A stretch of DNA of 64,000 nucleotides, from assembly GCF_001276715.1 (NCBI RefSeq), contig NZ_LIUQ01000039.1, positions 1 through 64,000 on the forward strand, in the 5' to 3' direction. The stretch is from Planktothricoides sp. SR001 (GTDB lineage: Bacteria; Cyanobacteriota; Cyanobacteriia; Cyanobacteriales; Laspinemataceae). Under the pieces are notes generated by a model. That model did not search any database, was not told the DNA's origin, and saw only the letters and a list, made by a program, of their open reading frames with translations. Positions 1-64,000 of the stretch are shown piece by piece. A program made the translations under genes and the position numbers. Position 1 is the stretch's first letter. Each line of letters starts with the position of its first letter.

Positions 1-39
1 TCAATGGCTAATTCTTAGCTAATTTAACTAAATAAATAA

Positions 40-75
40 AAAAACGCTCTCCTGAAAAGGGGGGCGTTTTTTTAT
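40..75 (+). terminator. Rho-independent terminator
   Basis: Arms ACGCTCTCC and GGGGGGCGT pair (with two G-U pairs) around a TGAAAA loop and run into seven T. It probably ends a gene lying to the left of the window. The stretch from 76 to 474 holds no gene that I can support; the only open frame there is short and of unlikely composition. Confidence 0.75.
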
Positions 76-474
76 TTTGGCAAGATTAGATAAAACTTAT
101 GTAAATAATTCGATTAGGCATATTTTCGGTGGATACAATTTGCCGGGGGATTTAGATTGAGATTCCGGCTGGTCAAAAATAATTTTATACTTTTATACTG
201 AAATGATTGGTTTGCATCTCTCTAATTTCATCTATATATAGATATAGGATAAAATCTAGAATAAATTTTTGGGTTTTTTCCCCATATCCTGCAATCCAAA
301 ATCTTTCGACAGTAGAAAGACTTTCTTTTTCAAATTGATTGCTTTCCACTTCACCCACTGGAGCGTTGACTTTCTGTCAATATCGCAATCATTAATTTGC
401 CATAAATTCGCCATTCAGGTTGGAAACCCTGGGGTCTGCTGGGGTCAGTCACCGATGACCAAATCCCTAAAATA

Positions 475-517
475 AATTCACCCCAAAGCCCAGCATTTAT
501 GGGCTTTGGGGTGAATT
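475..517. terminator. 18-bp perfect inverted repeat 3' of the DUF1830 gene
   Basis: Perfect arms of 18 bp (475-492 and 500-517; core CCCCAAAGCCCA / TGGGCTTTGGGG) around a 7-nt loop. It lies 22 bp past the stop of the minus-strand DUF1830 gene. It lacks a long T run, so it may act as a transcript-end hairpin or as a bidirectional terminator. Confidence 0.6.
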
Positions 518-539
518 GACGCCGAATGGTACAGGTCGG

Positions 540-842
540 CTATGAATAACTGGAAATTAAGGCTTTGGACTGACTTAATGAGGTGTCTTCTTTTAACTGG
601 AGGCGATCGCATGGAATGGTATCAGCCAGCACCGCACCCGCCATACAACTGGTATGAATTTCTAACACTGCCTGACTTGGGGCTTCAAACATCAGCCGTT
701 GGGCAGGAAATACCACTCGTTCAAAATACCAATTAGAGATATTGGTAATTCGGGCTACTTGAATTTGACTTGTGGGATTCACATAGCAGCATAAACGTTT
801 ATCAGCGCAGTTGGTGGGTATTGGGTCGATGATTTGAGCCAT
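540..842 (-). CDS. DUF1830 domain protein
   Basis: A 100-residue protein that I recognise as the small cyanobacterial DUF1830 family. Its near N-terminal part has the family's pattern: MAQIIDP, a CCYVN segment with two adjacent Cys at about 18-19, then ARITNISNWYFERVVFP, and a later EIHT and D-TIPCDRL stretch. No signal peptide or membrane segment is visible, so it is probably cytosolic. The function of the family is unknown. The gene stands alone, with a strong hairpin just after its stop. The C-terminal 15 residues (Ser/Lys-rich) look less constrained than the rest. Confidence 0.8.
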   Translation of the reverse strand: MAQIIDPIPTNCADKRLCCYVNPTSQIQVARITNISNWYFERVVFPAQRLMFEAPSQAVLEIHTSCMAGAVLADTIPCDRLQLKEDTSLSQSKALISSYS

Positions 843-1324
843 GTTTAAATAACCTCTTATTATATCAGGTGTCGCCTTACGGATTTCCTTGTCTGCCAGT
901 TAAATATTAACATTTCGTTACATTATCCGATAAAATCTTTAGATTTTGTTAATATTTCTCATTTTTTAGGTGAGAATTTTGTCAGCATTGTCAGCATTCA
1001 GAACGGCAGACCGGATCTATCACGGTTGTTCAGCCGATGTAGACCCTACAAGGGGATCATAACCGACTCAACTAGAATGCATCATTAAATTTCGGTCAAA
1101 AAAACAGCCCTGGGACTTATTCTGCACCGTAGGGATGTAGCAACAAAATCGATGAACTGCTACTACGGTGCGGCTTTTGGCGGCGATTACCTACCCTACG
1201 GGAAGGCGGAACGCCTACGGGATAGCTTCGCTTCACGCCAAATTCCCCGAAGTCTGGTAAAAAAGTTACATAATATGAAGAACGTCAACATATATCACTC
1301 TGGATCGAATCAGAGTCAAAGATC
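843..1324. other. Intergenic region between DUF1830 gene and msrA
   Basis: This stretch should hold the divergent promoters of the minus-strand DUF1830 gene and the plus-strand msrA. It is AT-rich near 900-970. The one open frame in it (1152-1358) runs through a palindromic repeat at 1193-1240 and into msrA in another frame, so I do not call it a gene. Confidence 0.6.
1193..1240. repeat. Cyanobacterial interspersed palindromic repeat
   Basis: The core CCCTACGGGAAGGCGGAACG followed by CCTACGGGATAGCTTCGCTT forms nested short inverted repeats (CCCTACGGG, GGCG/CGCC, GAAGC/GCTTC). Elements of this look are common between genes in filamentous cyanobacteria. Confidence 0.5.
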
Positions 1325-1984
1325 ATGGGACTACTTGGATTATTTGGAAAAAAACTGACTCTACCCAGTAAGGAAAACGCTTTACCGGGGCGATCGCAGG
1401 CAATGCCCGTTCCTGAAAAGCATTTTGTGAACGGCAATCCCATGAAACCCCCTTATGCGGATGGGATGGAAACCGCCATGTTTGGCATGGGTTGCTTTTG
1501 GGGGGCAGAACGCAAATTCTGGCAGCAAAAGGGAATTTTTATTACAGCGGTTGGATATGCGGCTGGACTCACCCCAAATCCCACTTACCAAGAGGTCTGT
1601 ACCGGGATGACGGGTCACAACGAGGTGGTCTATGTGGTGTTTGACCCCAAGGTGATTTCTTATGAAACCTTACTGAAAGTGTTTTGGGAAAATCACGACC
1701 CCACCCAAGGAATGCGTCAGGGTAATGACGTGGGCACCCAGTACCGTTCCGGCATTTATGTGTATTCCCCCGCACAACGGCAGCAAGCCGAACTCTCTCG
1801 TAACCTGTATCAACAAGCCCTCAGTCAAGCGGGTTATGGGGAAATTACCACAGAAATTCTGGATGCTCCAGAATTTTATTTTGCTGAAGAATATCATCAG
1901 CAATACCTGGCGAAAAATCCCAATGGCTATTGTGGATTAGGTGGCACCAAGGTGAGTTGTCCAGCAATGGTCACTTCTTTATAA
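1325..1984 (+). CDS. msrA: Peptide-methionine (S)-S-oxide reductase MsrA
   Basis: Reduces the S-epimer of methionine sulfoxide in proteins, an oxidative-damage repair enzyme of the cytosol, recycled by thioredoxin. The 219-residue product carries the MsrA signature [12 protein letters not shown] with catalytic Cys57, followed by the expected [16 protein letters not shown] and FWENHDPTQ segments. The C-terminal [13 protein letters not shown] holds two Cys that can act as resolving cysteines. The first 45 residues form an extension ([10 protein letters not shown]...) seen in cyanobacterial MsrA proteins. The gene is monocistronic. Function is well supported by motifs. Confidence 0.95.
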
Positions 1985-2506
1985 AGGTAAGGCTACTGAC
2001 CCCATCAAGTATTTCGCTGACCCGTCTAACCAGGATTTTGGAGTTGTCAAAACTCTCCGAAAGCCTGTGGCAAAGCTTGATTTATTACTTTTTCCTCTGC
2101 CTCTCAATGTCTTAAAATTTTTTACTTAAGATGCGAGTGCATTTCTCAACTGACTTTACAGATCAAAATCATTTTCCCAGCTAAAAGTATGTGTCCCTCA
2201 TTTCCGAAAATTGCTAGCTAGTCCAAGTTGTCTTCTTGGGAACCATAAGTATAGCAAGTCGCGCTGGTCTATTTACAAATCCCGTAACTGAAACTGAGTC
2301 CAGGTGAGATGTTCATAAAAACAAAGTGTAACTAGACCAGCGCGAAGCGCTATACTTATCCCTTATCCCATCGTCGATTTCCTTCTATATTTATATACTT
2401 CTGGTAAATATTTATGCAGAAGTGTTGAATGTAAATAAAAAAGTGGTTAAAATAGCCACAATGATGTTCTAATAAGCGCGAAAAATTTAAATATTTAACT
2501 TTAAGC
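1985..2506. other. Intergenic region with MITE-like element
   Basis: No gene seen. It separates msrA from the insertion-sequence cluster and holds the inverted-repeat element listed at 2245-2359. Confidence 0.6.
2245..2359. mobile_element. MITE-like element, 115 bp
   Basis: Terminal inverted repeats of about 27 bp: the left end reads ATAAGTATAGC..CGCGCTGGTCTA (2245-2271) and the right end (2332-2359) is its reverse complement except for a 4-nt block (AAGT against GCTT). The 60-bp interior has no coding capacity. I find no target-site duplication. It sits beside an IS graveyard, so it may be a non-autonomous transposon. Confidence 0.6.
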
Positions 2507-3074
2507 ATGACTAAATATTCATTCTCTATGATTCTCAAAGACATCTTGAGAGACCTACCCAAAAATGACTATCCAGTATTAAAAAGCCGTCTATTTTTCG
2601 GGTGCTGGCTATCATTAGTAATGGATAACAGCTTAACCAGTATGCGCGATTTATTTAAAAGAATAAATAATAGGGGTTTTGGCGTAGATATCTCTACATT
2701 TTCCAAGGCAAGTTCTCACCGCGACTAAAAACATTTTCAACAAATTTATCAAAAATTAAATCGTAACTATTCAGGTGTCTGAAACACAGCCAGATCAAGG
2801 GTTTCAGAATTAATGTGAGGTCTAGACTAACAGATCATTCTCAATAAATACCAAAAAATAAGGGCTTTGGATTTTCTTGTTGATAATGGGTAAACAGGTA
2901 GAAAAATTTATAACCCATAATAAACGAGGCTTACAGCCGAACTATTACGACCTGAATGCTTACGTAAGCTTGATAGCTTATCTAATTTTACAGATTGTAT
3001 CTATTCCCGAACAATGGGGAAATACACTATTAGATAAATTACGCTATTTACAATGTTGTATTTGTCAAAAAATT
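2507..3074 (+). pseudogene. IS4-type transposase remnant
   Basis: The 5' part (2507-2780) encodes an N-terminal segment with MDNSLTSMRDLFKRI and GFGVDISTFSKASSHRD, which I recognise from cyanobacterial IS4-type transposases. It breaks at an in-frame TAA right after SSHRD, with the frame continuing as KHFQQIYQKLNR. The catalytic middle is missing. The 3' part (from about 2886) resumes with a C-terminal segment (LNAYVSLIAYLILQIVSIPE, then LLDKLRYLQ) and runs into the left end of an IS1 element at 3075. It is dead: stop codons and an internal deletion. Confidence 0.75.
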
Positions 3075-3868
3075 GGCGTTGCACACTTGTGGTATGCTAA
3101 GGATTAACATTAAAAGAAAACATGGCGATAATTTGTCCTGCATCCCAATCTACAAACATTAAGAAAAACGGCCATAAAAGAGGAAAACAAAATCATTATT
3201 GTAAGGATTCTGGTCGTCAATTTATTGATAGCTATTCTCCTAAAGGCTATCCAGATGATGTCAAGAAACATTGCCTTCATCTTTATGTTGAGGGAAATGG
3301 TCTTCGTCGCAACGATTAACTGGCGTTTGTCATAACACAGTTATTAATTGGATAAAAGCCGCCGCATTAAGCTTGCCAGAACAACCAGATTATCAGGAAA
3401 TTCCCGAAGTGACTCAAATAGATGAATTACAGACTTATATAGGTAAAAAAAATCAAATCTGGCTGTCGAATGCGGTAAAGAAAGGGTTGGCAGTAATTTT
3501 AGCTTATGTAATAGGCGATCGTTCGGCGGCAACATTTGAACCATTATGGAAAATCCTTAAAGGATGGGAATCATTTTTTTATGTGACAGACGGTTATGTT
3601 GTTTATCCCCAATTTATTGACGAAGCCGCTCATATTATTAGTAAAACATATATGACTCGTGTGGAAGGGGAAAATACAAGACTAAGACATTACTTGGCTC
3701 GGTTACATAGAAAAACTCTGTGTTATTCTAAATCTCTCTTAATGTTGCAACTCTCAGTCAGATTAGTTATTTATTATTTAAGGCATAAAAATGTACCTAT
3801 TCCATTGACTTACTCTAGAGAGCCATTGCCAACGCGGTCTCTATAGCATACCATCAGTGTGCAACGCC
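3075..3868 (+). mobile_element. IS1-family element, copy 1 (degraded)
   Basis: It is bounded by inverted repeats starting GGCGTTGCACACTTGTGGTA at 3075 and the matching end (AGCATACCATCAGTGTGCAA then CGCC) at 3868. The transposase gene starts at 3122 with a zinc-finger-like N-terminus (CPASQSTNIKKNGHKRGKQN...C..SGRQF). A Cys of the finger is changed, and a deletion at about 3309 (copy 2 keeps four more bases at that place) shifts the frame. The DDE half (3373-3846) is open, with VIGDRSAATFEPLW, FFYVTDGYVVYP and GENTRLRHYLARLHRKT. The right junction continues with AGAAGAAT, which recurs beside copy 2. Confidence 0.85.
3122..3846 (+). pseudogene. IS1-family transposase (frameshifted)
   Basis: The N-terminal DNA-binding part (3122-3319) and the catalytic part (3373-3846) lie in different frames because of the deletion at about 3309. 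Compared with copy 2, the A-rich tract at about 3447 is in frame here, so the usual IS1 frameshift site would not be needed, but the upstream shift disables the gene. Confidence 0.8.
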
Positions 3869-4265
3869 AGAAGAATGTCTTAGGCAGGAGCCACGCACCT
3901 ACAACAGTAAACAACTGGCTAAAAAACTGGCGGCAGAACGGCAAGTTTACCTAAGTCCAGATCGCCTCAGACGGGTTCTAAAAAAAAGGGAATAATTTGG
4001 AAACGAACAAGAATCAGTCATAAAAGTAAGCAAGACCCAGAAGAAAAAAAGATAAAACAAGCCGATCTAGATATGCTGGAATTCGCCGCAGCAGCGGGAG
4101 AAATTGACTATCAAGTATTTAGACGAGTCGGGGTTTTGTTTATGGAGTTCAGTCGGTTATACCTATTTTCCGTCCAAGGAACAGAAACGTCAGGAACAAA
4201 CGCCAAGACGAGGGAGAAGACTGAGCATTTTAGGAATAATGCAACCAAAAGTGAGCTTTAATTAT
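3869..4265 (+). pseudogene. IS630-family transposase, middle part (inverted fragment B)
   Basis: Reading from 3869 gives [36 protein letters not shown], then after a shift in an A-run near 3985 [14 protein letters not shown] and LDMLEFAAAAGEID. After a second shift near 4110 it gives KYLDESGFCLW..VGYTYFP and RRGRRLSILGIMQP. This is the catalytic core of an IS630 transposase (DES motif). The first codons match, without gap, the point where the minus-strand N-terminal half at 5066-5357 stops (AYVEE, then EECLRQ). It is flanked on both sides by IS1 copies. Confidence 0.8.
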
Positions 4266-5065
4266 GGCGTTGCCCATTCGTGGTATGCTAAGGATGAACA
4301 TTAAAATAAAACATAGCGATGATTTGTCCTGTATGCCAATCTCAAAACATTAAGAAAAACGGCCATAAAAGAGAAAAACAAAATCATTATTGTAAAGATT
4401 GTGGTCGTCAATTTATTGATAGCTATTCTGTTAAAGGCTATCCAGATCATGTCAAGGAACATTGCCTTCATCTTTATGTTGAAGGTAATGGTCTTCGTCG
4501 CATAGAACGATTAACTGGTGTTTGTCATAACACAGTTATTAATTGGATAAAAGCAGCCGCATTAAGCTTGCCAGAGCAACCAGATTATCAGGAAATTCCC
4601 TCAGTCACTCAAATAGATGAATTACAGACTTATATAGGTAAAAAAAAATAAAATCTGGCTGTGGACTGCCGTCAACAAAGGGGTAGCCGGAATTTTAGCT
4701 TATGTAATAGGAGATCGTTCGGCGGCAACATTTAAACCATTATGGAAAATTCTTAAAGGATGGGAATCATTTTTTTATGTGACAGATGGTTATGTTGTTT
4801 ATCCCCAATTTATTGACGAGGCCGATCATATTATTAGTAAAACATACATGACTCGTGTGGAAGGGGAAAATACAAGACTAAGACATTACTTGGCTCGGTT
4901 ACATAGAAAAACTCTAAGAAGATTCTAAATCTCTCTTAATGTTGCAACTCTCAGTCAGATTAGTTATTTATTATTTAAGGCATAAAAATGTACCTATTCC
5001 ATTGACTTACTCTAGAGAGCCATTGCCAACCCGGTCTCTATAGCATACCACCAGTGTGCAACGCC
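4266..5065 (+). mobile_element. IS1-family element, copy 2 (degraded)
   Basis: Ends GGCGTTGCCCATTCGTGGTA (4266) and its inverted partner (to 5065). It is closely similar to copy 1 and in the same orientation. The insA-like frame 4319-4651 is intact (CPVCQSQNIKKNGHKREKQN, CKDCGRQF, then GLRRIERLTGVCHNTVINW) and stops in an A-run typical of IS1 frameshifting. The downstream catalytic frame is broken near 4917, where copy 1 has KTLCYSKS. The right junction on the minus strand is AGAAGAAT followed by the N-terminal half of the IS630 gene. Confidence 0.85.
4319..4651 (+). pseudogene. IS1-family transposase N-terminal frame (copy 2)
   Basis: A 110-residue zinc-finger/HTH part: CPVC at 3-6, CKDC, and a helix-turn-helix around RLTGVCHNTVINWIK. 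It ends at A8-TAA, where IS1 elements use programmed frameshifting to make the full transposase. The continuation carries a further frameshift near 4917, so a functional fusion is unlikely. Confidence 0.75.
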
Positions 5066-5357
5066 ATTCTTCTACATAAGCTATATCAGCCTCTTTCCAC
5101 TTCGGTTTGTTTCCGCGCCCCGGTTTGTCCCACAGTCCCCCTAGTCCCTTCTTCTCCCAACGATGCAGTGTGTCCCTGACTCTCTCAACAGACCAGTTAA
5201 AGTGACTCGCAATCTTTTCAACATACCATCCATCAGCATTCAACCGGACAACGGAGGCTCTATCTTTTACCCTTTGAGGTAGAGTGGTTGCCTTTCTAAG
5301 TTCAAACAAGGTTCGATCTTCTTCCGGGGTCAGAAATACTCTCAGACGAGCGCCCAT
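5066..5357 (-). pseudogene. IS630-family transposase, N-terminal half (fragment A)
   Basis: From the start ATG at 5357 (GGAGG Shine-Dalgarno nine bases upstream) it encodes MGARLRVFLTPEEDRTLFEL, RVKDRASVVRLNADGWYVEK, then a helix-turn-helix (IASHFNWSVERVRDTLHRWE) and KGLGGLWDKPGRGNKPKW. It ends at AYVEEW, where IS1 copy 2 begins. The rest of the gene lies 800 bp away on the other strand (3869-4265). Confidence 0.85.
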
Positions 5358-5661
5358 AATTTTTTCCTCCAACGAGCTGACTGGTCTTTACTTATCTTTA
5401 CATACTTTTGATTTTTTGTACCTACCTAATTAGTTATGTTCATTGGTTTGAGGAGATGACGTTTTTTTGAAAAATTTATGCTTCAAAGACATAAGTGTAA
5501 ATTACAATGTAAACTTTTGTATCGAAATTCAACATTTCTGATATTTATGGTTGAATTAATTTTATCTAATAACTTGACATTTGATAGGCTCTTTAAGAGC
5601 CTATCAAATGTCAACACGGCATACAACCATCAACCCATTCATTACAATCAAGGGGTAAAAG
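5358..5661. promoter_or_regulatory. Upstream region of the 2-MIB operon
   Basis: An AT-rich control region between the IS630 fragment and the first operon gene. It holds an 8-bp dyad AATTCAAC/GTTGAATT (5526-5533 and 5550-5557) and, closer to the gene, the long palindrome listed at 5574-5614. A Shine-Dalgarno-like AAGGGG precedes the start at 5662. No gene seen. Confidence 0.55.
5574..5614. promoter_or_regulatory. 41-bp palindrome upstream of 2-MIB operon
   Basis: Perfect arms of 20 bp around one central T: the left arm begins TTGACATTTGATAGG and the right arm ends CCTATCAAATGTCAA. The left arm contains a consensus -35 hexamer TTGACA. It ends 47 bp before the first gene. It could be an operator for a dimeric regulator, a leader hairpin, or an attenuator; the sequence alone does not decide. 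Confidence 0.7.
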
Positions 5662-7062
5662 ATGACAGAAAATGTGAATTCTAATGGGCAGACGCTAGCG
5701 GAACAGTCGAGCCTGAGTACTCGGGCAGCGAAGCAGTTGGCCACAACCACCAAGACCGCTCCGCAGATGCAGGGCATCACCTCACGCTGGATCAGCAGCC
5801 TGCTGCCTTGGGTGCATCTGCGCGGCGGCTCTTATCGCGTCAACCGCCGCTTGACCTATGCGCTGGGTGATGGTCGCGTCACCTTTACGAACGTCGGGTC
5901 AACGATTCAGGTAATTCCCCAGGAGCTGCGCGAGCTGGCCTTTCTGCGCGACTTTGAAGACGAAACCGTCTTGAACGCGTTGGCCGACCGCTTTGTGCAG
6001 CAGGAGTTTCAACCCGGTGACATCCTGGTAGAGAAGGGAACCCCCGCCGACCAGATTGTGCTGATTGCTCACGGCAAAGTGAGCAAGATCGGTACGGGCA
6101 AGTATGGCGATGAGGTGGAATTGGGTGTGTTGATCGATGGCGACCACTTTACCTATCAGGCCATTCTTGAATCCGAAGATGTATGGGACTTCACCATCAA
6201 GGCGCTCACGCGCTGTACGGTCTTGGCGCTGACACAAAACTCTTTTGAAGAACTGGTCAACTCCTCAGAATCGCTTCAGGCGCACATCGAGGCGTTTCAA
6301 GCCCAACCCCCCAAGGACCAGGATCGGTACGGTCAGGCCGCCATCGATCTGGCCGCTGGCCACAGCGGCGAACCCGTGCTGCCCACGACCTTTGTCGATT
6401 ACGAGACCTCTCCGCGTGAATACGAGTTGAGCCTGGTGCAGACGGTGCTGCGTGTTCACACCCGCGTTGCCGATCTCTACAACGATCCGATGAACCAGAT
6501 TGCAGAACAACTCAAGCTAACGGTGCACGAGTTGCGCGAGCGCCAGGAGTACGAGTTGGTCAACAACCAAGAGTTCGGCCTGTTGCACAACGCCGACCTC
6601 AGCCAGCGCTTCTCCACCCGCAATGGCCCGCCCACGCCAGATGATTTTGATGAGCTGATCACCCGCCGCCGCAATGCCCAGTACATTTTTGCCCACCCGC
6701 GTGCCATTGCCGCCTTTGGCCGCGAGTGCAGCAAGCTGGGTCTCTACCCCGACAGCCATGATATGGGGGGCGAACGAGTCATGGCGTGGCGCAACATCCC
6801 GATTTTGCCCTGCAACAAGATTCCCATCAGCAACACCCAGACCACTTCCGTGATCGTTGTCCGTACCGGTGAGGACAATCAAGGTCTGATCGGTCTTCGA
6901 CCCGCAGAGTTGCCCGATCAGCACGAGCCGGGGTTGAACGTGCGCTTTATGGGCATCAACGAGAAAGGCATCATCTCCTATCTCGTCAGCAACTACTTCT
7001 CCGCTGCCATCCTCGTACCCGATGCCGTCGGCGTGCTCGAAGATGTCGAGCTAGGACGCTAG
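5662..7062 (+). CDS. cnbA: Family 2B encapsulin-like shell protein with CNB domain (CnbA)
   Basis: A 466-residue protein of the EshA type. It is annotated in cyanobacterial 2-MIB operons as a cyclic-nucleotide-binding protein, and the wider family is recognised as family 2B encapsulins (HK97-fold shell proteins carrying an inserted cyclic-nucleotide-binding domain). Visible parts: an N-terminal arm with [17 protein letters not shown] and [30 protein letters not shown] (about 54-73); a CNB-like beta-roll at about 94-213 ([20 protein letters not shown]); then the conserved shell part [51 protein letters not shown] and [16 protein letters not shown]. The canonical Glu and Arg of the cAMP-binding cassette are not visible ([20 protein letters not shown]). 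There is no DNA-binding domain, so a regulator role is unlikely. Probably encloses the 2-MIB synthase; that is inference from family and context. Confidence 0.85.
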
Positions 7063-7156
7063 TAAATCCCGGCAGAGGTACCTGAACAGTCAACTGTCAG
7101 CATCTTCACCATACACTCATTGAAACACCTATTGAGAAGTAACGCATTCTATAGCC

Positions 7157-8020
7157 ATGCCCCAAAATATCACTGCCGACAATGTTTTGCGTAACGAATA
7201 TCAAAAGTCGGTTGCCAACTATTGGAACCAAGAAAAAAATCCCGTTAATCTGCTGCTAGGCGACGTTGACGGCTATTACCACCACCACTACGGGATCGGC
7301 GATGTCGATTGGTCGGTGTTGGAGGCCCCCGAAGGTGAGCGCGACGATCGGATTATTCGCGAGTTGCACCGGCTCGAACACGCCCAGGCTGCGTTCCTGC
7401 TCGATCATCTGGGCGACGTCAAGCCTGATGACCGCGTGATGGACGGCGGTTCCGGTCGCGGCGGCACCAGCTTCATGGTCAATGAACGCTTTGGTTGTCA
7501 GGTCGATGGAGTGTCAATCTCAGAATCTCAGGTCGAGTTTGCCAACGACCAGGCGGCGCAGCGCGGCGTGACCGAAAAGGTCAAGTTCCACTTTCGCAAT
7601 ATGCTGGATACAGGCTTCGAGACGGGAGCCATGCGTAGCATTTGGACGAATGAGACCACCATGTATGTAGATTTGTTCAAGCTGTTCGCCGAGTTTGCAC
7701 GCCTGTTGCAGGATGGTGGTCGCTACGCCTGCATCACGGGTTGCTACAACGACGTTACGGGGGGGCGCTCGCGGGCGGTCAGCCAAATCGATGCCCATTA
7801 CATCTGTAACATCCATCCGCGCAGTCAATATTTCAAGGCACTGGCAGCGAACAACCTCGTCCCGATTACCGTCACCGACCTGACTCCCCTAACGATTCCC
7901 TACTGGGAACTGCGGGCCAAGTCTTCGCTCGTCACCGGGGTCGAGGATTACTTCCTTACGGCATACAAAGAGGGCAGCTTCCACTACCTGCTCATCGTCG
8001 CCGATCGGATCATTCGCTAA
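7157..8020 (+). CDS. mtf: Geranyl diphosphate 2-C-methyltransferase
   Basis: Methylates geranyl diphosphate at C2 with S-adenosylmethionine, giving 2-methyl-GPP, the first committed step to 2-methylisoborneol. The 287 residues show the GPP methyltransferase segment YYHHHYGIGDVDW (about 41-52), SAM motif I VMDGGSGRGG (94-103), GVSISESQVEFAN (118-130) and the family's conserved IWTNETTMYVD (about 162-172). The gene lies 94 bp after the first shell gene and 95 bp before the cyclase, in the same direction and with the same GC-rich codon use, so it is part of one operon. No membrane segment is present. The motif set and the neighbours leave little doubt. Confidence 0.95.
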   Translation: MPQNITADNVLRNEYQKSVANYWNQEKNPVNLLLGDVDGYYHHHYGIGDVDWSVLEAPEGERDDRIIRELHRLEHAQAAFLLDHLGDVKPDDRVMDGGSGRGGTSFMVNERFGCQVDGVSISESQVEFANDQAAQRGVTEKVKFHFRNMLDTGFETGAMRSIWTNETTMYVDLFKLFAEFARLLQDGGRYACITGCYNDVTGGRSRAVSQIDAHYICNIHPRSQYFKALAANNLVPITVTDLTPLTIPYWELRAKSSLVTGVEDYFLTAYKEGSFHYLLIVADRIIR

Positions 8021-8049
8021 GGCTTATCCAAAACACAAATCGCATCATA

Positions 8050-8087
8050 GTGTGGTGCGTAGCGCGCATACCGCACACGCACCACAC
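8050..8087 (+). promoter_or_regulatory. Intercistronic hairpin between methyltransferase and synthase
   Basis: Perfect 11-bp arms GTGTGGTGCGT (8050-8060) and ACGCACCACAC (8077-8087) around a 16-nt GC-rich loop, 29 bp before the synthase start. It may tune mRNA stability or translation of the synthase relative to the methyltransferase. There is no T run, so a full terminator is unlikely. Confidence 0.6.
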
Positions 8088-8115
8088 ACCACCACTCTGA
8101 TACAGGGATAAGACG

Positions 8116-9285
8116 ATGAAAGATACCAACCTGGATAATACGAGTACCCCATTTTTATTCGGTCCGACTGGCCTCGGTACATCCGCCGCTCGCTTTGTGA
8201 GCGAGCTAGCCAAGGCTGCTCGTGCCGGTAACCTGGAACCACGGCTGCCCCAGGCAGACCTCGCCCCGGCGGGGGACCTCGATCCGGCCTATGCAGAGAG
8301 AGCCTGGGGCGATGGGACTGCCTCGCCGCTCTACTGCCCCATTACCGAGCGATTCAACGAGCCGCTGGCGGACGAGGTAGACGATCGGCTGGCGGCCTGG
8401 GCACTAGAGTGCGGGTTCGATGAGGACGAGGTGGAGAAGATTCGTAAGGTACGGTTCGGACGGCTGGTTATGCTGGCCCACCCGGACTGCGACGACCCAG
8501 ATCGGCTGTTGATCGGTGCCAAGCTGAACATGGCCTGGTGGGCTGCCGACGACTACTACGCCGACGACAGCGATCTCGGTGCGGATCCAATGTTGCTGCC
8601 CCCACGTCTCGTCTTGGCGATGACCGCCTTGGACCCGCCACCCCCGGCGGGAGAATTTACCCCACCGGTGGAGGAAGCGATCGCCGAAGATCGGGTGCTG
8701 GTGGCCTTCAGTAAGGCCATCGACTACTTGGGCCAGTACGCCACGCCGGAGCAAGTCCAGCGCACCTGTTACGCCACCTTCTCTATGTTTGTCTCTTGGG
8801 GTGCCTATGCGGCATGGCGCTACACCGACGAGTACCCGCCAGCTTGGAAGTATCTAGCCGCGCGCCAGCACGACAGCTTCTACACCTCCATGACGCTAAT
8901 CGACCCCATCGGAGGGTACGTCCTCCCAGGGGATCTTTTCTTCGAGCCGCGCGTCCGTCACGCAGCGTTCTTGGCCGGGATAGCCTCGCTCCTGGTCAAC
9001 GATCTCCTTTCCGTCAATAAGGATCTGGCAGACGAGCAGCCACCGGTCAACATGGTGCTACAGATTGCGGCGGATCGGGGTTGCTCTATTAAAGAGGCGA
9101 CAGAGATCACCGTCAAACTCCACAACGACCTGGTTCATGATTTTCAGGAGCGCCACCGGAAACTCCAGACCGTGCCCAACATGGAACTTCAACGCTTCCT
9201 GCGCGGGTTGCGCGGATGGATGGGCGGCGGGTTTGAATGGCACAACAGTAGCCCGCGGTATAAGACTAAAACGAGTGAAAAATAA
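8116..9285 (+). CDS. mic: 2-methylisoborneol synthase
   Basis: Class I terpene cyclase that turns 2-methyl-GPP into 2-methylisoborneol. Metal-binding motifs are intact: DDYYADDSD from Asp145 and the NSE triad N295-D-L-L-S299-V-N-K-D303. The C-terminal RY pair (SPRYKTK) is also present. Length is 389 residues; the first ~65 are Pro/Ala/Gly-rich and low in predicted structure, with TPFLFGPTGLGTSAARF near the start. In Streptomyces homologues the disordered N-terminus is reported to target the enzyme into the encapsulin shell, so this segment is the likely cargo-loading region here (inference). Shine-Dalgarno AGGGA precedes the start. It lies 9 bp before the second shell gene. Product: the musty odorant of water blooms. 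Confidence 0.95.
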   Translation: MKDTNLDNTSTPFLFGPTGLGTSAARFVSELAKAARAGNLEPRLPQADLAPAGDLDPAYAERAWGDGTASPLYCPITERFNEPLADEVDDRLAAWALECGFDEDEVEKIRKVRFGRLVMLAHPDCDDPDRLLIGAKLNMAWWAADDYYADDSDLGADPMLLPPRLVLAMTALDPPPPAGEFTPPVEEAIAEDRVLVAFSKAIDYLGQYATPEQVQRTCYATFSMFVSWGAYAAWRYTDEYPPAWKYLAARQHDSFYTSMTLIDPIGGYVLPGDLFFEPRVRHAAFLAGIASLLVNDLLSVNKDLADEQPPVNMVLQIAADRGCSIKEATEITVKLHNDLVHDFQERHRKLQTVPNMELQRFLRGLRGWMGGGFEWHNSSPRYKTKTSEK

Positions 9286-9294
9286 AGGTGAATC

Positions 9295-10698
9295 ATGGTA
9301 GAAGAAGTGAATCTTAACGGGCAGGCTATACCGATGCAGTCGAGCTTGAGTACAGATGCGGCGCGCAAGTTAGCCACAACCGCCAAGACTACTCCGCAGA
9401 TGCAGGGCATCAGCTCGCGCTGGATCAGCCGCCGGTTGCCCTGGGTGGAACTGCGCGGCGGCTCCTACCGGGTCAACCAGCGTTTGACCTATGCGCTGGG
9501 CGATGGCCGAGTGACCTTTACCAATGTGGGGTCCACCATACGAGTGATCCCGCAAGAGTTGCGCGAAATGGCTCTGTTGCGCGAGTTTGACGAGGAAATG
9601 GTGTTGAACGCGCTGGCAGATCGCTTTGTGCAGCAGGAGTTTCAACCTGGTGATGTGCTGGTGGAAAAGGGAACCCCCGCCGACCAGATTGTGCTGATTG
9701 CCCGTGGCAAGGTCAGCAAAATCGGTACGGGCAAGTATGGCGATGAGGTGGAGCTTGCGGTGTTGACCGATGGCGATCACTTCACCTACCAGGCTATCAT
9801 CGAATCCGGCGATCTCTGGGACTTCACCATGAAGGCGATTACGCGCTGCACGGTGTTGATGCTGACGCAGGGGGCGTTTGAAGAGGTGGTGGCTTCCTCT
9901 GAATCGCTGCGGGCCCACATCGAAGAATTCAAGGCCCGCCCGCCAAAAGCCCAAGATACACACGGTCAGGCCGCCATTGCGTTGGCTGCCGGTCATACAG
10001 GCGAACCCGTGCTGCCCACGACCTTTGTCGATTACGAGACCTCTCCGCGCGAATACGAGTTGAGCCTGGTGCAGACGGTGCTGCGTATCCATACCCGCGT
10101 TGCCGATCTCTACAACGAGCCTATGGACCAGATCGAACAACAGCTTAAATTGACTGTGCATGAGTTGCGCGAGCGCCAGGAGTACGAATTGGTTAATAAT
10201 CAAGAGTTCGGCCTGCTGCACAACGCCGACCTCAGCCAACGCTTTCCCACCCGCAACGGCCCGCCTCACCCGGATGACATGGACGAGCTGATCGCTAGGC
10301 GGCGCAATTCACAGTACATTTTTGCCCACCCGCGTGCCATCGCCGCCTTTGCGCGTCAGTGCAACAGAATGGGTCTCTACCTGGAAAGTATCGATGTGGG
10401 TGGAAACCGCATTCCGGCCTGGCGTGGCATCCCCATCTATCCCTGTGGCAAAATCCCCATCAACAAAACGACCCGGACCACGTCGATCATCGTCATGCGT
10501 ATCGGTGAGGACAATCAGGGCGTGGTGGGTCTTCGGCCTGCGGAGTTACCCGAGCAATATGAGCCAGGGTTGAACGTGCGCTTTATGGGCATCAACGAAA
10601 AGGCCATCATCTCCTATCTGGTCAGCAACTACTTCTCCGCCGCTATCCTTGTCCCCGACGCCGTCGGCATTCTCGAGGATGTCGAGATCGGGCGGTAA
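9295..10698 (+). CDS. cnbB: Family 2B encapsulin-like shell protein with CNB domain (CnbB)
   Basis: A 467-residue close paralogue of the product of the first gene; the two align almost without gaps from SSLST to the C-terminus and differ mostly by conservative changes. It has the same layout: N-arm, [23 protein letters not shown]-like domain at about 94-213, then the shell part with [41 protein letters not shown] and [13 protein letters not shown]. As in the first copy, the cAMP cassette lacks the canonical Glu and Arg. It starts 9 bp after the synthase stop, so the two are probably translationally coupled. Two unlike shell subunits suggest a mixed shell or two capsid forms. It is the last gene of the operon and is followed by a strong hairpin at 10897-10935. 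Confidence 0.85.
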
Positions 10699-10896
10699 GA
10701 GGTCGGTAGGACAGAACGGGTGCGTTCCACTAAGTAGTTTGGTCTAATAAAGTGGTGATGAGAGAAACTTGTTGTGTCCGAAATCCTGGAATAGCAATAT
10801 AGTCATTCGTGACAGGTTAAGAAAGTGAAGCGAATGTCAATGAGTGAATATGCTCAAATTAATAGGGAATAATTTTGAGAATATCACCTGGTCGGG

Positions 10897-10935
10897 GAGA
10901 GGGAAAAGGCAATCGCTGATTGCCTTTTCCCTCTC
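10897..10935 (+). terminator. Hairpin ending the 2-MIB operon
   Basis: Perfect 18-bp arms (GAGAGGGAAAAGGCAATC and its complement) with a 3-nt loop, about 200 bp after the last operon gene. There is no U-tract directly after it, so it could be a 3'-end stabilising hairpin. A second small hairpin with a T-rich tail follows at 11027. Confidence 0.6.
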
Positions 10936-11026
10936 TGTATGATTATCATTATAGCAACCGCCAAGGCGGTTAGGACGTAAACTAAAGCAATATACAAGAA
11001 TATAGAGAAGCAAAGAAATAGCTGTC

Positions 11027-11050
11027 CACGGGCTTTTGCCCGTGTTTATT
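11027..11050 (+). terminator. Small T-tailed hairpin
   Basis: CACGGGC-TTTT-GCCCGTG followed by TTTATT. It looks like an intrinsic terminator between the 2-MIB operon and the beta-helix gene, although it lies close to the latter's start. The rest of 10699-11094 holds no gene. Confidence 0.55.
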
Positions 11051-11094
11051 CTCTGTTTAACTTGAAAATCTGTTTAACTTGGCAAAATTTCCCC

Positions 11095-12870
11095 ATGATT
11101 CCTAATTTAAAGCAAAAACTGAAAACCCTGAAACGCCAAGAACGCAAATTTTTACAAGTTGTTTCTCTGGTGGGTTTTAGTTTGTCTTTGATTTGGTTAA
11201 TTTATACGCTTTTTTCCTATGTAAATGGTACGCCATCACCGCCATTGCCTAGCCCGGAAATGGTGGGAAAAAATTATCCTGTTTCTGCGTTAGAAACATC
11301 GGTGATTCAGTCGGTAATTCAGTCAGAAAATAATTCGGAAAATATGGTTCAAAATCAGGGATGTGGCAGTCCCAAGGGCGGGTCAAAGGATAATCCGATC
11401 GCTACTCAATATGGCCAAAATACTTATCCTTGGACTAACCAAATTAAATGGAATTGTGTCTATAATATTCAAGATTTTTATGGGGCAAATATGAGCGATC
11501 GCTTATCGGCGGCGATCGCGGCGGCGGCTGGAGGAGGGGTGATTTATTTTCCTGCGGGAACTTATGAATTTAACGATCATATTTATCTCACTGATAGCGT
11601 AGTGTTACGGGGAGAAACCCCAAAGGTGACTGATGCTAAATCTGATAATTATGACCCACCGAGTAAATTAGTCTTTCCTCAATATCAACCCAGATTATCT
11701 GGCAATGGCACCCCTAACGATACGGCTTTTAAAAAAATCTTAACCCGTCAGAGCGATCAAGATAGTAATTTAGGCTTAGTCAATCTAGATATTAATCGGG
11801 CAGCGATTTCTATTGTCGGGAATTCTGAGACAGGAACTAATAAAAACTTGCTGGTTTTTGGCATTAAAAGCAACAATGTAGCAGCCCCAGACCCCCAGGT
11901 GCCGGATGTATCGTTTCAAGCCCCTTGGATGCGGTTTAGCGATCGCTTTGCCACGAATATTAAACTGCAAGCCAAAGAAAATATTTTAGTTGCCAATAAT
12001 CGGATTAATGATAAGCCAACGGATACTTACGACCAGCCCGGATATCAAATCCAATCGCGAGATCAAAAATCAACGATCGCATTAGAAGATGGCCGCCAAG
12101 TTCCCTTTAGCTATACTGACCACTATGGTATTGTAGTGAATCGGTCAAAACCTGGGGGATTTCAATTAGCGGCCACCCCGGATAGTGAACCGGGACTATT
12201 TAGAAAAGGTATTGTCATTCGGGATAATTGGGTTTATCACACCATGCGAGTGGGGATTCAAGCATCTGGAGATGGTTTAGTAATTCAAGATAATCAAATT
12301 AAAGATAATCCCCGAAAACAAGCTTGGGTACATCCCACCGGACTGCGAGAACCCAGAGGCGCCGATACTTTTGAAAATCGGGCTATTGACTGGTCTGGTT
12401 GGAATGTCAAAATTCAGGGCAATCAATATGAAGTGTATCAGCATAGAATCCAGGATTCTAAATATTTTAGTACCGACGGGGAAGGGATTCTGATTCAAGA
12501 ATGTTGTGGGGGCACCACCGTCAATGGTGCAGAGATTAAAAATAATCGGGGCAAGGGTTATATTGGCTTGTACAAAACTCAAGAGATTAAAAATGTGACC
12601 ATTCAAGGAAATGAAGTGTTGCATAGTCCCACGAATAATACCCCGCTGATTTATCTTATGGCGGATACGAACAATCGCCCCTATTCTATGGGAGATGTCA
12701 CCGTAGAAAATAATACCGTTCAGGGCAGTATTTTCCTCAAAGCTAGTGCCGGAGGATCCAGGAACGTGGTGCAAAATAATCAAGGAAGTAATCAGGGGGC
12801 GATCGAGGTTTCTTGCCATGTGCAAGTAACCGGAAACCAAGGCTTTGCAGCCAAACCTTGTTGGCGGTGA
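11095..12870 (+). CDS. Membrane-anchored right-handed beta-helix protein
   Basis: I choose ATG 11095 rather than the TTG at 11062, which gives 591 residues. An N-terminal basic stretch is followed by one membrane segment (VVSLVGFSLSLIWLIYTLF, about 25-43), so the protein is anchored or exported. The mature part begins with a pectate-lyase-superfamily opening (AAAAGGGVIYFPAGTYEFND) and continues with Asn-rich beta-helix rungs such as GIVIRDNWVYH, GLVIQDNQIKDN, VKIQGNQYEV and VTIQGNEVLH. Such proteins bind or cleave polysaccharide at the cell surface; no catalytic residues can be assigned by eye. It uses the host's AT-rich codons, unlike the upstream operon. Exact substrate unknown. Confidence 0.75.
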   Translation: MIPNLKQKLKTLKRQERKFLQVVSLVGFSLSLIWLIYTLFSYVNGTPSPPLPSPEMVGKNYPVSALETSVIQSVIQSENNSENMVQNQGCGSPKGGSKDNPIATQYGQNTYPWTNQIKWNCVYNIQDFYGANMSDRLSAAIAAAAGGGVIYFPAGTYEFNDHIYLTDSVVLRGETPKVTDAKSDNYDPPSKLVFPQYQPRLSGNGTPNDTAFKKILTRQSDQDSNLGLVNLDINRAAISIVGNSETGTNKNLLVFGIKSNNVAAPDPQVPDVSFQAPWMRFSDRFATNIKLQAKENILVANNRINDKPTDTYDQPGYQIQSRDQKSTIALEDGRQVPFSYTDHYGIVVNRSKPGGFQLAATPDSEPGLFRKGIVIRDNWVYHTMRVGIQASGDGLVIQDNQIKDNPRKQAWVHPTGLREPRGADTFENRAIDWSGWNVKIQGNQYEVYQHRIQDSKYFSTDGEGILIQECCGGTTVNGAEIKNNRGKGYIGLYKTQEIKNVTIQGNEVLHSPTNNTPLIYLMADTNNRPYSMGDVTVENNTVQGSIFLKASAGGSRNVVQNNQGSNQGAIEVSCHVQVTGNQGFAAKPCWR

Positions 12871-13061
12871 ATTGGTTATTGGTTATTTGTTGTTGGTTAT
12901 TTGTGGTTGGCGATCGCTCGTCATCAAAACCCATAACGAATAATCAATAACTAATAACAAAAATATTTATATGGTGTAAGATTTCTAGTAAGCTGTTAAC
13001 TGGTCATGTAGATGACCGCGAAAAGGGACAAGACTTACACGGAAAAACAGGAGTTTGAGTC
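12871..13061. promoter_or_regulatory. Intergenic repeats and structured leader of the HTH gene
   Basis: 12871-12960 holds short TTGGTTATT-type repeats of the kind scattered over the window. 12974-13040 is a nested dyad: outer arms GTGTAAG/CTTACAC (12974-12980, 13034-13040) and inner arms GGTCAT/ATGACC (13002-13017). It lies just before the HTH gene and may be an operator or a structured leader. Confidence 0.45.
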
Positions 13062-13313
13062 ATGCCGATCACTTGTAGACTACGGGAAATGATGGCGGAG
13101 AAGAAATTAAAGCAGTTTGAGGTGGCGATCGCCACTAAACTCAGTCCGACCATTATTGGCAACCTTTATCACAACCAGTTTCGCCGAATTGACTGCAAAA
13201 CCGCAGAAAAACTCTGTCATTATTTTGATTGTGAGTTAGGTGACTTGTTTCAACTGCTCGATCAGCCCTCAACTTCGTCCGTGGATTCGACCCCATCCAA
13301 ATCCAGGACTTAA
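13062..13313 (+). CDS. Cro/CI-type (XRE) helix-turn-helix protein
   Basis: An 83-residue protein made almost only of an HTH_3/XRE domain: CRLREMMAEKKLKQFEVAIA, then the recognition region KLSPTIIGNLYHNQFRRIDC, then KTAEKLCHYFDCELGDLFQL. The 'cells-count' pattern (EKLC.YFDCELGDLF) is typical of the small YozG-like Cro/CI regulators. The C-terminal tail is Ser/Pro-rich. A GGAG Shine-Dalgarno precedes the ATG. It stands alone upstream of the heme oxygenase gene; the 280-bp gap does not suggest co-transcription. Target genes cannot be inferred. The nested dyad just upstream is a candidate autoregulatory site. Confidence 0.8.
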   Translation: MPITCRLREMMAEKKLKQFEVAIATKLSPTIIGNLYHNQFRRIDCKTAEKLCHYFDCELGDLFQLLDQPSTSSVDSTPSKSRT

Positions 13314-13595
13314 GTGAGGGCAGTGGAGCGATGGCTACTGAGTGTAATCACTTATAATCACTTATCAGGGAATATCAAGGAATATTTTGATTATTTTGAG
13401 TATTTTTACCTGCTCTCAAAGAGTTGTCAGGTGAAATTACTCATGGAGGTGGCGATCGCATCCCCCAGGTATCACCGCTCAAGCGTAACAATTCTTAATG
13501 AAATTTCTCAGCAAATCATTTTAATCTTATGAGTTAGTGGTTTTCATAAATCTAGCCGCCAGCCGTTTATTTTTTAAGTGTTGAAAAATCTGGAT

Positions 13596-14324
13596 ATGAG
13601 CAGTAATCTAGCGACTAAATTGCGTGAGGGAACCAAGAAGTCTCACACGATGGCCGAAAACGTTGGTTTTATCAAGTGCTTTTTAAAGGGCGTTGTAGAA
13701 AAAAATTCTTACCGCAAGTTAGTCGCCAACCTCTACTTTGTCTATTCGGCAATGGAAGAGGAGATGGAGAAACAGAAAGCACATCCAATTGTTTCTCAGA
13801 TTTACTTCCCTGAACTGAACCGAAAAGGCAGTTTAGAGCAAGATTTGAGCTACTACTTTGGTAGTAACTGGCGCGATGAAGTGGTACTGTCTCCTGCCGG
13901 TGAAACTTATGTGCAAAGAATTAGAGAAATCTCTGCAACCGCACCAGAACTCTTGGTCGCCCATTCCTATACTCGGTATTTGGGTGATCTCTCTGGGGGT
14001 CAAATTCTCAAGAAAATTGCTCAAAATGCCATGAACCTGTCGGAAGGACAAGGGACCGCTTTCTATGAGTTTGCGGATATTGCGGATGAAAAGGAATTTA
14101 AGAATAAGTATCGTCAGGCGATGAACGACCTCCCGGTTGATGAAGCCAGCGCCAATCGGATTGTAGATGAAGCTAACGATGCTTTTGGCATGAACATGAA
14201 GATGTTTAATGAACTCGAAGGTAATCTGATTAAGGCGATCGGTGTGATGCTGTTTAATAGTGTGACTCGACGACGCACTCGTGGCAGCACAGACTTGGCT
14301 ACCGCTGAAGTGGCCAACACCTAG
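13596..14324 (+). CDS. ho1: Heme oxygenase (biliverdin-producing)
   Basis: Opens heme to biliverdin IXa, CO and iron using reduced ferredoxin; in cyanobacteria this supplies phycobilins and phytochrome chromophore. I start at ATG 13596 (MSSNLATKLREG) rather than the GTG at 13578. That gives 242 residues, the usual length. The proximal heme ligand is His17 in REGTKKSHTMAEN, and the distal-helix signature SYTRYLGDLSGGQ is intact. Other conserved parts are NLYFVYSAMEEEME and MFNELEGNLIKA. The gene is cytosolic and appears monocistronic. Confidence 0.95.
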   Translation: MSSNLATKLREGTKKSHTMAENVGFIKCFLKGVVEKNSYRKLVANLYFVYSAMEEEMEKQKAHPIVSQIYFPELNRKGSLEQDLSYYFGSNWRDEVVLSPAGETYVQRIREISATAPELLVAHSYTRYLGDLSGGQILKKIAQNAMNLSEGQGTAFYEFADIADEKEFKNKYRQAMNDLPVDEASANRIVDEANDAFGMNMKMFNELEGNLIKAIGVMLFNSVTRRRTRGSTDLATAEVANT

Positions 14325-14403
14325 GCTGTTTTCACGGATTAGGTTTCGCTCTCCGCTATGATAGAGGCGTGGAATTTCCTTCTGTGGGGGAAATTTCGCG
14401 CCT

Positions 14404-15576
14404 TTATCCGTTACCGGGTGATTTGTTACTGGGTGATTTTTTCCGGTGATTCCGGCCCGATAAGATATATTCCCCTTGGTTGACGGCATGATTGGTGGTG
14501 GTATTGAAGACTAAGCCGGGAGTTTGGGCATAAATAGCGATCGCCTCTGGTGGCAGACCTTCTTTATTAAAACTAAGTAGGGAATAAAGCAACTGTCCCG
14601 CTTTAACTACAGTTCCCAACTCCACCAAATTTTGCACCAATCCACCAGATCCAGCATAATATTCCTGGATTTCACTTTTGCGATGAAATTGGGTTTGATG
14701 GGCAGTGGTTTCCGGGAGGGGAAAACCCGGAATGTCTAACATCCTTTTGACCGCTAAGTAATTTTTAATTCCTCGGACGCCATTAGCTACGGACTCTGGC
14801 TGGATTTGCTGACCCCCTCCTAATTCTAATGTCCAGGATTCGACATCAAACTGGATTGGCTGACCTAATTCGGCTAAACATTTTTCCAAGGCTAACCACG
14901 GTTTGAGAAAGGCTTCATCAAAGGCATCCCAATCATAGTCATTCATTAAGACGGCATGAGGGAATAAAAACCCTTTAGCACTGTCTTCTCGACTGGAAAA
15001 ACAATAGAGGTAATCTAAGGCTCGATCGGTGGCACTGTGGCAGTCAATGATGTAATTGGCATCGAGACATAAGGATTGTAATTGATATCGATAAAGAATC
15101 CGAAAAGGCACACTCAAGGGAGACTGAATTTGTTGATGTCGTTGGGGAAAACTCTGTTGAATTTTTTGTAAATATTGTCGCCGAATGGTTTCTGGGTGCT
15201 GATTCAGTTGCGATTGGGCAAAGGCGAAAATATTTTCTTTTTCTTTTTTATAGTCCCAAAAAATTCGATTCCAGTCTCGGCCATCATAAGGATTATATCG
15301 CCCGGTAGAAAAGTGATGATATCGCTGATTAATGCTCAGAGGATTACAGAGGGGGACTAAATAAATTTCTCCCATGAGTTGCTTTTGATCTATGCTGATT
15401 AAGAATTGAATTAACTCGTGAATTACGGCGTTACAGGAAATTTATGCCCCATGTAAATTGGCTTGAATATAGGCTTTTTTCCCCGGCTGACTGCCGGTGA
15501 AGCGATACACTTGTAGCCCTAAGCGATCGCCAGATGCCATTTGCAGTAGCGGCATTGTCAAAATCGTGAATTCCAT
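14404..15576 (-). pseudogene. Succinylglutamate desuccinylase/aspartoacylase-like, nonsense-mutated
   Basis: Reading from ATG 15576 gives MEFTILTMPLLQMASGDRLG, then FTGSQPGKKAYIQANLHGA, then TAA at 15444-15442. The same frame continues as ISCNAVIHELIQFLISID..QLMGEIYLVPLCNP and stays open to 14404 (390 codons in all). The stop replaces the expected Glu of the zinc-binding HGAE motif (GAA to TAA, one base). The later His ligand (IIDCHSATD) and the C-terminal beta-barrel part (GLVQNLVELGTVVKAGQLLY) are preserved. The family removes acyl groups from amino acids or similar amides. A 323-residue product could still start at ATG 15375, but without the first zinc site. Either recent inactivation or a sequencing error. 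Confidence 0.8.
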
Positions 15577-15985
15577 AATTTTTTTCTCGATGAATTAAAA
15601 TCAAATTACCATTTTTTATTGCCCTGATTGCCCATATGAAGGATAAGAAAATTCCGGGTAATTGAGGAATTGCCGATTAATTGCCCCCAGAATCGGCACA
15701 GGCGATCGCACAAATCTTGGTGAATCAAGGTTGGGGAAAATAATAGCCACTTTTGGCTTTGGTGAAAAGATTAAACATATTAATACGATCCTTAATGGTA
15801 GTCGGCCAAAATTTCTGGTCTAGAAACCGGGTTTCTGTATCTGGGAAGAAAACCTGTTTTATCACTCAGACTAGAAACCCGGTTTTTGGCATTATGCTTA
15901 TAAAATAGAAAGTAATCCCCCCTTGCTGCCCCCCTTGATCCCTCCTTATCAAGGGGGGCAGCATTCAGATTGTCAGGAGATAGTG
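15577..15985. other. Intergenic region with palindromic repeats
   Basis: It contains an AGAAACCGGGTTTCT / AGAAACCCGGTTTTT pair (about 15821-15887), the repeat family seen across the window. A CCCCCCTTGAT..ATCAAGGGGGG hairpin at about 15929-15959 lies before the next gene. No gene seen. Confidence 0.6.
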
Positions 15986-17074
15986 ATGGAAAATCCCCAA
16001 AAAAAACATGGAGTGTTCCCCATGTTGCGCCGAAATTTTTTATTTTTTATGATCGTGGGGATGGCGACAGTTTCTAAAGATTTTGTGATCAATGGGTTTC
16101 AATTTTTTTGCCCAAAAGCGATCTCCCTATTAAATCGCCGATTAAATCGCCGTCAATTGTTATCAGAACCTCAAGCAGATATAGAAACGGTGACTCCAGG
16201 GATTTCCCCGCCAAAAACAGGGTTAACCGATGCCCCAGTCATTGCTGCCGATCCGCCAAAAGCGATCGCCACTATGACCACTTTGAACAAAAAACAACCG
16301 ATCGCCCTTGAACACAAAACATTAAAAGATATTTCATTTTACCAAGTAACCATTGATTTAAACGATCCAGAAAATCTGCTGACGATTGGTTTAGCTAATA
16401 ATGCCACGCAAGCGAATAATTCTCGGTCTACAAAAGGCGATGAACCCTTTGCAACAATGGTGGCTCGTTCTCGCGCTGCGGTGGTGGTCAATGGAACTTT
16501 TTTTAGCATAGATGCCCAAAAACAAGTGATGGGAAATATGGTAGCGGGAGGCAAATTTCTCAAATATCGACCGTGGGAAAATTATGGCACCACCTTGGGG
16601 GTGAAAGCCGGGAATCAACTAGAAATGAAGACTGCGAGAATCGAAGGAAGACCGCAATGGCAAGAACATTGGTTCTCGATTACCAGTGGGCCAAGATTGC
16701 TTAAAGATGGCAAGATTTGGTTGGCACCACAAAGTGAAGGGTTTAGAGATCCTAGTGTGTTGAATATTGCTTATCGGACAGCGATTGGATTTTCAACTCA
16801 GAAAAAGTTACTCTTTTTGGTGGCATTTTTGGTTCCGTTATCCTTACAAGAAGAAGCAACTATGATGCAGGAGATCGGCTGCGATCAAGCCATGAATTTA
16901 GATGGGGGAAGTTCAGAAGCATTAGCCTATCATGGAAATATTTTAATTGCTCCTGAGAGTTTGTTGACGAATGTGATTGTAGCTTACGATCGCAAATTTC
17001 CCGCCCCCAAAGCATTAAAAACCTCCTGGGAGCAGTTTCAAAGGGGCGATCAGTCTGAAATTCCCAAGTTTTAA
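15986..17074 (+). CDS. Phosphodiester glycosidase (NAGPA/DUF2233-domain) family protein
   Basis: I start at ATG 15986, which has AGGAGA six bases upstream; 362 residues. The N-terminus carries one hydrophobic segment (NFLFFMIVGMATVSKDFVI), suggesting export or anchoring. After a Pro/Thr-rich linker the NAGPA-like domain begins with ISFYQVTIDLNDP. It shows the family's VVVNGTFFSID, YGTTLGVKAGNQLEM, the WFSITSGPRLLKDGKI segment and the C-terminal MNLDGGSSEALAYHG. Family members act on phosphodiester-linked sugars; the substrate here is unknown. It is probably extracytoplasmic and monocistronic. Confidence 0.8.
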   Translation: MENPQKKHGVFPMLRRNFLFFMIVGMATVSKDFVINGFQFFCPKAISLLNRRLNRRQLLSEPQADIETVTPGISPPKTGLTDAPVIAADPPKAIATMTTLNKKQPIALEHKTLKDISFYQVTIDLNDPENLLTIGLANNATQANNSRSTKGDEPFATMVARSRAAVVVNGTFFSIDAQKQVMGNMVAGGKFLKYRPWENYGTTLGVKAGNQLEMKTARIEGRPQWQEHWFSITSGPRLLKDGKIWLAPQSEGFRDPSVLNIAYRTAIGFSTQKKLLFLVAFLVPLSLQEEATMMQEIGCDQAMNLDGGSSEALAYHGNILIAPESLLTNVIVAYDRKFPAPKALKTSWEQFQRGDQSEIPKF

Positions 17075-17220
17075 CCAGTTACTTTTTGTTGGCCATTAAT
17101 TTCCAATCAAAAGTCAACCATCAACCATGGAATCCCTACCCATCAACAGTCAAAAGTCAACCATCAACCATAGAATCCCTACCCATCAACCATCAACAAA
17201 TGAATTAATGAATTGCGGGA
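17075..17220. repeat. Short direct repeats between convergent genes
   Basis: Repeats of AGTCAACCATCAACCAT and GAATCCCTACCCATCAAC, each at least twice. The motif GAATCCCTACCCA recurs in both orientations around the pseudopilin genes at 32.7-34.6 kb. Confidence 0.6.
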
Positions 17221-17880
17221 TTAAGACATCGGAGGTTTAGCATCTCTTTGTAAATGTTGGCGACCATTTTGGATCACCCGCAGCATATCCGTAAGATTAT
17301 GTTCGAGATTTTGCAAAACGCTATCGGCATATTCATCGGCATCAGATTCAATCGCTTCACATTCGGCGATCGCCTGACGGCGCATTTCTTCTATTTCCTG
17401 TTGGGTTTGTCGGCGCAACTGTTCGATTTCCGCAATAGTCTGCTGTTGGGCCGACTCACACTCGGATTGTACTTGTTTTCGCAGAGCTTCTGCTTCTTGT
17501 TTTGCCTGACGGACGATGCCAATTTCATCGAGAATTTGCATCGCTCGTTGTTCTGCCGCTTCAATAATTTCCTGAGCATATTGTTCTGCTTGCATCAGGA
17601 TGTCTTCTTTCTGACGGACAATGTTTTCCGCTTCGGCAAATGCGGTAGGTAAATTCAGACGGATGAAATCGAGTTGATCGAGGAATTGGTCTTCATCCAC
17701 AAAAAGGCGTCCCGAAAAAGGAATCCGGGGACTATAGACAATAATGTCCTCCAGGTGATTGAGTTCTCGTTGAATATCGAAATTGGTCGATGCATTAGTT
17801 GGTGCCTGTGGGGATAATTCCTCGTTAGAAGTTATTCCCTGGGTTTTGGCGTTGATTCGATCTGTGTCTTGGCGTAACAT
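17221..17880 (-). CDS. DivIVA-like coiled-coil protein
   Basis: A 219-residue protein. An N-terminal part (about 30-85) holds [20 protein letters not shown] and [20 protein letters not shown]. It is followed by a long Glu/Gln/Ala-rich coiled coil (about 85-200: [20 protein letters not shown], then [20 protein letters not shown]). This resembles cyanobacterial DivIVA/Cdv3-type proteins that help place the division site, and it is often called 'ATP synthase B-like' in automatic annotation. It has no membrane segment. The gene begins inside the coaD end (49-bp overlap), so the two are co-transcribed. The role in division is inference from shape and family resemblance. Confidence 0.6.
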
Positions 17881-18347
17881 TTATAGATATCGATCGCGAC
17901 ATGTTCAGGAACAAGGTGGTTAATTGAGCCGCCAAATTTGGCGATCTCTTTGACTACGCTACTACTTAAAAAGCTATACTCGTTAGAGGTAGCCAGAAAA
18001 ACGGTCTCAATTTCCCATGCAAGGGTTTTGTTGATATGAGCCATCTGTAGTTCCATCTCGAAGTCTGAGAGCACTCGCAGACCTCGCAGCAAAATTCTAG
18101 CTTGACGCATTTTGGCATAGTTGACCGTTAGACCATTGAAAGTGTCTACTTCCAAGTTATTCAGATGTTTGGTGCTTTGGCGAATCTGTTCGATGCGCTG
18201 TTCCACGGCAAACATCGGGTTTTTTTTCGGATTAAGCAAAACAGCTACAATCAGTCGATCAAAAAGCTTGGATCCTCGTTCTATCAGATCGAGGTGTCCT
18301 AATGTAATCGGATCAAAGCTGCCCGGATAGATGGCGATCGTAGACAC
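17832..18347 (-). CDS. coaD: Phosphopantetheine adenylyltransferase
   Basis: Fourth step of coenzyme A synthesis: ATP plus 4'-phosphopantetheine to dephospho-CoA. The 171 residues show the nucleotidyltransferase opening [20 protein letters not shown] with the GxH of the T/HxGH motif. Further family segments are [48 protein letters not shown] and the C-terminal [13 protein letters not shown]. The C-terminal tail ([11 protein letters not shown]) is a few residues longer than in E. coli and overlaps the downstream coiled-coil gene by 49 bp. A housekeeping enzyme of the cytosol. Confidence 0.95.
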
Positions 18348-18935
18348 AGGGTTGTCAGAGAATTGAGAGATAACTTACTTATAGAGTAGCTTTAATCCGG
18401 TAGTTCTGGCAACTCCTAGGCGGTTCTCGGTGAAAATAGCTGGAAATAGCTGCAAATAGGTGCAAATAGATGCAAGTATTTTAACATTTTCCGTAAAATT
18501 GGTATTATAGATCGCAGATTTTTTGGCAAAAAGGTTATATAAATTTTTGCTTTTCCCTTTTATCAGGATTTTTATAGGGGTTAATTTTTATGGTATTCAG
18601 AGTTATATCTAGGTAAATATTTGGCATTTTTGCTCGGTTAATCAAGATTTATTAACATTGATTACATTTTGTCTATTTTTAGGATAAATTAGCAGATAAA
18701 ACATAAATTAATCAAATTTTTTGCTAATTTAAATCCGTTTAAGTTATTTTTATGATTTTCAGATTTTCTGATATTAACGAAAAATTAGCCTGCAAAAAAT
18801 TAGCAAAAACTTAAGGAAAAAATTAAGATTGCTTCGTCCAGAGTTTAGTCCGGGGAAGATTTATGTTAGTTTATTTGAGAGTTTATTTTAAAAACTAATC
18901 TGTAGCACTCAAAGATAACCTCAAAGATAATACTT
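18348..18935. other. AT-rich divergent intergenic region
   Basis: A promoter region for coaD (minus) and the large sensor kinase (plus). 18436-18478 holds a 10-bp period repeat (AATAGCTGCA, AATAGGTGCA, AATAGATGCA). The rest is strongly AT-rich without an open frame or clear hairpin. Confidence 0.6.
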
Positions 18936-21900
18936 ATGAATGATTGGTGGCACCACACATTATTAGGAGATCAGTCGATTCTGATAATTCTGTCAATTCT
19001 GATTGGCGCCCATGCATCTTATACAGCGTTGCAAGGCCAGAGAAAACTCCTTCCAGGGCGATGGTTGCCTAGCTTGGCGATGGGGCTGGGCATTTGGGCG
19101 ATCGCCTTGACCGGGTTATTGGGAATTCAAGCACCGAGAGAATCGGAGTATTTATGGCTGATTATTTTATCCCTGGGGGTAGCGATCGCCGCTTCTGGTC
19201 TGGCTTTATCTCCATTGGCGGATCCATCCATAGAATCATCACCGATCCGGTTATTCCACCAGGGAATTTTTTGGACCGGTGCGATCGCCATTCCCCACTA
19301 TTTAATTTTGGGGTTATCGGCGACATTAGCTGATTCAAACATTATTTATCAATGTAATCTTTGGCTTTTACTTTTGGGTCTGGGTTTAACCACCGGACTA
19401 TCCGCCTTAAGTTTATCCCTTGGAGATGAAAAAATACCTTGGACAAGGGCTGGGTTGCTGACTGCGGCAATTCTAGGGGAACAAACCCTCACGAACGCGG
19501 CAATTCAAATATTGCCCAATCCAGTTTTGCCCAATCCAGCATTGGATCATCAGGTATTTTTTACCTTCACCCTTAAAGGATCCTGGGTGATTTCCCAACC
19601 TTTGGTCATAGAGGCGATCGCGGTTGCTACGGTAATCATCGTTTCTTTGATGCTGGCAACAGTCAAGGGTAACCCCATCAAATCTGGGCAAGATGAGGAA
19701 AGAAAAGAGGATAGAGGGGAAAGAAAAGAGGATAGAGGGGAGAGAATAGAGGATAGAGAGGAAAGAATAGAGGATAGAGAGGAAAGAAAAGAGGATAGAG
19801 GGGAGAGAATAGAGGATAGAGGGGAGAGAATAGAGGCTATAGGGGAGAGAATAGAGGCTATAGGGGAGAGAATAGAGAAAACAGGGGAATCAGAACCCTT
19901 ACCGGGCAGCGATCGCTCATCACACCTACTGACTAAAAGTGTACAGTTAGAAAGCCGAATCGCTGCACAAACTGCCGAACTGGCTGCCGCCAAACTGAGT
20001 TTAGAAGTAGAAATTGCTCAACGTCAAAAGATGGAAGCGACGTTGCAGCAAACTCAACAGCATTATCAAACCTTAGCCCAGGTAGCACCTGTGGGAATTT
20101 TTCACACCAATGCCAAGGGTCAATGCTTATCCGTGAACGATCGCTGGTGCGAAATTGCCCGGATTACCAGCCAGGAAGCATTGGGGGATGGATGGATTAA
20201 TGCGATTCATCCAGAAGATCGCGAGGCGGTTTTTGCGGAGTGGGATCGCGCCGCCCAAACCAATCAAGTCTTTAGATCCGAATATCGCTTTTTGCACGAA
20301 GATGGGACAGAAACCTGGGTTTTAGGGTGGATTGGGGCGCAACGCAATCCATCCGGGGAATTATTGGGTTATCTGGGTAGCATTACGGATATCAGCGATC
20401 TCCATCGCATCGAACAACAGCTACAGAAATCTCGACAAGAACTGGAACAACGGGTAGAACAGCGCACCACTGAACTGGCAAAAGCAACCGTAGCCCTTCG
20501 AGATAGTCAAGCGCGACTTGATGGTATTTTGGCCTCTCTCGATGATGTGGTTTGGTCTGTTTCCACGGAAACCTTTGAATATCTCTATCTCAGTCCGGCG
20601 CTGGAAGGGATTTATGGGCGTCCCGCATCGGACTTTTGGCAAAACCCTCAGTTATGGTTAGAGTTGATTCACCCCAAAGACCAAGCAGAAGTCGTCAAGG
20701 GATCGGAAGAGTTACTCAAAACCGGCAGTAAAGATGTCGAATATCGGATTTTACTGCCTAATGGGGAGGTGCGTTGGCTGCGCGATCGCGCTCGCATCTT
20801 TTACAACGATGAGGGCAAAGCTATTCGCATTGATGGCATCGCCACAGATATTACTAACCGAAAACTTATGGAAGAGACTTTGCAAGAAAGCGATGAACGA
20901 TTCCGGAAAATTTTTCGGGAAGGCCCATTAGGAATGGCTTTGATCGGCTTGGATGATCAATTTATTCAGGTGAATGAACGCTTATGTGACATGGTGGGCT
21001 ATCCCCAAGATGAACTGATCCGCTTGACATTTGCAGATATTACCTACCCAGACGATCTGGAACTCGATATTCAATTAGCCCAACGATTGTTCCGGGGAGA
21101 ACTTCCTTATTACACTTTAGAAAAGCGCTATCTAAAGAAAAACCAGGAAATTGTCTGGATTAATCTCACCGCTTGTGTGATTCGGGACGAAGAAGAAACA
21201 CCGGTCTATTATCTAGCAATTATTGAGGATATTAGCGATCGCAAACAATCCGCTGCCCGCCTAGAAAAAGAACACCAACAACTCCAACAAATTATTACCA
21301 ATGCCCCAGTCGCAATGGTGATGTGCGATCGGGAATTAAAAGTCATTGCCCATAGCAATCAATGGCTCGCCGATTATCATCTCCACGGACAATCAATCAT
21401 TGGCCAGACCCTAGAACAAATCTTGCCAGATATGCCCGTCCATTGGCAACGAATTCAGCAGCGAGCATTACAAGGAGAAATCATTAATAGTCCTGAAGAA
21501 GTCGTTCACCAGCAAAATTATCTAAAAATGTATCTACGCTTGGCCGTCAATCCTTGGTACAATCCAGAAGGAGAAATCGGTGGGATTGTCATCGCCACTA
21601 ATCGAATTGACGAATTAGTGCAAGCCAGAGAAATTGCCTTAGATAATGCCCGAATGAAATCAGAATTTTTAGCCAACATGAGCCATGAAATTCGCACCCC
21701 AATGAACGGAGTTTTGGGCATGGCTGGTTTATTAGAACAAAGTCAACTAAATCCAGAGCAACAAGACTTTGTTCAAACCATTATTATTAGTGCAGAAAAC
21801 TTACTCAATATCATCAATGACATTCTAGACTTTTCCAAGCTAGAAGCTGGGCAAATGCCTATAGAATTTATTGAATTTAATCTCCAACAATGCATAGAAG

Positions 21901-24014
21901 AAGTTACGGATCTAATCGCCGGTTCTGCTTATAAAAAACAATTAGAACTTGTAAGCTGGATCAGTCGAAAAATCCCCAAAAAACTGCGAGGCGATGCCGG
22001 TCGCTTACGGCAAATATTGCTGAACTTAGTCGGTAATGCAGTCAAATTTACCCAATCCGGTGAAGTGATAGTTCAAGCGTTTTTAGAAGCAGAAACCGAA
22101 ACGGATATAATGGTGATGTTCTGTGTCAAAGATACAGGCATTGGCATTACTCCAGAAAAGCAGAAAAAATTGTTTCAGTCCTTTTCTCAACTAGATGCTT
22201 CCATCACTCGTGAATATGGAGGAACCGGCTTAGGTTTGGCAATTTGTCAGCAACTTGTCAAGCTAATGGATGGGGCAATTGGCGTATTCAGTTTAGGCAA
22301 TTTTTACCCAGAACCGCCGAAAATTTTGCAGCAGATTGAATTCCATCATTGTTGGGAAAAATCCTGTGCAGAAAACATGGTGACTGTTCCTAAATTTTGT
22401 TCCGAAAATGGCTCAACATTTTGGTTTACAGCCCGGCTACAAAAAATATCTAATCCCGCAGAAAATTTAACGTCAATTTATCCAAAAAATAATTTAAATG
22501 GTTTGAGAATATTGGTGGTAGATGATAATGATACAAATCGCAAAATATTGCGCTGTCAAGCCCAAGAGTGGGGTATGCAGGTAGATGAAGTCAACAGTGG
22601 ATTGGAAGCGATGAAACTTTTGGAACTCTCTGTAGAAAAACAGCAGCTTTATGATGTGGCAATTTTAGATATGCATATGCCCACAATGGATGGAGAAACC
22701 CTGGGGCGTCTAATTCATGCCAATCCCGATTTTGCGCCGATTAAGTTAATTATGATGACTTCGGTTAATTTGCCCAATGCTAAAGAGCGACTTGAGGCAT
22801 CTGTATTTTCTAAATATTTAGTCAAACCCGTAAAAGAATCTCGGCTACGCGAGTGTTTAAATGAGCTATTTCCAGGAAAGACAACCGGGGCAGAAATTAC
22901 CAGAAACTTAGAGAATAAACTATTAGAGAATAAAAGCTTAGAAAATAAAAGCTTAGAAAATAAAAGCTTAGAAAATAAAAGCTTAGAAAATAAAATCTTA
23001 GAAAATAAAAGCGCTGATCAAATAGGTAATAGGGAAGAATATCTCGAAAAGATAGAAGAAAAAAATAGCCGATATGACTTGGGTTTATCTCCGCTATCTT
23101 CAACCCCGCAATCCTCTGATTTAGGGGCTAATTTAGTAGGAGATATAGTAGGCGATATCCTTAGAGAAGATATTACCGGCATTTCTGAAGAATTTACCGA
23201 AAATTCAACTCAATTTGCTGAAAAATTTTCTCCCACAATATTAATGGTTGAAGATAATGCCATTAATCAAAAAGTCCTGCAAAATCAATTAAAACGCTTG
23301 GGGTACACCAATATAACGATCGCTGCCAATGGTCAAGAAGCACTGGATTTATTAGAAACCGTGAGTTATGATTTGGTACTAATGGATTGTCAGATGCCTG
23401 TTTTGGATGGATATCGAGCCACAGAGTTGATTCGGCAAAAAGAAGCCAACGGTGAGCATACCGTGATTATTGCGATGACAGCCCATGCGATGAAAGGCGA
23501 TCGCGAAAAATGTTTGGCGGCAGGGATGGATGACTATTTAGCCAAACCTATAGATTTGGCTAAATTCGCCGCAATGTTGAAGCGATGGTCGGAATTTTTA
23601 GCCACTAATTCAAAGAACCAAAAGCAGAAGATCGTCCAAACTGAAAGTAAGCTAAATAATACCAGGGATATAAAAGATTTAATTAACTTAGCCCGATTAG
23701 AGGAAATTTCCGCTGGGGATTGGCAATTTCAAGAAGAACTTTTGCAAGCTTATCTAGAAGATATGGAAATATTGCAAGAAAAACTCCACTCCGCGATCGC
23801 CTCTCAGGATTTTACCGCCATTCGCTCTCATGCTCATACAATCAAAGGAGCGAGTAGCAATATTGGCTGCTTATTCGTGGAAGAAATCGCCAGTACCTTG
23901 GAGCAAAAATCTGTTCAAAAGGAATCTGCCTCTGTCCTGATGTCCCTCATGGATGAGCTAGAAAATCGTTTATCATACATTAACGATTTTTTTCTCAATA
24001 ATTTCATCAAATAA
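18936..24014 (+). CDS. Hybrid sensor histidine kinase (degenerate MHYT-PAS4-HisKA-HATPase-REC-REC-HPt)
   Basis: A 1692-residue membrane phosphorelay protein. Residues 1-245 give seven membrane segments with the spacing of an MHYT sensor, but the Met/His pairs are largely replaced (IWAIALTGLL, AIAIPHYLILGL, LTAAILGEQTLTNA). Residues 250-316 are a charged 7-residue repeat (GERIEDR). Four PAS domains start near 376, 527, 655 and 784. HisKA carries His917 in MSHEIRTPMNG; the HATPase N-box (LRQILLNLVGNAVKF, about 1023) and DTGIGI are intact. REC1 (1187-1310) has Asp1245, REC2 (1432-1560) Asp1484, and HPt His1634 (HAHTIKG). A Leu-Glu-Asn-Lys-Ser repeat links the REC domains (about 1325-1360). The signal and the target are unknown. 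Confidence 0.9.
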   Translation: MNDWWHHTLLGDQSILIILSILIGAHASYTALQGQRKLLPGRWLPSLAMGLGIWAIALTGLLGIQAPRESEYLWLIILSLGVAIAASGLALSPLADPSIESSPIRLFHQGIFWTGAIAIPHYLILGLSATLADSNIIYQCNLWLLLLGLGLTTGLSALSLSLGDEKIPWTRAGLLTAAILGEQTLTNAAIQILPNPVLPNPALDHQVFFTFTLKGSWVISQPLVIEAIAVATVIIVSLMLATVKGNPIKSGQDEERKEDRGERKEDRGERIEDREERIEDREERKEDRGERIEDRGERIEAIGERIEAIGERIEKTGESEPLPGSDRSSHLLTKSVQLESRIAAQTAELAAAKLSLEVEIAQRQKMEATLQQTQQHYQTLAQVAPVGIFHTNAKGQCLSVNDRWCEIARITSQEALGDGWINAIHPEDREAVFAEWDRAAQTNQVFRSEYRFLHEDGTETWVLGWIGAQRNPSGELLGYLGSITDISDLHRIEQQLQKSRQELEQRVEQRTTELAKATVALRDSQARLDGILASLDDVVWSVSTETFEYLYLSPALEGIYGRPASDFWQNPQLWLELIHPKDQAEVVKGSEELLKTGSKDVEYRILLPNGEVRWLRDRARIFYNDEGKAIRIDGIATDITNRKLMEETLQESDERFRKIFREGPLGMALIGLDDQFIQVNERLCDMVGYPQDELIRLTFADITYPDDLELDIQLAQRLFRGELPYYTLEKRYLKKNQEIVWINLTACVIRDEEETPVYYLAIIEDISDRKQSAARLEKEHQQLQQIITNAPVAMVMCDRELKVIAHSNQWLADYHLHGQSIIGQTLEQILPDMPVHWQRIQQRALQGEIINSPEEVVHQQNYLKMYLRLAVNPWYNPEGEIGGIVIATNRIDELVQAREIALDNARMKSEFLANMSHEIRTPMNGVLGMAGLLEQSQLNPEQQDFVQTIIISAENLLNIINDILDFSKLEAGQMPIEFIEFNLQQCIEEVTDLIAGSAYKKQLELVSWISRKIPKKLRGDAGRLRQILLNLVGNAVKFTQSGEVIVQAFLEAETETDIMVMFCVKDTGIGITPEKQKKLFQSFSQLDASITREYGGTGLGLAICQQLVKLMDGAIGVFSLGNFYPEPPKILQQIEFHHCWEKSCAENMVTVPKFCSENGSTFWFTARLQKISNPAENLTSIYPKNNLNGLRILVVDDNDTNRKILRCQAQEWGMQVDEVNSGLEAMKLLELSVEKQQLYDVAILDMHMPTMDGETLGRLIHANPDFAPIKLIMMTSVNLPNAKERLEASVFSKYLVKPVKESRLRECLNELFPGKTTGAEITRNLENKLLENKSLENKSLENKSLENKSLENKILENKSADQIGNREEYLEKIEEKNSRYDLGLSPLSSTPQSSDLGANLVGDIVGDILREDITGISEEFTENSTQFAEKFSPTILMVEDNAINQKVLQNQLKRLGYTNITIAANGQEALDLLETVSYDLVLMDCQMPVLDGYRATELIRQKEANGEHTVIIAMTAHAMKGDREKCLAAGMDDYLAKPIDLAKFAAMLKRWSEFLATNSKNQKQKIVQTESKLNNTRDIKDLINLARLEEISAGDWQFQEELLQAYLEDMEILQEKLHSAIASQDFTAIRSHAHTIKGASSNIGCLFVEEIASTLEQKSVQKESASVLMSLMDELENRLSYINDFFLNNFIK
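19690..19878 (+). repeat. Intragenic 21-bp tandem repeat
   Basis: About nine units of GAGGATAGAGGGGAAAGAAA-like sequence inside the sensor kinase gene. The unit encodes RKEDRGE/RIEDRGE in frame, forming a charged helical linker between the membrane domain and the first PAS domain. Whole-unit gain or loss keeps the frame. Confidence 0.85.
22912..23012 (+). repeat. Intragenic 15-bp tandem repeat
   Basis: Six to seven units of AAAATAAAAGCTTAG encode the pentapeptide LENKS in the linker between the two receiver domains of the sensor kinase. Unit length is a multiple of three, so length changes leave the kinase in frame. Confidence 0.85.
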
Positions 24015-24133
24015 CGTAATCAAATAACTTAACCAAATCTCCACCGATGAATCCTAGCCCTAGGACGATTGCTCCCAGTAGCACTTTTATGCCACATTAA
24101 TCCCATTCAACCAATCATCACCAATTCTAGATT

Positions 24134-24910
24134 ATGCAACCACCAGCCCCAATACTCGCTTTAATCTTTGATGTCGATGGCACCTTAGCCGAAACCGAAC
24201 GAGATGGTCATCGGGTCGCATTTAATCGCGCCTTTGCTGACGCGGGCTTAAATTGGGAATGGTCGATTAATTTATATGGAAAATTACTCAGGGTTGCCGG
24301 TGGCAAAGAACGCATCCGCTATTTTATCGATGAATATCTCCCAGATTTTGCCCCCCCTGATGACCTACCCGGATTTATTGCCCAACTCCACGCCCGAAAA
24401 ACTCAATATTATGGGGAATTGTTAGCCGCTGGCAGCATTTCTTTACGTCCCGGAGTCCGCCGTTTGTTAACTGAAGCCAGAGACGCGGGGGTTAGATTAG
24501 CGATCGCCACCACCTCAGCCCCGGAAAACGCCGCAGCCCTGCTGGTTAGCAACTTGGGAAAAGACAGTCTGGCTTGGTTTGAAATCATTGCTGCTGGAGA
24601 TATTGTTGCCGCCAAAAAACCCGCCCCAGATATCTATCAATATGTCTTAAACCAAATGGATCTATCCCCAAAAGATTGTCTGGCGATCGAAGACTCTCCC
24701 CAAGGTCTCGCAGCCGCGATCGCCTCTGGACTAAAAACCGTAATCACCGTCAACGACTACACTCAACACGATGATTTTACCGGCGCCACCCTAATCCTCA
24801 ATCATCTCGGTGAACCCAACCAACCCTTTAGCGCGATCGCGGGTCACACCCACAACGCCACCTATTTCAACCTAGCCCTAGCCCAAAATTTAACAATTGT
24901 TGATTGTTGA
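24134..24910 (+). CDS. HAD hydrolase, CbbY/beta-phosphoglucomutase-like
   Basis: A 258-residue haloacid-dehalogenase-family phosphatase or phosphomutase. Motif I is LIFDVDGTLAETERDGH (nucleophile and acid Asp) near residue 12. Motif II is IATTSAP near 123, motif III the Lys of AAKKPAPDIY, and motif IV CLAIEDSPQGLAAAIASG. The helical cap with KERIRYFIDEYLPD resembles CbbY, linked to Calvin-cycle sugar phosphates in autotrophs. The substrate is not fixed by sequence. The last codons (TIVDC) and the stop fall in a TTGATTG heptamer repeat, so the C-terminus has been shaped by repeat expansion. Confidence 0.85.
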   Translation: MQPPAPILALIFDVDGTLAETERDGHRVAFNRAFADAGLNWEWSINLYGKLLRVAGGKERIRYFIDEYLPDFAPPDDLPGFIAQLHARKTQYYGELLAAGSISLRPGVRRLLTEARDAGVRLAIATTSAPENAAALLVSNLGKDSLAWFEIIAAGDIVAAKKPAPDIYQYVLNQMDLSPKDCLAIEDSPQGLAAAIASGLKTVITVNDYTQHDDFTGATLILNHLGEPNQPFSAIAGHTHNATYFNLALAQNLTIVDC

Positions 24911-25127
24911 TTGTTGATTGTTGATTGTTAATTAAACAGACTGTAGGGGCAAAGCATTCGCGCCGAAATATTCCGGTTTAAACGACAATATCTCTGCGCG
25001 AATGCTTCGCCCTTACCAACCACCAACCATCAACCACCAACCACCAACCACCAACCACCAACCACCAACTAATAACAAATAACAAACAAATTATTATTTT
25101 TCCGAAAAAGTAAGTTATAATCGTCGA
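24911..25127. repeat. Heptamer repeats flanking a MITE-like palindrome
   Basis: TTGATTG repeats (24896-24929), then an inverted-repeat element 24943-25016 (arms GTAGGGGCAAAGCATTCGCG and the complementary end GCGCGAATGCTTCGCCC), then CCAACCA repeats (25018-25068). The palindrome is of the same family as the tandem pair at 44817-45008. A -10 box TATAAT at 25116-25121 belongs to rpmB. Confidence 0.7.
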
Positions 25128-25157
25128 TTGTGTCTAACCTCATCACGGAGAATTGCC

Positions 25158-25394
25158 ATGTCACGCAAATGCCAACTAACCGGCAAAAAAGCCAACAACG
25201 CCATGTCGGTATCCCACTCACACCGACGCACCCACCGGCGCCAAGAAGTCAACCTTCAAGAAAAGCGCATTTGGTGGCCACAAGGCAACCGTTGGATCAA
25301 ACTCCGCTTATCCACCACAGCCATCAAAACCCTAGACCGCAAAGGATTACAAGCCTTTGCCAAAGAAGCAGGCATTGACTTAAACAAGCTGTAA
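25158..25394 (+). CDS. rpmB: 50S ribosomal protein L28
   Basis: A small large-subunit ribosomal protein. From ATG 25158 (CGGAG Shine-Dalgarno 8 bases upstream; the earlier start at 25128 has none) it gives 78 residues, the normal length. It has the L28 signature [20 protein letters not shown], then [18 protein letters not shown] and the C-terminal [20 protein letters not shown]. It is a single gene between a TATAAT promoter and a strong terminator. Confidence 0.96.
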
Positions 25395-25424
25395 AGTCCC
25401 CTTCTCTTGACCTCTCCCCTTCCC

Positions 25425-25452
25425 CTCCCAGTCACCCTGGGAGATTTTTTTT
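25425..25452 (+). terminator. rpmB terminator
   Basis: CTCCCAG-TCACC-CTGGGAG followed by A and eight T: a textbook intrinsic terminator 30 bp after the rpmB stop. Confidence 0.9.
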
Positions 25453-25755
25453 ACAACAGATCGCTTTTGATGAAAATCTGGGTAAGCTCAAAATATATAG
25501 GCTAAAATAATATAGGCTAAAATATATAGGCTAAAATATAAAATATATAGGCTAAAACTCGCATCAATATGCCGATGTAGGGTGGGCATTGCCCACCCTA
25601 ATAACCATATTTCTGCTGAAGACGATCGGCAAAAATCACGCAAAAATCACATAAAATGCCCAGAATCAGCAGATTTACTGATGCGTTTTACTCCACTTAA
25701 ACGTTATAACCAAAATAAGCACCCCCGTCTGCATCTACCATGAGGAGCAGCACCA
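25453..25755. repeat. Tandem ATATAGGCTAAAA repeat and palindrome upstream of hpsA
   Basis: 25490-25560 has four to five imperfect copies of ATATAGGCTAAAATAT. 25578-25600 is the palindrome TAGGGTGGGCATTGCCCACC(CTA), a repeat also seen at 63.5 kb. The hpsA promoter must lie to the right of these. No gene seen. Confidence 0.6.
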
Positions 25756-28700
25756 ATGGCGAGAAACAAATTCCTAACCACAATCGCAGGTCTCCTGACT
25801 AATTTTTCTAATCGTCGCAAATCCCAAATTAATCCGCCAACATCTGAAGGATATGTTCACCGTCAGAAAAGCGATGGTGAAAATGATTTGACTAGGTATT
25901 TGACCAAATACTTAAAGAATTTCCGCAATTTCTACCAATCTTTGCTGCCCTCAGCCGAAAGGCAAAACCGTCAAAACTCTTCACGACGGTGGCGCCGATT
26001 GATGCAGCATAAGTTGGGCAAAAGTTTTATTAATTTGCTGCAAACCATTGGTCAATTGGGGCGCTATTTGAGCGTTCCAGCTTTTTATCGTCTGTGGCGC
26101 AACTTTTTTGTCGCTTATCGTCAACGCACCCAAGCGGGTTTTGTCCTCCCCGTCACCATGCTGATGGTTGTGGTGATGTTGTTGGTGGTGACATCTTTGA
26201 TGTTTAGAGCATTTCAACGCTCTGAGCAAGTGATTGGGGATTACCAGTTGCAACAAGTCAAGAATACCTCCACCCCGGCGATCGAACGAGCCAAAGCCAA
26301 GATCCAACTGCTGTTGGCTCCTGAAGCAGAAACCGAAGGAGCGTACTATAGTCAGAAATCAGGTATTCCCTCAGAATCGGAAATGGAGGAATTGCTGGCA
26401 GGGGATGCTGCTTACACCTGGACAGGAGAAACCAGACTAACACCGGCTAACCTGGGTATCACCGTAACTCCGGATGGGGGTAAGATTGCGGCTTGGAAAT
26501 TTCAGTCAGACAGTGACGGGGATGGCACCAACGATACCATAACCGCTTATGCCATCTTGGTCAGAAGCGCCCGGAAAGTTGGCAATAAAACCAAAACAAT
26601 AGATCACCGCTTGGCAGAAAGTAATCCCGCAACTCATGAAGTAATTCCTGATAATGATCCTGATAATGACAGAAGTAAATTATTTGTGGTCAGCAATGGT
26701 CCAATTGCTGCGACCAGTTCCGGTAGTACCTCTTGCCAGCCCAAATACCAGTCTGAAACAACCGGTGCCAGCAAGACCGATGCGGAGGGATGGTTCCAAA
26801 TGGGGGGCGGTGATGCCGTACTGAAAAAAAATATTCAAGTTTATGCCGTTAGTTTGCCCATTGACAACAAAGGCAACCTGAGTAATCCAGTAATCTCTAC
26901 AGCCCAATACCAGCAAGACCGCAGTGCCGACCGTGGGAATAAGTGGGGGGCTTGGTTCCGGACTGATATCGAAATCAACCCTGCGGCTAATTTTGATTGG
27001 AATGGCGCAATTCATACGGAAGGCAGTTTGTATATCATGGGTCAGAAAGATTTTAACGGGAAGTTAATTAGCGAGAAGGAATCTTGTTTCCTCAATCCCA
27101 AGCAAAATTCAGACATTACCATTGGTGGCCATTTGGTCAATTCTGAAATGACCAGAAATCAAACGTCTAGTGGAGCAGTCAAGTTTGAACTCTATCCTGA
27201 TGCAAATCTCTTTCCCGTGACTAATGCCACTGACTCATCGAAGTACACGGGCAGTCCCATCGATCTTTCTATTAATCCTCAAGCAGTTCTGTTGCAAAAC
27301 AAGTCAGTGGCGCGGGGGGGCGAAGGATTTTGGGAAAACCAGGTAAATTCGAGTTGGGTCAATAGTGATTTAGCCACTAAACGAGTTTCGATTTTACAAA
27401 GTGGTCAAGCGCCTCCGTATATTGATGATACTTATCGCGCCGATAACCGCTATGGGCCAAAAGTGGGCTACAGCAGCAAGGTGACAACTCCAGAATGTGT
27501 CCTGGGTAAGGCTGTGGGTGGCAGCGGCTGCAATACTGTTACTCCCAGTGTCGAGCAGGTGATTCGCAATGAACCACCGGATCCTGTGCTGCAACCGGAT
27601 GATTATGGCTTGGATGGCTACTGGGAACGCCGCGCCAGAGGTCAAGGCACTCGAATTATTGTGGGACAGCGCCTGGAGTTGGGGAATGCTTTTGGTTGGG
27701 TACAAGATTTGTCAAGTCCCCCAAACGACATAATTACCGAGACTGAAGATAAAAAACGTGGGGATGATCCCCTGAATCCGCCCAGGAATCCGATCGCCAA
27801 CACAAATATGAATAGTCGGCGGCATGAACTGCGCCAACGTCGGACGCAGTATGACAACTTGGCAGCCGTCCAATCTACTTTGGTCTATCACTACACCGAT
27901 ACAAGCAAAGGTTATGACCCGGTGGCGGCGGTGGCGACGACGGTTCACCCCGGAACAGAGAATACACTCAAAGAAAGCGCGAAGTTTGAAACCATTGCTT
28001 TTAAAGACAAGACTGGAACAGAACAAAAACCCATTGCGATCGACTTTTTTAATGGATATGGCACGAATGGCTGGGAATTTGCACCGCCAACTGTCACCAG
28101 CACCAGTCTGTCGTCTACCGCCCCTTTGGGCAAAGCATTAAGAAATTTGGCCTATTTTGCGGGCGACCCAGATGGAGCATTTCCACCCAAACAAGAGGCG
28201 GGTAAAGTGCATCCTTTACCCCAGTTAACTATGTGGGGGAATTTTTCCAATCTCCGGCGAATTTTTGATCAAAATACCAGTATTACTTTGCCCAAAGCGG
28301 GAACGCCTGGTAATATTAGCCTTGCGGATTTAACCACCCTGCAAACCGCATCCGCAAATTTAGGAATGTTGGCTTATAACATTGATTATTTGCAAAGTTA
28401 TGACTATGCAAATAATCAAACCTATGGTTTAGGTGGCGGTATAGCAAAGCTAGGTGAGGCTCTTTGGAAGTTACAAGATCAGAATTCTACGAATGGTGAG
28501 GTGATCGATATTCCCTCGCCAGCGGCAATCAATTATAATCTACCTCCTGATGCTTATATCGCAGCCCTAGAAAGAGAGAAAACTAAGCTAAACATTACCG
28601 ATGATGTGATTAAACTTGCTCGGTTGGTGATGACTAAGGAGCAAGTAGAACGCGATCGCACCTATGGGTTTAAACATAGTGACGCCAATCATCCTGAGAA

Positions 28701-30627
28701 TCAAAAAGTCACTGGAATTAATCCCTACAAGCTTAGTTTAGTTGACAATCCGAGCCTATTTTATAATCAAACTGTAAACATTGCCTGTGATGTCACCAAC
28801 TCCTCTACTGGCAACAACTTTTTTGGCATCGGCAAACCAACCATAAAGACTCAAGAACAGCAATTTATCGGCCTCTCTCGCCTTTGCTCCAATAAGCCTA
28901 AATTCCCATCCTTGTACTATATTTTCCCGAAAGTGAACCACGGTCACGCGGGAACAGGCGACCATGCACAACCAAATGACGAACCTTATATTAGGGATGC
29001 TGACATCACCACTATTAATAGTGGAAATGACCGATACAAAGCCTTAGATAATGCCGATATCGCTACCATTAAGATTAACCCGAAAAAGGCGGATCTGACC
29101 GATTGGGTTCTGCCTCAGAGTACCATAACTTTCACGAAGATTGAGGAGAGTCAGGCAGCACCAAACAATAGTCAGAGAGAAGTGATTCAAATTGTTAACG
29201 GTACAAACTCTACAAACCGCCGGGTAGCGATTAAAGATTCTGCCTTATTCAATGGTCGGGAAGAAATGAATGTGCGGGTACTCAACCTGGACGTGGATAT
29301 GTTGCGGTCTGTTTCGCCCCCGAACGACAACACTGAAACTTGGCTCCCCAAGAGTGGGATTATGTATGTGTTCCGGGAAGATGCCGTCCGGGAAGATGCG
29401 ATCGCCCGTCCAGGAGGATCGCAAATGAATGCTTCTACTCCCACAGACCCGACATTAGACGCCAATGGCATGAGTACCAAGGCGATCGACTACTACGCCG
29501 ATCCGGATCGCCGTCCTTATGGCTTCCGCTTGAAAAATGGCCAAGACCTCCGACGTAAACCCGGTGGATCGCTGAATAAGTCAATTCTCCGAGGCTTAAC
29601 TCTAGTCTCCGACAACCCAGTGTACATCCAGGGTGATTTTAACCTGCATACCTCCAACGGCAGTGACACCCTTACAGAGTTGACGGGTCTGTCAACAAAA
29701 CGTGTCGTAGACTCCAACTTTGCCAACCCAGAGGTGGACTATTGGCGACCGACAGAAGTTCTTGGAGATGCGATTACTGTCATTTCTAATAACTTCTGTG
29801 ATGGCAGCATTCAAGAAGGGTATTTAAACACTGGCCCGATGACCACTGTCATTGACGATGCTAATACTCAGAAGAAGTATGGTTGCCTAAACAATACACC
29901 CCAACGGACTTCATACTCCAACCAAAATCGCCCACGCCCAACAGTGCAATTATTCCCACAAAATTCCATTAGTACCCAATCTTGGGTGTTATCAAATCCC
30001 TGGGAAGCTCATCCAACCACCAGCAATTCTCCAAAATCTCCCATTGTGATTAACTGGAATGGTGAAGTTTTAATTACTGACAGGGTGACAAGCACCACCG
30101 GCCCCTATATCAAAAATCAGAAAGCATATGACCAGCAATATAATGCCTTTAGCGCTCGTGACTTTAATGCATCCAGCAGCTACATAGGCAGAGCGATCGA
30201 CACGAAAGCAAATCTCACCATGGTTAATGGCGTGGTTCCGGCACAAACTAACCAAGGAAATGGCGGTTTAATTAACTTTCCCCGAATGCTGGAAAACTGG
30301 CGTGTAGATGGAGGAAGTCAAGATAAAACCCTGACAATTCGTGGGTCATTCATGCAATTAAACTTTAGTCAATATGCCACAGGGCCATTTGATCAAGACG
30401 CCTGGGAACCGGGAATCGCCTCGGATAGCAACGAACGCATTTTCTATTACCTCCGACCTAACCGGGTTTGGGGTTACGATGTGGGTTTGCAGTACCTTCC
30501 CGCCGGTCCGGTTGCTCGACGGATCCTCGTTCCCGGTAATGAACGCAGTGAATTTTACCGGGAACCGAAAGGGGATGACCCATACATTTGCCTACTCAGA
30601 ACCGCCCTTGGTTTTGCTTGTAATTAA
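25756..30627 (+). CDS. hpsA: Hormogonium polysaccharide biosynthesis protein HpsA
   Basis: A 1623-residue surface/secretion protein of filamentous cyanobacteria needed for slime polysaccharide export and gliding (known from Nostoc punctiforme hps work). After a 125-residue basic N-terminal region comes a prepilin-like hydrophobic segment QAGFVLPVTMLMVVVMLLVV (about 127-150). Then follows a long extracellular part, rich in Asn/Thr/Pro, with HpsA-type segments (KNTSTPAIERAKAKIQLLL; WFRTDIEINPAANFDWNGAI; NPVYIQGDFNLHTSNG). Near the C-terminus QLNFSQYATGPFDQDAWEP resembles the PilX/PilY-like part of the family. A GAGGAG Shine-Dalgarno fixes the start. hpsB follows after 12 bp, so they form an operon. 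Confidence 0.9.
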   Translation: MARNKFLTTIAGLLTNFSNRRKSQINPPTSEGYVHRQKSDGENDLTRYLTKYLKNFRNFYQSLLPSAERQNRQNSSRRWRRLMQHKLGKSFINLLQTIGQLGRYLSVPAFYRLWRNFFVAYRQRTQAGFVLPVTMLMVVVMLLVVTSLMFRAFQRSEQVIGDYQLQQVKNTSTPAIERAKAKIQLLLAPEAETEGAYYSQKSGIPSESEMEELLAGDAAYTWTGETRLTPANLGITVTPDGGKIAAWKFQSDSDGDGTNDTITAYAILVRSARKVGNKTKTIDHRLAESNPATHEVIPDNDPDNDRSKLFVVSNGPIAATSSGSTSCQPKYQSETTGASKTDAEGWFQMGGGDAVLKKNIQVYAVSLPIDNKGNLSNPVISTAQYQQDRSADRGNKWGAWFRTDIEINPAANFDWNGAIHTEGSLYIMGQKDFNGKLISEKESCFLNPKQNSDITIGGHLVNSEMTRNQTSSGAVKFELYPDANLFPVTNATDSSKYTGSPIDLSINPQAVLLQNKSVARGGEGFWENQVNSSWVNSDLATKRVSILQSGQAPPYIDDTYRADNRYGPKVGYSSKVTTPECVLGKAVGGSGCNTVTPSVEQVIRNEPPDPVLQPDDYGLDGYWERRARGQGTRIIVGQRLELGNAFGWVQDLSSPPNDIITETEDKKRGDDPLNPPRNPIANTNMNSRRHELRQRRTQYDNLAAVQSTLVYHYTDTSKGYDPVAAVATTVHPGTENTLKESAKFETIAFKDKTGTEQKPIAIDFFNGYGTNGWEFAPPTVTSTSLSSTAPLGKALRNLAYFAGDPDGAFPPKQEAGKVHPLPQLTMWGNFSNLRRIFDQNTSITLPKAGTPGNISLADLTTLQTASANLGMLAYNIDYLQSYDYANNQTYGLGGGIAKLGEALWKLQDQNSTNGEVIDIPSPAAINYNLPPDAYIAALEREKTKLNITDDVIKLARLVMTKEQVERDRTYGFKHSDANHPENQKVTGINPYKLSLVDNPSLFYNQTVNIACDVTNSSTGNNFFGIGKPTIKTQEQQFIGLSRLCSNKPKFPSLYYIFPKVNHGHAGTGDHAQPNDEPYIRDADITTINSGNDRYKALDNADIATIKINPKKADLTDWVLPQSTITFTKIEESQAAPNNSQREVIQIVNGTNSTNRRVAIKDSALFNGREEMNVRVLNLDVDMLRSVSPPNDNTETWLPKSGIMYVFREDAVREDAIARPGGSQMNASTPTDPTLDANGMSTKAIDYYADPDRRPYGFRLKNGQDLRRKPGGSLNKSILRGLTLVSDNPVYIQGDFNLHTSNGSDTLTELTGLSTKRVVDSNFANPEVDYWRPTEVLGDAITVISNNFCDGSIQEGYLNTGPMTTVIDDANTQKKYGCLNNTPQRTSYSNQNRPRPTVQLFPQNSISTQSWVLSNPWEAHPTTSNSPKSPIVINWNGEVLITDRVTSTTGPYIKNQKAYDQQYNAFSARDFNASSSYIGRAIDTKANLTMVNGVVPAQTNQGNGGLINFPRMLENWRVDGGSQDKTLTIRGSFMQLNFSQYATGPFDQDAWEPGIASDSNERIFYYLRPNRVWGYDVGLQYLPAGPVARRILVPGNERSEFYREPKGDDPYICLLRTALGFACN

Positions 30628-30639
30628 TAGGAGGGCCAA

Positions 30640-31374
30640 ATGTGCTTCCAGATGCACCGCTTAACCATCAAAAAAACCGGGTTTCTGCTGTTTGTTTCAA
30701 AAGTTATCTGTTTATCGCGAAAAAGAAACCCGGCTTCTTCTGAAAAAGGACTTACCCTCGTGGAATGCTTGGCGGCAATTGTGATCTTTGGTCTGTCCAT
30801 TACCGCCATCACTTCACCCATCATGTTGGCCATGGCCACTCGTGTCCGGGCATACCGAGTACAACAGGCCATGCAAATTGCCCAAGGAGAAATCGATCGC
30901 GTCCGACTGATTCTCGAACGGGGGGATTTATCTCTCGCCCAACTAACCCCCTTGCTGCCGCCGAATGCGGGGGGTGGGGAAGCCGCAGCATTCGGGGCAC
31001 CGACTGCCGAGGATACAGCCTGTAAAACCACCGCCAGCACCCCCAAACCAACGGCCAGCAACTCTAATCAATGGTGCCGAGTCACCCTGAAAAATGAGGA
31101 GTTTGCTGTGCAGACATTCCGTACCAAAACTACAGCATTAAAGGACATTTCACCAGACAGCAAAAGCCAAACCCCCATTGGCTTGATGATGGGGGTCCGG
31201 GTTTACCCCATTGCCGCCATAAATAGCAAACAAGCCCTAAGCAAAGAACCCATGTCTCTCGGATTTTCCGCCATCACCACCTCCAGCGCTGCCCCCCTGG
31301 TGGCCATTTACACTCCAATAGTTCGGAGTGATTTGGATGAGTCTGCCGAAGTTTACAAAGCGCTTTTAAAGTAA
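30640..31374 (+). CDS. hpsB: Pseudopilin HpsB
   Basis: A 244-residue type IV pilin-like protein of the hps system. The prepilin peptidase site is EKG|LTLVECLAAIVIFGLSIT at residue 37. The class III leader is 37 residues and is encoded largely by an interspersed palindrome (see 30671-30742), giving KKTGFLLF...RNPASS. The body shows the pseudopilin alpha-spine (PIMLAMATRVRAYRVQQAMQ) and a Cys-pair globular head. A strong AGGAGG Shine-Dalgarno 5 bases before ATG fixes the start, so the repeat really is translated. It is co-transcribed with hpsA (12-bp gap). It likely helps export slime polysaccharide. Confidence 0.85.
   Translation: MCFQMHRLTIKKTGFLLFVSKVICLSRKRNPASSEKGLTLVECLAAIVIFGLSITAITSPIMLAMATRVRAYRVQQAMQIAQGEIDRVRLILERGDLSLAQLTPLLPPNAGGGEAAAFGAPTAEDTACKTTASTPKPTASNSNQWCRVTLKNEEFAVQTFRTKTTALKDISPDSKSQTPIGLMMGVRVYPIAAINSKQALSKEPMSLGFSAITTSSAAPLVAIYTPIVRSDLDESAEVYKALLK
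30671..30742 (+). repeat. Palindromic repeat inside hpsB leader
   Basis: Left arm AACCGGGTTTCT (to 30686) and right arm AGAAACCCGGCTTCTTCT (from 30724) enclose about 37 nt. This is the same AGAAACC/CGGGTTTCT family that is intergenic elsewhere in the window, here read in frame as the prepilin leader. Confidence 0.75.
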
Positions 31375-31486
31375 GTTACTGGTTGCTGGTTATTGGTTAT
31401 TTGTTATTCATAATTGAGCAAGACAAACAACAAATAACCAACAACAAATAACCAACAACTAACAACAAATAACAAAGATAAGAATT
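31375..31486. repeat. Inverted TTGGTTATTTGTT repeats between hpsB and hpsC
   Basis: TTGGTTATTTGTT near 31393 and its complement AACAAATAACCAA, repeated near 31420-31455, can form a long AT-rich hairpin. No gene. Confidence 0.6.
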
Positions 31487-32554
31487 ATGAGTAAATTAAA
31501 TCATATTCAAATTATTTACAAAAGATGTCGATCCTATCTAAGTCAAACCAAAGATAGCGGATTTACCCTGCTCGAAGTATTAATGGCGATCACGGTTTCT
31601 AGTGTCGTTGTCTATGCCATGCTTTCCTTAGTGGTCAGCTTATTGGAAACAGAAAAAAGAGAAACCGCCAAAACCCAAACTCAAATCGAAATCGGCCAAG
31701 CGATCGATTACATTGCTTCAGAAATTGAACAAGCCGCTTATATTTATGAAAGCTCATGCTTAGGCGGTGGGAGACAGTCTGATGGAAATCCCGTCAATGG
31801 AGATGAATCTTGTCCAGGATTAAGCAATATTATTACATTTCCCTCTGGGTTGACTCCTGTCCTGGCTTTTTGGAAATTAGAAGCCGTTCCTTATAATACT
31901 GCCACTAACAGCAATGAAGCATTGCCTGTATCATGTTTAAATATGCCTACTACGCCTATTAATTTACAAGAAGAATGTTATGGCATAAAAAATAGTCGAA
32001 GTAGCTACACCTTGGTCGTCTATGGACTCCGAACTGACACTAATGATACTTGGGATGGCCCAGCCAGAATCACCCGCTATCAAATGCGGAAATATAAAAC
32101 CGATGATTTAAAAAATTTAACCAAAACCGCTGAATATCTCATCAATAACCAAGACCCGGAAACTACAACATTTCAAAAATGGCCTTGTACTAACTCACCT
32201 TGTTCCCCCAAAAAAATTACTCAATACAACGATGATGTACTCGTAGACTTAATCGATGACGATAAGAATCAAAGTACCGGAGGAACTCAGGCCATTTGTG
32301 ATCAAAATAAATATGTGAACACTACATATAGCCTCAGTCCGGCTGCAAATACCCCTGATGGTTTCTACGCTTGTGTTTCCAGTCCCGGTGGTTCCGGTGG
32401 TTATCAAGATGCCGTAATCTTTATGCGGGGCAATGCCGCCGCCCGCGCTGGAGAAGAACCCAAGTCACAAAACCCTGCTTATTTACCAAGCATCAGCAGA
32501 CGAGTCAAAGCGGGTACTTTATTAAACCGAACACCACCAGAGCCTTCAGAATAA
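31487..32554 (+). CDS. hpsC: Pseudopilin HpsC
   Basis: A 355-residue pilin-like protein. Leader of 25 residues with cleavage at KDSG|FTLLEVLMAITVSSVVVYA, then an alpha-helical spine (LSLVVSLLETEKRETAKTQT) and a large Cys-containing head (SSCLGGG, DESCPGLSN, WPCTNSPCSPKK). This size and architecture match the HpsC pseudopilin that follows hpsB in gliding cyanobacteria. It probably forms part of a pseudopilus with HpsA and HpsB, made in the inner membrane and processed by the PilD peptidase. It is separated from hpsB by a 112-bp repeat-filled gap. Confidence 0.8.
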   Translation: MSKLNHIQIIYKRCRSYLSQTKDSGFTLLEVLMAITVSSVVVYAMLSLVVSLLETEKRETAKTQTQIEIGQAIDYIASEIEQAAYIYESSCLGGGRQSDGNPVNGDESCPGLSNIITFPSGLTPVLAFWKLEAVPYNTATNSNEALPVSCLNMPTTPINLQEECYGIKNSRSSYTLVVYGLRTDTNDTWDGPARITRYQMRKYKTDDLKNLTKTAEYLINNQDPETTTFQKWPCTNSPCSPKKITQYNDDVLVDLIDDDKNQSTGGTQAICDQNKYVNTTYSLSPAANTPDGFYACVSSPGGSGGYQDAVIFMRGNAAARAGEEPKSQNPAYLPSISRRVKAGTLLNRTPPEPSE

Positions 32555-32776
32555 TTAATATGGTTATTGGTTATTTGTTATTTGTCCTTGGTCATTTGTT
32601 CTTGGCCATTTGTCCTTGGTCATTTGTCCAACAAACAACCCCCCCAACCCCCCCTCAAAGGGCGGGCAACAACCAACAACATGCATAATCCCTACCCAAC
32701 AACAAACAACCAAAGAATCCCTACCCAATAACAAAAGAATCCCTACCCAATAACAAAAGAATCCCTACCCAATACT
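32555..32776. repeat. Repeat array left of pseudopilin (GAATCCCTACCCA orientation)
   Basis: Begins with TTATTTGTCCTTGGTCATTTG repeats (32573-32630), then four copies of GAATCCCTACCCAATAACAA (32687-32776). The array reaches the next start codon. It is in the opposite orientation to the array on the other side of that gene (33343-33406). No gene. Confidence 0.7.
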
Positions 32777-33325
32777 ATGATTAATCTACCAACTAGGAAA
32801 AATTGGCTGAAGCACCACTCTAATACATCTGGCTTTACCCTATTAGAGTTATTAGTGGTCGTACTCATGATCGGAATTCTGGCTGCCCTGGGAATTCCCA
32901 GTTGGATCTCCCTAGTCAACAATAACAAAATTAGTAATGCTCAATCAGAAGTATTCCAAGCCATGCGGGATGCCCAAAGCAAAGCCAAGGTGAGAAAGAC
33001 TACTTGGGAAGCGCGGTTTAAAAATGGCCAAAATGCCAATGGTAACCCTGCGATCCAGTGGTCAGTGAACTCAGCCAGTGGTAGCCCAATATGGCGAACT
33101 ATTAGTAGTCCAGGAGTTCAAGTCGATACAGCACTGACAGATATGAATAAAATTGGCGAGTCATGGTCAGTCCAATTTGACTACAAAGGTGAAGTCAAGG
33201 TTACTGATCAAGGTAAAAAAATTACTGTAGTTATTGGCAATGGCGGTGGGCGGAAAAAATGTGTTTTTGTCAAGACTACTTTGGGCGCACTGAAAACCGC
33301 TGAGGGAGATAAGTGTAACAATTAG
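32777..33325 (+). CDS. GspH/FimT-like pseudopilin 1
   Basis: A 182-residue minor pilin. Short class III leader (MINLPTRKNWLKHHSNTSG) cut before FTLLELLVVVLMIGILAALG, then IPSWISLVNNNKISNAQSEV. This is typical of GspH/FimT minor pilins that prime pilus assembly. The head ends with GGGRKKCVFVKTTLGALKTA, a C-terminal pattern shared with the next pseudopilin (RCVFVSTLLGALRQG), so the two are paralogues. It is part of the hps-associated pseudopilus block. Flanked by inverted repeat arrays on both sides. Confidence 0.85.
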   Translation: MINLPTRKNWLKHHSNTSGFTLLELLVVVLMIGILAALGIPSWISLVNNNKISNAQSEVFQAMRDAQSKAKVRKTTWEARFKNGQNANGNPAIQWSVNSASGSPIWRTISSPGVQVDTALTDMNKIGESWSVQFDYKGEVKVTDQGKKITVVIGNGGGRKKCVFVKTTLGALKTAEGDKCNN

Positions 33326-33342
33326 CTATTAGTTATTGGTTG

Positions 33343-33406
33343 TTGGGTAGGGATTCTTTGGGTAGGGATTCTTTGGGTAGGGATTCTTTGGGTAGGGATT
33401 CTTTGG
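33343..33406 (+). repeat. 15-bp tandem repeat GGGTAGGGATTCTTT
   Basis: Four perfect copies in a row right after the first GspH-like gene. More copies follow the second one (34408-34560), and inverted copies precede the first (32687-32776). Confidence 0.9.
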
Positions 33407-33559
33407 TTATTGGTATTGCAACAGTGGGAACGAATACAGTGGCTTGGAATGGTAAAGAGGGCAATGGAAATGATGTTCAGCCAAGTGTTCTGGGCTATCG
33501 AGTCCAAGTAAAATACGGGGAAGTTCATTTTCCCTTGATTGATCCAGAGTCAAGTAATT

Positions 33560-34375
33560 ATGTCTGATTTAACTAAACCATCAGAAAAGTTGCATTTACT
33601 GCGGCATTTAGCGGATTATCCCCCCTCGCTCCCCTTTGAAAGGGGGGAAAGATTAGGGAAAGTTTTCCGGTTAAGAAAAGCCGGAAAAATTTCTGATTCA
33701 GGATTTACCGATCGCCCAGATCGATGTAGGGGTGATTCGCGAATCACAGAAACCGGGTTTCTTCTTCGCATCCCACAGTTAACTGCTGATATTCATAGCA
33801 GAAACCCGGTTTCTTCTTGGAGAAATGCGAGCAATGCTAGAAATGGAGCGAATAATTTTCTTCCGTCCAGTGGCTTTACGCTTCTAGAGCTTTTGCTGGT
33901 GGTTTTTATTATCAGTCTTTTAGGCGCGATCGCGATTCCTAGTTGGCTATCATTGCTAAATACTACTCGAGTGAATAATGCTCAGAGTACCTTATATTCA
34001 GCAATGCTCCAAGCCAAGAGCAAAGCCACCGAACAAAAAGTGATTTATCAAGTCAGTTTTCGAGAGCAAAATAATACTGCACAATGGGCGGTTCATCCAG
34101 TGACGATAAACCCATTGGATGCGGGTTGGCATGATTTAAATCCCTCAGTAAAAATTGATGCAGCGGAGACGACTTTGTATAAGCATCCTGCCACAGGAGT
34201 TTGGCGAGTACAGTTTAATCATAAAGGTCATGCCAATGGTCAGTTAGGCAGAGTCACGGTGGCGCTGCGGGATAGTGGCAAGAAAAAACGGTGCGTTTTT
34301 GTGTCTACTTTGTTGGGGGCTTTGCGGCAAGGACAGGAAAATTCTAAGCCCAAAAATGGCCGGTATTGTTATTAG
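33560..34375 (+). CDS. GspH/FimT-like pseudopilin 2 with 105-residue leader
   Basis: Paralogue of the preceding pseudopilin: cleavage at PSSG|FTLLELLLVVFIISLLGAIA, then IPSWLSLLNTTRVNNAQSTL, head ending RCVFVSTLLGALRQG. From ATG 33560 the leader is 105 residues, far beyond the usual 6-40. It is built of translated intergenic repeats: a GGGG/CCCC hairpin (DYPPSLPFERGERLGKV), a GTAGGGG-GATTCGCGAATCAC palindrome (RCRGDSRIT), and an AGAAACCGGGTTTCT pair (ETGFLL...RNPVSS). No ATG, GTG or TTG lies in frame closer to the cleavage site, so either the long leader is real or translation starts unusually. The mature part looks functional. Confidence 0.75.
   Translation: MSDLTKPSEKLHLLRHLADYPPSLPFERGERLGKVFRLRKAGKISDSGFTDRPDRCRGDSRITETGFLLRIPQLTADIHSRNPVSSWRNASNARNGANNFLPSSGFTLLELLLVVFIISLLGAIAIPSWLSLLNTTRVNNAQSTLYSAMLQAKSKATEQKVIYQVSFREQNNTAQWAVHPVTINPLDAGWHDLNPSVKIDAAETTLYKHPATGVWRVQFNHKGHANGQLGRVTVALRDSGKKKRCVFVSTLLGALRQGQENSKPKNGRYCY
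33747..33818 (+). repeat. Palindromic repeat inside pseudopilin 2 leader
   Basis: CAGAAACCGGGTTTCTTCTT and GCAGAAACCCGGTTTCTTCT about 30 nt apart, in frame in the leader. Same family as in the hpsB leader and the array at 45.6-46.3 kb. Confidence 0.8.
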
Positions 34376-34791
34376 GATTAATAGGTGGGGAACTGTTGTT
34401 GGTTGTTGGTGGGTAGGGATTCTTTTGTTGGTTGTTAGGGATTCTTTTGTTGGTTGTTAGTTGTTGGGTAGGGATTCTTTTGTTGGTTGTTAGTTGTTGG
34501 GTAGGGATTCTTTGGGTAGGGATTCTTTGGGTAGGGATTCTTTGGGTAGGGATTCTTTGGTTGTTTGTTGTTTTAGGAAATTGTTGTTTGTTGTTTGTTG
34601 TTTGTTAATGGTTGACTGGTAGGGGCGAATGGCCATTCGCCCCTACAGACTGTTGACTGTTTCCACCCCCGCTCCTCCGCTCCCCTGCTCCTCCGCTCCC
34701 CACACCCCTGGTCAACGATTAACGCAACGCTTCGGGGCAATAGACCGCTAAAATAGAAGCGAATTATCGCTTAGTCGCAAATTGTTGGCCC
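34376..34791. repeat. Repeat arrays and palindrome upstream of gatB
   Basis: 34408-34560 has about eight copies of GGGTAGGGATTCTTT interleaved with TTGTTGGTTGTTAG. 34619-34646 is a perfect 28-bp palindrome (GTAGGGGCGAATGG and its complement). 34655-34700 is C-rich. The gatB promoter must lie within the last 90 bp. No gene seen. Confidence 0.75.
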
Positions 34792-36276
34792 ATGACCACA
34801 GCTACACCAGTTAAAACGAAGTACGAAGCCATTATTGGTCTGGAAACTCACTGCCAGGTAAAGTCTGACACTAAGATTTTTTGTCATTGTTCTACGGAAT
34901 TTGGCACTCCTCCCAACACGAATGTTTGTCCCGTGTGTATGGGAATGCCCGGAGTGTTGCCCGTACTCAATGAGCGAGTGCTGGAATATGCGGTGAAAAC
35001 CGGATTAGCTCTTAACTGCCAGATTGCCAAGTACAGTAAATTTGACCGAAAACAGTATTTTTATCCCGATTTGCCGAAAAATTATCAAATTTCTCAGTAT
35101 GACTTGCCGATCGCGGAACATGGTTATCTGGAAATTGAATTAATTGATGATGACGGCAATGCTGCCCGCAAGAAAATCGGCATTACTCGCTTACACATGG
35201 AAGAGGATGCGGGTAAGTTAGTGCATGGAGGGAGCGATCGCCTCGCGGGTTCGACTCACTCCTTGGTAGACTTCAACCGCACTGGGGTGCCGTTGATGGA
35301 AATTGTCTCGGAACCAGATATCCGTTCCGGGGCTGAAGCAGCGGAATATGGCCAAGAACTCCAGCGCATTGTCCGCTACCTGGGGGTCAGCGATGGCAAT
35401 ATGCAGGAAGGTTCTTTACGCTGTGATGTGAATATTTCCATTCGTCCCGTGGGACAAAAAGAGTTTGGCGTTAAGGTAGAAATCAAGAATATGAACTCCT
35501 TTAGCGCTATTCAACGGGCGATCGACTATGAAATCGAGCGGCAAATTGAAGCCCTAGAATCCGGGGAAAAGATTTTCCAAGAAACCCGTCTCTGGGAAGA
35601 AGGCAGTCAACGCACGATTAGTATGCGTTCCAAAGAGGGTTCTAGTGACTATCGTTATTTCCCCGAACCGGATCTCGGCCCAATCGAGATACCTGCATAC
35701 CAGTTAGAAGAGTGGAAGTCCCAACTACCCGAACTTCCTGCGGCCAAACGGCATCGTTATGAGAATAATATCGGCCTTTCTGCTTACGATACTCGCGTGC
35801 TGACGGACGATCGCAGCGTTGCCGAATATTTTGAAGCCACTTTACAAGCTGGTGCCGATGCCAAACTAGCCGCTAACTGGATTATGGGCGATATCACCGG
35901 CTATTTGAAAAACGAGAAACTGACTATCGATCAAATTGCCCTGAAGCCTGCGGAACTCAGCGAACTGATTTCTTTAATTCAAGCAGGCACGATTAGCGGC
36001 AAAATTGCCAAGGATATTCTGCCAGAATTACTCACCGCTGGCGGTTCTCCGAAAGCCCTGGTGGAAAGTAAGGGATTAATCCAAATTTCTGATACCGGGG
36101 CTTTAGAAGTCATGATTGCTGAAGTTTTGGCCGCCCATCCTGATGAGTTGGCAAAATATCGTGGCGGCAAGAAGCAACTAAAAGGCTTTTTTGTCGGTCA
36201 AGTGATCAAGAAAAGTGGCGGACGGGCCGATCCGAAGTTAACCAATCAGTTGCTTTCCCAGCAGTTAGACGGTTAG
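34792..36276 (+). CDS. gatB: Asp-tRNA(Asn)/Glu-tRNA(Gln) amidotransferase subunit B
   Basis: GatB of the GatCAB complex, which converts mischarged Glu-tRNA(Gln) (and Asp-tRNA(Asn)) to the amidated form in the cytosol; it holds the kinase site and binds the tRNA. The 494 residues show the N-terminal family opening [20 protein letters not shown], the zinc-type cysteines CHCS and [26 protein letters not shown], and the GatB signature [19 protein letters not shown]. The C-terminal GatB/Yqey helical tail ends with [18 protein letters not shown]. Normal length. It is monocistronic and ends at a palindrome shared with the convergent gene. Confidence 0.97.
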
Positions 36277-36278
36277 TT

Positions 36279-36311
36279 AGAAACCCGGTTTCTTCAAGAA
36301 ACCGGGTTTCT
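36279..36311. terminator. Bidirectional hairpin between gatB and NB-ARC gene
   Basis: AGAAACCCGGTTTCTT-C-AAGAAACCGGGTTTCT: 16-bp arms, one-base loop, in a 40-bp gap between convergent genes. A member of the AGAAACC/CGGGTTTCT repeat family probably acting as a terminator. Confidence 0.75.
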
Positions 36312-36316
36312 CTATT

Positions 36317-37759
36317 CTATTGCCTAGTTTTCACATATTGCGCTACCACCGGATTTAACGTAAAACAAGTTATTTTGCCCCGTTCTTCTGTTTCCACAAT
36401 AAATCGCCTCACCAGCGATCGCACAGCATTGATTAACTCGGTAGGAGATAATGTTAATTCGTTTAACAGTTGCGATAATGCCACTGCTTCTGTTGAGTAG
36501 GCAAGCTGAGTAATTACCGCAATTTCGGATTCGGTTAATCGCTGAAATTGTTGTTCTAAGCGCCAGCGTAATGACTCATCTAACATGGGCATATCGTATT
36601 GCAAAAAATCAGCTACACTGCCGCCAAATAATTCGGCAATTAGAGTCGCCGTTATATTTAACCAGAGAGGATTGCCTTGATACAGATGAATCAGGGTTTC
36701 CCACATTGATTCATCGGATAACTGATGCCCGGTTAAAATATCTTTCGCCGCGATGCCTATACCGACTAAAACTAAGGAATGAATCGGATAGTTTGATTTT
36801 TCTAATTCGGCAATTTCTCTAGGTTGTTCGGCACTAATTAAAATGAAACAACTATGATGATTTACTTCGGCAACTTGTTGGAAAAATCGCTGATAATCTT
36901 CATAACCCGGTTTGTATTGTCCGGCAAGCTTACCTTCACTGAAAAGTGCCTCTACGTCATCGAATACGATTAAGCAACGATGCTGCCGTAAGTAGTTAAA
37001 AATTTGACTATTAGCGATTCCCTGCTTGCCCCAAACGGGCGGGGAATTTTCTGCTGATTCGGAGAAAATTTGTAGCAGGTTTGTCAGCATGGTTTCCAGG
37101 GGGGGTGAAAACCGGAGGCTGCGATAGATAACGTAATTAAATTGGGTTTTGATTCTGTCTATTAAGCGGATAGCCAAGGCAGTTTTGCCAATGCCACTCA
37201 TGCCTAAAATTGCTACGAGTCTTGTGGGTATGTTAGGGATATCTCGACTTTTATAGCTATCATTTACGATCCATTGTTCTAGGGTGGCTAGTTCGGTGGT
37301 GCGTGAAGCGAAATCACCCCTAGGCGAATCGTAAAAGGTGAAGATTTCCGGTGCGTCACCTAAGTCTATATATAGTGGAGGAGGATTTGCTTGGTCAGGT
37401 TGAGTTTCTGTTGGGCTTCGCGCCCTTTCTGAACAATTATTGAGGTGATTATTAATTGTTACATTATCTCTAGCAATAGTTGTTGGTGAATAACTATTAT
37501 AAAATATTGCCCTTTTCAGTATCGATCTCACATTAACTTTACTAACTTCTTCCCCTAATACGTCAGACAGTATTTTCCAGAGTTCTGCCGCAGCAACTCG
37601 AACATAACCTTCAGTGCGATCGCGCTCTTGAGCAATCTTGGCATACTTCTGTCCTTGGAGTGCTTCTGTTAAGATCCCCTCTTGCAAATCGTCCAGGTGT
37701 TTCCCGGTTTTGGCAAACACCTTTTCATCGACAAATCTTAAGACTTCCTGAAACTCCAT
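36317..37759 (-). CDS. NB-ARC STAND ATPase with N-terminal vMAP-type HTH
   Basis: A 480-residue signalling ATPase. Residues 1-85 (MEFQEVLRFVDEKVFAKTGK, then LQGQKYAKIAQERDRTEGYV) resemble the N-terminal HTH of vWA-MoxR-associated proteins. After a linker, the NB-ARC domain follows: Walker A LGMSGIGKTALA (about 184-195), Walker B CLIVFDDVEAL (about 261-271), and the GNPLWLNITATLI helix of the ARC part. A winged-helix-like C-terminus (ESEIAVITQLAYSTEAVALS) ends the protein. The usual WD40 or TPR sensor is missing, so the protein is shorter than most cyanobacterial relatives. STAND proteins of this kind act in signalling or phage defence; which one applies here is unknown. Confidence 0.8.
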   Translation of the reverse strand: MEFQEVLRFVDEKVFAKTGKHLDDLQEGILTEALQGQKYAKIAQERDRTEGYVRVAAAELWKILSDVLGEEVSKVNVRSILKRAIFYNSYSPTTIARDNVTINNHLNNCSERARSPTETQPDQANPPPLYIDLGDAPEIFTFYDSPRGDFASRTTELATLEQWIVNDSYKSRDIPNIPTRLVAILGMSGIGKTALAIRLIDRIKTQFNYVIYRSLRFSPPLETMLTNLLQIFSESAENSPPVWGKQGIANSQIFNYLRQHRCLIVFDDVEALFSEGKLAGQYKPGYEDYQRFFQQVAEVNHHSCFILISAEQPREIAELEKSNYPIHSLVLVGIGIAAKDILTGHQLSDESMWETLIHLYQGNPLWLNITATLIAELFGGSVADFLQYDMPMLDESLRWRLEQQFQRLTESEIAVITQLAYSTEAVALSQLLNELTLSPTELINAVRSLVRRFIVETEERGKITCFTLNPVVAQYVKTRQ

Positions 37760-38186
37760 AACTCATATCTGGGGTAATTTTTCCTAATTTTATCTAATTG
37801 TTGATCACATTTTACATAATTTTACATAACAAAATCTAACTTTTTGTAACAGACTCAAGGCAGCGGTTGGCCAAATGCAGGTATGGTAAGCTTTTCAGTA
37901 AGGTTGAGATCCCTAGACCTGACCGTGTTAAGCTGAAACGCATTTATCTGGCGCCTTAATCTGCTGACAAGGTTTGTCGCTACTGATTCACGAGGATTTC
38001 GTAGGACACTTTGAATACGTCCAAGCTTACATCTAGTGCAGTAGAGGATCCAGGCTAATTTTTAGGTGTGAGTTATCCAAATTGCACCATGACGAATATT
38101 GGATTTCAAAATACTGCAAAATATTCAAGATGCAATCGACGATCAGCTTCAAGTCTTTTTAATAAAATTTGAAGGAGTTAATATAT
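37760..38186. other. Intergenic region with possible structured RNA
   Basis: An upstream AT-rich part (37770-37850) is followed by about 200 bp of more balanced sequence (37858-38060) with several short complementary pairs: GACAAGGTTTGTC, ACGA..TCGT, GGAC..GTCC, GCTTTTCAG..CTGAAACGC, and CTGC..GCAG closing the 3' half. It may be a non-coding RNA gene or a leader, but I cannot assign a family. An AAGGAG Shine-Dalgarno at 38172 belongs to the next gene. Confidence 0.3.
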
Positions 38187-39425
38187 ATGATGATTAGTGA
38201 AAATGAAATTCCTCTGGTTAAAGGCAGAACTAGCGCTCAAAGTGAAAGTGTAGAAACAATTGTTGGACGCATGGATAGCGGAGATGTTTATATACCTGAT
38301 TATCAAAGAGATTCAGATCAGTGGGATGAGCGAAAAAAATCACTATTTATCGAATCTCTATTAAATAATTTAACAATTCCAGCTTTCTTTTTATGTGAGC
38401 AAGAAGACTATCGGTATGAAGTGGTTGATGGTCAACAACGTTTAACAACTATTCTTGATTTTATAAAAGATAGATTTTCTTTAAGTCAAGATGAATCAAT
38501 TGATTATTTATTGCCTCAATCAGTTCAATATAAAGGTAAAAATTTTAGTGATTTAGGTGACAAATTACAAAGAATTTTTAATGGTTATCCGTTGACAATC
38601 ATCTATCTACCCTCAACTATGCCATTAAGCATAAAGCTTGAGGTTTTCCGAAGAATTAATGAAGGCGGTACTCCTTTAACAGGTCAAGATATTCGTTTAG
38701 CATATTACAGTCAGTCTGAAACTGTGACGTTCATCCGCTTGTGTGGACTTCACGCAGATAGTGAGTCTTCAAAGCGAATGATAGAAGCAGCAAAGAAAAG
38801 AGAACTTTCCAACCCTTGGCTTGATTTTCCAGAAGCACAAGAGGAATGGTCTTCTTGGTGGAGTGAAAGAGCACAAGCAAAAGGTCAAACTCCATCTTTA
38901 ATGTTTCTTTGGTATCTTGTATGTCTAGAACGTAAAAAGCTACATAATCTGCTTACACCAGGAGGAACTCAGCATTTAAATATTGTTTTTAGAGGGACAA
39001 CTGAAGAGGTACTAGACATTTATTGCGCTCAACTTAAATATCAGGAATCTCAACCAGAAAAAAGTAACGAATTTGTCTCCAACTTAAAAGTAATTTCTCA
39101 AGAGTATTTTCCTCCTTTTGCTGAGTGGATCAAGGAAATTTTAAGTTATGGACTTACTGGAGTTAGCGTTGATACTTACAAACAATTAGCTTTATTTATT
39201 GCCGGTGCTGTTGAATTGAAAGTTGAACCGAAAAATCTTTCTCATAACCAATGGACTTCAATCGGCAATTTTCTTCGCAGACCTCGGCAAGCTAGTAAAG
39301 ATATTTTAAAAGTAGATGATGGATATCCTGAACCTAAAGGACGTTGGTTGGGTAAGAGAGGGCAGAACGAACAATGTAAGAAGGTTGTTGAAATTGTTAA
39401 AGCAATTATAGAAAATAATGACTAA
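38187..39425 (+). CDS. DUF262 (GmrS-like) protein
   Basis: I start at ATG 38187 (AAGGAG nine bases upstream); 412 residues. The DUF262 fold is related to ParB/GmrS NTPases. It is visible from VYIPDYQRDSDQWDERKKSL, the nucleotide-site motif VVDGQQRLTT (about 79-88) and EVFRRINEGGTPLTGQDIRL. The C-terminal half is helical and ends with a basic stretch (PRQASKD, GRWLGKRGQNEQCKK). DUF262 proteins usually pair with an HNH or DUF1524 nuclease in restriction systems against modified DNA (GmrSD, SspE types). The next gene, overlapping by 8 bp, is an HNH nuclease, so this is probably the NTPase/sensor half of a split system. Confidence 0.85.
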   Translation: MMISENEIPLVKGRTSAQSESVETIVGRMDSGDVYIPDYQRDSDQWDERKKSLFIESLLNNLTIPAFFLCEQEDYRYEVVDGQQRLTTILDFIKDRFSLSQDESIDYLLPQSVQYKGKNFSDLGDKLQRIFNGYPLTIIYLPSTMPLSIKLEVFRRINEGGTPLTGQDIRLAYYSQSETVTFIRLCGLHADSESSKRMIEAAKKRELSNPWLDFPEAQEEWSSWWSERAQAKGQTPSLMFLWYLVCLERKKLHNLLTPGGTQHLNIVFRGTTEEVLDIYCAQLKYQESQPEKSNEFVSNLKVISQEYFPPFAEWIKEILSYGLTGVSVDTYKQLALFIAGAVELKVEPKNLSHNQWTSIGNFLRRPRQASKDILKVDDGYPEPKGRWLGKRGQNEQCKKVVEIVKAIIENND

Positions 39426-39690
39426 TGTTCCGAAAGGTTTAGAAGTCTGCGATCCTCGGCAAAGAAACTTTCCTGTTAGCTGGAAGGAAGCATATTTTAG
39501 AATGCACTTCAGAGATGATGTAAAAGGATACGTTTGTCCTCTATGTAAACAAGTGTTTAAAGGTTCTAAAGGCTTCGCTCAATTAAGAGGAGATCACATT
39601 CATCCATTTTCTAAAGGAGGATTGACGGTTTGGGAAAATCTTCAACTATTATGTGTTAGCTGTAACTCAAAAAAATACAACAAAGCCTAA
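39418..39690 (+). CDS. HNH endonuclease
   Basis: A 90-residue protein, almost a bare HNH domain: a CPLC zinc pair (about 41-44), the catalytic GDHIHPFSKGGLTVWENLQ, then CVSCNSKK with the second zinc pair. The His-Asn-His core is complete, so it should be an active metal-dependent nuclease. It overlaps the DUF262 gene by 8 bp (ATGACTAA), the usual mark of translational coupling and a stoichiometric complex. Together they look like a two-gene restriction module; the target modification is unknown. Confidence 0.85.
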   Translation: MTNVPKGLEVCDPRQRNFPVSWKEAYFRMHFRDDVKGYVCPLCKQVFKGSKGFAQLRGDHIHPFSKGGLTVWENLQLLCVSCNSKKYNKA

Positions 39691-39856
39691 AAAGCTATCA
39701 GGACTTAAGCATTCCTTATCGTAGTAGAGGCAATTTATGAATTGCTCCTACTACATTTAACGCTAAAGATCGCGCTTTGTTTGCAACTTAGTTCAGAACG
39801 TGGCTTGCCGCTTACCGTTGAAACGCATTAGAGGTCATGCTTTTCTCGATTGCCTC

Positions 39857-39895
39857 AAAACCCCGGTTTTTTCAAAAAAACCGGGGTTCTTTTAT
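39857..39895 (+). terminator. Terminator of the DUF262-HNH operon
   Basis: 14-bp arms (AACCCCGGTTTTTT and complement) with a one- to two-base loop and a CTTTTATT tail, 170 bp after the HNH stop. Confidence 0.75.
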
Positions 39896-40085
39896 TCTAA
39901 TACCATTTACAAAAATTCATGCAATTTGGGCGCGGGAGCACCCGGATTGGGATCGCCCCTACTGATGGCTAAATCAATCTCGTAATTGTAGCAATAATTT
40001 TTCAGGCTTGGTATAACTTCTCAGAGTTAAGTTAAATTGTTTCACCAAAGCCGAAAGGTTACGGTAAGCTTTCGCTATGCTTTTT

Positions 40086-40105
40086 GGGCTTATCGCCCTT
40101 TTTTT
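40086..40105 (+). terminator. Small intrinsic terminator
   Basis: GGGC-TTATC-GCCC followed by seven T on the plus strand, just past the 3' end of the minus-strand toxin gene. Confidence 0.5.
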
Positions 40106-40134
40106 CTAATCCCAAGACGGAAAATGCGATCGCT

Positions 40135-40431
40135 TTAATATACCTCACTGCGATGAGCGATCGCAGTAACAATTACCTGCTTTGTCCCCTCGTCAATGCA
40201 ATAGACAACTCGATAATCTCCAACGCGATAGCGATAGTATCCGGCTAAGTCTCCTTTGAGTGATTTAATGTTGGGATGACTGCGAGGATCGACTTTCAAT
40301 CTCTCAAAACATCGGTCTAGCTTGCGTTGCAAAGACGCATCAGATTCTTCAAAAAAATCCCTAGCATCAAAACTTAGCAAAACTGAATAAAAATCAAGGT
40401 TTGCATCAGTATGATCGTTTGAGTTGGTCAA
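40135..40431 (-). CDS. RelE/ParE-family toxin
   Basis: A 98-residue type II toxin. The RelE-type core is FFEESDASLQRKLDRCFERL, then HPNIKSLKGDLAGYYRYRVG and DYRVVYCIDEGTKQVIVTAI. The LKGDLAGYYRYRVGDYRVVY stretch is the hallmark of the RelE/StbE fold, whose members cleave mRNA on the ribosome or, in the ParE branch, poison gyrase. The C-terminal HRSEVY is usual. The start overlaps the end of the upstream antitoxin gene by 26 bp, giving the normal antitoxin-first order. Confidence 0.85.
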   Translation of the reverse strand: MTNSNDHTDANLDFYSVLLSFDARDFFEESDASLQRKLDRCFERLKVDPRSHPNIKSLKGDLAGYYRYRVGDYRVVYCIDEGTKQVIVTAIAHRSEVY

Positions 40432-40819
40432 CGGTCGTCACCTTCCCTGCTGCTACATTTTTTTTAGCTTGATTAAATACTTCTAGAAACCCTGGAATTT
40501 TCAATAATTCTTCTGTAGCATCGTTGCTTTCCCGTTCTGCTAAATAAGCTAAGAAATCAGCCGCAACCAGCAGCCGTTCAGGAGATAAGCGATCTATTTT
40601 TGATTTAAGTTCTTGATAAGCCATCCCAGAAGATTGTTCGGCTAAATTATCGGGCAAATCGGCTGCGGTTTCTGCGATTTCATCCGGCGGAATTATCTGA
40701 TTATCCCCGTCTAATTTGCCTCCAAAATTCAGGAGATTATTGAGGTCTTTTAATAAGCGGATTTTATCCACTCTCGTTAGATTTTCAACTTGAGTAAGTA
40801 CCTCGTTATATGTAGGCAT
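40406..40819 (-). CDS. Antitoxin of the RelE-type module
   Basis: I start at ATG 40819 (MPTYNEVLTQVENLTRVDKI), giving 137 residues; a longer frame to 40882 lacks a better start. The N-terminal segment (YNEVLTQVENLTRVDKIRLL) matches the N-terminus of the antitoxin of the neighbouring PIN module, while the C-terminal half (ELKSKIDRLSPERLLVAADF, then SNDATEELLKIPGFLEVFNQ) differs and should bind the RelE-type toxin. Overlaps the toxin by 26 bp. Confidence 0.75.
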   Translation of the reverse strand: MPTYNEVLTQVENLTRVDKIRLLKDLNNLLNFGGKLDGDNQIIPPDEIAETAADLPDNLAEQSSGMAYQELKSKIDRLSPERLLVAADFLAYLAERESNDATEELLKIPGFLEVFNQAKKNVAAGKVTTVDQLKRSY

Positions 40820-40923
40820 AGACTCTCTGCTTAGTTCTTTTGTGGTTGACTCTATTATAAAGAGAGGAAAAAATTTTGGCAATCAGGTTGGCGGATTGAT
40901 GAGCGATCGCTCATCTGTTATAT

Positions 40924-41030
40924 CGCATTCCCCCAAAAACCCCCCAAAAACCCCCCGTAGGGACACCGCATTGCTGTGTCCTTTGTGTCCTAAACCTGGG
41001 AAAATATTAAGAATGCGATGATATGCGATT
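40924..41030. repeat. Duplicated ~100-bp segment, copy A
   Basis: Shares GCATTCCCCC.AAAAACCCC, then TGTGTCCTTTGTGTCCTAAA, CCTGGGAAAATATTAA and GATATGCGAT with 41831-41927. Both copies lie 90-105 bp upstream of an antitoxin gene. Confidence 0.75.
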
Positions 41031-41126
41031 CCCCACTACCTCGCGGGGGCAAGCTTCGGAATCCGATCAAAGCGGAATCGCGCTTACCGCCCCCCACCAA
41101 AAAAACCATTAAACAACTTGCCCAAT

Positions 41127-41513
41127 CTAATTAAATGGATTCAATATACTTAACCCATCAACTCGCTTAAAATCATCAGTATTGCGAGTTATCAAAACAC
41201 ATCCCTCCACTAAGGCACAAGCTGCAATTACGCCATCAGCTAATTTCAATCGATAATCTCGGCGAATTTGGGCGGCACGATCTAAAACGGATTCGGTCAA
41301 TGATACGCAGTTCAGCAGCCTCAAAAATTCTCGCATTCCATTGGCTTGTTCTTCTGTCAATTCTGGGTAACAAAGTAACTCTACCCAACTAATCGGACAG
41401 TAAAATGCTTCTGCATCTCCCGCATCGATTTCATCAAATATCGACTGAACTTCCGGTTCATCATTGAAATAGTAAATGAGAATATTTGTATCCAGAAGAT
41501 ATTTATGACTCAT
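41127..41513 (-). CDS. PIN-domain toxin (VapC-like)
   Basis: A 128-residue PIN ribonuclease. The acidic metal site is seen in KYLLDTNILIYYFNDE (Asp8), the Glu of SWVELLCYPELT, and the Asp of RLKLADGVIAACALVEGC and ITRNTDDFKRVDGL. These are the four usual positions, so it should be an active RNase. It overlaps its antitoxin gene by 11 bp. The C-terminus (GLSILNPFN) is normal for the family. Confidence 0.88.
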   Translation of the reverse strand: MSHKYLLDTNILIYYFNDEPEVQSIFDEIDAGDAEAFYCPISWVELLCYPELTEEQANGMREFLRLLNCVSLTESVLDRAAQIRRDYRLKLADGVIAACALVEGCVLITRNTDDFKRVDGLSILNPFN

Positions 41514-41742
41514 CCCACTCTTGTCTTAGTTGTAATTGAAATTCTAGTGCATCCACCCGCTTAGGCAAAAAACCACGCCATTTACCTAAATTTTTCCTAG
41601 GTAATTGTTGGCTACTCTTTTCCCCTTCGGTTGTCACCTGCTGACGAACCAGACTTGCTAAGTCTTCTAATAGACGTTTTTGCTCATCAGGCGTTAAACT
41701 TTGAGCGCGATCGAGTATTTCATTGTAAGTAGACATAGACAA
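41503..41742 (-). CDS. Antitoxin of the PIN module
   Basis: 79 residues: N-terminal STYNEILDRAQSLTPDEQKR and LLEDLASLVRQQ, then a basic/aromatic tail (RKNLGKWRGFLPKRVDALEF) that probably binds the toxin. The N-terminus is similar to the antitoxin at 40406-40819. The start may be this ATG or the one two codons in (MSTYNE). Confidence 0.75.
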   Translation of the reverse strand: MSMSTYNEILDRAQSLTPDEQKRLLEDLASLVRQQVTTEGEKSSQQLPRKNLGKWRGFLPKRVDALEFQLQLRQEWDES

Positions 41743-41830
41743 TTGAGATTTATGGCTATTTATTATGTATTATACCTTAACTGGAGATGGCGAGATATTC
41801 AACGCAGCGATATTTTTTTGATGGCTGGCG

Positions 41831-41927
41831 ATCGCATTCCCCAAAAACCCCTGTAATGACACAACATTGGTGTGTCCTTTGTGTCCTAAACCTGGGAAAA
41901 TATTAAAGGTGTGACGATATGCGATCG
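41831..41927. repeat. Duplicated ~100-bp segment, copy B
   Basis: Second copy of the segment described at 40924-41030, again upstream of an antitoxin gene. The pair suggests that flanks and antitoxin 5' ends were duplicated together. Confidence 0.7.
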
Positions 41928-41929
41928 CC

Positions 41930-42162
41930 TTAAGGAATCAGTTTTGTGGAATCGCGCAAATTAGCAAAATCTTCATCATCAAAGATGATTCCTTCCTGTT
42001 CAATAGTAGGGGCGATTCGCGAATCGCCCCTACATTTTTGGAAACCTTCCCAAAAATCCGAACCAGGCTTTTGTTCGTGTCGCTGCCGAATTAATTCAAC
42101 TAAATAATCTTGTTCTTCAACAGATAAACTATCAAGGGAATCAATCGTCGTTGTTTGTTGGT
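41930..42162 (-). pseudogene. Antitoxin-like remnant with in-frame palindrome
   Basis: The minus strand is open from about 42162 to TAA at 41932-41930, reading TTIDSLDSLSVEEQDYLVEL, IRQRHEQKPGSDFWEGFQK, then CRGDSRIAPT encoded by a 28-bp perfect palindrome (42006-42033), then IEQEGIIFDDEDFANLRDST. The 'IDSLDSLSVEEQDYLVELI' opening is typical of small cyanobacterial antitoxins. No start codon is found; the 5' end runs into TTGTTGG repeats. It looks truncated, with a repeat inserted without breaking the frame. Confidence 0.55.
42006..42033. repeat. 28-bp perfect palindrome GTAGGGGCGATTCG..
   Basis: GTAGGGGCGATTCG and its exact complement, no loop. Related copies are at 33726 (in the pseudopilin leader) and 34619-34646. 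Confidence 0.9.
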
Positions 42163-42210
42163 GGTTGTTGGTTGGTCGTCAACAAACAACAATCAACAAT
42201 TAACCAACAA

Positions 42211-42241
42211 CAAACCCGGTTTCTTCAAGAAACCGGGTTTG
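42211..42241 (-). terminator. Hairpin after pheT
   Basis: CAAACCCGGTTTCTT-C-AAGAAACCGGGTTTG, 8 bp beyond the pheT stop. Of the AGAAACC/CGGGTTTCT repeat family, probably used as its transcript end. Confidence 0.65.
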
Positions 42242-42248
42242 TTTTATC

Positions 42249-44747
42249 CTAACTTCTCAGAGTTAAGCTAAATTGTTTCACCAAAGCATCGCGGACTTTA
42301 TTATGAATAGGTTCGATGTCTTGGTCGGTGAGGGTACGATCTCCCACCCGATAGACTAAACGAAATGCTAAACTCCGCTGTCCTTCCGGCACATTTTTGC
42401 CTTGATACTCATCAAACAATTGCACCGATTCTAACAATTTGCCCCCGGCTTTTAACATCACCTTTTGCAGGTCTGACACGGACAAATCCACCGGAGAGAA
42501 GAAGGCTAAATCGCGGTCAGAAGCGGGGAAAGTGGAATAAGCCGCAAATTTTTGAATGGTATTTTTGCTGGCTGCTTGCACCAATAATCCTAAGTCTAAT
42601 TGGAAGATATAGACCTCATCAATTAATTCCCGTTGTTGGCGTAATTGGGGATGCAATTGACCAAAAACTCCCAAACATTTGCCCCATAACCATAAGGAAG
42701 CGGTGCGTCCGGGATGCAATGTGGCACTGGCAAATTCAGCGCATAATGCCGTAGCTTCTCCATCGCTTTGACCTTTGGCGATTTCTTTCCCCCAGGGGCG
42801 ATATTCCACCGCAATTCCCATTCGTTCAAAGATACTATCTAGTAATCCTTTGGCTTCATACCAGGTCATCCGTTGTTCTTTGCCACTGCGTACCCAACGA
42901 TTGACTGTTGGATCGCCGCCCATGATACCCGCGATCGCCTCTTTTTCCTTCAGGGCTTCCCCTTCTTTCCAGAAAATCTGACCAATTTCAAAACCGTTCA
43001 GGGCTCCATTACCTTGGTCTTGATTTTGTTGGAAAGCATCAATTAAACCGGACAACATTTGCGTCCGCAGGGCGGAATATTCGGCAAACAAAGGATTCGC
43101 TAATTCTATTTGATTGGTTTCCCCAGGTTTCACCAAAGAATAATGCATCAATTCTGTTAAACCGGCGCCGCGAAAAGCTGCCCGTAAATTCCGCAGGGTT
43201 TGCTGTTCCACGGACAAACCACCGGCTGCGGTTTTGCTGGGCAAAGTTTCGCAGAAGTTATCGTAACCGTATAATCGGGCAATTTCCTCGATTAGGTCAA
43301 TTTCCCGTTCTAAATCTTTTGCCCGATAGGGAGGTACGGTGACACTCCACACATTCTTTTGCTTGGTAGGAGAAATTTGACAGCCCAAAGCGTTGAGAAT
43401 GCGTTCAATGTCATTCGGTTGGAGGCTGCCGGTGCCTTTTAATGCGTTCAATTCTGCTTTGGTTGGGCCTAATACTTGATTCACACGGTCAAGCCGTAAA
43501 TCAATGGGTTGAGGGGTTAAGCCCGTTCGCTTATCCACCATCTCCTGACCCATTGCCTCGCCCCCAGCTAATTCCAGAATCAGGGCGATCGCGCGTCGGC
43601 AAGCTTCCTCTACACCCGCTTGGTTAACTCCCCGTTCATAGCGATTGGAAGATTCGCTGCGGAGTCCCTGCGATCGCGCGGATCTGCGAATTGTGGCCGA
43701 ATCAAATAGCGCCGCTTCTAATAGAATATTCTGGGTTTCCCCATCCACTTCCGTGGACTCTCCCCCCATCACCCCACCGAGGGCTACGGGGCGATCGTTG
43801 GCGGTAATTAATAAAGTTTCTGCTTGGAGTTGGCGATTTTGGCTATCCAAGGTTTTCATAGTTTCCCCAGGTTGGGCAAAACGCACCCCCACCGTGAGGC
43901 GATCTCCTCCTGCCACCGCTTTCAACTTATCCGCATCAAAAGCATGAAGGGGTTGTCCCCATTCCAGCAACACATAATTAGTCACATCCACCACATTATT
44001 AATCGGGCGAATGCGCGACCCTTCCAGCCGTTGCTGCAACCAAGCGGGAGACGGGCCAATTTTTACCCCAGAAATCAACGTGCCAATATACGCGGGACAG
44101 CCTTGAGATTCCTGGATATTCAGCTTCAGACTTGGCCCTGCGGGTTTCACCACTGAAACGGTTTTCGCTTTTGGCAAGCGCACCGTTGCCCCGGTCAGGG
44201 CGGCCACTTCCCGCGCTACCCCAACCATACTCAAGGCATCCGCCCGGTTTGCGGTGGCGGTCAAGTCCAGCAGCACATCATCGAGTCCTAACAACGGACG
44301 GGCGTCACTGCCTACTTGCAGGTTATCCCCAGAAAAAATATGAATCCCTTCCGACTCTTTGGCTAAACCCAATTCCGCCAAAGAACAAATCATCCCGGAC
44401 GAAGGCACACCCCGGAGTTTGGCTGGTTTGATGGTTAGATTCACTTTCGGCAAATAGGTGCCCACTGTTGCCACCGGGACATAAATATCTGCCCGGACAT
44501 TCTGTGCTCCGCAGACAATATTTAACGGTTCCTCTGCCCCAACGTCTACGGTGCAAACACTGAGTTTATCCGCGTCTGGGTGGCGATCGCGTTTCAGCAC
44601 CTTTCCCACCACTACCCCATCAGCCCAGGATGCACGATTTTCGATTTCTTCCACCTCAAACCCCGCCATTGTCAGGGTTTCCGCTAATTCTTCTGGGGAT
44701 TGGTTAATATCCACCAGTTCCCGTAACCACTTGATAGAAATCCACAT
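42249..44747 (-). CDS. pheT: Phenylalanyl-tRNA synthetase beta subunit
   Basis: Large subunit of the (alpha-beta)2 enzyme that charges tRNA-Phe. The 832-residue product has all domains in order: N-terminal start [17 protein letters not shown]/tRNA-binding domain ([20 protein letters not shown], about 45-150), the B3/4 editing domain ([20 protein letters not shown]), B5 ([19 protein letters not shown] and the [20 protein letters not shown] metal-site region), the catalytic-like core, and the C-terminal FDX anticodon-binding domain ([20 protein letters not shown]). Full length. It is monocistronic. pheS is not in the window. Confidence 0.97.
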
Positions 44748-45115
44748 AATTCAGATAGCCTGTATTTTCATTAGCCTGAATTATTTTACAGGGTGGCAAC
44801 GGATATGGATGGGCAGCGGATAGGATGTATTTTCGTAGGGGCGAAGCATTCGGACAGACAATTTATGGGATAAATCAGCAACTTACGATCCGAATGCTTC
44901 GCCCTCATGCCACGGATAGGATGTATTTTCGTAGGGGCGAAGCATTCGGACAGACAATTTATGGGATAAATCAGCAACTTACGATCCGAATGCTTCGCCC
45001 TCATGCCATTGAAGGGATGGGCAGCGGATGACGGTTGGCATGAGAAATTTTGATAAAATATATCACCGATAACCATGTTATCAGTGCGTAACGAGTCAGT
45101 AATTGGAATCAGGCA
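44748..45115. repeat. Intergenic region with 96-bp tandem duplication of a MITE-like palindrome
   Basis: Two identical 96-bp units (44817-44912 and 44913-45008), each with arms GGGGCGAAGCATTCGGA and TCCGAATGCTTCGCCC about 40 nt apart. The same arm core occurs at 24943-25016. Open frames across it are repeat artefacts. Confidence 0.85.
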
Positions 45116-45562
45116 ATGATTAAAATCAGCGAATTGAGTTCTCTTTATGAGACGGATAATGAGCAATGGTTAGAGCAAACCCTTAAACTGTTGAAGGCAA
45201 AAAACCTAGAATCTCTCGATTTAGAGCATTTAATTGAGGAATTAGAATCTGTGGGGCGTCGAGATAGATTAACTGTTGAAAGTTTCCTTGAACAAATTAT
45301 TAGGCATTTACTCCTTTTGCAGTATTGGCAAGCAGAATATGAGTATAATGCTAATCATTGGCAAGCGGAAATTATCAGTTTTAGAACTCAAATTAACGAA
45401 TATTTAACCCAAAATTTGCGGAATTATTTAGAGGAAAACCAGTCAAAAGTTTATCAAAAAGCGTTAAAGTATGTTAGGAAAAAGACCGGCATGATGGTTA
45501 GCTTTCCTGAAGATTGTCCTTACACCCTGGAACAGTTAATCGATCAAGATTGGCTTCCTTAA
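45116..45562 (+). CDS. DUF29 domain protein
   Basis: A 148-residue protein of the DUF29 family, abundant and multicopy in cyanobacteria. Family features: LYETDNEQWLEQTLKLLKAK, DLEHLIEELESVGRRDRLTV, an EQIIRHLLLLQYW helix, and the C-terminal FPEDCPYTLEQLIDQDWLP. It is a soluble helical protein of unknown function. Monocistronic; it lies between a MITE pair and a large repeat array, a context usual for this mobile-looking family. Confidence 0.88.
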   Translation: MIKISELSSLYETDNEQWLEQTLKLLKAKNLESLDLEHLIEELESVGRRDRLTVESFLEQIIRHLLLLQYWQAEYEYNANHWQAEIISFRTQINEYLTQNLRNYLEENQSKVYQKALKYVRKKTGMMVSFPEDCPYTLEQLIDQDWLP

Positions 45563-45566
45563 ATCA

Positions 45567-46330
45567 TAGCGATCGCCCAGGGGACAAGAAACCGGGTTTC
45601 TAGCAATATGCTGGCTTGATCACCGAGGTTTACTCAAGAAACCCGGTTTCTAACGAAGATCGCGATCGCCTCTATCCGTTGTCTATTTTAATTTCAAATA
45701 GCGATCGCCCAGGGGACAAGAAACCGGGTTTCTAGCAATATGCTGGCTTGATCGCCGAGGTTTACTCAAGAAACCCGGTTTCTAACGAAGATCGCGATCG
45801 CCCAGGGGACAAGAAACCGGGTTTCTAGCAATATGCTGGCTTGATCACCGAGGTTTACTCAAGAAACCCGGTTTCTCACGAAGATCGCGATCGCCTCACT
45901 ACCGTTGCCTATTTTAATTTCAAATAGCGATCGCCCAGGGGACAAGAAACCGGGTTTCTAGCAATATGCTGGCTTGATGACCGAGGTTTACTCAAGAAAC
46001 CCGGTTTCTAACGAAGATCGCGATCGCCCAGGGGACAAGAAACCGGGTTTCTAGCAATATGCTGGCTTGATCACCGAGGTTTACTCAAGAAACCCGGTTT
46101 CTAACGAAGATCGCGATCGCCCATATCCGCTGCCTATTTTAATTTCAAATAGCGATCGCCCAGGGGACAAGAAACCGGGTTTCTAGCAATATGCTGGCTT
46201 GATCACCGAGGTTTACTCAAGAAACCCGGTTTCTAACCTCGATCACGATCGCCCATATCCGTTGCCTATTTTAATTTCAAATAGCGATCGCCTCCGGGAC
46301 GCTGCCCCCATCCGTTGCCTATTTTAATTG
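45567..46330. repeat. Seven-unit tandem array of hairpin-forming repeats
   Basis: Six full units and one partial start at about 45569, 45701, 45794, 45927, 46020, 46152 and 46283. Spacing alternates 132, 93, 133, 93, 132, 131, so the higher-order period is about 225 bp. Each unit has GCGATCGCCCAGGGGACAAG, AGAAACCGGGTTTCTAGCAA, then GGTTTACTCAAGAAACCC and GGTTTCT, i.e. an inverted pair about 35 nt apart. The longer spacings carry an extra CCGTTGCCTATTTTAATTTC spacer. Near-identical units, no unique spacers, no cas genes: not CRISPR. Confidence 0.92.
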
Positions 46331-46761
46331 GAGAAAATTTGCCCTCACCCCCAACCGACGCCTGCCACCGCGAAGGCGGGGGCGGCTCATGCATGGGATA
46401 GGAAAGCATAATATTTCATAAATTATTTAGGATAGCTATAGGACTCAACTATAAGGAGAAAATACTCGCTTAAGACATTATTTGGCTCGCCTTCACAGAA
46501 AAAATGTTGTTTAAAATAATTGGAAATGTTAAAACTTTATCTCCGGCTGGTTATTGATTGTTATTGATTATTTAAAACACAAAACTTTCCCCCTTCCTGA
46601 TTAAATCATACGGTGCCTGTGCAAAGCCAAAACTAGCGGCGACTTTGGATGAAGCGATGCCGCCGCTGCCGTCCCTAAAGATTGGTGAAATCAGCCGCAA
46701 TCAAGTGCTAGTTTTGGGCGGAAATAATTTTCCAGGCATTTCCAGGCATTTTTCACCGAGG
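46331..46761. other. Intergenic region with IS1 remnant
   Basis: 46331-46450 has no gene. 46455-46628 is an IS1-family 3' remnant, listed separately. The remainder up to the Mrp operon end is GC-richer but holds no supported gene. Confidence 0.6.
46455..46628 (+). mobile_element. IS1-family 3'-end remnant
   Basis: GGAGAAAATACTCGCTTAAG and onward reads GENTRLRHYLARLHRKN, the same catalytic C-terminus as the IS1 copies at 3-5 kb, then decays. A terminal-repeat-like end (ATCATACGG...TGTGCAAAGCC) closes it at about 46628. The 5' part is gone. Confidence 0.65.
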
Positions 46762-47433
46762 CTACAATAATCCGCGATAACGCACAAAAATCAAGACCGC
46801 AGCCCAAGACCCCAACGCCACTTTGAGGGCGACGATGATATTGAGTAAGGGAATTGCTCCACCACTGACCAAAGCACCTAATTCTCCGTGGGGTAGTTGT
46901 ACTCCTGATAAAGTAATGACCGACAAGACAATAAAAATCAAAACCGAAATTTTTTCCCAAAAAGCGGCTTTCCAACGCTTATAGATTTTTTGCATCAATT
47001 CGGGGGACGAGGTAATGGCAATCAACCCGATCGCCGTTCCTCCGGCCACTCCCGCAGCAAAACCACCCCCCGGACTCAGGTGGCCGCGAATGGCCAGTTC
47101 AATGCCGACGAACGCGCAAATGGTGGCACCCAGACGGGCTAAAACAATGGACGGTTGATCGGTGAATTGATTCACGTGACCTAAAGGTTGTTCATTGGCG
47201 AGGAGAAAATTAGCACCCATAATCGCGATCGTAAACACGACCACTTCAAAGATGGTGTCATACAGGCGATTCATAAAAATGATCCCAGAAACCGCATTCG
47301 GTACGCCGGTATCTTTAACCACCACTTCCACAATGGACAAATCAGAAATCTCCGACCAATTCGGAGAGGGATTTTCGATCAACAGCATTTTGACAAAAAG
47401 TGCTATACCTGCGGCAATGTAGACCCATTTCAT
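46762..47433 (-). CDS. mrpB: Mrp-type Na+/H+ antiporter subunit B
   Basis: A 223-residue membrane protein with about six hydrophobic segments. It holds the MnhB features: NRLYDTIFEVVVFTIAIMGA, then GHVNQFTDQPSIVLARLGAT, the RGHLSPGGGFAAGVAGGTAI loop that is diagnostic of MrpB/MnhB, and a final ALGSWAAVLIFVRYRG. Mrp antiporters are multi-subunit cousins of complex I and export Na+ in exchange for H+, important for salt and pH stress and, in cyanobacteria, carbon uptake. It is the last gene of a seven-gene operon; its ATG touches the stop of the upstream gene. Confidence 0.9.
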   Translation of the reverse strand: MKWVYIAAGIALFVKMLLIENPSPNWSEISDLSIVEVVVKDTGVPNAVSGIIFMNRLYDTIFEVVVFTIAIMGANFLLANEQPLGHVNQFTDQPSIVLARLGATICAFVGIELAIRGHLSPGGGFAAGVAGGTAIGLIAITSSPELMQKIYKRWKAAFWEKISVLIFIVLSVITLSGVQLPHGELGALVSGGAIPLLNIIVALKVALGSWAAVLIFVRYRGLL

Positions 47434-48089
47434 TAATGTTTTTCCCCTGATTCTGCTGGATTAATATAGGTTAAAAGTGTTGTTGGTGAAACCAGTTTAG
47501 TTTGGATGATTTCATACAGCCGTTGCAGTCGGATGGTGGTTTGATAGACTGGTGTTTCCGCTGCATTTGTACTTTTTGCTTGATCTGCTTTTGGGTCTAG
47601 TTTTCCTTCTACTTTGGCTTCTACTTTTGCCTCTGCTTTGGCTTCTACTTTGGCTTCTAATCGTTGAACACAGGTGGCATGAATTTCTTTTTCTATCAGT
47701 GCCCGATGTAAGTCTTCTGGATCCTGATAAGGGACGAGTTCCACACGCATATAATGTTGGCGAAAAATTGCCCGAAATTCTTCAATTAGTTTGGCCAAAG
47801 AGTCCTGCCCGTTGGCTAATTCATCTTGAAGCACCCCCAAACGCATTACCAGAGAAGAACGCACGGCCACCGCATAAAGAGTAACTGCCAACATTGTTCC
47901 CACTAAAGCTTCAGTCAAAGCCACATCTGCTGCCCCAAACATGGCATAAACTAAAGCGGATACTCCACCTAATATGCCGCGAACCACCAGAGCATGATAG
48001 GGATTGACTTGAAACACTACCATGCAACCAGTCAAAGGCATCAAAGCAGTAATTAGATAGATATAAGTTTCATGCTCCATAATCGTCAC
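47433..48089 (-). CDS. Mrp subunit with DUF4040 (MrpA C-terminal/MbhD-like) domain
   Basis: A 218-residue protein. Residues 1-80 form three membrane helices of the DUF4040 fold (MFGAADVALTEALVGTMLAV), which in other bacteria is the C-terminal part of the large MrpA. Here it is a separate gene with a cytosolic tail, including a Glu-Ala-Lys-Val repeat (RLEAKVEAKAEAKVEAKVEG). The NuoL-like antiporter body of MrpA is absent from the operon. It lies between mrpG and mrpB. Cyanobacterial operons are known to have such a reduced MrpA, so this is the likely 'mrpA' of this locus. Confidence 0.85.
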   Translation of the reverse strand: MTIMEHETYIYLITALMPLTGCMVVFQVNPYHALVVRGILGGVSALVYAMFGAADVALTEALVGTMLAVTLYAVAVRSSLVMRLGVLQDELANGQDSLAKLIEEFRAIFRQHYMRVELVPYQDPEDLHRALIEKEIHATCVQRLEAKVEAKAEAKVEAKVEGKLDPKADQAKSTNAAETPVYQTTIRLQRLYEIIQTKLVSPTTLLTYINPAESGEKH

Positions 48090-48175
48090 CCTTTGTATTT
48101 TGACCCTTTGTATTTTGACCCTTTGTATTTTGACCCTTTGTATTTTGACCCTTTGTATTTTGACCCGCTATATTT
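48090..48175 (-). repeat. 15-bp tandem repeat upstream of the DUF4040 gene
   Basis: Five copies of AAAGGGTCAAAATAC (minus strand) fill the gap between mrpG and the DUF4040 gene. Each copy carries a GGG near the position of a Shine-Dalgarno; the last copy lies next to the start codon. Confidence 0.85.
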
Positions 48176-48478
48176 TTACCCTCGATCATCTTCTCCTGTA
48201 GTAGGTGCTGGATGGTTATCGGAGGAACAGTAGGCCAAAACATATCCCAGTACCGTATTCCAAATTGCCAAAGAAATTAGGGCTAGGAGTAGTAAAGGCC
48301 ATTCGCTGGGGATTTTCAGTAGTAGTCCGACCACAATAGCCATAGATCCGAGGGTATCGGCGATGGAAAGACTATGGAGTTTGAACAATACGGAGCGATC
48401 GCCGATTAGGGGAAAAGTCCCCCAAAACCAAAAGAAGACTCCCAAACCAATCAAGCCATAACTAATCAGGTCAAGCAT
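48176..48478 (-). CDS. mrpG: Mrp-type antiporter subunit G
   Basis: 100 residues with three membrane helices. The MnhG opening ISYGLIGLGVFFWFWGTFPL and FKLHSLSIADTLGSMAIVVG (the LHxxSxADTLG motif of MrpG) are clear. The C-terminus after LGYVLAYCSSDNHPA is a short hydrophilic tail. Operon partner of the flanking Mrp genes. Confidence 0.88.
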   Translation of the reverse strand: MLDLISYGLIGLGVFFWFWGTFPLIGDRSVLFKLHSLSIADTLGSMAIVVGLLLKIPSEWPLLLLALISLAIWNTVLGYVLAYCSSDNHPAPTTGEDDRG

Positions 48479-48496
48479 GGTTCAACTTTTTATCGC

Positions 48497-48775
48497 TTAT
48501 CGATTTAATCTTGAATCAATTAAAACATCATTCATGCGTTTGAGCAGTTGAGCCAGCAGCATCAACCCGGCATTACCCACACTCAGAACGATCACCCCGG
48601 CCACACCAATCATCCAATCATCCTGCAATATCGATATGACTAAGATGATAATGGAAGTCTTGGTGGCACTACTGGCAAATGCCAGCATTTTTTGCCAGAT
48701 ATTATCATCTTGACAAGCTTCATAGATCGGGATGAGCAGAGCTAAAATCATTAGCAAAAGTAGCAGGTCGATCAT
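48497..48775 (-). CDS. mrpF: Mrp-type antiporter subunit F
   Basis: I start at MIDLLLLLMILALLIP (48775), because the longer frame to 48796 lies inside mrpE. 92 residues, three helices, with KMLAFASSATKTSIIILVIS and VLSVGNAGLMLLAQLLKR. It fits MrpF by size, position between E and G, and the short polar loop between helices 1 and 2. Sequence identity to canonical MrpF is low by eye; position carries much of the call. Confidence 0.78.
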   Translation of the reverse strand: MIDLLLLLMILALLIPIYEACQDDNIWQKMLAFASSATKTSIIILVISILQDDWMIGVAGVIVLSVGNAGLMLLAQLLKRMNDVLIDSRLNR

Positions 48776-49158
48776 TTTGGCCTCCGTCGCACCCAATGCA
48801 CTTCATACCAGCCATTTTGGTGATATTTCAAAACAATAGTTTTCGGGGTAAAGGTAATTAAAAAGATATCCAGGAAGATCAGACCGGGAGTTCGGTTTGG
48901 TTTGACTTGTTCCATTGTCATATCTTCGTACTTATGGGGGCGGAGGATCATTTCAAATGCCTCCATATAAGCCTGGGGAATGGCTCGCAATGTCTCCCCT
49001 AGAGCCCGCAGCCAATCTCCCAAGGGGGCTGGGTGTAAGTGCGTGCGTGGTAACAGCAGGGCGAGCGCGACACCAATAATGATATTGGCGGAACTGAGAT
49101 CGGAGGTGAGCAAAAACCAAATAGTCAGTCGCAAGATGATATCGAGATATCCAATCAT
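48772..49158 (-). CDS. mrpE: Mrp-type antiporter subunit E
   Basis: A 128-residue MrpE from MIGYLDIILRLTIWFLLTSD (start 49158; the longer frame overlaps mrpD). Two hydrophobic N-terminal helices (one carrying SSANIIIGVALALLLPR) are followed by an amphipathic region (LRAIPQAYMEAFEMILRP) and a cytosolic domain with TPGLIFLDIFLITFTPKTIV and the end VHWVRRRP. It overlaps mrpD by 4 bp and mrpF by 4 bp, typical of a tightly coupled operon. Confidence 0.85.
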   Translation of the reverse strand: MIGYLDIILRLTIWFLLTSDLSSANIIIGVALALLLPRTHLHPAPLGDWLRALGETLRAIPQAYMEAFEMILRPHKYEDMTMEQVKPNRTPGLIFLDIFLITFTPKTIVLKYHQNGWYEVHWVRRRPK

Positions 49159-50681
49159 GGCATTACCACTCCCAAAACCATCCAAAACAGAGCGATTAAC
49201 ATCAGACTCATTACTCCGGCTAAATGCTCTAATTGCTCCAGAGTCCGAGGCAGTTTGAGCGCGACTCGTTTAAATAGGATTAAATAGGCCGCCCAACCAA
49301 TGCCGACCGTGACTAAGGATTTGCCCATATTGGCCAAGGTGTAAGCTTTGTAGTCAAAAGCATTGCCTAAAATTAGTCCGCCAATCAGAATGAGCATGGC
49401 GAACCAGAATCCTAGGGGGATTTCCGATTCTTGCTTTGATTTGAGATTCCCGGCTTTCGGATCCTCGGCTTTGTGCAAAAGTTGGGGAGCGATCGGGCCT
49501 GTATCTGTCACCAGTTGTCTTTGGTGGGGCAGAAATATGAACTTAGCAAAGTAGATCGCCGTGCCTACGGCGGCCACATTCATGGGGATCTCCTGCCAAG
49601 GCAACAGATTTTTCATGGCTACCACTTTCGCCCCAAAGCCGGCTAACAGGGGAAAACCGGAGATGGAAAGACCGGCGATCGCCAGGGGCACCCAGAGTGC
49701 TGGTGAAATCCCTTGATTTTGGAGTTCTGAGAATTTGCGGCTGGGTAATTTACCGGCGATCAAGAACAAGCTGGACTTGACCAGACCGTGACTCAGCACA
49801 TAAAAACCACTGGCAAAGGGCGCCGCCAGGATAAAACCTAGTTGGGAAATGGTGCTAAATGCCAGAGTCCGCTTGGTATCTTTCTCAAATAGGGCGTAGA
49901 TGACGCCTAAAATTGCGCTGCCCACCCCAAATATTCTAATGAGCGGATCGATTTCTGGCATCATCAGGGCAAAACGCACTAGGGGATAGACCCCGGCTTT
50001 GACGACTACGGCGGACAGTAAGGCAGAAACGGGGCTTTCCGCTTCGGAGTGGGTTAAAGGCAGCCATAGTCCCAGGATAAATACTCCCGCTTTTGCCAGG
50101 ATTGCCATTAAGATCAGGGCGATCGCTTCTGGGGGCGACCCACGTAACCCGGTAAAGGCAAAAGAATGATGGGCTTGATAGACCAGGGCTACTCCCACCA
50201 GATAAAACAGCATCGCGGTGTTGCCGATAAACAGATAGCGCAAAGCTACCCAAATGGAGCGATCGGTGCGAGCATAGGCAACCAAAAGACAAGAGGCAAT
50301 ACCGATTACCTCTAAAGCCACATATAAACTAATGAAATCGTTACAGATAAATGTGGCATTGACGCTGCCATGCAAAACAATCGCTTGGCTATAAAAAAAA
50401 GCGCTTTTATTCTGCTGCCAACAGTAGCAAACCACTGCCGCTGTCACCAGCCCATTGGTCAAAATAAAATAGCCGCTTAATTCATCAACTAATAATGTGA
50501 CCCCGAAATTATCCAGTAATTGCGGAGCCAATGACAACTTGGTCAAAAGTAAGTAAAACCCGTAGGCGCTAGAAAAAATCGCGACTCCTAGGGCGAGGTA
50601 TCGGTCAAATTTGGGGAGCAAATAAATGCTAAACCCCATAAACAACGGAAGGGCGAACGATGCCAGCGCGATGGTAGTCAT
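49155..50681 (-). CDS. mrpD: Mrp-type antiporter subunit D (NuoN/NdhD-like)
   Basis: A 508-residue, about 14-helix member of the proton-pumping NADH-quinone oxidoreductase/antiporter family; the only such large subunit in this operon. The conserved Lys/Glu path can be seen in FICNDFISLYVALEVIGIAS (Glu of helix 5), ILAKAGVFILGLWLPLTHSE (helix 7 Lys and the loop with His-Ser-Glu), SALLSAVVVKAGVYPLVRFA (helix 8 Lys) and KRTLAFSTISQLGFILAAPF. It should carry the Na+/H+ exchange. Overlaps mrpC by 4 bp. Confidence 0.9.
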   Translation of the reverse strand: MTTIALASFALPLFMGFSIYLLPKFDRYLALGVAIFSSAYGFYLLLTKLSLAPQLLDNFGVTLLVDELSGYFILTNGLVTAAVVCYCWQQNKSAFFYSQAIVLHGSVNATFICNDFISLYVALEVIGIASCLLVAYARTDRSIWVALRYLFIGNTAMLFYLVGVALVYQAHHSFAFTGLRGSPPEAIALILMAILAKAGVFILGLWLPLTHSEAESPVSALLSAVVVKAGVYPLVRFALMMPEIDPLIRIFGVGSAILGVIYALFEKDTKRTLAFSTISQLGFILAAPFASGFYVLSHGLVKSSLFLIAGKLPSRKFSELQNQGISPALWVPLAIAGLSISGFPLLAGFGAKVVAMKNLLPWQEIPMNVAAVGTAIYFAKFIFLPHQRQLVTDTGPIAPQLLHKAEDPKAGNLKSKQESEIPLGFWFAMLILIGGLILGNAFDYKAYTLANMGKSLVTVGIGWAAYLILFKRVALKLPRTLEQLEHLAGVMSLMLIALFWMVLGVVMP

Positions 50682-51022
50682 GGGGTATTATTTCTCTCGA
50701 TTTCGTTGCTTTCCAAGGTGGGGTTATTTTTAGCCAGCTTCATCACGCCGACCAGCATTAACGCTTGAATCGAAAAGCCGATCACAATCCCAGTTAATAT
50801 CACCGCTTGCAGCACTGGATCGGCGTAAGTCCCATTATTTTTGGCATTACCAATAATGGGTGTCACCAAGCCGTCTCGCGATGCCATCAGCACATAATAA
50901 CCAATCACTCCGGTACTCATCACATCCATTGAGACGATCTTCATCATCAGGTTCTTTTTCAGGATGATCCCGAAAAAACCGCACATCACTGTTGCAAACG
51001 TGAATGCCTCTAATACGATCAT
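50678..51022 (-). CDS. mrpC: Mrp-type antiporter subunit C (NuoK-like)
   Basis: 114 residues, three helices, NuoK/MnhC fold: FGIILKKNLMMKIVSMDVMS in helix 1-2 and DPVLQAVILTGIVIGFSIQA in helix 3 (the DPLPQALVLTAIVIG motif of MrpC). First gene of the operon C-D-E-F-G-(DUF4040)-B, with an AT-rich promoter region upstream. Confidence 0.9.
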   Translation of the reverse strand: MIVLEAFTFATVMCGFFGIILKKNLMMKIVSMDVMSTGVIGYYVLMASRDGLVTPIIGNAKNNGTYADPVLQAVILTGIVIGFSIQALMLVGVMKLAKNNPTLESNEIERNNTP

Positions 51023-51439
51023 TGTCTGGGAAGTAAGGGGTTGAGCTTAATTATATTTTATACTACCAATTAGTCAATCAAAAAAAAAATTTTTTTTTTG
51101 ATGATAATAATTATTTAGCCTTATGGTTTTATTTTTCAATTAAATTTAATTAATTGTACTCGATGACTTTGTGGCTGTTTTTTAATATTCAAATATCTTG
51201 GCTGATTTGATAAATACTTTAAATTTATATTCCGTCTTTATCTCTTTATTTCCGCCAGATCACCTTAGATAAATTGAGTTTTTGTTATTCAATCAAAATT
51301 GATAAAAAATATTTTTCAAAATTTTTTACAAATTTAATCATATTTAAAATATTAATTTACATAAATGCCTAGAGCATATCCTCGCTAATCAAAATAAATT
51401 ATAAATTCGGAATTTCTGCATCAATTTGCCACGGACTAA
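51023..51439. other. AT-rich region upstream of the Mrp operon
   Basis: It carries a perfect 26-bp palindrome ATCA10-T10GAT at 51077-51102, 55 bp before the mrpC start. Runs of AT-rich DNA (up to 51360) follow. It could be a terminator for the region or a bent promoter element. No gene seen. Confidence 0.6.
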
Positions 51440-53086
51440 GCCGCTCATGCGATATTTTGGATTAAATCCAATGGTCAGTTAAGTTATGCCAATGAAGCCG
51501 CTAGTCTTTTGCTGGTTTATCGCAAAGAAGAACTGCTGGATTTAACAATTTACGAGATCGATCCGGGATTTTCCCCGCAGATTTAGTCCCAACATTGGCA
51601 AGCGTTTCAGCAATCTCATCGGTTAACTTTTGAATCCACCTATCATACTAATCAGGGTACGACTATCTTTGTCGAAGTTATAGTCAATTACCTGGCATTT
51701 CAAAGGGATAAATATTATTGTGCATTTGTCCGGGATATCAGCGATCGCAAACAAGCGGCGCAAGCTTTACAAGAGACCAATGAGCAACTTCACGCCGTGT
51801 TAGATGCTGTCCCTGGATTAGTTTCTTGGGTGAATGCGGATTTGCGTTATCTTGGGGTGAATCAGCACTTAGCCAACGCTTTTAATTTCCCATCACACAG
51901 TTTTATCGGACAAGAAATTGGCTTTATGGAAAATAGCACTAAGTTTTATGACTTAGTGCAAAAATTCTTTGCCACATCCCACATCTGAATCAACTATCTC
52001 TACAGAGGTGAATATTTCTTTTGCTCAAGGTTATCGCAATTATTTGATTGTGGGGCAAAAATATCATCAAGGACAAAAAGCCGTGTTTGTGGGTTTGGAT
52101 ATTAGCGATCGCAAACTTATGGAAGCTGAACTGCGTCACTCGGAAGAACAAACTAGGCAGCAAGCGATCGAACTAGAAAAAACCCTAGAAGAACTGCACC
52201 GAACCCAAACTCAATTAATTTATACGGAAAAAATGTTTTCTTTAGAGCAAGTCGTCGCTGGACTAGCCCATGAAATGAATAACTCTATCAGCTTTATTTA
52301 TGGTAATATCGGCTATGCTCGCCAATATTTCGAGGATATCATAGAATTGGTTAAAATTTACCAAAAAAAGACGAGTCTCTCGGATCCCGATCTTCAAGAA
52401 ATGTTAGAATAAATTGACTTTTATTTTATTACTCAAGACTTTGCCAATATTTTATCGTTTATGCAATTAGGGGCTGACCGAATTCGTCAAGTTGTGCTTT
52501 CCCTGAGAACATTTTCCCAAGTAGATCAGTCTCAGAAAAAAGCCTTTGATATTCAAGAAGGAATCGATAGCACCTTACTGCTGTTGCAAAATCGCTTGCA
52601 AGCCAAAGCTGGACGACCGGGGATTAAAGCTATTAAAGAATATGGAGATTTTCCCCCCATTGAATGCTATGCTGGACAAGTGAATCAAGTATTTATTAAC
52701 CTCTTACATAATTCCATTGATGCCCTAGAGCAAAAATACCGCAAAAACCCAGATAAAACTACTTTATACGATAGTATCATTAGAGTGTAAACTGAAATCC
52801 TATTTGAGGAAAATTTACCCCAGATAGCCGAAACGGGTGCCTTGGGTCACGGTTATTTAGCCCCGATCGCCCCTAAGTCTAACCTCAACAAATTTGCTCT
52901 GATTCTTATTTATGATAATGGCTTGGGCATGAGCGAACAAGTCTAAAGCCATTATGAACCGGGCTTTAGCACTAAACCGAAAGGCAAAGGCACCGGGTTG
53001 GGATTAAAAATTAATCGGCAGATTATTGTGGATAAACATAAAGGAGATTTAACTTGTTATTCAAAAAAAGATCAAGAAAGGGATTA
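51440..53086 (+). pseudogene. PAS-domain sensor histidine kinase, decayed
   Basis: A single reading path gives PAS domain 1 (YANEAASLLLVYRKEELLDL, VRDISDRKQAAQALQET), PAS domain 2 (AVLDAVPGLVSWVNADLRYL, VGLDISDRKLMEAELRH), a HisKA-like region with LAHEMNNSISFIYGNIGYAR, an N-box INLLHNSIDALEQKY, and G-boxes IYDNGLGMS and GKGTGLGLKI. It is broken by TAG near 51583 (a Trp position), a frameshift near 51985, TAA near 52410, TAA near 52788 and TAA near 52944. Five lesions make it a clear pseudogene. The phosphoacceptor His and ATP site are still recognisable, so decay is recent. Confidence 0.85.
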
Positions 53087-53202
53087 AAATCCCTCTTAAA
53101 CAAAAATAAACGGTGATTTTTAATCCGTGAAAGGGTTGATTTGACCCCCAGGGCTAACATCCCTTTTCATTTTTTGCTATTAATTCAAAAAACACAGAAA
53201 AT

Positions 53203-54660
53203 ATGCTAAATAATCGATTATTATCACAATTTTTATCACCAGCTTGGTTAGAAGTATCTAACTGGAAATTTGCCATCGCAAATTTAGCCCTTGTTAGTGG
53301 CATTTTTTTCGCGATCGCTCCAGGCAGTTTAGGCCACACAGAATCAGTAGTATTTGCCGATATTCCAGGTAAGCTTGAAGAAACAAAACCCATAAAAATT
53401 GCCGCTGGCCATGATTCCCACACGATGGAAGAACTCCTAGATGAAAGAGATTTTATTCATGCGGTTCAAACAATTGAGCAACAGTGGTTGAATGAATATG
53501 TCAATTATTTTCAAAAGGAATTACCAGAGATTTCTCTGAAGGCTGATGAAATAGCGGATACTCTGGCGGTGCGGGGAGAGCAAACTGGCCAAATTCCCGC
53601 CCTGATTTATTTGTTGCCAACCGCCAATCAACTGGAGATTTTGTTAGTATTGCCGAATCGTCAAGTGATTCGGCAAAGTATCCCAGAAGCGCAAAAAGAA
53701 TTGCTGGTTAATACAGCTAATCAGCTACGGTCAGAAATTACTAATCCGATTAGAAGAAATAGCCGGACTTATTTAGCATCAGCCCAACAACTTTATCAAT
53801 GGATAATTGCTCCTGTGGAGTTAGAATTACAAGCACAAGGGATTAATACTTTGGTATTTTGTGTGGGGGCAGGTTTGCGGACTCTTCCTTGGGCGGTTTT
53901 GCATGATGGGCAGCAGTTTTTAGTGGAAAAATATAGTCTGGGATTGATTCCGGCGTTTAATTTAACGGAAACCGTTTATGAAGATATTAAAGATTCCCCA
54001 GTGATGGCAATGGGGGCTTCAGAATTTGCAGATTTATCCCCGTTGCCAGCGGTGCCATTAGAGTTACAGCAGATTTCCCAAAATTTATGGTTTGGGGAGT
54101 ATTTTTTAAACGAAGAGTTCACGATCGCGAATTTGCGATCGCAGCATCAAAGCAACCAATTTCCCATTATTCACTTGGCTACTCATGCGGAATTTTTACC
54201 GGGAGATCCGAGTAATTCTTATATTAAATTTTGGCAGGATAAATTGACCTTAGATCAAATGGCAGAACTCCAGTTAAATCAGCCTCCGGTAGAGTTATTA
54301 GTCCTGAGTGCTTGCCAGACGGCGATCGGGGATGAGGATGTGGAATTAGGCTTTGCGGGTTTAGCGGTGAATAGTGGGGTAAAATCAGCGTTAGCCAGTC
54401 TTTGGTATGTCAGCGATATTGGCACTTTAGCTTTGATGACTGAGTTTTATCAGTCTTTACAAACAGCCCCAATTAAAGCCGAAGCATTGCGAGCAGCGCA
54501 AATCGCCATGTTGCAGGGAAAAGTTTATATTGAAAACGGAGAACTGCGTGGGACAAATTCTCGCATTGTCCTGCCACCAGAGTTAAAGAATTTGCGCCCA
54601 GAACATTTATCCCATCCCTATTTTTGGTCTGCTTTTATCATGGTTGGCAATCCCTGGTAA
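53203..54660 (+). CDS. CHAT-domain protein without TPR repeats
   Basis: A 485-residue protein. The N-terminus has one hydrophobic segment (FAIANLALVSGIFFAIAP, about 24-41), probably a signal peptide or anchor. The C-terminal 300 residues form a caspase-like CHAT domain with catalytic His in FPIIHLATHAEFLPGDP and Cys in LLVLSACQTAIGDEDVELG, followed by GLAVNSGVKSALASLWYVSD and HPYFWSAFIMVGNPW. The middle (QLYQWIIAPVELELQAQGIN) is the usual lead-in. The TPR repeats that normally precede CHAT in cyanobacteria are absent. It may be an exported peptidase; its substrate is unknown. Monocistronic. Confidence 0.87.
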   Translation: MLNNRLLSQFLSPAWLEVSNWKFAIANLALVSGIFFAIAPGSLGHTESVVFADIPGKLEETKPIKIAAGHDSHTMEELLDERDFIHAVQTIEQQWLNEYVNYFQKELPEISLKADEIADTLAVRGEQTGQIPALIYLLPTANQLEILLVLPNRQVIRQSIPEAQKELLVNTANQLRSEITNPIRRNSRTYLASAQQLYQWIIAPVELELQAQGINTLVFCVGAGLRTLPWAVLHDGQQFLVEKYSLGLIPAFNLTETVYEDIKDSPVMAMGASEFADLSPLPAVPLELQQISQNLWFGEYFLNEEFTIANLRSQHQSNQFPIIHLATHAEFLPGDPSNSYIKFWQDKLTLDQMAELQLNQPPVELLVLSACQTAIGDEDVELGFAGLAVNSGVKSALASLWYVSDIGTLALMTEFYQSLQTAPIKAEALRAAQIAMLQGKVYIENGELRGTNSRIVLPPELKNLRPEHLSHPYFWSAFIMVGNPW

Positions 54661-55102
54661 TGTCCCTGGTAATTGGGGGCAATTCTTGATTTTCTTGATT
54701 TGATTTTCTTGATTTTTCTTGATTATTGATAGTTTTCGCCCGTGGTTGGAGGAAGTTCTATCACCCCAGCGATAAGTTTCCCACAAGGGTCATCCCCTTC
54801 CCAGTTGCGCGATCGCCAAGGCATCCTTGCCATTGACTGCCAAACAAGCTCACAAAACAAAAAAATTGGGTTAGCGGATAGTGGCAACCATCCGCGAAGC
54901 AATCCTCAATGCGGGAGTAATTTCAATCCACAACCCTGGCAATATTTTGCCGTTACTGGGTTCTGGGGTTTCTGAGAATTAAGACAGTAGTAGGGGCAGT
55001 GTCCCCGTGCCTGCCCCTGAATTTACTCCCCCGTGCCTGCCCCTGAATTTACCGGATTAAATGTTATTATTTCTTAATAATTAGTTATTTTGGCAAAAGA
55101 TT
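54661..55102. other. Intergenic region with short repeats
   Basis: TTCTTGATT repeats (54690-54728) and a 2x CCGTGCCTGCCCCTGAATTT repeat (55010-55051). The open frame at 54742-54975 crosses this area without recognisable protein features, so I leave it out. Confidence 0.55.
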
Positions 55103-55459
55103 ATGGTTCATCGAGGGGTTTGGGCTGGTCTGGTGGCGATCGCATTCGGTACAGGTGGAATAGCGGTCGGGGTAGAGTTGCCGCAACGAAAGGGGATCGA
55201 AGAGGCTGAAGCGTTGGCGACTCAAGCAGAGAAACTAGAAACCCTTTCCGATCTGAACAGTCTCACCACGGCTTCTGATTCCCTGAAAGCTGCGATTAAC
55301 CGAGACGATGATGACGATGATAATTTCCATCGGCGGAAAACACTGCGAATCCGCCCCAATATTACTATTAATTATCACACCGAAACCAAAACCGAAACCA
55401 AAACGGAAACCAACAATCCTCCCGTCCCGCGAAAATCACTCGTCCTCGTAGTTCTGTAG
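55103..55459 (+). CDS. Small exported protein of unknown function
   Basis: 118 residues, not recognised. An N-terminal hydrophobic stretch (GVWAGLVAIAFGTGGIAVGV) suggests a signal peptide. Then a Leu/Ser-rich helix (LATQAEKLETLSDLNSLTTA), an acidic run of six Asp, and a Thr/Glu/Lys repeat (TETKTETKTET). The composition is low-complexity, so it is a weak gene call. The ATG is preceded by a TATTTTGGCAAAAGATT leader without a clear Shine-Dalgarno. Confidence 0.4.
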   Translation: MVHRGVWAGLVAIAFGTGGIAVGVELPQRKGIEEAEALATQAEKLETLSDLNSLTTASDSLKAAINRDDDDDDNFHRRKTLRIRPNITINYHTETKTETKTETNNPPVPRKSLVLVVL

Positions 55460-55817
55460 TGCGGAGAAGTCGGAGCAAAAGATAATATTTACACCAATTC
55501 TCACTGAAATATTACACCATTCTCAACAAGTCTCTGTGTAACCCCGCTATGAGGCGGGGATTTTAATCCCCGCCTCATAGCGCAAGTCGGTTAAAACCGA
55601 CTAGGAACTGTAAATGGTATAAAAACCAATCTAAAAACCGCTGTAATTACCCGAAATATTGCGCCCTTATATCTTTCGATTTATCTGAAAAATGCTAAAA
55701 AAAATCTTTAAATCTTGCCAAAAAACATAGAGACGCGATATATCGCGTCTCTACATATCCCCCCTGCCCCTCTGCCGACGGCGGGCTCCTCTGCTCCCCT
55801 GCCCCTCTGCGGCAGCT
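55460..55817. repeat. Intergenic palindromes
   Basis: 55545-55582: perfect 18-bp arms CGCTATGAGGCGGGGATT and complement with a 2-nt loop (possible terminator). 55728-55753: perfect 26-bp palindrome TAGAGACGCGATA and its complement, a common cyanobacterial repeat. No gene. Confidence 0.85.
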
Positions 55818-56045
55818 TTACCCTGGAGTCTTCTGTGATTCGGGGCGTTCTTCCGCTATAATTGCGCCGTCTACGGGGCAGACTTGTAAACAAATGCCAC
55901 AGTCAATACAAGTGGCAAAATCAATCCAATACCAGTCAGTTCCTTTGCTATTTTTTCCCGGTCCTTCGTGAATACAGGCAACGGGACAAGCATCAACACA
56001 ATCGGCAATTCCTTCGCAAGTATTAGTAACAATCGTATGTGGCAT
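55818..56045 (-). CDS. Ferredoxin with two iron-sulfur cluster motifs
   Basis: I start at ATG 56045 (MPHTIVTNTCEGIADC); the longer frame to 56117 runs through a non-coding leader. 75 residues. Cluster motifs: CEGIADCVDACPVACI near the N-terminus and CIDCGICLQVCPVDGAI in the second half, i.e. a bacterial-type 2[4Fe-4S] (or 3Fe-4S/4Fe-4S) electron carrier with WYWIDFATCIDC between. GAGAGGAAACAC lies upstream of ATG. It probably serves redox enzymes of central metabolism; partner unknown. Monocistronic, downstream of hisZ. Confidence 0.9.
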   Translation of the reverse strand: MPHTIVTNTCEGIADCVDACPVACIHEGPGKNSKGTDWYWIDFATCIDCGICLQVCPVDGAIIAEERPESQKTPG

Positions 56046-56171
56046 TGTGTTTCCTCTCGTGAAACTTTCTAATAATGAGTAGTAGCAAGTATTCTTAGGT
56101 TGGGTTTTGTTCCTCAACCCAACCTACAGTTTTAGCTACAGTTTTAGCTACAAATTAAACCGGATTTTGTG

Positions 56172-57422
56172 TTATACCGTTTCCAGTTCTGCGGTGGAGT
56201 CAGGACTGACCCAGGCAATTTGACGGATCTGGCGACTCCGGGCATAGTCACGCACGGTTTCCTCGGTTTGTCCAGCTTCCAGGTTCATCTCCACCCGGAC
56301 AACTTGACCGTTTTCGCCGCTTTGCCGCAAGGTTTGGGCGAAGGTAAAAGCCGCTGCTTGGGCTTGAGGCACTTTGGGCGCCACCAGATATTGCGTCGGG
56401 GGTGTTTGTTGCGGTAGTTGACCTGTAGACCGCAAGACTCGGTGCAGTCCTTCAATATTGAAACAAAATCCAATCCCCGGAATCATTGTCCCTTCTGGGT
56501 GATAGAGGCTTAAGAGTTGGTCGTAGCGACCCCCTTGCCCTAAGATTTGTTGTCCACTGGGGGTATTGTTGACCACTTCAAAAATAATCCCCGTGTAATA
56601 GTCAAAGGGTCGAATTAAGCTTAAATCCAGAATTAACGCATCCGTTCCTGGGGCGCTGGTTTGGTTACAGCTAGAAGATTCTTTGAGCAAATCCACCAAG
56701 GATTTCAAGTTTTCCAGGCTGGTTTGTTGGGCAGGATCGAGGGGTAAACTGGCCACTTTTTGCAGCACATCTTCCGGTTTGCCCCGCAGATCGAACAGCA
56801 ATAACGCCCGTTCTCGCTGTTCTGAGGACATGGGCAGGGTTTCCAAGGTTAAGCGATCTAAATGGGCGATCGCCTCGCGAATTTTGCGGCGCAAGGGCTC
56901 GGGAAACGGTGACAACAATGAGGCAGTTAAACCCGCTTCACCTAAAATAATTTGCCACTGGTTTAAGCCCAAACTGTGCAAAGAATTAAACAGAAGTAAT
57001 AATATCTCCGCATCCGCCAGTAATCCCCCGGCGCCGAGTAATTCCACCCCCGCTTGAAAGAACTCTTGCTGTCCCCCGTGACCGACTTCGGGCGATCGCC
57101 GAAATACGTTGCCATTGTAATAAAGCCGCAGGGGATAGCTGCTTTCGGCCATGCGAGTCACCGCTGCCCGGGCGATCGAAGCGGTCAACTCTGGACGTAA
57201 ACCCAAAGGGATATCATCTTCCCGGTCTTCTAATTGAATCACCGTTGACTGCTGAATCGTACCCCCAGCCATCAGCGTATCCAAGCGTTCCACCGTCGAA
57301 GTAATAATCCGGTGATAGCCCCATTGTTGAAACACAGGTCTCAATCTTTTTTCAATCCAACGTTTTTGCGCCACATCTAGAGGCAGTAGATCCCGCGCAC
57401 CGCTGGGTGGTTGATGTATCAT
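56172..57422 (-). CDS. hisZ: ATP phosphoribosyltransferase regulatory subunit HisZ
   Basis: Partner of short-form HisG in the first step of histidine synthesis; it resembles histidyl-tRNA synthetase but does not charge tRNA. The 416 residues open with PPSGARDLLPLDVAQKRWIE, then the class II synthetase-like motif 2 region RLYYNGNVFRRSPEVGHGGQ and EFFQAGVELLGAGGLLADAE, and motif 3-like FDYYTGIIFEVVN followed by LGQGGRYDQLLSLY and GIGFCFNIEGL. The C-terminal anticodon-binding domain is absent as usual for HisZ. Its 3' part follows, by a 1-bp overlap, the J-domain gene, so both are in one operon. Confidence 0.93.
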   Translation of the reverse strand: MIHQPPSGARDLLPLDVAQKRWIEKRLRPVFQQWGYHRIITSTVERLDTLMAGGTIQQSTVIQLEDREDDIPLGLRPELTASIARAAVTRMAESSYPLRLYYNGNVFRRSPEVGHGGQQEFFQAGVELLGAGGLLADAEILLLLFNSLHSLGLNQWQIILGEAGLTASLLSPFPEPLRRKIREAIAHLDRLTLETLPMSSEQRERALLLFDLRGKPEDVLQKVASLPLDPAQQTSLENLKSLVDLLKESSSCNQTSAPGTDALILDLSLIRPFDYYTGIIFEVVNNTPSGQQILGQGGRYDQLLSLYHPEGTMIPGIGFCFNIEGLHRVLRSTGQLPQQTPPTQYLVAPKVPQAQAAAFTFAQTLRQSGENGQVVRVEMNLEAGQTEETVRDYARSRQIRQIAWVSPDSTAELETV

Positions 57423-58390
57423 TATTTTTTCTTCCCAAAAAGACCAAATAATCCGCCACCGGAATTATCTTGTTTACCGGCTTTATCCTTTGATTTACCG
57501 CTGCTTTGATCCGCTGGTTTTTCTAGTTCTTTTTTAGCTTTTAAAGCCACTGGTTCTTGAGGATTTAATTTCAAAGCTTGGCCAATGTGAACTTTAGCCA
57601 TACTTGCCTGATTTTGCTTCAAATAAACCATGCCTAATAAAGCATGACATTTACTGTTTTTTGGTTCAAGTTTGATGGCTTCTTTTAATTGTACCACCGC
57701 CTCAGTGAAATTCTCCAATTTCATAAATTCTCCAGCGCGATCGTACAATTTATCAATTTTTGAAGCACTTTTTGCCACACTAGGTGCCGCTGGTTTTTTC
57801 TCCTCCACTGGAGTGACTGCCGCTGCGGTCGGAGTGACTGTCGGTGTGGTCGGAGTCGCAGCCTTTGGCGCCGGTTTAGCCGCCAGTGGCGATCCGGTTA
57901 AAGATTGACCGCTACTTTGTTTTCTCAGCAGATAGACTAAATTTAACTCGCTAATTTGACCAATCATTTCCAGGGTTTTGCTAAAAGATTCATATTCTTG
58001 ATTAGCGAGTTCTTCTAAGGCTTTTTTATAGTCTTCGTCAAAATTTTGTGACGTTAATAATTTTTTAGCAGATTCACTATTGATTTTAAGTTGATCCTTT
58101 TCTTGAACCAGGCGTTTAGCCATCGTTTTCAGAATCACCGTATATTCAGCGCGATCGCGATCTTTGGTCAACTGGTTATAAGCGGGACTCACCAACTTAG
58201 CCAGTAAATCACTGGCTAACTTTTGGTCTTCGGGAGTCTCGGCTTTACAACTATCTGGATGAAGGCGTCGGGCTATTTGCATATAGCGTTTACGAATTGG
58301 ATTGGGCTGTGCATCCACCGGAACGCCCAAAACGGCATAGTGATCGGTAAAATCAAATTGAAATAAGCCCTGGGTAATTTTAAAAGACAT
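57422..58390 (-). CDS. J-domain protein with TPR repeats
   Basis: 322 residues. A J domain at the N-terminus (DFTDHYAVLGVPVDAQPNPI, then QIARRLHPDS with the HPD at 44-46) stimulates DnaK-type chaperones. A helical middle, a Pro/Ala/Thr-rich linker (about 175-200: AAKPAPKAATPTTPTVTPTA), and about two TPR motifs (AGEFMKLENFTEAVVQLKEA, IKLEPKNSKCHALLGMVYLK) follow. The end is Lys-rich with LFGLFGKKK, which could bind membrane. It probably recruits a DnaK to a client. Overlaps hisZ by 1 bp. Confidence 0.88.
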   Translation of the reverse strand: MSFKITQGLFQFDFTDHYAVLGVPVDAQPNPIRKRYMQIARRLHPDSCKAETPEDQKLASDLLAKLVSPAYNQLTKDRDRAEYTVILKTMAKRLVQEKDQLKINSESAKKLLTSQNFDEDYKKALEELANQEYESFSKTLEMIGQISELNLVYLLRKQSSGQSLTGSPLAAKPAPKAATPTTPTVTPTAAAVTPVEEKKPAAPSVAKSASKIDKLYDRAGEFMKLENFTEAVVQLKEAIKLEPKNSKCHALLGMVYLKQNQASMAKVHIGQALKLNPQEPVALKAKKELEKPADQSSGKSKDKAGKQDNSGGGLFGLFGKKK

Positions 58391-58450
58391 CGTTAGATAT
58401 TCCTGTTTTTACTAACTTTCTTTGGCTCACTTCTAGTTTACTTCTTTGGT

Positions 58451-59290
58451 TCACGAAGTCCCAGTGATGGATGCTTCTCGTTGCTGCCGCACCTGCTCCA
58501 ACTCCTGACTCATCCTCTCATGGATCAAACCATTACTGGCGAGAATTCGGCCTGTATAAATCTGTAAATCACCCCCATCATAAGCCGTAACTTTTCCCCC
58601 AGCTTCTTGTACCAGAACCACCCCAGCGGTCAGATCCCAGGGAGACAGTCCCCTTTCCCAGTACCCATCCAAGCGACCGCAAGCCACATGAGCTAAATCA
58701 ATGGAAGCGGATCCCGACCGTCTTACCCCTTGAGTCAAGTGGGTAAAATGACAAAATTCAGCATAGTTATTATCCGTGGTTTCCCGGCGATCGTAGGCAA
58801 ACCCCGTCACCAGCAAACTTTTTTCTAACTCGGAGATTTGCGACACTTTAATCGGACGACCGTTGCAAGTAGCCCCCAAGCCTTTAGCAGCACAATACAA
58901 CTCTTGATGAAATGGATCAAACACTGCCCCCACATGAGGAACACCATTAATTAATAGTCCGATCGACGCCGAAGAGAACGGGTATTGATGAGCATAATTC
59001 GTCGTTCCGTCCAAAGGGTCGATCGCCCATAAATATTGGCTGTTGGCATTGCCCAGACTGCCACTTTCCTCTGCCAGAATCCCATGATCCGGCAAGTGAC
59101 GGCGCAGCACATCTAAAATCACCGCTTCTGAGGCTTGATCCGCTTCCGTGACTAAATCTCCAGAACGGCCTTTTTCTCTAATTTGCTCTAAATTGCCCCA
59201 ATAAGATTGCAGCACAGTTCCAGCGGCTTGGGCGGCGAGAATCGCCACATCGAGAAAACTTTGTAATTGTTCGCGGGTTGGCTCAGTCAT
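58451..59290 (-). CDS. suhB: Inositol monophosphatase family protein
   Basis: 279 residues, a Mg2+-dependent, Li+-sensitive sugar phosphatase family member. Metal-site motifs: EADQASEAVILDVLRRH, the Glu of HGILAEESGS, the main signature WAIDPLDGTTNYAHQYPF (about 87-104), and the C-terminal SPWDLTAGVVLVQEAGGKVT. Complete and normal length. It could act on inositol-1-phosphate, fructose-1,6-bisphosphate-like substrates or histidinol phosphate; the nearby hisZ makes the last possible but unproven. Monocistronic. Confidence 0.92.
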   Translation of the reverse strand: MTEPTREQLQSFLDVAILAAQAAGTVLQSYWGNLEQIREKGRSGDLVTEADQASEAVILDVLRRHLPDHGILAEESGSLGNANSQYLWAIDPLDGTTNYAHQYPFSSASIGLLINGVPHVGAVFDPFHQELYCAAKGLGATCNGRPIKVSQISELEKSLLVTGFAYDRRETTDNNYAEFCHFTHLTQGVRRSGSASIDLAHVACGRLDGYWERGLSPWDLTAGVVLVQEAGGKVTAYDGGDLQIYTGRILASNGLIHERMSQELEQVRQQREASITGTS

Positions 59291-59345
59291 TATTTTCCGT
59301 TTAAACGTTTAAGGTTAAAAATTAAAGTTAAAAAAGGTTAATTGC

Positions 59346-59876
59346 CTATAATTCACAATCCAAATTGCGAAACTCCTGTGGAGTTTGACGCATCGGGTTT
59401 TCCCAGTTCCAAATCCCCAACTCCATGATTCTTGCCCATTCCTGAGCATAAGCCAGCCGTTGGGAATATTTGGTATTTGGTTCACGAGGGCTACTGGCTA
59501 AAACCAGTCCTTGTTGCACCAGCCACTCATTAATCAACAGTTCCTCTTGCCAAAGATAGCCCAAGTAGCGATCGTAATTGTCTTCCGTCTGCCGATCGAA
59601 TTCCAGCCAGACCGACTCACCTTCCAGCTTTTCTTGTAGCTGTTTTTTTGCCTCCGCCTCCCAAGGGGCTTGCTGGCACTTTGGCAACCACGCGGGAGCA
59701 TCAATCCCAATTAACCGCAGTCTTTTCGTCTCATTGTCTCTATAAATTTCCACCGTTTGGCCACTAACGACCCTTTCCACCTTGACTAAAATTTTTTGGC
59801 GGTTGGCCGTTGTCGAACAGCCCACGAGGATCGGGGTCATAAGGCAAAATAAAAAAATCTTGATGAATTTCCCCAT
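59346..59876 (-). CDS. SNase-like (thermonuclease-fold) lipoprotein
   Basis: 176 residues. A lipoprotein signal peptide (MGKFIKIFLFCLMTPILVGC with lipobox LVGC) leads to an SNase fold: VERVVSGQTVEIYRDNETKR, RLIGIDAPAW, WEAEAKKQLQEKLEGESVWL and DNYDRYLGYLWQEELLINEW. Arg of RLIGID and of YDRYLGY are present, but the Glu that follows the Pro in staphylococcal nuclease (APE) is Ala here (APAW), so nuclease activity is doubtful. It is probably lipid-anchored on the outside of the cytoplasmic membrane. Confidence 0.85.
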   Translation of the reverse strand: MGKFIKIFLFCLMTPILVGCSTTANRQKILVKVERVVSGQTVEIYRDNETKRLRLIGIDAPAWLPKCQQAPWEAEAKKQLQEKLEGESVWLEFDRQTEDNYDRYLGYLWQEELLINEWLVQQGLVLASSPREPNTKYSQRLAYAQEWARIMELGIWNWENPMRQTPQEFRNLDCEL

Positions 59877-59920
59877 TCATCTGTCACTTAAATTCGCTAA
59901 ACGACTTGGCTTCCGGGAAG

Positions 59921-60289
59921 CTAATCTTCATCTAAAGGTAATCCAGCCCTGACTTTACCCTTACCAAAGTAACGGCCAAATTGCAGTTCATAGACTTCAT
60001 CCTCGTCTTGGGTTTCCACCACTAAATCAGACCGAGGATAACTGACACATAAAAGCGCATAGCCTTCCTGTCTTAAGTGAGGGGATAAACCCATTGCTTC
60101 CGGCTGATAAACTTCCCCAGAAATTATCCGCACGGCGCAACTGGTGCAGGCGCCATTCCGACAGGAAAAAGGTAAATCGGCATTTTGGTCTTCTGCCGTG
60201 TGGAGGATGTAGCGATCTTCCGGAACTTCAACGGTGTAATGTTGTCCGGTTTGGCGATAGTGAATTTTGACAGTGTAGGAACGAGTCAT
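59921..60289 (-). CDS. [2Fe-2S] ferredoxin with C-terminal extension (FdC2-like)
   Basis: I start at ATG 60289 (MTRSYTVKIHYRQTGQHYTV); 122 residues. Plant-type ferredoxin with the C-x4-C-x2-C motif SCRNGACTSCAVRI and the fourth Cys in YALLCVSYPRSDL. Beyond the normal end it continues with EDEVYELQFGRYFGKGKVRA. This extension, together with PEAMGLSPHLRQEGY, identifies the FdC2-type low-abundance cyanobacterial ferredoxin rather than the photosynthetic PetF. Partner unknown; possibly regulatory electron transfer. Cytosolic, monocistronic. Confidence 0.9.
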   Translation of the reverse strand: MTRSYTVKIHYRQTGQHYTVEVPEDRYILHTAEDQNADLPFSCRNGACTSCAVRIISGEVYQPEAMGLSPHLRQEGYALLCVSYPRSDLVVETQDEDEVYELQFGRYFGKGKVRAGLPLDED

Positions 60290-60535
60290 GATCAAAAAGG
60301 CTGTGTCAAGATTAAATGCAGGCATCACAAGCAAGAACATCCTGCCATTCCAGATTACGACAAATCTGGATCATTGATCTATCAATGTTTTATCGACCTC
60401 TACTTCATGTTTTTCACCCCTGGAATCCAGGATGGGGCGATCGCGAAAAAAAAATTTCTCTCAGCCCTTGACAAAATCTGGGTAGGTGCTGCTACAATAG
60501 ATTTTCGGTAGACAAATTAAATATTCATGTCCCCT
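60290..60535 (+). promoter_or_regulatory. Promoter of tRNA-Ser(GGA)
   Basis: TTGACA (60468-60473) and TACAAT (60493-60498) with a 19-bp spacer lie 38 bp before the tRNA. The rest of the region has no gene. Confidence 0.6.
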
Positions 60536-60622
60536 GGAGAGGTGGCCGAGCGGTTGAAGGCGCAGCACTGGAAATGCTGTTTAGGGGTAACTCTAACGAG
60601 GGTTCGAATCCCTCCCTCTCCG
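60536..60622 (+). tRNA. tRNA-Ser (anticodon GGA)
   Basis: An 87-nt class II tRNA. Acceptor GGAGAGG pairs with CCTCTCC, discriminator G. D-arm TGGCCGAGCGGTTGAAGGC, anticodon arm CAGCA-CTGGAAA-TGCTG, long variable arm (TTTAGGGGTAACTCTAA), T-arm GAGGGTTCGAATCCCTC. No CCA encoded. It reads UCC and UCU. Confidence 0.97.
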
Positions 60623-60638
60623 TTTTTTATAATGCTTT

Positions 60639-60678
60639 ATCCTACTTAGCTTTCCCCAATTGCTAGGTAGGATTTTTA
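60639..60678 (+). terminator. Terminator after tRNA-Ser(GGA)
   Basis: ATCCTACTTAGC and GCTAGGTAGGAT pair (one mismatch) around an 11-nt loop, followed by TTTTT. A run of six T also directly follows the tRNA (60623-60628). Confidence 0.7.
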
Positions 60679-60848
60679 ATAATGTGTCGCTACGTCCTAT
60701 CAAATGAGTTTTAGACTGCTACATCAAGAAAAACTGACTCATTTTACAGATGTGGTATAGTGATATTGAGTTAAAACTGAGTAACTCGATATCAGATATA
60801 CGTTGAGTAAATCCCTATAAGTCTTAGCCTATAAAGGTTGATCAAAAA

Positions 60849-60935
60849 CGGAGAGGGGGGGATTCGAACCCCCGAAGGATGTGACACCTTAATGGATTTC
60901 GAGTCCACCGCATTCAACCGCTCTGCCACCTCTCC
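60849..60935 (-). tRNA. tRNA-Ser (anticodon CGA)
   Basis: An 87-nt class II tRNA on the minus strand, convergent with the first. Acceptor GGAGAGG/CCTCTCC, discriminator G, D-arm GGCAGAGCGGTTGAATGC, anticodon arm TGGA-CTCGAAA-TCCA, long variable arm with ATTAAGGTGTCACATCCTT, T-arm GGGGGTTCGAATCCCCC. Reads UCG. Confidence 0.96.
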
Positions 60936-60985
60936 ATATTCCATTATGACTCATTGTACTGCATTTTTGCAAATTCAGAACAAAT

Positions 60986-63433
60986 TTAGAACAAAGAATC
61001 TGATCGATCTATATCTTCACTTACTCCAAAGAACCCCTGATCCGGTGTCCACTGCAATGCCCCATCTCTCTCCGTAGAGTAAATTGGAGTATTGACTTCA
61101 GTCAATATAGCTGCCGTTTCTTCATCAACATTTTCCGAAGTCGCGATCGCCACCTCTGGTTTTAGGGCTATCAGCAAATCAGCTTTCAGGGGTTGTCCCG
61201 ACCACCAGAGTACCTGTAAAGGTTTTGCCTCCGGTCTGAGTAACGATTTATTCTGCAACAACTGGCTTTGTTCCGACTGATTTAACTCTTCGAGCCATAA
61301 CCAAGTTTGATTGCCAATGGTCAATTCTACCACCGCTGGTTGATCCTGGAGTAATTTTACCGATGTCGAACCCGCAGCGGGGAGAATTTTTCCTACGGGT
61401 AAAACTTGATAAGAGACATTACGGTCTTGTACCACACTGGTCAAGGTGGCGTTAAGCGTCCCTGGAGAAGCAAAATTTTTTATCTTCACTTGCTGCATAA
61501 TCAAATACCAGCCACTTCTGGATCCAGGGCTACTGGTAGCAATGCCCCAATCGATTTGATTAATCGCCTGTTGTCGCAAAAACGGTAAAATCGTGTATCG
61601 AGCAGTATTTTGATCGCCACTATTAATTAAAGTCACTTTACCTTGATCTTGAATCACTAGGACTGGCTGACCGTTGGTTTGCAAAGCTGTCACTTGAAAA
61701 ACCGTGGTTTGACGATGCCACACCGGAACGACTAATAAGGCGATCGCAAACAAAAAAGCCCACACCCAGCGGCGCCCTTTATGCCACCAAGGAACCAACC
61801 ACAAAAAGATAATCAACCCATAAAGAATCAACATTTGCACCAGGGAAAGGGTGCCGGTAGAAATTAAACTTCCCGGTAATTGGCTGAAAAATCGGACAAT
61901 CAAAATCAGCAGTTCCAGGGGATAGTACAACAGCCATGCCACGGCACTTCCGGCTATTGGCCAAACTGCACCCAAAACCGCACTAATAAAACCACCCATT
62001 GTAATCCAAGAAATCAAAAAACTGGTGATGATATTCACCAAAATGCTATAAGTTGATATCTGGGAAAAAACATAAAGCAACAGCGGCAATACCCAAATTG
62101 TGGCCGCAATGGGAACCGCAATTAAAGACGCGATCGCTGTTGGCAACCAATCCAACCTTTTCATCACCGCAGGGGATGTCACCAACAAACCCAAAGTCGC
62201 CAAAAAACTTAACTGAAAACCTAAATCCCAAATCCACAGCGGATTTATCAGCAGCAAAACAAAAGCCGCCAACAGCAAACAGCCCAAAGAATTCACTCTC
62301 CGCTGCATCACCGGCGCCAACAATGCCGCAAACCCCATAAAAGCCGCTCGCCAAACCGAAGCCGACCCCCCGGTTAGACAGACATAAGCAATTAAAACCG
62401 TTGTCCCATTCCCTAACTTCAGGCGATCGGAAAAACCGCTGGTCAGAACTTGCACCAAACTCAAAATTATGGCAACGTGAAATCCTGAAGCCGCCAAAAC
62501 ATGGGCCAAACCTACTTGAATAAACTCATCACGAATATCAAATGGTAAATCAACCGCCAACCGGCCCAACACCATTGCACTCACCAAAAGGCCGTGTGGC
62601 ACTCCCAACCAACGGGTTTGAGACTTGACAATGCGGCGGCGGACTTGCCACAGTCCCCAACTTGGCTGTGGAAACCGGGTTTCTTCCCGCAACCCAGTTT
62701 CTGGGGATGCCGTAATATAACGTCCTGCTAACCCAGCAAAACAGCCTTCTTTGGCCAAATAAGCTTTAAAATCAAAAGCCCCCGGATTCGCTGCTGCTTT
62801 TGGTTCATATAATTGACCTGTAACTGTTAGCAGTTGTCCCGGATATCGCCCAGTTCCTTGCAATAACGGAACCGTGACATATAACTTGCCGCTGACTTGG
62901 CAATCGTATTTCAATAACTTGGTGTCTGGTTCTTCTACAGAAACTTCCTCCGCAACCGAACAGTAGGAGTCCAGGTCAGAGTTTTGCTCATCGTTTTGCT
63001 CATCATTAATCTCTTTTTCCGCCACAACGATTTGCAAATGAGTTGGTTTCAGCCACAACCGGACTTTTTCGCTTCGAGTTAAGCTGGGTGTAGCGAGCAC
63101 TTTGCCGGAGACCGTAGCTAAAGGCGCGGCTACTTGCTCTTGATTTTCTGGATTGACCAGGGATAAAAACTTACTAATATCATCAGGGGCGGGAGTTGGC
63201 GTTCGCCATTGCAAATAAAAACTAGCCACCAATCCCATAACTCCTGCCGTTAACCAAATTGCCGGTTTGACATTATTTCTTAAGTTGCGGAACCGAACTG
63301 GCAGAGGGAGGGAAACAATAGCAGCGATCGCCACACCCAAACCCAGTACGCCATAACCACCGTAAGGCACTGCGGTCATCAGCAAACCTACGATATAAGC
63401 CAAACAAATAACAATTAGACTGACAGAAGTCAT
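60986..63433 (-). CDS. comEC: ComEC/Rec2-family DNA uptake channel
   Basis: 815-residue membrane protein that in competent bacteria passes single-stranded DNA across the inner membrane. Domains: N-terminal helices and DUF4131/OB region (about 1-230), then the competence channel with LAHVLAASGFHVAIILSLVQ (ASGxH motif, about 310-330), LTGGSASVWRAAFMGFAALL and NPLWIWDLGFQLSFLATLGL. The C-terminal beta-lactamase-like part (about 590-815) is present but lacks the HxHxDH metal motif (VTLINSGDQNTARYTILPFL, then DWGIATSSPGSRSGW), so it should have no nuclease activity. An interspersed palindrome at 62671-62704 is translated in frame as ETGLREETRFPQPSW. It ends just beside a tRNA gene. Confidence 0.9.
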   Translation of the reverse strand: MTSVSLIVICLAYIVGLLMTAVPYGGYGVLGLGVAIAAIVSLPLPVRFRNLRNNVKPAIWLTAGVMGLVASFYLQWRTPTPAPDDISKFLSLVNPENQEQVAAPLATVSGKVLATPSLTRSEKVRLWLKPTHLQIVVAEKEINDEQNDEQNSDLDSYCSVAEEVSVEEPDTKLLKYDCQVSGKLYVTVPLLQGTGRYPGQLLTVTGQLYEPKAAANPGAFDFKAYLAKEGCFAGLAGRYITASPETGLREETRFPQPSWGLWQVRRRIVKSQTRWLGVPHGLLVSAMVLGRLAVDLPFDIRDEFIQVGLAHVLAASGFHVAIILSLVQVLTSGFSDRLKLGNGTTVLIAYVCLTGGSASVWRAAFMGFAALLAPVMQRRVNSLGCLLLAAFVLLLINPLWIWDLGFQLSFLATLGLLVTSPAVMKRLDWLPTAIASLIAVPIAATIWVLPLLLYVFSQISTYSILVNIITSFLISWITMGGFISAVLGAVWPIAGSAVAWLLYYPLELLILIVRFFSQLPGSLISTGTLSLVQMLILYGLIIFLWLVPWWHKGRRWVWAFLFAIALLVVPVWHRQTTVFQVTALQTNGQPVLVIQDQGKVTLINSGDQNTARYTILPFLRQQAINQIDWGIATSSPGSRSGWYLIMQQVKIKNFASPGTLNATLTSVVQDRNVSYQVLPVGKILPAAGSTSVKLLQDQPAVVELTIGNQTWLWLEELNQSEQSQLLQNKSLLRPEAKPLQVLWWSGQPLKADLLIALKPEVAIATSENVDEETAAILTEVNTPIYSTERDGALQWTPDQGFFGVSEDIDRSDSLF
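62671..62704 (-). repeat. Palindromic repeat inside comEC
   Basis: GAAACCGGGTTTCTTCCCGC followed by AACCCAGTTTCTGG: a member of the AGAAACC/CGGGTTTCT family in the OB-like part of comEC, length compatible with the reading frame. Confidence 0.7.
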
Positions 63434-63614
63434 CAGGAATTGCTGCTTAATTTATATAGAGATTATATAGAGATTATATAGAGAAATTTAATGTTAATCC
63501 CCGTAGGGTAGGCAAAATCTTACCCACCCTACTAATGTTAATCCTCGTAGGGTGGGCAAAACTTTGCCCACCCTACTGTTTATACGGTAGGGGCAGTGTC
63601 CCCGATTATCCCGA
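63434..63614. repeat. Intergenic repeats upstream of comEC
   Basis: TTATATAGAGA repeats (63450-63488), then two copies of a CGTAGGGTGGGCAAAACTTT-type palindrome (63503-63576) and a GGGGCAGTGTCCCC hairpin (63589-63603). No gene. Confidence 0.7.
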
Positions 63615-64000
63615 TTATATAGAGAAACCCAACTGTAATCCTAGGACTGCGTGTAAAAACATCACCACCAGCGCCAAACTGCCCAAATAAGCATGAGCCG
63701 TCCGCAGTGCTGCTTGATTACCCCCAAACTTAGTCGCAGAAATTAAACCATTCAAGCCTAATAAAATTAGCACCAGTGAACCTGTCCAGAAATGGGGGCT
63801 TTCCAAAACATTATGGTGTTGCATCACCAGAGATAATAATCCTCCGGTATAACCTAAAGCCATAAACAGAAACATCAATGGAGCAATCTTGCTGTGATCG
63901 CTACGATTTTTAATCGCTGCATCCGGTTCCGTTTGCGTCAATAGGCGCCCACGCCATCCGGTTATCCCAGCAAAAGTTCCCATCACAACCACCACAATGC
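63615..64000 (-). CDS. DUF4079 membrane protein (partial)
   Basis: The 3' part of a cyanobacterial DUF4079 protein; the frame is still open at the window edge, so the true start lies outside. About 128 residues are visible with three or four membrane helices. Family features: SDHSKIAPLMFLFMALGYTG, SLVMQHHNVLESPHFWTGSL, and the His-bearing final helix TAHAYLGSLALVVMFLHAVL. The spaced His residues suggest a heme-b-type membrane protein, but function is unknown. Confidence 0.82.
   Translation of the reverse strand, partial: IVVVVMGTFAGITGWRGRLLTQTEPDAAIKNRSDHSKIAPLMFLFMALGYTGGLLSLVMQHHNVLESPHFWTGSLVLILLGLNGLISATKFGGNQAALRTAHAYLGSLALVVMFLHAVLGLQLGFSI

Follow-up and report, generated by a model that had tools for sequence, protein, structure and literature searches.

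Gene content and genomic setting of the 2-MIB operon

The window analysed here is a stretch of 64,000 nucleotides from Planktothricoides sp. SR001. Within it, positions 5662-10698 code for encA, a geranyl diphosphate (GPP) methyltransferase, a 2-MIB synthase and encB, in this order and all on the forward strand (Table 1). For the two middle genes, the assignment made in the first-pass annotation was confirmed by the NCBIfam models. The operon lies within a 9.1 kb insert, and the matching site of a congeneric genome is without it. From the G+C profile, the operon genes were identified as G+C-rich. The same four-gene block was found in distant cyanobacteria and is missing in most sampled relatives. 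Plasmid carriage was considered and rejected: the 15 plasmid records that matched, at 60-80% identity, were all from outside the cyanobacteria, and each spanned less than 80% of the query. A single scan of viral contigs, made with EncB, gave no match, and scans for promoters and terminators gave numbers close to chance.

Table 1. Positions of the genes and features of the 2-MIB locus in the window
Feature	Position	Strand	Description
encA (cnbA)	5662..7062	+	466 aa; family 2B encapsulin shell protein by sequence; NF041163 741 bits; PF19307 + PF00027; 9bix E 1.2e-190
mtf	7157..8020	+	287 aa; geranyl diphosphate 2-C-methyltransferase; NF041943 519 bits, cut-off 400
mic	8116..9285	+	389 aa; 2-MIB synthase, predicted cargo; NF041167 494 bits, cut-off 400
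encB (cnbB)	9295..10698	+	467 aa; family 2B encapsulin shell protein by sequence; NF041163 732 bits; 9bix E 6.6e-189
Inserted segment	1987..11065	.	insertion-sequence debris and operon; from matching flanks of a congeneric genome without it and G+C profile
encA inserted CNB-fold domain	6001..6264	+	residues 114-201; PF00027 58 bits
encB inserted CNB-fold domain	9634..9897	+	residues 114-201; PF00027 55 bits
encA diagnostic motif 1	6664..6675	+	RRRN, Enc2 type, residues 335-338; alignment columns
encB diagnostic motif 1	10297..10308	+	RRRN, Enc2 type, residues 335-338; alignment columns
encA diagnostic motif 2	6754..6783	+	residues 365-374; homologous to the lumenal loop of the S. lydicus shells
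encB diagnostic motif 2	10387..10416	+	residues 365-374; 4/10 positions differ from encA
Candidate cargo-loading motif	8161..8193	+	GPTGLGTSAAR, synthase residues 16-26; consensus in PMC8346489

The arrangement of the operon is already known. A 2011 paper describes a CHAB3331 operon in which the shell genes (1401 and 1404 bp) and the outer gaps (94 and 9 bp) are as long as those identified in the window. The order cnbA-mtf-mic-cnbB is common to Planktothricoides raciborskii CHAB3331, Planktothricoides SR001, Pseudanabaena dqh15 and NIES-512. Further cyanobacterial 2-MIB producers are known from Oscillatoria, Microcoleus, Leptolyngbya and Planktothrix. In the accessible parts of the publications on these operons, the flanking genes were called cyclic nucleotide-binding proteins or regulators, or only a capsid-like domain was noted, as in 2023 the phage-capsid-like domain in cnbA and cnbB. 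A 2021 survey counted 64 cyanobacterial terpene-cyclase family 2B operons (PMC8346489), and a 2025 survey of two-component operons has cyanobacterial ones among them. In view of these reports, the operon is less new than first claimed, and the earlier statement that a cyanobacterial version is far less described was too strong.

The shell proteins and their pairing

As judged from their sequences, both flanking genes code for full-length family 2B encapsulin shell proteins with an inserted CNB domain, as the first-pass annotation had proposed. EncA and EncB match the NCBIfam model encap_f2b (NF041163, cut-off 400) from residue 17 on and the Pfam SrpI-like model PF19307 from residue 215 on (431 and 436 bits), with one cNMP_binding domain (PF00027) inserted in each protein. 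The nearest solved structures by sequence are the family 2B shells 9bix, 9bhu and 9bje (E 1e-190 to 1e-174), a strong homology at the sequence level to shells with a solved HK97 fold. Confidence is low in the AlphaFold2 models of the two shells (pLDDT averages of 58 and 64); in Foldseek searches with both models, family 2B and 2A encapsulins took the top ranks, with 9bhu, 9bix and 9bje ranked first and 9bhu being top by fold and second by sequence.

For two-component encapsulins, the rule has been stated that every Enc1 and Enc2 differ at two motifs. In 43/43 other two-shell loci read, a shell of Enc1 type (V-W-K/R) is paired with a shell of Enc2 type (RRR); this includes genome G675, in which the shells are about 2 kb apart and the pattern is like that of the rest. 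At the 2-MIB locus, two family 2B shell genes are present within 10 kb, and motif 1 is the same in both; RRR occurs in both shells at all four cyanobacterial 2-MIB loci read, from three species. At motif 2, four of the ten positions are disjoint between the EncA and the EncB group, and neither group is clearly of Enc1 or Enc2 type. The pairing of RRR with RRR in the cyanobacterial 2-MIB operon is what appears to be new.

The first-pass annotation had described two unlike shell paralogues, which was the wrong direction. EncA and EncB are 82% identical, they are more similar than 38 of the 39 other pairs compared (median 61.6%), and they are without the Enc1/Enc2 patch difference. Since one Actinomycetota pair with 86% identity still carries V-W-K/RRR, the missing difference is no simple by-product of similarity. 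The fixed differences between EncA and EncB number 13/70 in residues 331-400 (14 if one insertion column is added) and 25/396 elsewhere (Fisher p 0.0017); in a free sliding-window permutation the same enrichment gave p 0.06, and the concentration is suggestive only. The family 2A shell SrpI carries V-W-K and self-assembles, implying that RRR is not required for assembly in general. The presence of RRR in both shells is therefore weak evidence that each of them assembles alone.

In a 33-row tree, calculated with the motif columns removed, EncA and EncB are sister lineages, which are separate and stable in Planktothricoides and Pseudanabaena. On the basis of this tree, the EncA/EncB split is older than the spread of the operon to both cyanobacterial groups. 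The values of dN 0.115 and dS 0.80 between EncA and EncB (dN/dS about 0.14) revealed that both are under purifying selection, and both genes are intact in 4/4 cyanobacterial 2-MIB loci read, from three species.

A closely related two-shell system is that of S. lydicus (Sl-Enc1, 9bje, and Sl-Enc2, 9bix), with two family 2B shells per operon and a near-full-length alignment. However, it is a putative xylulose-kinase system, and its shells pair V-W-K with RRR, unlike those of the cyanobacterial 2-MIB operon. Two family 2B shells are likewise present in cyanobacterial operons whose terpene cyclase has two domains (geosmin-type); in contrast to the 2-MIB operon, the shell genes there are adjacent, with V-W-K and RRR in 12/12 loci read. 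For S. griseus EshA/SgEnc (PDB 9bhu), from another phylum, the shell family, the inserted CNB-fold domain and, in the alignment, the RRR patch are shared. The S. griseus shell reportedly encapsulates 2-MIB synthase via an N-terminal disordered domain. We take the 2-MIB pathway and the loading to be common to this system and the cyanobacterial operon, with presumably one shell gene in S. griseus, whereas two flank the enzymes in the cyanobacterial operon.

The candidate cargo motif of 2-MIB synthase

The cyclase matches the model for 'family 2 encapsulin nanocompartment cargo protein terpene cyclase' (NF041167), and the metal motifs DDYYADD and NDLLSVNKD are present. The sequence GPTGLGTSAAR near its N-terminus fits the published cargo-motif consensus (PMC8346489). 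A Pro/Ala/Gly-type N-terminus suited to cargo loading had been noted before; the proposed loading role gained from the conserved motif, but the segment is not only Pro/Ala/Gly-rich filler. A scored motif search was used, since a strict search overlooked GPSGLGT forms. With this search, a score of at least 35 was obtained in 76/88 synthase rows; L039 is among the misses solely because of its short search stretch, and the motif is present in it. When aligned with L153, a copy from the Pseudanabaena family, the synthase shows 94% identity (17/18) in the motif stretch (residues 15-32), 74% in the linker after it (residues 33-70) and 88% in the core.

The motif was also identified in 40/49 synthase rows with no shell gene in the fetched flank. 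A loss of the motif from synthases that have no shell gene, which would have given a natural control, is thus unsupported. Family 2B shells were found elsewhere in 8/8 genomes of such synthases tested, so that the motif in these rows does not settle the question of loading. In other cyanobacteria, open reading frames of 751-797 aa beside two shells carry the cargo motif in 11/12 loci; three of them were scored, and all three match another model for terpene cyclases that are encapsulin cargo. The GxTGxGT motif is absent from the methyltransferase, which is therefore probably not a cargo protein.

The predicted cage and alternative readings

The membership of shell and synthase in their families and the conserved cargo motif lend good support to the odorant compartment predicted in the first-pass annotation. 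It is very probable that the operon builds a small icosahedral cage around 2-MIB synthase, with EncA and EncB as shells and with N-terminal loading. From the homology to the S. lydicus shell, EncA and EncB would be HK97-fold subunits, forming cages of about 28 nm with 60 subunits. The synthase would be recruited to the lumen through its N-terminal segment, with GPTGLGTSAAR as the most likely element responsible, while the methyltransferase, being devoid of the motif, is probably located outside. In that case, 2-methyl-GPP would have to enter via shell pores, which are predicted to lie beneath the external CNB-fold domains. In S. lydicus, Enc2 (RRRK) forms shells by itself and also mixes with Enc1; with RRR in both shells, EncA and EncB can probably each assemble alone, and most likely they mix.

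Rather tentatively, we suggest that duplication or gene conversion removed the Enc1 partner and that the two Enc2-type copies re-diverged in the A-domain and the lumenal loop, so that the cage would no longer depend on an Enc1 N-arm partner, and that the cage, not the membrane, helps to retain 2-MIB. The suggested retention is based on the report that a Pseudanabaena strain kept 2-MIB mostly inside the cells, whereas nearly all 2-MIB left the cells of shell-less E. coli.

That each shell protein forms a homotypic cage of its own, for example for different cargo or times of use, is unlikely. Such cages would agree with RRR in both shells, the type of the S. lydicus shell assembling alone, with the two separate lineages, and with Pseudanabaena foetida, in which the cnbA and cnbB transcripts are not joined to mtf-mtc. 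However, EncA and EncB are 82% identical, and in S. lydicus an overall similarity of 79% goes with shells that mix at all interfaces. A cargo motif is present in the synthase and absent from the methyltransferase. That the shell genes are passengers, forming a cage with no present role in cyanobacterial 2-MIB production, is quite improbable. One report describes 2-MIB production in E. coli by Pseudanabaena mtf and mtc without either shell gene, so that the shell is not required for catalysis, and the patchy occurrence of the four-gene block would also fit passengers; against this stand the low dN/dS of the intact shell genes and the retention of the cargo motif while the linker drifts. There is next to no likelihood that the flanking genes regulate transcription of the 2-MIB genes as Crp/Fnr-type proteins, which was their first annotation and the proposal of the 2011 paper. 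A CNB-fold domain is indeed present, but this reading is rejected on the grounds of domain content, since the proteins are full-length shell matches, no DNA-binding domain was found at E 0.001 in Pfam and no C-terminal helix-turn-helix in Pfam or NCBIfam matches, as the first-pass annotation had also held, Crp and FtrB models match weakly, partially and far under cut-off, and the predicted CNB-fold domains no longer have the residues that cyclic-nucleotide binders typically carry, with FTYQAIL in EncA at the position of FGERALL in cGMP-dependent kinase.

With a mixed EncA/EncB cage as the preferred reading, the musty-water odorant 2-MIB would, by homology, probably be made inside a protein cage. 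If so, loading and pore mutants would be direct tests of its making and retention. The EncA/EncB pair breaks the two-motif Enc1/Enc2 rule and thus offers a natural test of the role of those motifs.

Genes of the operon and identity of the shell proteins

Each of the four proteins of the operon exceeds the 400-bit cut-off of a curated model (table). The first-pass annotation had described EncA and EncB as shell proteins in which a CNB-fold domain is inserted and a DNA-binding domain is lacking; Pfam agrees on both points, giving the shell domain with a single such insertion. The closest solved chains are 9bix, 9bhu and 9bje, all of them family 2B shells, with E values from 1e-190 to 1e-174. AlphaFold2 models from a thin alignment (38 sequences) had low confidence, with a mean pLDDT of 57.9 (EncA) and 63.7 (EncB), so that the fold claim is based mainly on sequence homology; the top seven Foldseek matches of each of these models are encapsulins, 9bhu being the first, followed by 9bix and 9bje.

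Positions of the operon genes and of elements discussed in the text
Feature	Locus	Position	Strand	Model and bits (cut-off 400)
encA, family 2B encapsulin shell protein	window	within 5662-10698	+	encap_f2b, 741
mtf, GPP methyltransferase	window	within 5662-10698	+	GPP 2-C-methyltransferase, 519
mic, 2-MIB synthase	window	within 5662-10698	+	family 2 encapsulin cargo terpene cyclase, 494
encB, second family 2B shell protein	window	within 5662-10698	+	encap_f2b, 732
Matches to the congeneric genome	window	1256-1986 and 11066-12868
Nested insertion-sequence debris (named by eye)	window	3073-5435
Sequence lying within another element	window	4267-5065
41-base near-perfect palindrome	window	5574-5614
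39-base palindrome	window	10897-10935
Short multicopy sequence	window	12871-12910
Divergent single family 2B-like shell	L144	4930-6459
Divergent single family 2B-like shell	L145	3984-5432
Family 2A encapsulin system	L147, own genome, contig 159	2351-8651

In the CNB-fold domain of EncA, FTYQAIL stands at the position of FGERALL in a cyclic-nucleotide kinase, where this stretch binds the ligand. In the accessible part of their report, the authors of the S. lydicus study, citing earlier work, state that such CNB-fold domains bind no cyclic nucleotides (PMC12407261). This statement and the replaced stretch make a regulation by cAMP unlikely.

The accessible part of a 2011 report on Planktothricoides raciborskii CHAB3331 (PMC3072421) gives the same spans as the window, with 1401 bp for encA, 94 bp between encA and mtf, 9 bp between mic and encB, and 1404 bp for encB. 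The metal motifs of the synthase are also those tabulated for Planktothricoides in the section seen of PMC8705757. From these agreements, Planktothricoides is very probably the genus of the window genome.

Candidate cargo motif, expression and possible retention of 2-MIB

In the portion available of PMC8346489, the consensus printed for encapsulin-associated 2-MIB synthases is GPTGLGT and the one for geosmin synthases GPTGLGTSAAR, and a role in loading was proposed for both. Residues 16-26 of the window synthase read GPTGLGTSAAR. A scored search (score 35 or more) identified this motif in 76 of 88 synthases, including the window and a same-species copy, with 36/39 for those whose fetched flank contains a shell gene and 40/49 for those whose flank has none; L039, a synthase locus tallied as a miss, contains the motif and was missed solely owing to the length of the searched stretch. 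Since the motif is common to synthases with and without a neighbouring shell, its presence is not discriminating. Family 2B shells above the cut-off were identified in 10/10 genomes re-searched, including 8/8 without a shell gene at the fetched locus, and the synthase may be loaded in trans, into shells encoded elsewhere in the genome. A GPTGLGT-type motif was also looked for in the methyltransferase and is absent from it. Locus L135 contains two intact shells, yet its fetched flank has no motif-bearing ORF, in contrast to the remaining 11 cyanobacterial two-shell loci; the cyclase gene of L135 may have been disrupted or lost.

For Pseudanabaena foetida NIES-512, the accessible text of PMC10580876 reports expression of all four genes; mtf-mtc share one transcript, from which cnbA and cnbB are separate. 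In NIES-512, 2-MIB was mostly intracellular (0.14 versus 0.007 µg/mL/OD730), whereas E. coli with mtf-mtc alone produced 2-MIB and released nearly all of it. This contrast fits a cage which would retain 2-MIB, but is confounded by the differing hosts and membranes. The gap between synthase and encB is 85 bp in Pseudanabaena, compared to 9 bp in the window, so that here encB is probably co-produced with the synthase.

Acquisition and genomic setting

Within a genome of 7.07 Mb, the operon genes have a G+C content of 56-60% and a GC3 of 0.69-0.72, compared to 42-48% and 0.38-0.48 in three flanking genes. A congeneric genome lacks the synthase, and its two stretches matching the window are separated by 145 bp, which identifies 9.1 kb as an insertion in the window species; this segment comprises the operon together with insertion-sequence debris (named by eye). 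Window positions 1-16000 are present entire at 100% in one same-species genome. At E 1e-60, the synthase was identified in 2/388 genomes sampled from the order, both of the window species, and in 3/388 sampled from the class, namely the window genome and two others. At E 0.001, 3/38 Pseudanabaena-family genomes gave a match, one of them weak; the two strong ones share coordinates with the two class matches outside the window genome. The window synthase is 87-88% identical to the Pseudanabaena-family copies, compared to just 67-70% for a CoaD-like housekeeping protein (named by eye). This contrast with a single housekeeping gene supports a transfer between cyanobacterial lineages.

In the debris directly upstream of the operon, one sequence lies within another element, of which the same-species genome has uninterrupted copies elsewhere, with about 8 bases overlapping at the break. 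The short sequence at 12871-12910 has many copies in the same-species and congeneric genomes, some at the congener's empty site. The upstream palindrome carries TTGACA in each arm and lies 47 bases 5' of the encA start codon; no palindrome was found upstream of the operon in L153, the Pseudanabaena-family copy. The regions upstream of encA and upstream of L153 have the stretch TATCAAATGTCAA in common. The palindrome downstream of encB is possibly a terminator, and none was found within 700 bases past the operons of L153 and L154 (Pseudanabaena cinerea).

Shell types and history of the EncA/EncB pair

In the accessible part of a 2025 study on S. lydicus (PMC12407261), two short motifs are stated to differ between Enc1 and Enc2 shells in every case; motif 1 reads TVWK in Enc1 versus RRRK in Enc2. 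According to this study, the S. lydicus Enc2 assembles alone, its Enc1 cannot, and both mix. Shells were aligned from locus L038 onward, and a pair was defined as two shells of at least 380 aa. Among 43 two-shell loci, all 39 aligned pairs other than the cyanobacterial 2-MIB operons consist of one V-W-K and one RRR shell. Four further loci read separately (L171, L172, L173 and L190) fit the Enc1/Enc2 difference, one of them with V-W-R, which brings the other pairs to 43/43; L080, with a fragmentary second shell, and L174 and L175, with partners on separate contigs, were excluded. In the cyanobacterial 2-MIB loci, RRRN is present in both shells in 4/4 cases read, namely the window, the same-species L146, L038/L154 from P. 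cinerea, and L153. In literature on encapsulins with 2-methylisoborneol or geosmin and cyanobacteria, on two-component or family 2B encapsulins and on the cyanobacterial operon, of which coverage was partial, no statement was found that both shells are of the Enc2 type. While the 2-MIB operon and the shell family are already known, the new part appears to be this Enc2-only pairing.

One-shell loci are mostly RRR or MRR, the exceptions being L049 and L061 (VSK), L078 (VWK), and L144 and L145 (VWK, divergent). The latter two shells, from two other cyanobacteria, are about 40% identical to EncA, and 2-MIB genes sought in their fetched flanks gave no match. V-W-K also occurs in SrpI, a self-assembling shell, and in this genome's own family 2A shell, so that V-W-K alone does not block assembly; it is probably the older state of motif 1. 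The family 2A system is complete, with a serine acetyltransferase, an SrpI-like shell and a cargo cysteine desulfurase, and is adjoined by two ORFs named by eye as cysteine-synthase-like and CRP-like. Together with EncA and EncB, this amounts to three shell genes and two systems in one genome.

In a tree of 33 rows, obtained by a careful search with the motif 1 columns omitted, the six shells of cyanobacterial 2-MIB loci group together (100/100) and divide into clades of EncA (100/98) and EncB (99/97). A grouping of EncA with all Enc1 rows (p-AU 9e-34) and a single clade of all RRR shells (p-AU 1e-77) were rejected, in tests which are not specific for EncA, since neither Enc1 nor Enc2 rows form a clade in the free tree, and with groups named after the tree was seen. 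Two subclades of other cyanobacterial operons, as well as L157, likewise have Enc1 and Enc2 of the same lineage as mutual nearest relatives, with the V-W-K/RRR difference kept; the L157 pair retains it at 86% identity.

EncA and EncB are 82% identical, compared to a median of 61.6% (range 58.8-86.3) for the 39 other pairs, and differ at 4/10 positions in motif 2, the lumen-facing loop, and at 0/4 in motif 1. Their dS of 0.80 (dN 0.115) exceeds the values between the window and L153 (0.49 for EncA, 0.44 for EncB), which places the A/B split before the spread of the operon. Tree and divergence fit duplication and conversion alike. We read the tree as a record of shell pairs repeatedly homogenised or re-duplicated, with the motif 1 difference held by selection; of the pairs read, those of the 2-MIB lineage alone would have lost it.
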